Part shown: one piece after another, positions 1 through 34,930 of the stretch
How the letters are laid out: every line of letters starts with the position of its first letter
How positions within the stretch are numbered: position 1 is the stretch's first letter
Source: Fusobacteriaceae bacterium
GTDB lineage: Bacteria > Fusobacteriota > Fusobacteriia > Fusobacteriales > Fusobacteriaceae
Assembly (NCBI GenBank): GCA_031289425.1
Contig: JAITPM010000063.1
Coordinates: forward strand, 1 to 34,930
Length of the DNA stretch: 34,930 nt
Direction: 5' to 3'
Made by a program: the position numbers and the translations under genes
The notes under the pieces: model-generated
What the model was told of the DNA's origin: nothing
The model's input: the letters and a program-made list of their open reading frames with translations, nothing else
The model's database searches: none

Positions 1-1
1 T

Positions 2-1951
2 CTAATTACGCTAGCTGATATCAAGTATAATTTTGGTGAATCAGTAGCCGATCTTGTGGATGGTGTCACAAAATTAAAAGAATTACCAAATGGGACAAAA
101 AAACAAGATGAAAATATAAGAAAAATGATATTGGCAATGGCTAAAAATTTACGAGTTATCATTATAAAATTGGCTGATAGACTCCATAACATGAGAACAC
201 TAAAATATATGCCGCCGGAAAAACAAAAGACTATAGCCAGGGAGACACTAGAGGTGTATGCTCCTCTTACTCATAGATTGGGGATAGCTAAAATAAAATG
301 GGAATTGGAAGATTTATCATTGCATTACTTAAAACCTGAGATTTATGAAGAAATAAAAACCCTCGTAGATAGTCGGAGAGGCGAAAGAAAAGATTATATT
401 GATACTTTTATAAGAACAGTTGTAAAATTGATATATGATAATGGAATAAAGGGTTCTGTAAAGGGAAGGTTTAAGCATTTTTATAGTATATATAAAAAAA
501 TATACGAAAAAGGCAAAGAATTTGACGATATCTACGATTTGATTGGAGTGAGAATAATTGTTGCAACAGAAGCAGAATGTTACAATGCTTTAGGCGTTAT
601 TCATAGTCATTTTATTCCTGTAGCAGGAAGATTTAAAGATTACATAGCAGTACCAAAATCCAATAACTATCAGTCTATTCATACTACAATAGTAGGACCT
701 TTGGGTAAATTTATTGAAATACAAATAAGAACCGAGGAAATGGATAAAGTTGCTGAGGAAGGAATCGCAGCTCACTGGCTTTATAAAGAAAATAGAAATG
801 CAACTAAGGATGATCAAGTCTACGGATGGTTAAAAAATATATTAGAATTGCAAAACGAAGCAGAGAATGCTCATGATTTTGTAAAAACAATAACTAAAGA
901 TATAATTTCCGAAACTGTTTTTGTGTTTTCTCCATTGGGCGATATTAAAGAATTGCCGTCCGGAGCAACACCTCTTGATTTTGCTTTTGCAATACACACA
1001 GAAATAGGATGTAAATGTGTTGGAGCAAAGGTCAATGGAAAAATGGTTACTTTGGATTATAAACTCCAAAATGGAGATAGAATAGAAATAATTACGTCTA
1101 AAAATTCTAAGGGTCCGTCAAAAGATTGGATAGATATAGTAGTTACAAATAGTGCCAAAAGTAAAATCAAAAAAATATTAAAAGATCAAATATATGGAGA
1201 AACAGTAAAATATGGAAGAGAAAATTTAGAAAGAGAAGTCGAAAAATTAGGAATAACATTAAAAGAGGTGGAAGAAAACCCAATCATAAAAAGGCATATG
1301 GAAAGAAATAACATCCATACTCTAGATGATTTTTATTATTATGTAGGACAAAAAAGAAGTAAGATTGATAGCATAATAAATAAATTACGTAGTAAATTTG
1401 AAAGTAAATTAAAATTAGAAAATAATCAGATAGATCAAATAGTTGATAAGAATAAAGAAAGAGAAAAGTCATCACATAGAAAAGATGATTATGGAGTAAT
1501 CATTGAGGGAGCTACAAATACATTACTTAAATTTGCCAGGTGCTGTACTCCTCTTCCGGGTGATGATATCGGAGGGTTTGTAACAAAACTAGATGGTATC
1601 ACTATACATAGAAGGAATTGTAAAAATTTTCAAAGTATGATTGCCCAAGACCCTGCCAGAGAAATACCTGTAAAATGGGCTGATAATAATTCTAATGAAA
1701 AAAACAACACCAAATATAAATTTACCTTTAATGTATTAGTATACAATAAACCTAATGTATTAATGGAAGTTGTGGGAATATTATCCGGGCATAAAATAAA
1801 TATTATTGGTGTAAATACCAGCGAAATCAAAGAAAGTGGAGAAATACTTATCAATGTACGTTTTACTGTAGAAGTAACAGATAAAAATGAATATAATTAT
1901 GTAGCTAGAGATATTATTAAAATAAAAAATGTTATATCTATAGACAGATAA
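2..1951 (+). CDS. rel: Bifunctional (p)ppGpp synthetase/hydrolase (RSH family), 5' end missing
   Basis: Makes and degrades the stringent-response alarmone (p)ppGpp in the cytoplasm. The frame is open from base 2, and the residues before the GTG at 56 (TLADIKYNFGESVADLVDG) fit the RSH family, so the gene begins upstream and about 650 residues are visible. The end of the HD hydrolase domain is present (KLADRLHNMRT). The synthetase domain follows with YDLIGVRII, GRFKDYIAVPKSN and YQSIHTT. The RFKD is the RXKD form typical of bifunctional Rel/SpoT rather than the EXDD of synthetase-only RelA. Next come a TGS domain (ETVFVFSPLGDIKELPSGAT), a conserved-Cys region (RCCTPLPGDDIGGFV) and a C-terminal ACT domain. 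The upstream HD motif itself lies outside the window. tgt starts 18 bases downstream, suggesting co-transcription. Family assignment is secure; activity balance is inferred from RFKD. Confidence 0.95.
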   Translation, partial: LITLADIKYNFGESVADLVDGVTKLKELPNGTKKQDENIRKMILAMAKNLRVIIIKLADRLHNMRTLKYMPPEKQKTIARETLEVYAPLTHRLGIAKIKWELEDLSLHYLKPEIYEEIKTLVDSRRGERKDYIDTFIRTVVKLIYDNGIKGSVKGRFKHFYSIYKKIYEKGKEFDDIYDLIGVRIIVATEAECYNALGVIHSHFIPVAGRFKDYIAVPKSNNYQSIHTTIVGPLGKFIEIQIRTEEMDKVAEEGIAAHWLYKENRNATKDDQVYGWLKNILELQNEAENAHDFVKTITKDIISETVFVFSPLGDIKELPSGATPLDFAFAIHTEIGCKCVGAKVNGKMVTLDYKLQNGDRIEIITSKNSKGPSKDWIDIVVTNSAKSKIKKILKDQIYGETVKYGRENLEREVEKLGITLKEVEENPIIKRHMERNNIHTLDDFYYYVGQKRSKIDSIINKLRSKFESKLKLENNQIDQIVDKNKEREKSSHRKDDYGVIIEGATNTLLKFARCCTPLPGDDIGGFVTKLDGITIHRRNCKNFQSMIAQDPAREIPVKWADNNSNEKNNTKYKFTFNVLVYNKPNVLMEVVGILSGHKINIIGVNTSEIKESGEILINVRFTVEVTDKNEYNYVARDIIKIKNVISIDR

Positions 1952-4056
<2,105 letters not shown>

Positions 4057-4064
4057 GTGGATTT

Positions 4065-4856
4065 ATGAAATTATCTATAGCAATGATAACACGAAACGAA
4101 GAAAAAATACTTGATACAACATTAAAATCAGTTGTATCTTTTGCTGATGAAATAATAATTGTAGATAGTGGTTCCATTGATAAAACGGAAGAAATAGCTA
4201 AAAAATATGGTGCTAAATTTTTTAGAGAGGCTTGGAAGGGATATGGACTCCAGAGAAATTCCGCTATCGAAAAATGTAGTGGTGAATGGATATTGAATAT
4301 AGATGCCGACGAGGAAATATCACCAGAATTGCAGATTAAAATAAAAAATATAAAGGAAAATGAATTAGAGAAAAAAGTATTTTTATTGAATTTTGTTTCT
4401 ATTTGTTTTGGAAAAGAAATAAAACACGGTGGATGGGCCAATTTTTATAGAATAAGATTATTTAGAAAAAATAGTGGTAAATTTAATGATAATACGGTAC
4501 ATGAGAATTTCGAAACATCAGAATCTAGCTATAGAATAAAAGAACATATAAGACATCATACATATGCTACTTTGGAAGATTATTATGAGAAATTTAATAG
4601 ATATTCTACCGAAGGTGCGATAGAATATCACAGACGTGGTAAAAAATTTCATTGGTATAATATAATTTTTAATCCAATGTTTAGATTCGCAAACTTGTAT
4701 TTTTTTAGGTTGGGGTTTTTAGATGGAATTGAGGGATATTTATTGGCCTATGCTACTGCTATGCAAACTATGACTAAATATTATAAATTGAAAGAAATAT
4801 ATAAAATACAAAATATAGCTGCCGATTTGGACAAAAACATTGATATAATGGTCTAA
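4065..4856 (+). CDS. Family 2 glycosyltransferase (WaaE/KdtX-like)
   Basis: GT-A fold sugar transferase, probably acting on the cytoplasmic face of the membrane in LPS inner-core or other envelope-glycan assembly. The N-terminus MKLSIAMITRNEEKIL and DEIIIVDSGSIDKTEEIAKKYGAK are typical of the WaaE/KdtX subgroup. GEWILNIDADEE supplies the DxD-type metal site near residue 85. The region around FRIRLFRKNSGKFND and VHENFE is also characteristic of that subgroup. The 263-residue length fits. The hydrophobic, aromatic C-terminal stretch suggests membrane association. It directly follows the deacetylase, so the two likely act on the same glycan. Subgroup assignment from memory is good but the acceptor is unknown. 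Confidence 0.85.
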   Translation: MKLSIAMITRNEEKILDTTLKSVVSFADEIIIVDSGSIDKTEEIAKKYGAKFFREAWKGYGLQRNSAIEKCSGEWILNIDADEEISPELQIKIKNIKENELEKKVFLLNFVSICFGKEIKHGGWANFYRIRLFRKNSGKFNDNTVHENFETSESSYRIKEHIRHHTYATLEDYYEKFNRYSTEGAIEYHRRGKKFHWYNIIFNPMFRFANLYFFRLGFLDGIEGYLLAYATAMQTMTKYYKLKEIYKIQNIAADLDKNIDIMV

Positions 4857-4921
4857 TCACTGAATATATTTTTAGAAAATGTTAAAGTGAATTTTCAATG
4901 CTAAAATAAAATGGTGAAAAC

Positions 4922-6388
4922 ATGAATATCAAAATGATTGGTTATGTAATAGGAAAAATCTTGCGAATAGAATTCGCTTTTATATTTATCCCTTTTCTAA
5001 TAAGTTTTTTTTATAATGAAACTTATATTTTAAAAAATGCATATATAATAACGATGGTTCTAATAGCTGCGGTAAGTTATGTCTTATCAATGAGATTGCC
5101 GAAAAATACAAAAATATATGTAAGAGAAGGATATTTTATTGTATCTTTATCTTGGATATTAATGTCTATATTTGCTGCTTTTCCATTTTTTATAAGTGGA
5201 GAAATCCCATCATATATAGATGCATTTTTTGAAGTTGTGAGCGGATTTACCACTACCGGCGCCAGTATTTTAACAAATGTGGAACTGCTATCTAATTCAC
5301 TTTTATTTCTAAGGAGTTTTACCCATTTTGTTGGCGGTATGGGCGTATTGGTACTGGCAATCGCAATATTACCTCAAAATAATAATGATTCTTTGTCGAT
5401 CATGAGGGCAGAGGTTCCCGGTCCTGTATTCGGTAAATTGGTCTCAAAAATGGCTTACAATTCAAGGATATTATATTTAATTTATATAGCAATAGTTATT
5501 CTCATTATTATATTTTTAAAAATAGGAGACATGCCTCTTTTTGATTCTATTTTACATGCTTTTGGAGCTGCCGGAACCGGGGGTTTTGCAATGAAGAACA
5601 ATAGTGTTGCTTATTATAATAGCGCATATATAGAATATGTACTAGGGGTGGGAATGATACTTTGTGGATTAAATTTTAATTTATTTTATTGGTTACTTCT
5701 TAAAAATTTTAAACAAGTATACAAAAATGAAGAGATGAGATTATACTTAAAAATAATTATTATATCAATAGTTCTTATATGTGTAAATCTTTACCCTCAA
5801 TACAAAAATATTTCTAGGCTTTTTAGAGATGTGTTTTTTACTGTCTCTTCAATAATAACTACCACAGGATTTTCTACTGTGGATTTTGATAAATGGACGA
5901 CTTTTTCCAAAATGATTCTTTTGATTTTAATGTTTGTCGGAGGATGCGCAGGATCCACTGCCGGTGGAGTCAAAGTATCAAGAATACTCATTTTATTTAA
6001 ATCAATGAAGGGTCAAATAAAAAGATCAGAAGACCCTAATAGAGTTACGACAATAAAAATGGACGGAGTCCCTATTAATAAAGAAGTATTTGCCAGAGTA
6101 AGTAATTATATAATATTATTGATTGTTATTTCGATTGCTTCTGTTTTATTGGTAGCTTGGGATATTCCAGATATACAATCAGCAATTAGTGCTGTAGCGG
6201 CCACTATAAATAATATCGGTCCAGGATTGGGAGCTTATGGGCCGACATCCAATTATTCTTCTTTGTCGGGTATCAGTAAAATTGTTTTATCTATTTGCAT
6301 GCTTTTAGGTAGATTGGAAATATTTCCGATTTTGATTTTATTTTCACCACGACTATATAAGAAAATGTTTAATAATGACGATAAATAG
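4922..6388 (+). CDS. trkH: Trk-type potassium uptake, membrane subunit (first copy)
   Basis: Potassium-translocating channel subunit of the Trk/Ktr family, working with a cytoplasmic TrkA gating protein. The 488-residue polytopic protein shows four pore-loop repeats with selectivity-filter-like segments: [34 protein letters not shown] and [12 protein letters not shown]. The motif [16 protein letters not shown] between the last two repeats is a hallmark of TrkH. A weak ribosome site (GGTGAAAAC) precedes the ATG. It lies 65 bases after the glycosyltransferase and 126 bases before trkA. A close paralogue follows trkA. Known function is from the family; ion preference (K+ with possible Na+ coupling) is not resolved here. 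Confidence 0.95.
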
Positions 6389-6395
6389 GTCATAT

Positions 6396-6424
6396 TTGAA
6401 TAAATATAACTATTACAATAAAAT
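6396..6424 (+). promoter_or_regulatory. Predicted sigma70 promoter for trkA-trkH2
   Basis: TTGAAT, 17 bases, TAAAAT. It lies about 90 bases before the trkA start. Just downstream is a short inverted repeat, TATTCC-TTTAT-GGAATA (6430-6446), in the expected transcription-start region, a possible operator or small hairpin. This suggests trkA and the second trkH can be transcribed separately from the first trkH. Confidence 0.55.
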
Positions 6425-6514
6425 TAGAATATTCCTTTATGGAATAGATTACAACTAAAATATATTTATAGACAATATTTATGATATAAATGTATTTTTA
6501 AGAGGAGATTTAGT

Positions 6515-7882
6515 ATGAAAATTATAGTTGCAGGTTCGGGTAAAGTTGGAGAATTCTTATGTAAAGATCTATCAACGGAAGGGAATGATATTACTCTAAT
6601 AGAAAAAGATTTGAAAATTTTAGAAAGAGTCCTTTCATTATGTGATATCAAAGGAATAGAAGGAAATGGTGCTGATCCCAGAATATTAGAAGATGCCGGA
6701 GTAAAATACACTGATATTTTTATGGGGGTTACTCATTCCGATGAAGTAAACATAATTTCTTCTGTCATTGCAAAAAAAATGGGGGCAAAACTTGCCATTG
6801 CCAGGGTGAGAAATCCGGAATATGCATCAAGAATGGAATTCATAAGTTCTGCTTTAGAAATAGATATAATGATAAATCCTGAGCGAGAAGCGGCAGCTTT
6901 TATGATGAAAAATTTGGAATTTCCAAATGCTTTGGCAGTAGAAACGTTCTCAGATAATAAAGTAAATTTGGTAAAACTGTTAGTTCCGGAAGGAACTTAT
7001 TTGGATGGATTAAAACTATCTGAATTCAAAATTAATTATTTTTCAGATATTTTGGTTTGTATTGTAGAAAGAGGCGAGAGTGTCTATGTTCCAACAGGTA
7101 ATTTCATCCTTAAAGCAAATGATAAAATTTATGTAACAGGTACAAAATCCAATTTATTTGAATTTTATAGGTCAGTTGGACAAAAAATAGAAAAAATAAA
7201 GTCTGTTTTTATAACCGGTGGTGGGAGGATTGCGTATTACCTAATCGGACTTTTAATCGAAAAAAAACTAGAGATAAAAGTAATAGAGCCAGATTTTGCC
7301 ATAGCACGTAAATTAAGTGAGGCCTATGGAGAAAATATTGAAGTCATATATGGAAATGCATCAGATAAGGAATTTTTGGATGAAGAAGGAATATCAAAAT
7401 ATGATTCGTGTATCTCCCTTTCTGATGTCGATAATGAGAACATGGTGATTTCTATGTATGCCAATAAACTTGGGATTAAAAAGATAATGACTAGAATAGA
7501 TGATACCGGACTTTTGAGCATACTTGGCTTAGTCGGGTTACAGACTATTATTACTCCCAAACAATTAATAGCCGATAAAATAATAAAAATAGCACGTTCA
7601 AAGATTGATTCTCGAAGCGGAAACATAGAAACCTTATATAGGCTATCTGAGAACAGAGTCGAAGCAATAGAATTTAAAATAAATGAAAATAGCAAAATTC
7701 TAAATACGCCGCTCAAAGATTTAAATTTAAAAAAGGATATACTTATCCTCTATTTAATTCGAAATAAGCAAATTATTTTTCCTAATGGATCTACAGAATT
7801 AAAAGCTAATGACAGTGTAATTGTTATTACCACTCAGAAGTTTTTGGATGAAATAGATCAAATTTCAATAATTAATAGGTGA
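6515..7882 (+). CDS. trkA: Trk potassium uptake regulatory subunit TrkA
   Basis: Cytoplasmic nucleotide-binding (RCK) subunit that gates TrkH. The 455-residue protein is a tandem duplication: RCK_N starts MKIIVAGSGKVGEFL with the GxGxxG Rossmann loop, then RCK_C. A second RCK_N begins near residue 231 (SVFITGGGRIAYYLIGLL), and a second RCK_C ends the protein (ANDSVIVITT). Acidic residues ending the second beta strand of each Rossmann unit (LIEKD, VIEPD) fit NAD(H)/ATP-type ligands. The ribosome site AGAGGAG precedes the ATG. trkH2 starts 10 bases after its stop, so those two are one operon. A single TrkA flanked by two TrkH copies is unusual. Confidence 0.95.
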   Translation: MKIIVAGSGKVGEFLCKDLSTEGNDITLIEKDLKILERVLSLCDIKGIEGNGADPRILEDAGVKYTDIFMGVTHSDEVNIISSVIAKKMGAKLAIARVRNPEYASRMEFISSALEIDIMINPEREAAAFMMKNLEFPNALAVETFSDNKVNLVKLLVPEGTYLDGLKLSEFKINYFSDILVCIVERGESVYVPTGNFILKANDKIYVTGTKSNLFEFYRSVGQKIEKIKSVFITGGGRIAYYLIGLLIEKKLEIKVIEPDFAIARKLSEAYGENIEVIYGNASDKEFLDEEGISKYDSCISLSDVDNENMVISMYANKLGIKKIMTRIDDTGLLSILGLVGLQTIITPKQLIADKIIKIARSKIDSRSGNIETLYRLSENRVEAIEFKINENSKILNTPLKDLNLKKDILILYLIRNKQIIFPNGSTELKANDSVIVITTQKFLDEIDQISIINR

Positions 7883-7892
7883 AACTGAACAC

Positions 7893-9356
7893 ATGAACAA
7901 CAGAATGATAAGATATATAATAAGTAGAATTTTATGTATAGAAATCGCATTTATATTTATTCCGTTTCTTATAAGTTTTTATTACCATGAAAGTTCTACT
8001 ATAAAAATAGCATATACAATAACAATGTTCTTCCTCCTGGTAGTGAGCTTTATATTATCAATAAAATTACCTAAAAATACAAGAATATATATTAAAGAAG
8101 GTTATTTTATTGTATCTATTTCCTGGATATTAATGTCTCTATTTGCTGCTTTGCCATTTTTTATAAGTAGGGAAATTCCTTCTTATATAGATGCGCTTTT
8201 CGAAGTTGTCAGCGGATTTAGCACAACCGGAGCCAGTATTTTGAATGATATAGAAAGGTTACCTCATTCCCTTTTGTTTTTAAGAAGTTTTACACATTTT
8301 GTTGGTGGCATAGGAGTACTTGTACTGGCTATTGCGATATTCCCCAAAAATAATGATGAAGCTCTAAATATAATGAAAGCTGAATCTTCAGGACCTATGT
8401 ACGATAAACTAGTCTCAAGGATGTCTTATAATTCAAGGATATTGTATTTAATTTACATAGTGATAATAATTATTGTTACTATACTTTTGAAATTAGGAAA
8501 TATGCCTCTTTTTGATTCCATTATACATGCCTTTGGCACTGCTGGGACAGGAGGATTTGGGAGTAAAAATACTAGCATTTCCTATTACAATAGTGCTTAT
8601 ATAGAATATGTGATAGGAATTGGAATGATAATTTCCGGGTTAAATTTTAATTTGTTTTACTGGTTACTTCTTAAGAATTTTAAACAAATATATAAAAATG
8701 AAGAGATGCGATTATATTTTAAAATAATTATTATATCAATAATACTTATATGTATAAATCTTTATCCACAATATAAAAATATTTCTAGGCTTTTTAGAGA
8801 TGTGTTTTTTACTGTTTCTTCAGTAATAACAACTACAGGATTTTCCACAGCAGATTTTGATAAATGGACAGCTTTTTCTAAAATCATTCTGTTTATTTTA
8901 ATGTTTATTGGTGGATGTGCCGGATCGACTGCCGGCGGAATTAAAATATCAAGAATACTTATTTTATTTAAATCTATAAAGGGGCAAATGAAAAGATCAG
9001 CAGATCCAAATAGGGTCACAACAATAAAAATAGATGGCGTTCCTATTAATAAAGAAACATTTATGAAAACGACTAATTATGCGATATTGTTTATTTCTGT
9101 TTCACTTATTTTTATTTTAATGATAGCTTGGGATATACCGGACATCCAATCGGCATTTGGTGCTATAGCGGCCACTATAAATGGCGTTGGACCGGGGTTT
9201 GGTGCTTATGGACCTGCGTCCAATTATTCTTCTCTATCAGGAGTCAGCAAAATTATTTTGTCTATTTGTATGCTGATAGGTAGATTGGAGATAATTCCGA
9301 TTTTAATTTTGTTTTCACCATCACTGTATAGAAGAGCACTTAAAAATAATAAATAA
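7893..9356 (+). CDS. trkH: Trk-type potassium uptake, membrane subunit (second copy)
   Basis: Paralogue of the first trkH, with the same 487-488-residue length and clearly most positions identical by eye. The four filter segments are [34 protein letters not shown] and NGVGPGFGAYGP, plus [16 protein letters not shown]. Differences cluster in the membrane helices and in the second filter (FAM to FGS). A 41-base tract (8775-8815) is identical to 5804-5844 in the first copy, pointing to recent duplication or gene conversion. It follows trkA by 10 bases. Both copies look intact, so they may give channels of different affinity or regulation with one shared TrkA. Confidence 0.95.
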   Translation: MNNRMIRYIISRILCIEIAFIFIPFLISFYYHESSTIKIAYTITMFFLLVVSFILSIKLPKNTRIYIKEGYFIVSISWILMSLFAALPFFISREIPSYIDALFEVVSGFSTTGASILNDIERLPHSLLFLRSFTHFVGGIGVLVLAIAIFPKNNDEALNIMKAESSGPMYDKLVSRMSYNSRILYLIYIVIIIIVTILLKLGNMPLFDSIIHAFGTAGTGGFGSKNTSISYYNSAYIEYVIGIGMIISGLNFNLFYWLLLKNFKQIYKNEEMRLYFKIIIISIILICINLYPQYKNISRLFRDVFFTVSSVITTTGFSTADFDKWTAFSKIILFILMFIGGCAGSTAGGIKISRILILFKSIKGQMKRSADPNRVTTIKIDGVPINKETFMKTTNYAILFISVSLIFILMIAWDIPDIQSAFGAIAATINGVGPGFGAYGPASNYSSLSGVSKIILSICMLIGRLEIIPILILFSPSLYRRALKNNK

Positions 9357-9377
9357 ATTATATTTATAACAAATCCA

Positions 9378-9406
9378 TTGACAATAAAAAAAAAATATGA
9401 TATAAA
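9378..9406 (+). promoter_or_regulatory. Predicted sigma70 promoter of htpG
   Basis: Consensus TTGACA at 9378-9383, a 17-base spacer, and TATAAA at 9401-9406. The CIRCE-like element begins four bases after the -10, in the position where a repressor would block initiation. About 98 bases separate the -10 from the htpG ATG. Confidence 0.8.
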
Positions 9407-9410
9407 ATTA

Positions 9411-9437
9411 TTAGCCACTAGCACAATAGAGTGCTAA
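9411..9437 (+). promoter_or_regulatory. Degenerate CIRCE-like element (HrcA operator candidate)
   Basis: The right arm is a perfect CIRCE half site, GAGTGCTAA (9429-9437). The left arm reads TTAGCCACT (9411-9419), where the consensus is TTAGCACTC. The arms are separated by exactly nine bases as in CIRCE. The left arm looks like the consensus with a one-base insertion. The position just after the -10 of a chaperone gene supports HrcA-type heat-shock control, but the degenerate arm could weaken binding. Confidence 0.65.
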
Positions 9438-9504
9438 TAAAAAATTAATGTTTTTAAATAATTTATAATAAAATTAAAATAAAAGTATCAGGAGGAAATT
9501 TATA

Positions 9505-11328
9505 ATGAGAAAAGAATCAAAAGCATTTCAAGCCGAAGCAAAAGAATTATTAGATTTGATGATCAATTCTATTTATACCAATAAGGACATATTTTTGAGA
9601 GAATTAATTTCAAATGGTAGTGATGCCATTGATAAATTAAAATTTAAATCTTTAACAAATAGTCATATATTGGGAGAAGACAAAGATTTTAGGATAGATC
9701 TAACTATTGATAAGGACAAAAGAGAAATAACAATAAAAGATAATGGTATCGGAATGACCTATGAGGAAGTGGAAGAAAATATAGGTACAATCGCAAAATC
9801 AGGCTCTAAAGCATTCAAAAAATCTTTGGATAATACTGGAAATAGTGAAATAGATATTATTGGTCAGTTTGGAGTTGGATTTTATTCAGGATTCATGGTA
9901 GCCGGTAAAATTGAATTTACAACAAAATCTTATGACAGTGAAAAAGGAGTAAAATGGGAATCTATAGGGGATGGATCCTATCAAATGGAAGAAATAGACT
10001 TGGATAAAAGAGGGACATCTATAACTCTTACTATAAAGTCTGGAGAGGAATACGATAAATACTTGGAAGAATGGAAAGCACGTGACATCATAAAAAAATA
10101 TTCTGATTATATAAGATATCCAATTTATTTTAAGGATGAAATAATTAATTCTTCAAAACCTATTTGGAAAAAAGATAAAAAAGAATTAAAATCAGAAGAA
10201 TATAATGAATTTTATAAGTCAAACTTTCATGATTGGACTGACCCTCTTATGAATTTTCATTTGAAGGTTCAAGGGAGTGTAGAATATACTGCACTTTTAT
10301 ATGTACCAAAAAAAGCTCCAGTTGATTTTTACACAAAAGATTATAAAAAAGGATTACAACTATATACTAAAAATATATTTATTATGGATAGATGTGATGA
10401 ACTTATACCGGAATATTTTAGTTTTTTAAAAGGATTGGTTGATTGTGATACGTTATCATTAAATATATCCAGAGAAATTCTGCAACAAAATAAAGAATTA
10501 ACTGATATTTCTAAGAGTTTGGAAAAGAAAATAATTGGAGAATTTGAAAAATTATTAAAGGAAGATAGACCAAAATATATAGAATTTTGGGAAGAATTTG
10601 GAAGAAATATCAAATTTGGAATACAAGATATGTTTGGATTAAATAAAGACAAACTTCAAAATTTATTGTTATTCAAAACATCTCTTGATGATAATTATTA
10701 TACATTACAAGAATATGTGGATAGAATGGGAGATAGAACAGATATTTTATATGCCGTTGGAGAAGATTTGGCTTCTGTTAAATCTTTACCTAAAATAGAA
10801 GCATTAAAAGAAAAAAACATTGAAATATTATATTTAATTGATAAGATAGACGAATTTTCTCTAAAAACTATGAGAGATTATTGTGGAAAGAATTTTAAAT
10901 CAATAAATGATTCTGATTTTAAATTGGATGATAGCAAAGAAAAAGAAGAAGAAATAAAGAAACTTTCTGAAGATAATAAAGATATATTAAATAAAGTGAA
11001 AGATACATTGGGAGATAAGGTAGCAGAAGTAAAATTGAGTAGTGATATAGGGAAAGGAGCTGTGGCATCATTACTTGCTAAGGGAGAAATTTCCCTAGAA
11101 ATGGAAAGAATCTTAACTTCAATGCCGGGAAATCAAAATGTAAAGGCAGAAAAAATATTTGCACTTAATCCTGAGCATCCGTTATTTGAAAGATTAAAGG
11201 CAGATGTTAATAAAGAATCTTTTAAGGATTTGATAGATGTTTTGTATACGGAATCATTATTGTTAGAAGGATTTCAAGTGGAAAATCCAGCAGAATTTAT
11301 TAAAAAATTAAATGGATTATTAAAATAA
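9505..11328 (+). CDS. htpG: Chaperone HtpG (Hsp90)
   Basis: ATP-dependent homodimeric chaperone of the cytoplasm. The GHKL ATPase domain is complete: LRELISNGSDAIDKLK, DNGIGMT, and GQFGVGFYSGFMVA forming the lid and nucleotide pocket. The middle domain contains LSLNISREILQQNK, which includes the catalytic Arg region. A C-terminal dimerisation domain ends near residue 607, slightly short of the 620-odd residues common in bacteria. A strong AGGAGG site precedes the ATG. It is monocistronic: its own promoter with a CIRCE-like operator upstream and a perfect hairpin terminator 16 bases after the stop. Confidence 0.97.
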   Translation: MRKESKAFQAEAKELLDLMINSIYTNKDIFLRELISNGSDAIDKLKFKSLTNSHILGEDKDFRIDLTIDKDKREITIKDNGIGMTYEEVEENIGTIAKSGSKAFKKSLDNTGNSEIDIIGQFGVGFYSGFMVAGKIEFTTKSYDSEKGVKWESIGDGSYQMEEIDLDKRGTSITLTIKSGEEYDKYLEEWKARDIIKKYSDYIRYPIYFKDEIINSSKPIWKKDKKELKSEEYNEFYKSNFHDWTDPLMNFHLKVQGSVEYTALLYVPKKAPVDFYTKDYKKGLQLYTKNIFIMDRCDELIPEYFSFLKGLVDCDTLSLNISREILQQNKELTDISKSLEKKIIGEFEKLLKEDRPKYIEFWEEFGRNIKFGIQDMFGLNKDKLQNLLLFKTSLDDNYYTLQEYVDRMGDRTDILYAVGEDLASVKSLPKIEALKEKNIEILYLIDKIDEFSLKTMRDYCGKNFKSINDSDFKLDDSKEKEEEIKKLSEDNKDILNKVKDTLGDKVAEVKLSSDIGKGAVASLLAKGEISLEMERILTSMPGNQNVKAEKIFALNPEHPLFERLKADVNKESFKDLIDVLYTESLLLEGFQVENPAEFIKKLNGLLK

Positions 11329-11344
11329 ATCAGTATTAAAATAT

Positions 11345-11383
11345 AAAAACTATACCGGTAACGTAGCTACCGGTATAGTTTTT
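11345..11383. terminator. Bidirectional intrinsic terminator between htpG and lcdB
   Basis: A perfect 16-base-pair stem: AAAAACTATACCGGTA (11345-11360), a 7-base loop, and the exact reverse complement (11368-11383). The A-run on one side and T-run on the other let it terminate both convergent transcripts, htpG (+) and the lcd operon (-). Confidence 0.93.
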
Positions 11384-11417
11384 ATATTATGAAGTTATTA
11401 CAAGCTTTGTTTTTTGT

Positions 11418-12539
11418 TTAAATAATTTCATTGAAGCTTTGAATTCTTGTTTTAATTTGTTCGAAAGATGTTGATTCAAGATCAATCTCTATGATTGTAT
11501 TTTTTATGTTTTCTTTATTTAATTCAGCATAGAATACAGGATAATCAAATTCCTCAGGGTCACAGAATTTCATCATGCAAGTAATAACTGCATCTGCTTT
11601 ATATTTTTTGTATAGGTCAATAAGTACTTTGCCTCTTATTTTATTTGTATCAGTCGCTAATGAACAACCATAAAGATCTTGCCACCATTTAGCTAGACGA
11701 TATAAAGGATCTGTCCCAGCCGGTACATCCACTCTAAATTGACGAGATTCTTGTGCTAAATCATCTGCAACTATTGCAAATTTTTCATCTTTAAATATTT
11801 CAAGCAATTTTTGTGGTTCAGCCATAATTCCTGTTAAAATCACTTTTTTACCTTTCCAAGGAATTACTTTTAACTTCTTGATTTCATCTATAAATTGTTT
11901 CACATATTCAGTGTGCCATTTTTTTGAAATAAACCATCTTGATTTGATTACATTATGTCTGACAACCGGATCTATAATATGTGGGTATTTAACAGCTATA
12001 TCAGAAAACTCTCTCATTATTTCTCTATTTTTATTGTATATTTCTATACTGTTATTAATTGCTTCATCAGTTATTTTTACATTTAATAATTTTTCAAGCT
12101 TTTCTCGAATTATTTTATATTCTTCAACTAAAAACTTGTTTGCAACTTCAAGTATTCTATTTTGTGGGTGAGTAAAGACTATTGGTTGAGCTTTTCCACT
12201 CCATTTTTGACTATAGCATTTTAGTGTATCACAAAGAACAGGAATTAAGACTGCTTCTAGATTATCATAGGTACCATCTAATTCCATCTCAGTAATTGCT
12301 TGTATTATAGAACATGCAAATGGAGGAAAAACTGTCCTAGCTTTTGAGATTTCTTTTTCCCCTCCCCAGATACCTACAGGCAAATATCCTGCTGCATCTA
12401 TTAATTCCTCCGGAGCATACTCAGCTAAAACCCCAATTGCCCCTTTCCCTGTTTCTTTTTTATGATTAAGAATTGCTTCTTTTGGATTTTTTGCAATATG
12501 CTCAAACAAATCTATATATTTTTTTATGCTTTCTTCCAT
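11418..12539 (-). CDS. lcdB: Lactoyl-CoA-type 2-hydroxyacyl-CoA dehydratase, beta subunit
   Basis: Small subunit of the oxygen-sensitive [4Fe-4S] dehydratase that converts (R)-lactoyl-CoA to acryloyl-CoA by a ketyl-radical mechanism. The 373-residue protein has the family layout: YAPEELIDAAGYLPVGIWGG, FPPFACSIIQ, CDTLKCYSQKW, DDLAQESRQFRVDV, YGCSLATDTNK, MMKFCDPEEFDYP and a terminal SFEQIKTRIQSF. Conserved Cys residues in these motifs are the cluster ligands in relatives. Recalled Anaerotignum (Clostridium) propionicum LcdB matches better than HadC or HgdB. A GGAGG site precedes the ATG. It is the last gene of the VOC-lcdC-lcdA-lcdB operon and ends at a shared terminator. Substrate is inferred from pct and lctP nearby. 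Confidence 0.88.
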   Translation of the reverse strand: MEESIKKYIDLFEHIAKNPKEAILNHKKETGKGAIGVLAEYAPEELIDAAGYLPVGIWGGEKEISKARTVFPPFACSIIQAITEMELDGTYDNLEAVLIPVLCDTLKCYSQKWSGKAQPIVFTHPQNRILEVANKFLVEEYKIIREKLEKLLNVKITDEAINNSIEIYNKNREIMREFSDIAVKYPHIIDPVVRHNVIKSRWFISKKWHTEYVKQFIDEIKKLKVIPWKGKKVILTGIMAEPQKLLEIFKDEKFAIVADDLAQESRQFRVDVPAGTDPLYRLAKWWQDLYGCSLATDTNKIRGKVLIDLYKKYKADAVITCMMKFCDPEEFDYPVFYAELNKENIKNTIIEIDLESTSFEQIKTRIQSFNEII

Positions 12540-12580
12540 AATATTTTACCTCCATTAATTTTTTTCATTTATTTGTTTAT

Positions 12581-13840
12581 TTATTTTTTTTCATTCATTA
12601 TTTCGTCCAAAGCTTGTACACGAGTATCAAATTGCGCCGGAGAGAAATTTCTAGGGTCAGTTTGATCCCCATCAAAACTACTGTATGGTAATCCTGTATT
12701 GTTTTGTACAATTTCGGCTGTATCTCCATTAAGGAATCCCATTAATTTACAGCTTCTATTTAAATGATAAAGGACACCATCACATTTTCCATTTTCAACT
12801 ATTCTAGTCAAAACTTTACCTCTGTTCTCCAAAGATGTGTTGAGATAAATCCTCGTATAAGCTTCTGCCATTGAAAGCATGTCTCCCGGAGTATAATGCA
12901 AATTCCATATTTCTGGGTAAGCAGAACCTGTCATTACAACTCCCAAATTTTTAAGAGATTTAAATGTATGACTCAAATGAGGCCAAACAGCAATTCCTTC
13001 CCATGTAATTCTCTTCTTTTCTGCGCCTTTTAGTGCATATACTCCATTTGCTAGATTCGCTTCCAATTCTTCTGCGAATTTTCTATAAGTAATCTCAGCG
13101 TATTCTCTACTTCGTGCACAAACTATAAGTGCCATATAATTATATAAATCAAAACAATTTAATGGAGATTGTACATAAGAAGACATATGGGCTACTCTGT
13201 TCCATTGTTCTACAGAACGTTGAGTTTGTTTTTGTGCTTCTAAAAATTTATCATAATCAAATTTTCTACCTGTTACATCTTCCAATTGCTTTATAGCATA
13301 CTCAAATTGCCCTGCTATATATTCCTTTGCATATAGAGGAATCGGCATAGTATGGTTATATGGAACATCTATAATAATACAAGGTATATTTAATTCTTTT
13401 GCCAAATTTTCATACCATTTTAATAGTGTATTACATATATTATTACAGGTAATTACTAAATCAGGCAAAGGAACTTTAGCAGCCGGAGAATTTGCCAGTT
13501 TTTCTGGTGTGACTCCTGTACGGGCTTGCTCTTTTAATAATTCCATATATCCCAAATTTACCCGGGCATAAGAGCAAATATCCAATGAATATCCTTTGGC
13601 ATCTGACACATCAAGCATATCCATAGCACCTTTTTTGGCACCTATCCCTGCGGCATGTGTTTCCGGATAAATCATAGCTATATCCATAGCTACGCAAAAT
13701 TCCGGAGGAGCAACTGATGATGACCAACATACCAAACGTCCTTCTTTTTTGGCTTGTCTTGCTTCTTCGTCCAATTTTTCTTGATAATAAGCCAGAAGTT
13801 CTTTAGAACTCATGCTTTCTATATTTATATTATCACTCAT
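12581..13840 (-). CDS. lcdA: Lactoyl-CoA-type 2-hydroxyacyl-CoA dehydratase, alpha subunit
   Basis: Large subunit of the same dehydratase. Motifs include LVCWSSSVAPPEFCVAM, IYPETHAAGIGAKKGAMDML, CSYARVNLGYME, PDLVITCNNICNTLLKWYEN, IIIDVPYNHTMPIP, YHLNRSCKLM and FDGDQTDPRNFSPAQFD; the Cys residues in them include the expected cluster ligands. The APPEFCV and ETHAAGIGAKKGAMDM wording fits LcdA more than HadB or FldB. I prefer the ATG at 13840 (419 residues) because an in-frame ATG at 13849 lies only two bases from the GGAG site. It is 41 bases from lcdB and 50 bases from lcdC. Family is certain; lactoyl-CoA as substrate is a strong inference. Confidence 0.88.
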   Translation of the reverse strand: MSDNINIESMSSKELLAYYQEKLDEEARQAKKEGRLVCWSSSVAPPEFCVAMDIAMIYPETHAAGIGAKKGAMDMLDVSDAKGYSLDICSYARVNLGYMELLKEQARTGVTPEKLANSPAAKVPLPDLVITCNNICNTLLKWYENLAKELNIPCIIIDVPYNHTMPIPLYAKEYIAGQFEYAIKQLEDVTGRKFDYDKFLEAQKQTQRSVEQWNRVAHMSSYVQSPLNCFDLYNYMALIVCARSREYAEITYRKFAEELEANLANGVYALKGAEKKRITWEGIAVWPHLSHTFKSLKNLGVVMTGSAYPEIWNLHYTPGDMLSMAEAYTRIYLNTSLENRGKVLTRIVENGKCDGVLYHLNRSCKLMGFLNGDTAEIVQNNTGLPYSSFDGDQTDPRNFSPAQFDTRVQALDEIMNEKK

Positions 13841-13890
13841 ATTTATCATCTCTCCTTAAATTTTTTAAAGTCTCCTTATTTATTAAAACA

Positions 13891-14676
13891 TTATTTTTTT
13901 AAAACCTCTTCATAGGCATATATGGCAGCACCTAGTGCACCAGTAGTCTGAGGATTAGGTGCGACTGTTATGTCTTTTTTTAAGGTTTCTTTTAATGCTC
14001 TGACTACCCCATAGTTTTTAGCTACTCCTCCACACATTACAATTTTATCTTCCAGTTGGGTTCTGTGTGCCAGCCCGCCAACTTTATGCGCTACAGAATT
14101 GTGTACCCCAGCAATTATGTCTTCTACCGTTGTACCTTTGGCTAACTGAGATATAACCTCTGATTCAGCGAACACTGTACAAGTACTGCTGATTTTAGCT
14201 GCTTCTATAGAGCGATCGTCATAAAGCTCCATTTCTTCCAATGGAATTTCTAGGATTCTAGACATTACAGTTATAAACCTTCCTGTACCGGCTGCACATT
14301 TATCATTCATAAAAAATTGCTTTATACTTCCGTTTTGATCCAGACTTATGGCTTTAGCATCTTGTCCACCTATATCTATAATTGTCTTGGCATCGGGAAT
14401 CAAGAATTTAATTCCCTTGGCATGGCAGCTAATCTCACTTATTTGCTTATCAGCCTCTTCAAATGTAAATCGACCATACCCTGTAACTACTATTTTATCA
14501 ATGTTATCCCTTTTCATTTTGGAGTTTTCCAAAATTATATTTAAAATATTCCTGGATCCACTGCTCCCTATACCCATTTGAGCAACTTCAGTAAATATTA
14601 TTTCTTTACCATTTTTTAAAATTACTGCCTTAGAAGAAGATGAACCTATGTCAACTCCTATAGTATAAATACCCAT
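13891..14676 (-). CDS. lcdC: 2-Hydroxyacyl-CoA dehydratase activator (ATP-dependent archerase)
   Basis: Homodimeric iron-sulfur ATPase that injects one high-energy electron into the LcdAB dehydratase, coupled to ATP hydrolysis. The 261-residue protein is an ASKHA-fold ATPase: phosphate-1 loop GIYTIGVDIGSSSSKAV, phosphate-2 IIDIGGQDAKAI, and the adenosine motif MCGGVAKNYGV. The bridging [4Fe-4S] cluster is carried by one Cys per monomer pair position: NDKCAAGTGRF and SSTCTVFAESE, both present. A GAGGTGAT ribosome site precedes the ATG. Its position between the VOC gene and lcdA means it is co-transcribed with its client. It needs a reduced ferredoxin or flavodoxin, not encoded here. Confidence 0.93.
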   Translation of the reverse strand: MGIYTIGVDIGSSSSKAVILKNGKEIIFTEVAQMGIGSSGSRNILNIILENSKMKRDNIDKIVVTGYGRFTFEEADKQISEISCHAKGIKFLIPDAKTIIDIGGQDAKAISLDQNGSIKQFFMNDKCAAGTGRFITVMSRILEIPLEEMELYDDRSIEAAKISSTCTVFAESEVISQLAKGTTVEDIIAGVHNSVAHKVGGLAHRTQLEDKIVMCGGVAKNYGVVRALKETLKKDITVAPNPQTTGALGAAIYAYEEVLKK

Positions 14677-14705
14677 GGTATCACCTCATAATATATATCC
14701 CTTAA

Positions 14706-15125
14706 TTAATCTCTTTTTACCGGACCTATAGTTTGCACAAATTCTGTAAGAATTCCATCAGAGAATTTTGGTCTCAAAAAATTAACGATGATTACATCTT
14801 CAATACCTACAACTGCATGTTCTTCCAACATTTGCATTCCCTTACTTTCGAATTCTTCTCTTACAGCCTCTACATCTTCTACTTCAAAAGCAACATGGGC
14901 AATTCCACCTTTTCCACCATTGAATTTTGTAAGGACACCTTCGTGTGGTATTATAAATTCTAAAGGGCTGCTGCTTTCTGAAGGTTTTGTAAATATTATG
15001 TCAGCATGGTAAGCATTTACAAATCCTGTATAATCTACCTCTAATCCCATTCTTTCAATGTAAGTATAAGCTTGTTCCAGTGTTGGCAGAACAATTCCTA
15101 CGTGGTGCATTCTCATTGGTTTCAT
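14706..15125 (-). CDS. VOC-superfamily protein, methylmalonyl-CoA epimerase-like
   Basis: First gene of the dehydratase operon; function not proven. The start at 15125 is chosen because AGGAGG lies just ahead of MKPMRMHHVGIV; an upstream extension to 15188 has no such site and reads unlike the family. The 139 residues form two beta-alpha-beta-beta-beta modules. Candidate metal ligands are His8 (MHHVGI), Glu56 (SPLEFI), His77 (GIAHVAFEVED) and Glu128 (LTEFVQ), the layout of glyoxalase I and methylmalonyl-CoA epimerase. No methylmalonyl-CoA mutase or decarboxylase gene is nearby, so classical epimerase duty is doubtful. One inference is an epimerase or isomerase for the 2-hydroxyacyl-CoA used by LcdAB. 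A glyoxalase-like detoxification role is an alternative. Confidence 0.8.
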   Translation of the reverse strand: MKPMRMHHVGIVLPTLEQAYTYIERMGLEVDYTGFVNAYHADIIFTKPSESSSPLEFIIPHEGVLTKFNGGKGGIAHVAFEVEDVEAVREEFESKGMQMLEEHAVVGIEDVIIVNFLRPKFSDGILTEFVQTIGPVKRD

Positions 15126-15314
15126 AAAATTCCTCCTAAAAATATTATATTTTTTATATTGATAATGTAATACAGTAGAACAAAACAAACTTTTTCTATA
15201 AAGGGATTATATATTTAAAACACAAAAAAGCATAATGAAAGTAATTGAATAAAATTGATAATAAATTGACAGTTGATTGCCGTGATGAAAGAAGTTGAAT
15301 AGAAAAGAATCAAC

Positions 15315-15343
15315 TTGACAATAAGTGAAAAATGGAATATCAT
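15315..15343 (+). promoter_or_regulatory. Predicted sigma70 promoter of the 494-residue regulator
   Basis: Consensus TTGACA (15315-15320), a 17-base spacer and TATCAT (15338-15343). The gene starts about 90 bases downstream. The -35 is overlapped by an inverted repeat and a perfect palindrome lies between promoter and gene, consistent with autoregulation. Confidence 0.75.
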
Positions 15344-15390
15344 TACAAGTAGACTAAATTAATTTTAAAAGCTTTTTTATGTAGAACATG

Positions 15391-15406
15391 TTTTGGTATA
15401 CCAAAA
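15391..15406. repeat. Perfect 16-base palindrome, operator candidate
   Basis: TTTTGGTATACCAAAA is its own reverse complement. It lies 48 bases after the -10 of the regulator promoter and 28 bases before the regulator ATG. It is too symmetric and GC-cored (GGTATACC) for the surrounding AT-rich sequence to make chance likely. No T-run follows, so it is not a terminator. A dimeric regulator site is the simplest reading; the binding protein is unknown. Confidence 0.6.
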
Positions 15407-15433
15407 TCACAATTCATAAAAATAGGAGGTAAA

Positions 15434-16918
15434 ATGTATAAAAATCCTTATGGAACTATACTTAAAGATTTACTTTCATTTTCTGATATAAAGTTCGTTG
15501 TAGCAGGAAATCATCTGGGATATGATGTTTCTTATATCAGTAAATGGTGCAGCAGCGCCAAACTTCCAGCTGCAAAAGTGATTCATGAGATTAACAAACA
15601 ACTTTCTGCATTAATAGGAAAAGAAATATTAGACACTAAAAACGCCACAAATTTTTTCAACAAATTTAAATTAAAAATCCCAAAGAATATAGCACTTCTG
15701 GAAGATAAAAAATTTTTAGAAGAGCAGATTTATGTACTTTTAAGTAATGCTTACGATGAAAGCTCTGAATGCGTAGAAGAAAAATGCTTTAATTTTTTAA
15801 CCGAGCCTGAGGAAATAAGGGCATTTTTAGAAGAGACCATAAGAGATACCGTAATCGAATCCAATAAAGATATCTCTGTATTTTTAAGCCTAGATATCAC
15901 CTCTCCCGGGAGTGCTCATTTGCTTTCTCTCTTTTCTAGATTAAAACCTGATGGAATAAAAATCAATATTTTTATGGGAGCATGCCTGGATAGGGTAGAA
16001 AAAGATAATTATTTATACTTGAAAAAAGTATTTTTTATCTTAAATAAATTTATAAACTTGAGCATACAATTGTACAATATAAGGAATTTTTGGAATTTAA
16101 ATTCAATCGTAATAAAAAATAAAATGGCCCTTGTCTATTCTGCAAATAACGAGGGAATGTTTGAGAGTATTGTTTTTACAAAAGATAAACCCAAAGTATC
16201 GAAAACTTATGAAACTATTAAAAAATTTATGAGTTTGGAAAATAATTTTTTAAGATTAAAGGAATCTGATTCTTTGATTAAAAGTGCTTTTAGAACAAGT
16301 TTTTACTCCAACAACTCATTTAATTTTCTTTTATCCCACGGATTTGAATTTTTATTGCCCACTGATATTATGAATAATATTTTGGATTATGCAGAAGAAA
16401 ATACTCATCCATATAATGATATTGTGGATATAAAAAAATTGATAATTACGTTAAACGAAACTTTTGAGCATAGTACCAGCAATTTCTTTATACTGAAGTC
16501 CTCCATATTAAAATCTTTTCAAGATAGAAAAATCTATTTTATGAATGTGGAATATGAGATTAGTCCTTCTGAAATAAGGGAATTTTACCCATATTTTATT
16601 GAAGCATTAAAGACTAATAAGGATATCAATATTTACATCATTGATGACGATAAATTGGATATGGGATTTTTGGAGTTTAAAATCTCAATATATTGCAATA
16701 GCAATACTGTATTTTTAAAAAATCTTTTTAAACTTCATCAAAAACATGACGATTTTTTCTCTGTTATAAATAATTCTCATTTAGTTGAAAATGTTAATCT
16801 ATTCTTTGAAGAGCTGAAAAAATCACCACTGTGCAAGAAATATTCTATAGAAGAAATTGAACAGTCCTGGGAAAAATACAAGAATATGCTCTTTAGAATC
16901 ATGGATATAAAAAAATAG
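15434..16918 (+). CDS. Putative transcriptional regulator with N-terminal helix-turn-helix and large uncharacterised C-terminal region
   Basis: A 494-residue soluble protein I do not recognise as a named family. Residues about 8-60 (ILKDLLSF, NHLGYDVSYISKWCSS, LPAAKVIHEI) resemble an XRE/Cro-type helix-turn-helix, with the recognition helix around DVSYISKW. The remaining roughly 430 residues show no membrane segment or recognised enzyme motif and are a candidate sensor or dimerisation region. AGGAGG precedes the ATG. The gene is divergent from the lcd operon and upstream of pct-lctP, with its own promoter, a palindrome in its leader and a terminator after its stop. Position implies control of lactate fermentation, which is inference. 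It could instead regulate elsewhere. Confidence 0.7.
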   Translation: MYKNPYGTILKDLLSFSDIKFVVAGNHLGYDVSYISKWCSSAKLPAAKVIHEINKQLSALIGKEILDTKNATNFFNKFKLKIPKNIALLEDKKFLEEQIYVLLSNAYDESSECVEEKCFNFLTEPEEIRAFLEETIRDTVIESNKDISVFLSLDITSPGSAHLLSLFSRLKPDGIKINIFMGACLDRVEKDNYLYLKKVFFILNKFINLSIQLYNIRNFWNLNSIVIKNKMALVYSANNEGMFESIVFTKDKPKVSKTYETIKKFMSLENNFLRLKESDSLIKSAFRTSFYSNNSFNFLLSHGFEFLLPTDIMNNILDYAEENTHPYNDIVDIKKLIITLNETFEHSTSNFFILKSSILKSFQDRKIYFMNVEYEISPSEIREFYPYFIEALKTNKDINIYIIDDDKLDMGFLEFKISIYCNSNTVFLKNLFKLHQKHDDFFSVINNSHLVENVNLFFEELKKSPLCKKYSIEEIEQSWEKYKNMLFRIMDIKK

Positions 16919-16962
16919 ATTTACTTTTTTAAGAGAAACCCGTATATATTATGCATTTATTT

Positions 16963-16992
16963 GCGTTGATGTCAACCACATCAACGCTTTTT
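16963..16992 (+). terminator. Intrinsic terminator after the 494-residue regulator
   Basis: Perfect 10-base-pair stem GCGTTGATGT (16963-16972), 5-base loop, ACATCAACGC (16978-16987), then TTTTT. It separates the regulator transcript from pct. Confidence 0.9.
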
Positions 16993-17046
16993 CATTTTCA
17001 GTCTAATCAATTCATTGGATATTCAAAGATATTCATATTTATTCAC

Positions 17047-17075
17047 TTGTTTTAGTTGCCATGCCAATATATAAT
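17047..17075 (+). promoter_or_regulatory. Predicted sigma70 promoter of pct-lctP
   Basis: TTGTTT (17047-17052), a 17-base spacer and a perfect TATAAT (17070-17075). About 190 bases of leader separate it from the pct start, unusually long for this window. Confidence 0.7.
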
Positions 17076-17089
17076 TAGGGATATTAATG

Positions 17090-17201
17090 AACTGAAACAG
17101 AATAAAAAGTATTATAACTAAAAAGAATGTTTTAGTATAAAAAAGATTTTGTATATAAAAACATTAATAACACTTGTACTATTATATTTGGCTGTTCAGT
17201 T
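17090..17201 (+). promoter_or_regulatory. Long pct leader with pairing potential
   Basis: In the leader, AACTGAAACAG (17090-17100) can pair with CTGTTCAGTT (17192-17201) apart from one bulged base. An internal hairpin pairs 17112-17123 with 17130-17140, also with one bulge. This could be a folded regulatory RNA or two protein-binding sites. The rest is AT-rich and no known riboswitch class is recognised. Confidence 0.3.
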
Positions 17202-17266
17202 ACTCTAAAACAATTAATACAAAATAACAATTTTGGCTTTAAAAATTCTATTTAGGAGGAAATATT

Positions 17267-18829
17267 ATGATTCCACGTTTTGTCTCGTCAAGAGAAGCAA
17301 TAGACAGCATCAAAGATAATGATGTTGTAGTTACTTCGGGGTTTGTAGGATGTAGCAATCCAGAAGGACTAGAAGTAGCATTGGAAGAAAAGTTTCTAGA
17401 AACAAAGTCTCCAAAAAATTTAACTCTTTTTTATGTAGCGGGTCAAGGAGATGGGGACAGTAAAGCTGTAGGTCATCTAGCTCATGAAGGTCTTTTAGGA
17501 AAAATAGTAGCCGGACATTTTAACAAAGCTCCAAAAATAGTTGATCTAATCATCAACAACAAAATTCAAGCCTATAATGTGCCTCAAGGTGCTCTTTGCC
17601 ATATGTTGAGAGATGTGGCTGGTAAAAAAATAGGTACTTTTACACATGTGGGATTAAATACATTTGCAGATCCAAGGTTGGAAGGCGGAAAATTAAATGA
17701 TATTACCACTGAAGATATTGTAGAATTAATGACAATACATGGTCAAGAAAGATTGTTTTACAAACCTATTAATTTTAATGTAGCTCTAATAAAAGGTAGT
17801 TTGTCAGACGAAAGAGGAAATATTTCATTAGAAAGAGAAAGTATCACTACCGAATGTATATCCATAGCTCAAGCCGTCCACAATTGTGGTGGTACAGTAA
17901 TAGTACAAGTAGATAAGATAGTAGAAACAGGAAGTTTGGATCCAAAATTAGTTAAAATCCCAGGAATATATGTGGATTATGTAGTAGAGATAGATGATCC
18001 ATTGTTGAAAGAAGAAGTCTATGGACAAGGATATGTTCCGGAATTGTGCGGTGCCATCCGTGTTAGTAATAAATCTTACTCAAAACCAACAAAATTAGAT
18101 GCTAAAAAACTTGTTGCCAGAAGAGCTACAATGGAAATAGAAAAAGGAATGGTGGGAAATCTAGGAGTAGGAAACCCTGAATATGTGTCTGTCATAGCTA
18201 CAGAAGAAAATATCGGAGATTATATGGTATTGACTGTAGAATCAGGACCCGTAGGCGGAATACCTCAAGGAGGACCACGATTCGGTTCTGCTGTAAATGC
18301 CGATGCCATAATAGATCAAACTTACCAATTTGATTTTTATGAAGGTGGAGGTTTGGATATAGCATTTTTGGGACTTGCTCAAGTAGACGAAGAAGGAAAT
18401 CTAAATGTTAGTAAGTTTGGTAAAAAAGTAGCAGGCTGCGGAGGTTTCGTAAGTATCAGTCAAAATTCTAAAAAAGTAGTTTATTGTGGTACTTTTACTG
18501 CAGGCGGTCTAGAGCTTGAGATAAAAGATGGAAAACTTAAAATATTAAAAGAAGGAAAATCCAAAAAATTTGTTAAGAAAGTTCAACAAATAACTTTCTC
18601 AGGTAATTATGCAAGAAACGTAGGTCAACCTGTTTTATATGTCACTGAAAGAGCAGTGTTTTCATTGAAGAAAGAAGGATTGACTTTGATCGAAATAGCA
18701 CCCGGAATTGATTTACAAAAAGATATATTAGATTTAATGGATTTTAAGCCTATTATAGCAAAAGATTTAAAAGAAATGGATAACAGAATATTCAGAGAAG
18801 GAATAATGGGTATTAAAAACGACAAATAG
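17267..18829 (+). CDS. pct: Propionate/lactate CoA-transferase
   Basis: Moves CoA between short-chain acyl-CoAs and lactate, making lactoyl-CoA for the dehydratase. The 520-residue single chain fuses the alpha and beta domains of class I CoA-transferases. Visible signatures are VVTSGFVGCSNPEGL, AYNVPQGALCHMLRD, IPGIYVDYVVEID, and TVESGPVGGIPQGGPRFG with the probable catalytic Glu near residue 325. GGLDIAFLGLAQVDEEGNLNVSKFG and ERAVFSLKKEGL follow. Length and motifs match A. propionicum Pct as recalled. An AGGAGG site precedes the ATG, and lctP follows after 28 bases with its own ribosome site. Acetate CoA-transferase (YdiF type) is the main alternative; the neighbouring lactate permease and dehydratase favour Pct. 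Confidence 0.9.
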   Translation: MIPRFVSSREAIDSIKDNDVVVTSGFVGCSNPEGLEVALEEKFLETKSPKNLTLFYVAGQGDGDSKAVGHLAHEGLLGKIVAGHFNKAPKIVDLIINNKIQAYNVPQGALCHMLRDVAGKKIGTFTHVGLNTFADPRLEGGKLNDITTEDIVELMTIHGQERLFYKPINFNVALIKGSLSDERGNISLERESITTECISIAQAVHNCGGTVIVQVDKIVETGSLDPKLVKIPGIYVDYVVEIDDPLLKEEVYGQGYVPELCGAIRVSNKSYSKPTKLDAKKLVARRATMEIEKGMVGNLGVGNPEYVSVIATEENIGDYMVLTVESGPVGGIPQGGPRFGSAVNADAIIDQTYQFDFYEGGGLDIAFLGLAQVDEEGNLNVSKFGKKVAGCGGFVSISQNSKKVVYCGTFTAGGLELEIKDGKLKILKEGKSKKFVKKVQQITFSGNYARNVGQPVLYVTERAVFSLKKEGLTLIEIAPGIDLQKDILDLMDFKPIIAKDLKEMDNRIFREGIMGIKNDK

Positions 18830-18857
18830 TTCTACAAAAATTAGAGGAGGTAGTAAT

Positions 18858-20612
18858 ATGTCTATAGGAGTTTTAGCTTTATTTGCAATAATACCAATTT
18901 TAGTTGCCCTTATTTTGATGGTTTTTCTACGTATGGGTGCTATGAAAGCAATGCCACTTTCTTGGCTTTCTTGCTTTCTAATCGCAGTAGTAATATGGAA
19001 ATTACCAGTATCATATGTAACTGCACTGAGCATTCAAGGAGTAATAAATGCATGTAGTGTATTGATAATTGTTTTCGGAGCTCTTTTGATTTTGCATACT
19101 TTGCAATATTCTGGTGGTATGGAAACAATACAATACGGAATGCAACAAATCAGTAAAGATATGCGTGTGCAAGCGATAATCGTAGGAGTTTTGTATGCAG
19201 CATTTATCGAAGGAGCAGCGGGATTTGGAACACCGGCAGCCCTGGCAGCACCACTTTTGCTTTCATTGGGATTTCCACCAATAGCAGCAGCGATACTTTG
19301 TTTGACATTTAATTCTTTCCCTGTAACTTTTGGTGGTGTTGGAACTCCACTTTTAATAGGGTTAAATGCAGGAGCAAGAAATATAATGGATGCTCTAATT
19401 GCAGGAAATGTTTTACCAAATGATGCCGCTTTTTACAAAATTATTGGAGAAAATGTATCTCTTATGCATTTACCCATGATATTCATTTTACCGATTTTCA
19501 TGTTGGGATTTATTACTCGTTTGTATGGCCCAAAACGTAGTTGGTCAGATGGATTGGCTGCATGGAAATTCTCTCTATTTGCTTCATTTGCATTTGGTGT
19601 TCCATATATGGGACTGGCATGGTTAGTAGGCCCTGAGACACCGGCATTATTAGGAGGATTAATAGGTCTAGGAGTAGTCATGTATGGAGCAAAAGCAGGA
19701 TTTTGCGTACCAAAAGAGGTATGGACATTTGGAGATGATTCTAAATGGGATAAATCATGGACAGGAACTGTTGCTTTTGATAAAAAGAAAGAGCTTACAC
19801 CTACAATGAGTCAACTTAGAGCATGGATGCCTTATATATTAATAGGTTTTATACTTATGATAACTCGTATTCGTTCTCTTCCGTTCAGTGTATGGATAAA
19901 TAAATACCTAATTATAGATATCAGAAATATATTGGGATGGTCAGGAGTAAGTGACAATAGTATAAAGTTACTTAATCTTCCGGGTACTTTACCATTTGCT
20001 GTAATAGCGCTTTTAACTATTGTTTTGCATAAAATGCCATTGGAAAAAGCAGGAGCAGCATGGAAAGATACATTCTTTAAAATGGGACCTGCTACAATTT
20101 CGCTTTGTGCCTCTGTAGCATTGGTAAAGGTTTTCCAAGGGTCAGGTAGTTTCCCTGCGGCAAATAAAGCCTTGATAGAAAGCTTGAAAGCATTAGGTGT
20201 AAATACAGATATAGTATCAATGCCTCGTGCCATGGCAGAAACTATCGCACTCAAAGTAGGACCTTTATGGCCGGTCGTTTCTTCATACATAGGTGGATTG
20301 GGAGCCTATATCACAGGTTCAAATACTGTTTCAAATACGCTATTTGCCCAATTCCAATGGGATGTGGCATCAATTCTAAAGCTTCCTCAAACTATTATTA
20401 TTGCTTCGCAAGCAGCCGGAGGAGCTATGGGAAACATGATCTGCGTGCATAACGTAATAGCAGCATGTACAGTAGTAGGACTATTGAATCGTGAAGGAGA
20501 AATTATTAAAAAGACATTTATTCCGTTCTTTATCTATGGAGTAGTTGTAGGTATCGTAACACTCATTCTGGTTTCAATCAACTTTAGAGAGTTTATAACA
20601 ACAGTTATATAG
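18858..20612 (+). CDS. lctP: L-lactate permease (LctP family)
   Basis: Inner-membrane lactate transporter, family-typical proton symport. The 584-residue polytopic protein shows LctP hallmarks: FIEGAAGFGTPAALAAPLLL near residues 115-134, FNSFPVTFGGVGTPLL, and the C-terminal TGSNTVSNTLFAQFQW and QAAGGAMGNMICVHNVIAACT. An estimated dozen or more membrane segments are present. The length is somewhat above the 530-560 common in the family; an added hydrophilic region lies around residues 270-320 (WTFGDDSKWDKSW). An AGGAGG site precedes the ATG. It is the second gene of the pct operon and ends at a strong terminator, linking lactate import to its activation. Confidence 0.95.
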   Translation: MSIGVLALFAIIPILVALILMVFLRMGAMKAMPLSWLSCFLIAVVIWKLPVSYVTALSIQGVINACSVLIIVFGALLILHTLQYSGGMETIQYGMQQISKDMRVQAIIVGVLYAAFIEGAAGFGTPAALAAPLLLSLGFPPIAAAILCLTFNSFPVTFGGVGTPLLIGLNAGARNIMDALIAGNVLPNDAAFYKIIGENVSLMHLPMIFILPIFMLGFITRLYGPKRSWSDGLAAWKFSLFASFAFGVPYMGLAWLVGPETPALLGGLIGLGVVMYGAKAGFCVPKEVWTFGDDSKWDKSWTGTVAFDKKKELTPTMSQLRAWMPYILIGFILMITRIRSLPFSVWINKYLIIDIRNILGWSGVSDNSIKLLNLPGTLPFAVIALLTIVLHKMPLEKAGAAWKDTFFKMGPATISLCASVALVKVFQGSGSFPAANKALIESLKALGVNTDIVSMPRAMAETIALKVGPLWPVVSSYIGGLGAYITGSNTVSNTLFAQFQWDVASILKLPQTIIIASQAAGGAMGNMICVHNVIAACTVVGLLNREGEIIKKTFIPFFIYGVVVGIVTLILVSINFREFITTVI

Positions 20613-20651
20613 ATAATATCGCCCTTAAAATATTTTAATCCTCACCCTAGA

Positions 20652-20695
20652 GGCTGCTGCAAAATAATATACTTTATTATTTTGTAGCAGCCTTT
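20652..20695 (+). terminator. Intrinsic terminator after lctP
   Basis: An 18-base-pair stem with one G-T pair: 20652-20669 with 20675-20692, five-base loop, then TTT. Closes the pct-lctP operon and lies 16 bases before the end of the convergent ung gene, so it may serve both. Confidence 0.88.
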
Positions 20696-20708
20696 CAGGC
20701 AAGGTTAA

Positions 20709-21383
20709 CTACACATTTTTTATTTCCCAATTGATCTCAGATTTTCCGATAGATTTCAAAATTTCATTTGCAGCTTTAAAATGTCCACAACCAAAAAATC
20801 CTCTATTAGCTGAAAATGGGCTCGGATGTGCTGCTTCCAACACATGATGTTTATTTTTATTAATAAATTCAGTTTTTTTACGAGCATTTGCACCCCATAA
20901 TATAAATATAACAGGATCTTCCCGATCATTTAATAACTTTATTATGTTATCTGTAAATATTTCCCAACCTATATCAGAATGGGAATTTGGTATACCCTCT
21001 CTTACTGTCAATGAAGTATTTAAAAGGAGGACTCCTTGCTTACTCCATGGAGTCAAATATCCATTATTAGGTATTTTATATCCATATTCATCCTGCAATT
21101 CTTTATATATATTTTGTAAGGATGGCGGTGTTTTTATGCCTATATTTACAGAAAAAGCAAGACCGTGAGCTTGGTTTGGACCATGATATGGATCTTGTCC
21201 CAACAAGAGAATTTTACAATCTTTATAACTCGTATATTTTAGTGCAGTAAAAATATAATTCTTATCTGGATATACCGTGTAGAACTTATATTCAGATATT
21301 AAAAATTTTCTTATTTTTTTGTAATAATCTTTTTCAAATTCACTCTTTAAAATCCCATCCCAATCATTATACAATCTTACCAT
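20709..21383 (-). CDS. ung: Uracil-DNA glycosylase
   Basis: Base-excision repair enzyme removing uracil from DNA. All family-1 motifs are seen in 224 residues: [21 protein letters not shown] with catalytic Asp64, [21 protein letters not shown] and [19 protein letters not shown] with the catalytic His. Length is normal. AGGAGG precedes the ATG. It is 54 bases downstream of the HD-domain gene on the same strand with no clear terminator between, so it probably belongs to that operon. Confidence 0.97.
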
Positions 21384-21437
21384 AATTCCTCCTATTTCAT
21401 TTTTAATATTATTTATAATTTGTTATTGTGTATTTCA

Positions 21438-21857
21438 TCAATCATCTAATTTTTGGAACTCCTTCATTTTTATATCATTACTATCAGTATGATGGATTTT
21501 GCAAAGTTTTGCAACTTCAAAATTTATATTTTTTAGATTTTCAAAGGCTCTATGCCCATGGTTAGATAATTTACTTTTTTTAAATGTTACTTCAATCATT
21601 CTCTCATAAAAAGAATTGTGCCCCTTAGCAGAATCATGCAGTAATGCCAATTTCAAATAATTTGTATCATTTTTAAGCAAAGGGTTTACAAGAGTTTTTT
21701 TATAAAGTTTAAAAGAATGTAGTTTATCATAATTATCCATTTTATCAAAAAAAATATATTCTTCAGTCGACAATACACTTTTTACTTCATTATTGTTGAG
21801 AATATCATATTTTTCAAAAAAATAAGAAAATAATTGCTTTAATCGTGATATTAACAT
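21438..21857 (-). CDS. Small HD-domain protein, probable phosphohydrolase
   Basis: A 139-residue protein with the HD superfamily metal ligands in order: DKLHSFKLY, LALLHDSAKG, a His-rich NHGHRAFENLK, and CKIHHTDSND. That supports a phosphohydrolase or nuclease-like fold, but I cannot name the substrate. AAGGAG precedes the ATG. It starts four bases after the stop of the TruA-KH gene, so the two are almost certainly co-translated. This points to a role in RNA or nucleotide metabolism. It could also be a small stand-alone HD protein with unrelated function. Confidence 0.7.
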   Translation of the reverse strand: MLISRLKQLFSYFFEKYDILNNNEVKSVLSTEEYIFFDKMDNYDKLHSFKLYKKTLVNPLLKNDTNYLKLALLHDSAKGHNSFYERMIEVTFKKSKLSNHGHRAFENLKNINFEVAKLCKIHHTDSNDIKMKEFQKLDD

Positions 21858-21861
21858 AATT

Positions 21862-22752
21862 TTATATCTCCTTAATTACAATATTTCCAAATTTCTTTTT
21901 TAGTACATTTATATTTTTTCCGTTTTTGCCAATGACAGCTCCCTTATTTTCTCTTTTTACATAAAAAATATATAGGCTTCCATCAGTAGTTTTTTCAATT
22001 TTTTCTATGTTTTTATTGTAATGCATGTCATCAAAATCAAGATTATCCATATCAATACTTTTTAAAATCATATTTTTTAGATTTTCATCTAAATATAACT
22101 TGTTTAATGTCAGGTATTTTGCGGGGTATGGGTTTTTATTACCGGATAAAATATATGATGACATAATTCTCACCTGATGAGGCATAAAAGAATTACCTTT
22201 AAATATAAGGCTATTATTTTTAAATGATATTTCTACTGAACGTACATGTTCTTTTAATAATTTTCCTTTATTATCAGTAAAATCACTCACATCATAGATG
22301 CCGCTCAGCTCACTACATCTTTTCACGATAACATCTATGGGATCTATAATATATTTTAACCTCGGTCTATATATGTATTCTCTTGCCGTTATAAGCGAAG
22401 GAATAACTAGGTTTGGAAAAGTTTTATAAATTTTTTTTATTTGTAAATTTTTGCCTGAAATATTATTAAATTTACTCATAAGCTCATTAATATCTAGAGT
22501 AAAATTACTACTTGCATATAAAATATTTTCAATAGCACTTACGTTACTATCAGTCCTTGCTCCTTGTTGAAGGCCATTAGCCCAAAAAAAGCCTATATCG
22601 TTCATTATACCAGAAAAAGTCCCTTTTACACTTTTTTTATTGATATTATTTTTGTCCCTCATTTCATCAAAAGTAGCAAATTCTTTTCCATTATATGTAA
22701 TAAAGAATAAAAATCCAAGTTTTTTACTTTTTTCTAATTGGCGAATTTCCAT
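21862..22752 (-). CDS. TruA-like pseudouridine synthase with C-terminal KH domain
   Basis: Probable RNA-modifying enzyme. Residues about 10-220 resemble TruA. LQQGARTDSNVSA holds the catalytic-Asp motif, AREYIYRPRLKY resembles the second conserved block, and GNSFMPHQVRIMSSYIL parallels the FLRHQVRN of TruA. The C-terminus (about 262-296) reads GAVIGKNGKNINVLKKKFGNIVI, a type KH RNA-binding loop GxxG. TruA itself lacks a KH domain, so this is an atypical architecture. The 296-residue length exceeds the usual 245-270. A TTTACA-N17-TATAAT promoter lies upstream and the HD gene follows by four bases. RNA target unknown; it may act on tRNA or another structured RNA. Confidence 0.75.
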   Translation of the reverse strand: MEIRQLEKSKKLGFLFFITYNGKEFATFDEMRDKNNINKKSVKGTFSGIMNDIGFFWANGLQQGARTDSNVSAIENILYASSNFTLDINELMSKFNNISGKNLQIKKIYKTFPNLVIPSLITAREYIYRPRLKYIIDPIDVIVKRCSELSGIYDVSDFTDNKGKLLKEHVRSVEISFKNNSLIFKGNSFMPHQVRIMSSYILSGNKNPYPAKYLTLNKLYLDENLKNMILKSIDMDNLDFDDMHYNKNIEKIEKTTDGSLYIFYVKRENKGAVIGKNGKNINVLKKKFGNIVIKEI

Positions 22753-22803
22753 ATTACGATCACTTCATCATATTTGACGTTTTATAAAATTATTGTTATT
22801 TTT

Positions 22804-22832
22804 ATTATATAGAATAAGTGTAAAAATGTAAA
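22804..22832 (-). promoter_or_regulatory. Predicted promoter of the TruA-KH/HD/ung operon
   Basis: On the minus strand: TTTACA, 17 bases, TATAAT, about 50 bases before the start codon. It diverges from the lysine operon promoter. Confidence 0.7.
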
Positions 22833-22956
22833 TTTATTTATTTAAAATATTGCATAAATAATATTAAAGCTCAAGATAAAGCATGTTTGCGGCTTTAGAT
22901 AATATATTTATTATGAACAATATATTCATTATATCCTAACTATTTATATTTTATAT

Positions 22957-22985
22957 TTTATATTATGTATTATATTATGTATAAT
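22957..22985 (+). promoter_or_regulatory. Predicted promoter of the lysine operon
   Basis: TTTATA, 17 bases, TATAAT (22980-22985), about 20 bases before the riboswitch. The flank holds AT-rich imperfect repeats (TATTATGTAT occurs twice), so the -35 is less certain than the -10. Confidence 0.55.
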
Positions 22986-23003
22986 AAGGTACATAATATA
23001 ACA

Positions 23004-23175
23004 GACTGAGGTGCGATACCTATTAGTACTTATATGGAGTTTTAGTCAAACGATGAAATATAAGAAAAGGAGATATCGCCGAAATTCTGAGTTTTGGACT
23101 TTAGCTTAGGATTGGATATACAGATAATATCTGTGTAGCTGTCATTGAGATAGGCTCAATGTTGCGCTTTCTGTG
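23004..23175 (+). ncRNA. Lysine riboswitch (L box)
   Basis: The conserved L-box landmarks occur in order: GAGGTGCGATACC at the 5' side of P1, AAGGAGATATCGCCGAA, GGACTTTAGC, the hairpin CAGATAATATCTG, GCTGTCATTGAGA pairing with CTCAATG, and GCGCTTTC closing P1. The order and spacing match the Bacillus lysC element as recalled. It directly precedes a terminator and then aspartokinase, so lysine binding should stop transcription of the lysine pathway. Confidence 0.93.
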
Positions 23176-23221
23176 GTTAAATATATTGTCAATACATAAG
23201 TTTTGTTTTGATTATGATTAT

Positions 23222-23251
23222 AAACCAGCAGAAGCTCATGCTGGTTTTTTT
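23222..23251 (+). terminator. Riboswitch-controlled intrinsic terminator
   Basis: AAACCAGCA (23222-23230) pairs perfectly with TGCTGGTTT (23239-23247) across an eight-base loop, followed by more T residues. It sits between the L box and the aspartokinase start, as expected of the expression platform. The competing antiterminator was not resolved. Confidence 0.88.
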
Positions 23252-23308
23252 ATAAAATTTGGTATAAAAATGTTTATTTGCAATACTGCTATAAATATGG
23301 AGGTTAAA

Positions 23309-24514
23309 ATGAGAGTCGTTTTAAAATACGGTGGGAGCAGTGTAGCTACTGCTGAAAAAATCAAAGGAATAGCCGATTATATAATCAAACTAAAAAAAGA
23401 AAAATATGATGAAATCGTAGTCGTTGCCTCGGCAATGGGAAAAACTACTGATGAACTCATAAATAAAGCCAAAGAATTTTCTGAAAAACCAAATCAAAGG
23501 GAATTGGATTCTTTATTATCGACTGGAGAGCAACAAACAATAGCGTTTTTAGCTATTGCTTTAAATGAAAAAGGTCAAAATGCAGTATCTTTGACAGGAG
23601 CTCAAGCGAAAGTAGAAACTACAGGTATTCATACGAAAAGTAAAATAAAAAATATTGGGGTAGAAAAAATAGAAAAACATTTAGAAGCTGGTAAAATTGT
23701 CTTAATAGCAGGATTTCAAGGTATAAATGAAGAGGGAGATATCACTACTCTGGGTCGTGGAGGGTCTGACACGAGTGCTGTAGCTCTTGCAGCTATACTT
23801 CGGTGCGAATGTAGGATCTATACAGATGTGGATGGAATATACAATGTCGATCCGAGAGTCTATCCGGATGCCAAACTTTTGGAATATATTTCCTATGAAG
23901 AAATGATGGAAATGTCACATTTAGGGGCTGGGGTCATGGAAACCCGGGCAGTCGAAATAGGTAAAAAATATGGTGTAATCATATATGTGGGAAAAAGTCT
24001 ATGTGAAGATGGAGGAACTTATATAATGGAAAAAAGTTATGGATTAGAAGATAAGTTAATAACTGGAATCAGCATCACAAAGGAAATATTGGTAGTAACT
24101 ATATCAAACTTGGAATATTCATCGGAGAAAATTGCAAAAATCTTTACTGTAACTACAGAATTCGGATTAAATATCAATATGATATCGCAAAATATAAATA
24201 AACGAAACATGTTAGGAATTTCATTTAGTGCTCCTTTTAATGAAAAATATTTGTTGGATGAAGCCATAGAAAAAATAAAGAAAGAAATACCAGAAGCTGA
24301 AATAGATTTAATAGATAATCTAGGCATGATATCAGTCGTTGGTGTCGGGATGGCCAATAATACAGGAGTTGCAAGCAAATTCTTTTCGATACTAAGTAAA
24401 GAAGGAATAAATTTTTACCAAGTGACGACATCTGAAATAAGTATGTCTTGTAGTATTGACAGACAATGTATAAATAAAGCAGTAGAAGTTACTGCTAAAG
24501 AATTTAATCTATAA
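23309..24514 (+). CDS. lysC: Aspartokinase
   Basis: Phosphorylates aspartate at the entry to the lysine/diaminopimelate branch. The start at 23309 gives 401 residues and follows a GGAGG site. An in-frame ATG at 23159 would place 50 residues over the riboswitch and terminator and has no such site, so it is rejected. MRVVLKYGGSSVA carries the phosphate-binding lysine. Next come STGEQQTIAFLA, TLGRGGSDTSAVALAA with the aspartate/ATP loop, and YTDVDGIYNVDPR. Two ACT domains follow (ITGISITKEILVVTI, ISVVGVGMANNTGVASKFF), as in lysine-sensitive enzymes. First gene of the riboswitch-controlled operon. Confidence 0.96.
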   Translation: MRVVLKYGGSSVATAEKIKGIADYIIKLKKEKYDEIVVVASAMGKTTDELINKAKEFSEKPNQRELDSLLSTGEQQTIAFLAIALNEKGQNAVSLTGAQAKVETTGIHTKSKIKNIGVEKIEKHLEAGKIVLIAGFQGINEEGDITTLGRGGSDTSAVALAAILRCECRIYTDVDGIYNVDPRVYPDAKLLEYISYEEMMEMSHLGAGVMETRAVEIGKKYGVIIYVGKSLCEDGGTYIMEKSYGLEDKLITGISITKEILVVTISNLEYSSEKIAKIFTVTTEFGLNINMISQNINKRNMLGISFSAPFNEKYLLDEAIEKIKKEIPEAEIDLIDNLGMISVVGVGMANNTGVASKFFSILSKEGINFYQVTTSEISMSCSIDRQCINKAVEVTAKEFNL

Positions 24515-24548
24515 AAAATTTGATCTATAAAATGAACTGGAGGGAAAA

Positions 24549-25532
24549 ATGAAAATAGCAATAGTAGGGGCAACTGGGTTAGTTGGCAGTACATTTTTAA
24601 AAGTGTTAGAAGAAAGAAATGTAGCCTTTGACGAACTTTATTTATTTGCGTCTAAAAAAAGTGCAGGGAAAAAAATAAATTTTAAAAATAAAGAATACGA
24701 AGTGGAAGAATTAACTGAACACAGTTTTGATAGAGGTATAGATATAGCATTATTTTCAGCAGGTGGAGATACAAGCAAAAAATTTGCACCAATAGCTGCG
24801 AGTAAGGGATGTCTAGTGGTAGATAATTCTTCGGCATGGAGAATGGACGATGCTGTGCCTTTAGTCGTGCCGGAAGTCAATCCGGAGGCTGCTTTCAAAA
24901 ATAACAATATAATAGCCAATCCCAATTGTTCTACAATCCAATGTGTAGAACCTCTGGATATATTAAATAAAAAATATGGATTAAAACGTGTTATTTATAA
25001 TACATACCAAGCAGTATCTGGAGCAGGAATAAAAGGAATAGAAGATTTGGAAAATGGCCTAAAAGGCGAAGAACCTAAAAAATTTCCGCATCCTATAGTA
25101 AACAATTGTCTACCACATATAGATGTGTTCTTAGATAATGGATATACCAAAGAAGAAATAAAAATGGTAAATGAAACAAGAAAAATATTGAATATTCCTG
25201 ATTTGCCTATAACTGCCACTTGTGTCAGAGTGCCTGTGATAAATTCTCATTCAGTATCAATTACGGCTGAATTAGAAAAGGATTTTGATATAGATGAAGT
25301 TAAAAATCTTTTTAAAAATTCTGATGGGCTTATCTTAATAGATGACCCTAAAAATAACAAATATCCTCTTGCAAGAGATGCATCCGGTCAAGATTTTGTA
25401 CTTGTGGGAAGAGTAAGAAGAGACTTGAGTGCTAAAAATAGTATAAGTTTTTGGACAGTTGCAGATAATATAAGAAAAGGTGCTGCTACAAATGCGGTAC
25501 AAATAGCACAGTTGTTTTTTAATAAATTTTAA
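24549..25532 (+). CDS. asd: Aspartate-semialdehyde dehydrogenase
   Basis: Reduces aspartyl phosphate to aspartate semialdehyde with NADPH. The 327-residue protein shows the nucleotide-binding GATGLVGSTFL at residues 7-17, SAGGDTSKK, DNSSAWRMD, and NPNCSTIQC with the nucleophilic Cys127. NTYQAVSGAGIKG and RVPVINSHSVSI, carrying the general-base His, follow. All features match the bacterial Asd of the Gram-positive type. It starts 34 bases after lysC behind a GGAGG site and is followed by dapA. Confidence 0.97.
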   Translation: MKIAIVGATGLVGSTFLKVLEERNVAFDELYLFASKKSAGKKINFKNKEYEVEELTEHSFDRGIDIALFSAGGDTSKKFAPIAASKGCLVVDNSSAWRMDDAVPLVVPEVNPEAAFKNNNIIANPNCSTIQCVEPLDILNKKYGLKRVIYNTYQAVSGAGIKGIEDLENGLKGEEPKKFPHPIVNNCLPHIDVFLDNGYTKEEIKMVNETRKILNIPDLPITATCVRVPVINSHSVSITAELEKDFDIDEVKNLFKNSDGLILIDDPKNNKYPLARDASGQDFVLVGRVRRDLSAKNSISFWTVADNIRKGAATNAVQIAQLFFNKF

Positions 25533-25556
25533 GCTAAGGCTATTAAGGAGGTAATT

Positions 25557-26438
25557 ATGTCTATATTTATTGGTTCGGGAGTTGCATTGGTTACACCTAT
25601 TGATGCAAACAATAAAATTAATTATAATGTAATTTCTGATCTTATTGATTTTCATCTAAAAAATGATACAGATGCTCTAATTATAAATGGATCCACGGGT
25701 GAAAGCCCAACTATTTCAGATATAGAAAAAATTGAAATTTTGAAATTTGTTGTAAAAAAAGTTAATGGGAAAATACCAGTAATAGCCGGAACCGGCACAA
25801 ACGATACAGCACATGCAATAAGAACGAGTATAGATGCTGAAAAATGCGGCGTCGATGCCCTTCTGGTTGTCACTCCTTACTATAACAAAGGAAATGATAG
25901 CGGAATTTTTGATTATTATAAAAAAATAGCAGGATCAGTAAAGATACCTATTATTATCTATGTGGTACCAAGCAGAACAGGGGTCAATTTATCTATAAAA
26001 TTATTAAAACAATTGGCACAAATAGAAAATATAGTAGCTATAAAAGATGCCACTGGTAATCTATCATATACAGCTCAAATAGCTGCTGAGATTCCAAAAC
26101 TTGATATATACTCAGGAAATGATGATGTCGCTGTACCTGTTATTTCTTTGGGCGGAAAGGGAGTTATCTCGGTATCAGCTAACATTATTCCAAAAGAAAC
26201 ACATGAAATGGCGTGGGCTTCATACAATAATGATTACGATAAAGCAAGAAAATTGCAACTTAAATATTTATCACTTATAAATTCTTTGTTCATAGAAGTC
26301 AATCCTATTCCTGTAAAGGAAGCTATGAATGTTTTGGGATTTGATGTAGGTTCGTGTAGATCTCCTCTTGGACCTATAGCAGAGGAAGCTAAAATAAAAA
26401 TAATAGAAAATCTTTCAAAAAATGGGGTAAAACTATGA
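25557..26438 (+). CDS. dapA: 4-Hydroxy-tetrahydrodipicolinate synthase
   Basis: Condenses aspartate semialdehyde with pyruvate, the committed step of diaminopimelate and lysine synthesis. The 293-residue TIM-barrel protein has NGSTGESPT (Thr47 region), VTPYYNKG, IIIYVVPSRTG with Tyr135, and AIKDATGN with Schiff-base Lys163. The residue after Tyr135 is Val where many DapA enzymes have Asn. An AAGGAGG site precedes the ATG. dapB overlaps its stop by four bases. N-acetylneuraminate lyase is a family relative, but the operon context settles the call. Confidence 0.96.
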   Translation: MSIFIGSGVALVTPIDANNKINYNVISDLIDFHLKNDTDALIINGSTGESPTISDIEKIEILKFVVKKVNGKIPVIAGTGTNDTAHAIRTSIDAEKCGVDALLVVTPYYNKGNDSGIFDYYKKIAGSVKIPIIIYVVPSRTGVNLSIKLLKQLAQIENIVAIKDATGNLSYTAQIAAEIPKLDIYSGNDDVAVPVISLGGKGVISVSANIIPKETHEMAWASYNNDYDKARKLQLKYLSLINSLFIEVNPIPVKEAMNVLGFDVGSCRSPLGPIAEEAKIKIIENLSKNGVKL

Positions 26439-27130
26439 ACATTATAATTCATGGGACAGGAACTATGAGTGTACTTCTTAGGAAAACCATAGATGAAAAT
26501 GAAGAATTGAAAGTAAGCGGCTTTGCAGACGAACTTACAAATGAAATAGGTGATGTAATAATTGATTTTTCACATTATTCAAGAATAGAAAGTTTACTTA
26601 ATTTTGCAACTTCTAAAAAAATTCCTTTATTGATTGCAACTACCGGATATCCGAAGGATATTTACGATAAAATTGCAGAAGCAAGTAAAAATATTCCAAT
26701 ATTGCTATCTTCGAACACATCTCTCGGGATAAATATAATGGTAAAAATTCTAAAGGAAATCACTCCCATATTAAAAGATAATTATGATATAGAAATCATA
26801 GAAAAACATCATAACAAAAAACTCGATTCTCCAAGTGGAACAGCCAAAACTTTAGCTAATGTTATTGCTAGTAAAATAGATGGTGAAACAAAGAATATTT
26901 TTGGAAGGTATGGAAATAAAAAGAGAGAAAAAAATGAAATAGGTATACACGCTATAAGAGGTGGAACCGTAGCAGGAGAGCATATTGTTTTATTTTATGG
27001 TGATGACGAAATACTCGAAATAAAACATACTGCGGCTTCTAAAAAAATATTTGTCCTTGGTGCAATAAAATCAGCCAAAATCCTACTTGATAAGCCAATC
27101 GGACTATATACAATGGAAGATATAATTTAA
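26435..27130 (+). CDS. dapB: 4-Hydroxy-tetrahydrodipicolinate reductase
   Basis: Reduces the DapA product with NAD(P)H. At 231 residues it is shorter than the 265-odd of E. coli DapB. The Rossmann start IIIHGTGTMSVLLRK is compact. The diagnostic block IIEKHHNKKLDSPSGTAKTLA (around residues 121-141) carries the catalytic His and Lys and substrate loop. IATTGYP, RYGNKKREKNEIGIHAIRGGTVAGEH and the short C-terminus complete it. The short form occurs in other low-GC anaerobes. It overlaps dapA by four bases (ATGA), implying coupling. Confidence 0.95.
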   Translation: MNIIIHGTGTMSVLLRKTIDENEELKVSGFADELTNEIGDVIIDFSHYSRIESLLNFATSKKIPLLIATTGYPKDIYDKIAEASKNIPILLSSNTSLGINIMVKILKEITPILKDNYDIEIIEKHHNKKLDSPSGTAKTLANVIASKIDGETKNIFGRYGNKKREKNEIGIHAIRGGTVAGEHIVLFYGDDEILEIKHTAASKKIFVLGAIKSAKILLDKPIGLYTMEDII

Positions 27131-27155
27131 AAAAATGAGATAGGAGTTGGTGCAA

Positions 27156-27863
27156 ATGAATAACCTCAATAGTGCAGAGGAAATAATTGCCTATATAAAA
27201 AATTCTGTTAAAAAAACTCCGGTTAAGGCCTATATAAATGGTGACCTGGATGGACTAAAGTGTGATGCCAAGGTCTTTAAAGGAGATAAATCTTATATTT
27301 TAATAGGAGAAAGAACTGAAATAGATGAAATATTAGCTAAGTATAAAGATAAAATACAAGATTTTTATATTGAAAATGACAGACGAAATTCTGGAGTACC
27401 TACTCTTGATTTGAGATATATCGATGCCAGAATAGAACCCGGAGCTGTGATAAGAGATAAAGTACAAATAGGAAAAAACGCTGTAATAATGATGGGAGCA
27501 GTCATTAATATTGGAGCGGAAATAGGGGAAAACACAATGATTGATATGGGCGCCATACTCGGCGGTAGAGCTATAGTCGGTAAAAATTGCCATATAGGAG
27601 CAGGAGCCGTATTAGCCGGGGTCATAGAACCCTCATCAGCAAAGCCGGTCATAGTAGAGGACAATGTGCTAGTCGGAGCCAATGCCGTCATAATAGAGGG
27701 AGTCCATATAGGAGCAGGTGCTGTCATAGGTGCTGGAGCGATTGTGCTAGAGGATGTAGCAGAGGGAGTCGTAGTAGGCGGGAATCCTGCTAAAATAATA
27801 AAAGACGTGGATGAAAAAACCAAAAATAAGACTGAATTAGTAGATGATCTAAGGGGGAATTAA
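27156..27863 (+). CDS. dapH: Tetrahydrodipicolinate N-acetyltransferase
   Basis: Acetylates tetrahydrodipicolinate using acetyl-CoA, choosing the acetylase branch of diaminopimelate synthesis. The ATG at 27156 (235 residues) is nine bases after GGAG; a TTG at 27147 and a GTG at 27150 are too close to it. A small N-terminal alpha/beta domain precedes a left-handed beta helix of hexapeptide repeats ([81 protein letters not shown]) and [12 protein letters not shown]. DapH length fits, unlike longer succinyltransferase DapD. The aminotransferase follows immediately. Confidence 0.95.
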
Positions 27864-27864
27864 A

Positions 27865-28992
27865 GTGGAGATTAATAAGCAAGTAAAAGAATTGCAGTAT
27901 TCTGTTATAAGAACTATATCAGAGAAAAGTGCAAAATATCAAAATGTTATTAATCTCACTATTGGAGAACCGGATATCCCTACTCCGAAACAATTAATCC
28001 TAGAAGCATTGGAATTGGCTAAAAACAAACATTTTGGTTATCCACCTACTGCCGGAAGTGTCTTGAATAGGACATTGGCAGCCGAACATTATAATAAAAA
28101 ATTTGGAACTGATTTTACCCATGAAAATGTACTATTTAATATCGGCTCGTCAGAGGCAATTTCTTCTGCTATTAAGACTATTATAAATCCGGAAGATGAG
28201 GTAATTATTTTTGCTCCATATTATCCTGCTTATCCTCCATTGGTGTCACTAGCATATGGAATACCTATTATTGTAGACATCAGTAAGAATAATTTTAAAG
28301 TTACTTTGGATATATTAAAATCCGCTGTAACATCCAAGACAAAGGCAATAATATTAAGTAATCCCTGCAATCCTACAGGTGTTGTAATGTCCTATGAAGA
28401 AATAAAAAATATATGTGATTATATTTCTGAAAAAGATATATTTATTATTGCAGACGAAATATATAATATGATAACCTTTGATGAATACACGTCTTTTGGG
28501 ATATTTCCCACTATAAAAGATAAATTAATTATTACCAATGGATTTTCAAAGTCTCATTCCATGACCGGATGGAGAAATGGGTATACTATAGTTCCAAAAG
28601 AACTAAGACAATATTTTTTAAATGCAAGTTCTTATAATGTGGGATCTCCTGTGGCATTATCTTTGGAAATGGGAAATATTGCTCTTAATAAATACGATGA
28701 AATAGATGAGATAGTAGCAATCTACAAAGAAAGAGCAGAATATATGATGTCTGCCCTCAGAGAATTAAATTATGATGTTGTAGAGTGTAGGGGTGCATTT
28801 TATCTATTTGTAAATTACGAAAAAATTTCAAATAAAAATTCTTTAGATTTTGCTATGGATTTATTAGAAAAAACTCAAATTGCGGTGGTTCCTGGAATGG
28901 CCTTTGGGGTAGAGGGGTATGTCAGAATGGCTCTCACTGTAGGTATAGATAAATTACACGAAGCAATCGAAAGAATAAAAAATTTTAAATAG
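27865..28992 (+). CDS. PLP-dependent aminotransferase, probable N-acetyl-diaminopimelate aminotransferase
   Basis: Class I/II fold-type I aminotransferase of 375 residues. It starts at GTG, one base after dapH, with AGGGGG upstream. Signatures are NLTIGEPDIPTP, YPPTAGSVLNRTLAA, SNPCNPTGVVMS, FIIADEIYNMITFD and NGFSKSHSMTGWRNGYTI with the PLP-binding Lys. VRMALTVGID carries the carboxylate-binding Arg. Family members range over aspartate, aromatic and acetyl-DAP aminotransferases (PatA/DapX). Position directly after dapH makes acetyl-DAP transamination the best inference. The deacetylase, DapF and LysA that would finish the pathway are not in the window. Confidence 0.85.
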   Translation: MEINKQVKELQYSVIRTISEKSAKYQNVINLTIGEPDIPTPKQLILEALELAKNKHFGYPPTAGSVLNRTLAAEHYNKKFGTDFTHENVLFNIGSSEAISSAIKTIINPEDEVIIFAPYYPAYPPLVSLAYGIPIIVDISKNNFKVTLDILKSAVTSKTKAIILSNPCNPTGVVMSYEEIKNICDYISEKDIFIIADEIYNMITFDEYTSFGIFPTIKDKLIITNGFSKSHSMTGWRNGYTIVPKELRQYFLNASSYNVGSPVALSLEMGNIALNKYDEIDEIVAIYKERAEYMMSALRELNYDVVECRGAFYLFVNYEKISNKNSLDFAMDLLEKTQIAVVPGMAFGVEGYVRMALTVGIDKLHEAIERIKNFK

Positions 28993-29002
28993 AGAAAATG
29001 TA

Positions 29003-29031
29003 TTGATAAGATGATGAAAAAGGATTATAAT
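29003..29031 (+). promoter_or_regulatory. Predicted promoter of the 111-residue gene
   Basis: TTGATA, 17 bases, TATAAT, starting 10 bases after the aminotransferase stop. It indicates that the next small gene is transcribed independently. The leader is purine-rich and repeats CTATAAA at 29060, 29071 and 29100. Confidence 0.6.
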
Positions 29032-29119
29032 AAGAAATAAGAACATATAGGATAAAAAACTATAAAGAAACTATAAAATAAGAGATTATAAGAGAAAAGC
29101 TATAAAAAGAGGTGATACT

Positions 29120-29455
29120 ATGGGTGTAGCATATATTGAAAATGATAATTTCCATTATGAAACGTTTTTATTAAAGAGAAAGATGCCTATAAGTGAAATT
29201 TTATGGGCTTATTTGCAAATAGAAGATGTAAAATTGTCTGTTTGCTGTGGTAGATCGACTATGGTCGTATCAAGGCTGATCCTTAGAACAAGAGCAAAAA
29301 AAATTACTTTAGAATTGGATAGCAAAGAAAGAGTTAATGAAATCTTAAAAGAATTCAAAGATGCAGATATTGGGATTGTAATAGGATATAAGAAAGAACT
29401 AGAAAATGTATTTGACAAAGATTACAACGAATTTTTAAAAATAGCGGGTTTATAA
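29120..29455 (+). CDS. Unassigned 111-residue protein, possibly PH-like
   Basis: No function recognised. The sequence is soluble, with a pattern of beta strands then a C-terminal helix: FHYETFLLKRKMPISEILWAY, VKLSVCCGRSTMVVSRLIL, KKITLELDSKERVNEILKEF and IGIVIGYKKELENVFDKDY. The order (WAY, strand with Cys-Cys, acidic helix, IGYKKELE) recalls small PH-like proteins of clostridia, but that is from memory only. AGAGGTGAT precedes the ATG. It has its own promoter and follows the lysine operon without a visible terminator between. Confidence 0.6.
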   Translation: MGVAYIENDNFHYETFLLKRKMPISEILWAYLQIEDVKLSVCCGRSTMVVSRLILRTRAKKITLELDSKERVNEILKEFKDADIGIVIGYKKELENVFDKDYNEFLKIAGL

Positions 29456-29533
29456 ATAAAAAATTAATAAAATAAAGACTTACTCAAAATTTATATAAAA
29501 ATTTTTTTTTGGTATGCAAACCATAAATAAATA

Positions 29534-29542
29534 TGGTATAAT
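29534..29542 (+). promoter_or_regulatory. Extended -10 promoter of the coiled-coil gene
   Basis: TGGTATAAT: an extended -10 (TG, one base, TATAAT at 29537-29542). No good -35 at 17 bases (ATGCAA). It lies about 50 bases before the start codon of the coiled-coil gene, behind a run of nine T residues. Confidence 0.55.
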
Positions 29543-29594
29543 TTATTAGATAAAGTAGTGCTGATAAAAATTTATATAAAGGGAGACGGGGTAT

Positions 29595-30533
29595 ATGAGT
29601 GCTAGTTTAAATGCAAATACTCTTTTAAAGGAATTTAAAATGTCAAATACAATAAATGACAAATTTGAATTTTTAATTGAAAAAATCGAAGAATATGAAA
29701 AAGAAGAAAATAAAAAACTTGAAAATGATATCGAAAAAGTGAGAGCACAGCATGAAAGTTCTTTAAGATTAATCAGAAAAAATATTGAAGATTTGCAAGG
29801 GAAAAGTTTGACTGCTTACAAAAAAATGGAACAAATGCAAATGATGTTGGATGTTTCTGATTTGAAAACTGATTTAAAATTAAAAGAATTAGAAATAGAA
29901 GACTTGATTGAGAGAGCAGAAGAAGAATATTTGAAAAAAATAGAAAGACATAAAGAAGATCTGGAAAGCGTAAAAAATGATATAATAGAGGATGCTTCTG
30001 ATTGTTCCCATTTTATTGAGCGTGTAATTAAAGGAAATAAAGATGACAAGATTGATGATATTCCTCTTGCAGATATCATTGATTCTCTTGATCCAGATTG
30101 GAAATGTTTGAGAGAGCGATATAATGATATAATTGGAAATGAAAGAAAAAATGTCAAAATTTTTACATTAAATTTAGAAAGTCTCAATGTTCAAAGATCA
30201 AATGCTACCAATGAATTAAAAAAATGTGAAATTGAGAAGAATTTTTTGCAAGGAAAAATTGGACTTGATATTATAGATAGTGACAGCATTCAATTAGTAA
30301 ATGGAGAAATTAAAAAAATCGAAACAGCTAGAAAAGACCTTTCTAAAATAGAAAGAGATATAAAAAGAGTTAATATTCAAAGAGACTCATGTAAAGATAA
30401 AATCGAAATCATAAAAACAATGATTGATGAAATCATTGGAGAAATGGTGGATGAATACTTTAAAAATATTGAAAGAGAACTGCCAGAATTCTTATCTGGA
30501 GTTAAGTATTTTGGAAAGAACTCAATTATTTAA
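29595..30533 (+). CDS. Unassigned coiled-coil protein
   Basis: A 312-residue, highly charged protein with long predicted helices and no membrane segment or enzyme motif. Lys/Glu-rich heptad-like stretches occupy most of residues 20-145 and 190-290, interrupted by a more globular section near 150-185 (PLADIIDSLDPDWKCLRERY). The C-terminus is short and mixed (ELPEFLSGVKYFGKNSII). A purine-rich GGGAGACGGGG site precedes the ATG. It has its own promoter and ends at a bidirectional terminator, so it is monocistronic. It could be structural or cytoskeletal, or a partner of an ATPase encoded elsewhere; nothing near it indicates which. Confidence 0.75.
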   Translation: MSASLNANTLLKEFKMSNTINDKFEFLIEKIEEYEKEENKKLENDIEKVRAQHESSLRLIRKNIEDLQGKSLTAYKKMEQMQMMLDVSDLKTDLKLKELEIEDLIERAEEEYLKKIERHKEDLESVKNDIIEDASDCSHFIERVIKGNKDDKIDDIPLADIIDSLDPDWKCLRERYNDIIGNERKNVKIFTLNLESLNVQRSNATNELKKCEIEKNFLQGKIGLDIIDSDSIQLVNGEIKKIETARKDLSKIERDIKRVNIQRDSCKDKIEIIKTMIDEIIGEMVDEYFKNIERELPEFLSGVKYFGKNSII

Positions 30534-30573
30534 AAACTATAATTTTAAAAAAATAAAATATAATTATGATTAT

Positions 30574-30625
30574 AAAAAACTACCGCAAAACGATAAGAGA
30601 TTATCATTTTGTAGTAGTTTTTTTA
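30574..30625. terminator. Bidirectional intrinsic terminator
   Basis: A 23-base imperfect stem (30574-30596 with 30601-30623, loop GAGA) with two mismatches and one G-T pair, flanked by an A-run and a T-run. It serves the coiled-coil gene (+) and tyrosine phenol-lyase (-), which converge here. Confidence 0.85.
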
Positions 30626-30669
30626 GGAGTTTACGAAAATTAAGCATTTTATATGTAATTGTATTATAT

Positions 30670-32109
<1,440 letters not shown>

Positions 32110-32164
32110 TCAATAAATTCATAGATTCTTACCATTTTTAATCACGTCCCAAATAAATAACGCC

Positions 32165-32186
32165 TTATGTGTGATGCATTATGCGT
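32165..32186. repeat. Direct repeat in the tpl leader, possible regulatory site
   Basis: TTATGTGT (32165-32172) and TTATGCGT (32179-32186), 14 bases apart, about 10 bases downstream of the tpl -10. The interval also holds the small inverted repeat GCAT-T-ATGC. It may be the operator for the divergent GntR protein. Confidence 0.35.
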
Positions 32187-32196
32187 TAACAATATT

Positions 32197-32225
32197 ATGA
32201 TACTATATTTATTTTTAAAAGTCAA
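32197..32225 (-). promoter_or_regulatory. Predicted promoter of tpl
   Basis: On the minus strand: TTGACT, exactly 17 bases, TATCAT. About 120 bases of leader precede the start codon. Confidence 0.75.
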
Positions 32226-32253
32226 TAGACTAATTTAAAAAATATTAAAAATA

Positions 32254-32282
32254 TTGAATAATTGTTTAGTTTGTGCTAAACT
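32254..32282 (+). promoter_or_regulatory. Predicted promoter and operator of the GntR gene
   Basis: TTGAAT, 17 bases, TAAACT, with an extended TGC before the -10. A perfect inverted repeat GTTTAG-TTTGTG-CTAAAC (32264-32281) overlaps the -10, a good place for autorepression by the GntR protein. Confidence 0.6.
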
Positions 32283-32353
32283 AATTAGGGGAGTATATAT
32301 CTAAAATCATGTAAAGTGGACAAAACAGATAATATAAACGGGGGGATACGGCG

Positions 32354-32995
32354 ATGAATCTTGTAAAAAAAACTTTAAATGAGCAAATATACGAAATTTT
32401 AAAAGAAGATATATTAAATGGAAAAATAGCTTTTGGGGAAAAATTAGTCAATAGGGAATTACAGGATAAATTTTCTGTAAGTTCGACTCCAGTGAGGGAT
32501 GCTATAAATAAACTCCATATGGATGGATTAATCCAAGAAGTCAGCAAAACAGGAGCTAAAGTTATAAATTTTGACTTAAATTTTGCAGAAGAAGTTAACG
32601 AATTTATATGCGTCATTTGTTCTTCCGCTGTAAAAATTTCTGCACAAAAAGGGGAGGCCGATAATGTCATAGATGCTCTGGAAAAGATTATAAATATGCA
32701 AGAAAATGCTAGAAATGATGATGAATATTGTTATTATGATTTTAAGTTTCATAAGACATTCTTGGACTTTTCAAAAAATATATTTCTTATAGGAACATTT
32801 AAAAGATACAATGTTTTGAGACGTGTCCTGACAAGAATCGTCTGTGAAGACCCTGAAAATAAACAAGAAGCATTACAGCACCATAGAAGTATACTGGAAA
32901 AATATAAAGCAAAAGATTATGATGGCGCTATGGAAGTAATGCTGGGGCATTATAAATATGGAATCGAAAAATTAAAAGAGAAATTTTCTGAGTAG
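32354..32995 (+). CDS. GntR-family transcriptional regulator, FCD/FadR type
   Basis: Predicted repressor. The N-terminal winged helix-turn-helix is clear (LNEQIYEILKEDILNGKI, ELQDKFSVSSTPVRDAINKLHMDGLI). The C-terminal FCD effector domain shows the metal-binding His pattern: DFKFHKTFL, QHHRSILE and MLGHYKYGI. The 213-residue length is normal. GGGGGATACG precedes the ATG. It is divergent from tpl, so control of tyrosine catabolism is the likely job, with an organic acid as ligand. The tpl-type regulator TyrR is a different family; this association is inferred from position only. Confidence 0.9.
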   Translation: MNLVKKTLNEQIYEILKEDILNGKIAFGEKLVNRELQDKFSVSSTPVRDAINKLHMDGLIQEVSKTGAKVINFDLNFAEEVNEFICVICSSAVKISAQKGEADNVIDALEKIINMQENARNDDEYCYYDFKFHKTFLDFSKNIFLIGTFKRYNVLRRVLTRIVCEDPENKQEALQHHRSILEKYKAKDYDGAMEVMLGHYKYGIEKLKEKFSE

Positions 32996-33477
32996 TTTGC
33001 AGTTTCTGTGGTTTATAATGTAGTTATATTCTTAATTTTTTATGTTTCAATCTTTTCTACCTTTACCACTCTCAATATTGGAATATGTTATATGTTCTCA
33101 GGCAAATCTAACAGTTATCCTAAAGCTAAAATTATGAATTGTAAAATATCCACTGAATAGTAAAAGAGTCCAAAGACTATAGTGATGGAATAGTTTTTTC
33201 TTTTGTATTTTGAATATCAAAAAAATATGAGAGCATGGACATATTGAGGGTTTTTTCAAATCTTCTCGGTCTTGTGAATAGAGTAAACCTATTGGTAATG
33301 CTTTCATAAGTCAGATATCCTAAATAAAAGCATATTTTACTATATTTTATCATGTATTGTTAAATATAGATATCTAATATCCATAAAAAAGTAGCATGTG
33401 CTCAACAATTTTGATATAATTGAGTTAAAAGAAATAAATATTATTGGATTAAAATATTAACCCCATAGGAGGACTAT
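32996..33477. other. Intergenic region, no supported gene
   Basis: 482 AT-rich bases between the GntR gene and the 126-residue gene. A possible -10 (TATAAT, 33415-33420) and an AGGAGG site just before 33478 serve the next gene. A short reverse-strand frame (33098-33307) has no ribosome site or recognisable content. No terminator hairpin after the GntR gene and no insertion sequence ends were seen. Confidence 0.6.
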
Positions 33478-33858
33478 ATGTCAACTGAGGATTTACAAGA
33501 AATTATCATTAAGATCAATAAGGAATTCAAATCAATACCTGAAGAATCATGGAGGTATCTCTATGAAGATATATCAACCACAATAAAAAAATTCAGAGAT
33601 AAAATGAACAATAGAGCTACTGTTTCTGCTTACCCTCAATATATCAAATCGCTTGAATTTAGCGAAGTAATTGACTTGATTTACATGTACTCGGACACCT
33701 ATGACTTATTTGATAAGGATCAAGTTATGAAAACAATTACTCTTTTAGCACTATCTAATCGAGATCAGGATCAGAATTCTCCTGTGTACCGAGACGATTT
33801 AATTCATGAGCTTATTACCTTTTGCCATCGCTACGATAAAAACCTCTTATATCTCTAA
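33478..33858 (+). CDS. Unassigned 126-residue protein
   Basis: Function not recognised. The protein is soluble and mostly helical, with acidic and basic residues evenly spread (MSTEDLQEIIIKINKEF, YEDISTTIKKFRDKMNN, LIYMYSDTYDLFDKDQ, LIHELITFCHRYDKNLLYL). There is no signal, membrane segment or metal motif. AGGAGG eight bases before the ATG and a perfect TATAAT 58 bases upstream support expression. It lies between the GntR gene and a decayed toxin gene, in the loosest part of the window, so recent acquisition is possible. Confidence 0.65.
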   Translation: MSTEDLQEIIIKINKEFKSIPEESWRYLYEDISTTIKKFRDKMNNRATVSAYPQYIKSLEFSEVIDLIYMYSDTYDLFDKDQVMKTITLLALSNRDQDQNSPVYRDDLIHELITFCHRYDKNLLYL

Positions 33859-34082
33859 AACCTATTTTCAGCATGGGTGAGATTTTCCCGAGAAGAGTGA
33901 ATATAAGTGAATGTAATTTTGAAGATAGTAAAATTGTAGAATTGGCAATATAAGAATTTAAAGGAAAGCAAGATTTATTTGTGAACGAGAAACATGATAT
34001 ATTAAATAAATGCGATTAATATAAATAAAAAAATATGTAGTGATTTGTTATACTGTAACCATGACGAATTATCCAAAGGTTA

Positions 34083-34640
34083 TTAAAATATTTCAAAAAT
34101 TTTCCCAACTTTGCTATATTGTTTTGCTTTTTTTTCTAATAACTTAAAATCAACTGTACTTTTAATATATCCGATATCCAAATTTTTTATTTTTTGATCA
34201 TACAATAATTTGGAATTTTTAAATATCAAATTTTTATTTTTATCAATAAATTCCAATTCTTTTTCTATGATAAATCTATAGTTTTCATCGATTTTTTTCT
34301 CTATTTCGTATTCTTGTACAACATTCAAATTGGATATTGGGAACATACTACTTAATTTTATTTTATCTTTTAATTCTAAATTGCCATCCTTATTTTTAGT
34401 AATTATTCTTACAATAGGAATTATAGATTTCCTAATTTTTCCATCTGCAAAATAATCCGATGATTTTGGGGATGATAACGGAGCAAGATATTATATATAT
34501 ATATTTCTAACAATATCCCTATGTATTTTCTAGTTTTATCATAATTGTTTATGCTAAACTGATATTTGTACCTTCTGTATATGTTGATGATATGCTAAAA
34601 ATATCTGAATATTTTTTTACTAAAAAGAGGTATAAATACC
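34083..34640 (-). pseudogene. Decayed ToxN/AbiQ-family type III toxin (endoribonuclease)
   Basis: Read in three frames, the family appears in order. An N-terminal part near 34550-34625 contains KKYSDIFSISSTYTEG. Another, near 34505-34558, reads NNYDKTRKYIGILLEI. The C-terminal half (34083-34490) reads YLAPLSSPKSSDYF, IVRIITKNKDGNL, MFPISNLNVV, IEKELEFIDKNKNLIFKNSKLLY and VDFKLLEKKAKQYS. These match the ToxN/AbiQ pattern recalled (Y-I-G-I-L-L-E, Y-L-A-P-L-S-S-P-K, VDFKLLE). At least two frame changes and in-frame stops break it, one at a (TA)6 tract at 34492-34504. Adding or removing a repeat unit still leaves a TAA before the C-terminal half, so this is decay rather than simple phase switching. 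No tandem-repeat ToxI antitoxin gene is seen upstream. Confidence 0.8.
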
Positions 34641-34644
34641 TGTT

Positions 34645-34930
34645 CTATAGCCTTATCCCTTTTTCAATAAATTCCTTTAATGTTTGCTGAATCTTATCCT
34701 TTTCAGATAATATGATTTCACTTTTGTTTAATCCATATTTCTCAAATTCCCAATCTATACCAATGTCCTTATCATTCCACAATATCCCGGAATCATATTC
34801 CGGAGCATAATAATCAGTACATTTATATTGGAATTCTGTATCATCTTCCAATGCAAGGAATCCATGAGCAAATCCTTTAGGTAAATAAAACATATTTTTA
34901 TTCTCTGCTGTTAATTCTACTTTAAACCAC
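34645..34930 (-). CDS. rfbC: dTDP-4-dehydrorhamnose 3,5-epimerase, 5' part beyond the window
   Basis: Epimerises dTDP-4-keto-6-deoxyglucose toward dTDP-L-rhamnose for surface polysaccharide. Only the C-terminal 94 residues are visible. The frame is open past 34893 to the window end (WFKVELTAENKNMFYLPKG), so the internal Met there is not the start. LPKGFAHGFLALEDDTEFQYKCTDYYAPEYD is the cupin core of RfbC, and ILWNDKDIGIDW is its usual tail motif. The catalytic His and other cupin residues lie upstream of the window. A rhamnose operon presumably continues beyond the window. Confidence 0.92.
   Translation of the reverse strand, partial: WFKVELTAENKNMFYLPKGFAHGFLALEDDTEFQYKCTDYYAPEYDSGILWNDKDIGIDWEFEKYGLNKSEIILSEKDKIQQTLKEFIEKGIRL

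Follow-up and report, generated by a model that had tools for sequence, protein, structure and literature searches.

We describe a regulator encoded in a 34,930-nucleotide stretch of DNA (hereafter the window; contig JAITPM010000063.1 of assembly GCA_031289425.1) from a Fusobacteriaceae bacterium. The protein is probably a lactate-responsive one-component regulator of lactate fermentation via the acrylate (lap) pathway, which would activate both flanking operons and regulate its own synthesis; its family probably has this role in Fusobacteria and many gut Firmicutes. Here, we establish the gene and its family, the DNA-binding domain, a predicted PLD-like fold that has lost the HKD site, the genomic linkage and co-occurrence with lactate genes, and a common DNA motif.

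The gene, whose product the initial annotation had described as a 494-residue regulator, is genuine. The ORF starts with an ATG preceded by AGGAGG and contains no internal stops, and the opposite strand has stops throughout. A paralogue in the same genome (G000:C100:5924-7399, L006) shares 66% identity across residues 1–494, four further genomes of the class have full-length relatives with 36–46% identity, and an alignment-based scan of a species-level genome collection recovered 143 relatives; a single-sequence scan of the same collection gave no matches. This conservation identifies the ORF as a true gene rather than a chance ORF and confirms that it encodes a conserved protein. Full-length relatives span Fusobacteriota and three groups of Bacillota, and no match was present in the plasmid collection searched. 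We used two alignments, A2 with 63 family members and A3 with 18 distant relatives. The window protein and its paralogue lack four residues (W340, Y361, G365, and H384) that hardly vary among the other 61 relatives, and they are the only members that depart jointly at these positions; the ligand, response or properties of these two proteins may therefore not be typical of the family. Two irregular copies were also seen. In Peptoniphilus indolicus (L037:9998-11511), the regulator frame is divided into two ORFs (371 and 124 residues) by a frameshift or sequencing error, and Megasphaera cerevisiae (L057) has a second, seemingly broken copy at 9986-11446 besides that at 16614-18074.

The N-terminus is an XRE-type (lambda-repressor-like) HTH, as had been proposed. 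The HTH_3 profile (PF01381) matches 10 of the 63 family members with a best E-value of 3.8e-5, and the match to the window protein itself is below threshold. The AlphaFold2 model of the window protein has N-terminal helices at residues 6–16, 21–28, 32–39, and 47–67, and in a Foldseek search the model of the distant relatives matched the XRE HTH of C.BclI (2b5a) with an rmsd of 1.8. The signature YD[VI]SYISKW (residues 30–38) in the recognition region is near-invariant among the 63 members, residue 32 being the sole variable position. Pfam and NCBIfam profile searches found neither a GntR winged helix nor an FCD domain of the LldR/LutR type, and the TrmB model was absent from the matches of the 63 members.

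The neighbours of the regulator are those originally claimed: an epimerase-activase-dehydratase operon is divergent from it, and a CoA-transferase/permease operon lies downstream (Table 1). This gene set is that of the Coprococcus catus lap cluster, in which LapB is the proposed lactoyl-CoA epimerase (PMC8914356). Elsewhere in the same genome, a second CoA-transferase (G000:C111:28486-30024), 52% identical to that of the window, lies near an acyl-CoA dehydrogenase gene (C111:31616-32755) and has one internal TAA, so it is possibly a pseudogene or read through. By eye, the window also contains two similar TrkH-like potassium-transporter genes on either side of one TrkA-like gene (4922-9356) and a tyrosine phenol-lyase/tryptophanase-like gene on the minus strand divergent from a GntR-like regulator on the plus strand (30670-32995).

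Table 1 Features of the regulator gene and its surroundings in the window.
Feature	Position	Strand	Basis or remark
2-Hydroxyacyl-CoA (lactoyl-CoA) dehydratase subunit, HGD-D	11418–12539	−	
2-Hydroxyacyl-CoA (lactoyl-CoA) dehydratase subunit, HGD-D	12581–13849	−	
Dehydratase activator, HgdC-type (acyl-CoA dehydratase activase)	13891–14676	−	TIGR00241
VOC protein, methylmalonyl-CoA-epimerase-like, LapB counterpart	14706–15125	−	Profile/sequence matches
Predicted −10 (TATAAT) of divergent lap operon	15206–15211	−	Presumed from sequence; conserved at paralogue
TTGA half-sites at 15245, 15255, 15266, 15273, 15295, 15315	15245–15318		Upstream of predicted lap promoter
Candidate operator AAGTTGAATAGAAAAGAATCAACTT	15292–15316		Just upstream of and overlapping regulator promoter −35
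Predicted regulator promoter, TTGACA, 17 nt, TATCAT	15315–15343	+	11/12 matches
Regulator gene, 494 aa, XRE-type HTH and tandem PLD-like effector region	15434–16918	+	
HTH region, residues 6–67	15449–15634	+	Family alignment, HTH_3 matches, predicted structure
PLD-like half 1, approximately residues 118–285, degenerate HKD site	15785–16288	+	Model, Foldseek, alignment
Most conserved stretch besides HTH, residues 286–312	16289–16369	+	Family alignment
PLD-like half 2, approximately residues 313–494	16370–16915	+	Model, Foldseek
Intrinsic terminator 3' of regulator gene	16963–16987	+	Same hairpin at paralogue
Four ATTCA half-sites at 17010, 17021, 17031, 17041 (spacing 11, 10, 10)	17010–17045	+	
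Predicted pct promoter TTGTTT-17-TATAAT	17047–17075	+	By eye; conserved at paralogue
CoA-transferase, propionate/lactate CoA-transferase type (LapA/Pct counterpart)	17267–18829	+	
LctP-family lactate permease	18858–20612	+	Lactate_perm 5.9e-103

Linkage to lactate fermentation genes is strong among the close relatives. Counting a lap cluster, its CoA-transferase, a lactate permease or a GlcD/Etf dehydrogenase within 10 kb of the regulator, we found linkage at 50 of 60 close relatives versus 0 of 19 distant ones. This count is not circular because the loci were picked by regulator sequence alone. At least two lap genes are present at 24 of the close loci, only the CoA-transferase at 9, only a lactate permease or GlcD-type dehydrogenase at 16, and a single lap gene at 1; the remaining 10, several of them cut by contig ends, have none. 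The linked loci include those of Anaerotignum, Coprococcus catus, Frisingicoccus, Intestinimonas, Clostridium, and Peptoniphilus. Among 98 genomes of the class, a lap-type dehydratase (at least 76% identity) occurs in exactly the five that have the regulator, plus one fragment that ends at a contig end in a sixth genome (G001); distant dehydratases (approximately 40% identity) are common in the class and unlinked to the regulator. In C. catus VPIC661 (L027), the regulator relative is divergent from lapA, the first gene of the lap cluster, and lapB to lapF come next, arranged as in the published cluster. In C. catus GD/7, the lap genes show a log2 10–13 rise on lactate, and the main text of that report names no lap regulator (Sheridan et al. 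2022, PMC8914356). In a Fusobacteriaceae genome, a nearly complete acrylate-pathway locus (L007:5418-17063; epimerase, activase, dehydratase, acryloyl-CoA-reductase-like ACD, EtfAB, LctP, and CoA-transferase genes) surrounds the regulator. The window's paralogue stands between a divergent 2-oxoacid:ferredoxin oxidoreductase operon and, on the other side, an LctP permease and L-lactate dehydrogenase operon. Of the two Pectinatus members, both of which adjoin an LctP permease, one also has Etf and GlcD genes nearby.

A shared DNA motif accompanies the regulator. Motif discovery in 44 divergent intergenic regions gave the palindrome AnTTGAATTTnATTCAAnT with a score of 141, somewhat inflated by the relatedness of the sequences, versus 37–40 in shuffles. 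More telling is its occurrence: in 1.44 Mb of scanned DNA, TTGACTTTTAGTCAA was found solely immediately upstream of the regulator gene. These four distinct loci come from two phyla, one from Fusobacteriaceae and three from Peptoniphilus. Six of the seven matches to TTGAAT-N7/8-ATTCAA were upstream of the regulator gene. The TTGA..TCAA palindrome in the shared intergenic regions is conserved between phyla; the intergenic region of the window has only an imperfect version, and the Clostridium subclade showed no enrichment of the motif. In the window, the candidate operator, which has a counterpart at the paralogue, is part of an array of TTGA half-sites with 10/11-bp phased pairs (e.g., 15245/15255/15266; P 0.001 versus dinucleotide shuffles). 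The ATTCA array on the other side of the gene has three phased pairs, where 0.00 were expected in 1000 shuffles (P at most 0.001), and stops at the −35 of the predicted pct promoter. We infer from this arrangement that the regulator may bind the TTGAAT/ATTCAA motif. Both flanking intergenic regions are homologous between the window regulator and its paralogue and the genes beyond them differ, as if the regulator and both promoters had been duplicated as a unit and then recruited to new operons. Another perfect palindrome, TTTTGGTATACCAAAA (15391-15406), between the regulator promoter and the start codon was set aside as an operator since it is absent at the paralogue. Rfam found no RNA elements in 14600-20700, so no known riboswitch accounts for the control.

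The sign of control is likely activation, judging from where the arrays lie and from a poor −35 in the predicted lap promoter (approximately 2 of 6 matches at a spacing of 16–18 nt), which resembles those of activator-dependent promoters; both arguments depend on predicted promoters. The same protein could instead be a lactate-responsive repressor that occupies its operators without lactate and is released upon lactate binding, as would fit the many XRE one-component regulators that are repressors and the palindrome overlapping the −35 of the regulator's own promoter. The half-site arrays, however, are located upstream of both predicted promoters (lap and pct) and not across them, and the predicted lap −35 is poor; this repressor reading is fairly unlikely. 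Either mode is compatible with the very strong induction in C. catus. The overlap at the regulator's own promoter is also consistent with autoregulation of an activator.

Lactate is the most likely ligand of this activator. In ten Peptoniphilus genomes, the regulator is divergent from an operon of a GlcD-type dehydrogenase, an acyl-CoA dehydrogenase and EtfAB, and these genomes lack both a lap-type dehydratase and a Pct-type CoA-transferase, which favours lactate over acyl-CoA. The recurring partner across the Peptoniphilus, Pectinatus, and paralogue loci is lactate itself. Sensing of a pathway CoA thioester (lactoyl-CoA, acryloyl-CoA or propionyl-CoA), of pyruvate or of the redox state in place of lactate is unlikely. 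A CoA-transferase does adjoin the regulator in several subclades, a 2-oxoacid oxidoreductase adjoins the paralogue, and phosphodiesters, to which CoA is similar, are common ligands of PLD-type folds. Moreover, the Peptoniphilus loci contain genes that we take from their sequence to be LrgAB-like, and LrgAB genes are tied to pyruvate in other bacteria. Nevertheless, the ten Peptoniphilus genomes have the regulator without the dehydratase or Pct, and the partners that recur in different subclades are the permease and lactate dehydrogenases.

Lactate would not be the ligand of every member. Four Megasphaera/Anaeroglobus members (L056, L057, L062, and L063) are divergent from the D-proline reductase genes prdC-prdA, which suggests that proline reduction has a regulator other than PrdR, the sigma-54 activator. 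The family may therefore sense more than lactate, and specificity has probably diverged within it.

The effector region has no recognized domain at the sequence level, as the initial annotation had stated for approximately 430 residues, but its predicted structure belongs to a known fold. Searches of Pfam, NCBIfam, and PDB sequences with the window protein gave no family matches, and Pfam and NCBIfam found no consistent family, and no named domain, over residues 60–494 across the 63 relatives; matches to SHIP C2 and carrageenan sulfatase in this region were set aside as chance matches. The AlphaFold2 model built with the A2 alignment is confident (mean pLDDT 91.8, pTM 0.74) and consists of the HTH up to residue 67, connecting helices to approximately residue 114, and then two alpha/beta halves, a sensor-like region whose precedent is the TrmB effector domain. 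A Foldseek search of the PDB with this model gave 67 matches at E-values of 1e-3 or lower, and the best 50 were all PLD-superfamily folds or polyphosphate kinase (PLD-like catalytic part), including 7e0m (E 2.7e-10, probability 1.00, approximately 400 columns). Compared with PLD structures as a whole, the model has low TM-scores (0.26/0.32) and an rmsd of approximately 15, so the halves may be packed otherwise than in PLD enzymes or misplaced by the model. An hhalign internal-repeat test of the two halves gave no match beyond their shared overlap. The A3 model of the distant relatives has the same fold, and its Foldseek matches were PLD proteins, TrmBL2 (5bpd, 1.7e-4), the TrmB sugar-binding domain (2f5t), TrmB, and XRE HTHs; neither TrmB nor TrmBL2 was among the best 50 of the 67 matches of the window model. 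The conserved stretch between the halves reads YRTxFYSxxxFxFFxxxGFEFLLP at residues 286–309 and is a candidate ligand or interface site.

Although the model has the PLD-like fold in two copies, the HxK(x)4D motif of PLD enzymes is not conserved across the family. The H position varies among N, H, K, Y, D, and other residues. With the residue correspondence set by eye, the positions of the catalytic Lys and Asp are mostly N (N223) and K (K228). The bare HxK(x)4D pattern is confined to 5 of 63 members, which all belong to one subclade. A nuclease or lipid-modifying enzyme, acting for instance in defence or in membrane stress and having an incidental linkage to lactate genes, would share the fold of PLD enzymes, but this loss of HKD and a linkage and co-occurrence much too strong to be chance make such a role very improbable, and it is disfavoured.

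We propose a mechanism for the lactate-responsive activator based on its gene neighbourhood, predicted structure and candidate sites. A dimer would bind TTGAAT/ATTCAA half-sites through the XRE-type HTH, whether these form a palindrome or helically phased arrays. By analogy with the PLD-like domain of TrmB, the tandem dead PLD-like part would be the ligand-sensing and dimerizing module, and lactate binding in or between its halves would switch the dimers to an activating form. The ligand-bound regulator would then activate both flanking operons, the divergent one (epimerase, activase and dehydratase) and the downstream one (CoA-transferase and permease), from arrays that run along one helical face and end just upstream of the predicted −35 regions of lap and pct. 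Binding at 15292-15318, where the operator overlaps its own −35, may limit its synthesis. The paralogue presumably has the same role for a second set of operons, with LctP and L-lactate dehydrogenase on one side and the 2-oxoacid:ferredoxin oxidoreductase on the other.

The initial annotation had suggested a new class of sensor for lactate or acyl-CoA metabolites. The three checks proposed with it (profile searches, structure prediction and the neighbours of homologues) all came out in its favour, and its interpretation is supported. The architecture appears new, the fold, as modelled, is already known, and lactate is favoured over acyl-CoA. It appears rather likely that a large, unnamed bacterial class, marked by YD[VI]SYISKW and by an XRE HTH joined to a tandem dead PLD fold, responds to substrates of fermentation (lactate in the window clade, possibly proline in Megasphaera, and others in distant clades), and that it represents a bacterial counterpart of TrmB and gives the acrylate pathway its missing regulator. 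If so, the dead PLD fold joins the sensor domains of bacterial one-component regulators; we found no description of HTH/PLD-like regulators in bacteria in the open-access literature. Lactate-to-propionate fermentation via the acrylate pathway is relevant to gut and rumen health and to propionate production, and the lap genes are among the most strongly lactate-induced genes in C. catus, with no regulator named in the open-access literature searched. With a regulator, an operator and a candidate ligand defined, lap control becomes directly testable, and a biosensor for lactate in anaerobes could follow.

In overall plan, TrmB is the nearest known analogue, although a profile relationship was not found. 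Like the present protein as modelled, the archaeal TrmB/TrmBL regulators (3qph, 2f5t, and 5bpd) are one-component proteins that join a DNA-binding domain at the N-terminus to a PLD-like effector, a resemblance that emerged by Foldseek from the model of the distant relatives. TrmB, however, has a winged helix instead of an XRE HTH and is linked to sugar transport, whereas the present family is bacterial, has two PLD-like halves, lacks a TrmB match in Pfam, and is linked to lactate and other fermentation genes. With XRE regulators (HTH_3, PF01381) it shares the HTH, but its effector comprises 430 residues in place of a short or cupin C-terminus. With the PLD superfamily (7e0m, vaccinia F13, and PssA) it shares the tandem PLD-like fold over approximately 400 columns, but it has no HKD motif, is fused to a DNA-binding domain, and may have its halves packed differently, given the high rmsd. 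Regulators of the LutR/LldR type, such as LctA of the lct cluster, control lactate-utilization operons (PMC8914356) and belong to an unrelated protein family with a GntR domain, which the present family lacks; LctA is found at the lct cluster, and the present family is located at lap clusters and some lct-like clusters. The C. catus lap cluster (PMC8914356) has its counterpart in VPIC661, with the same genes in the same order and the regulator divergent from lapA.
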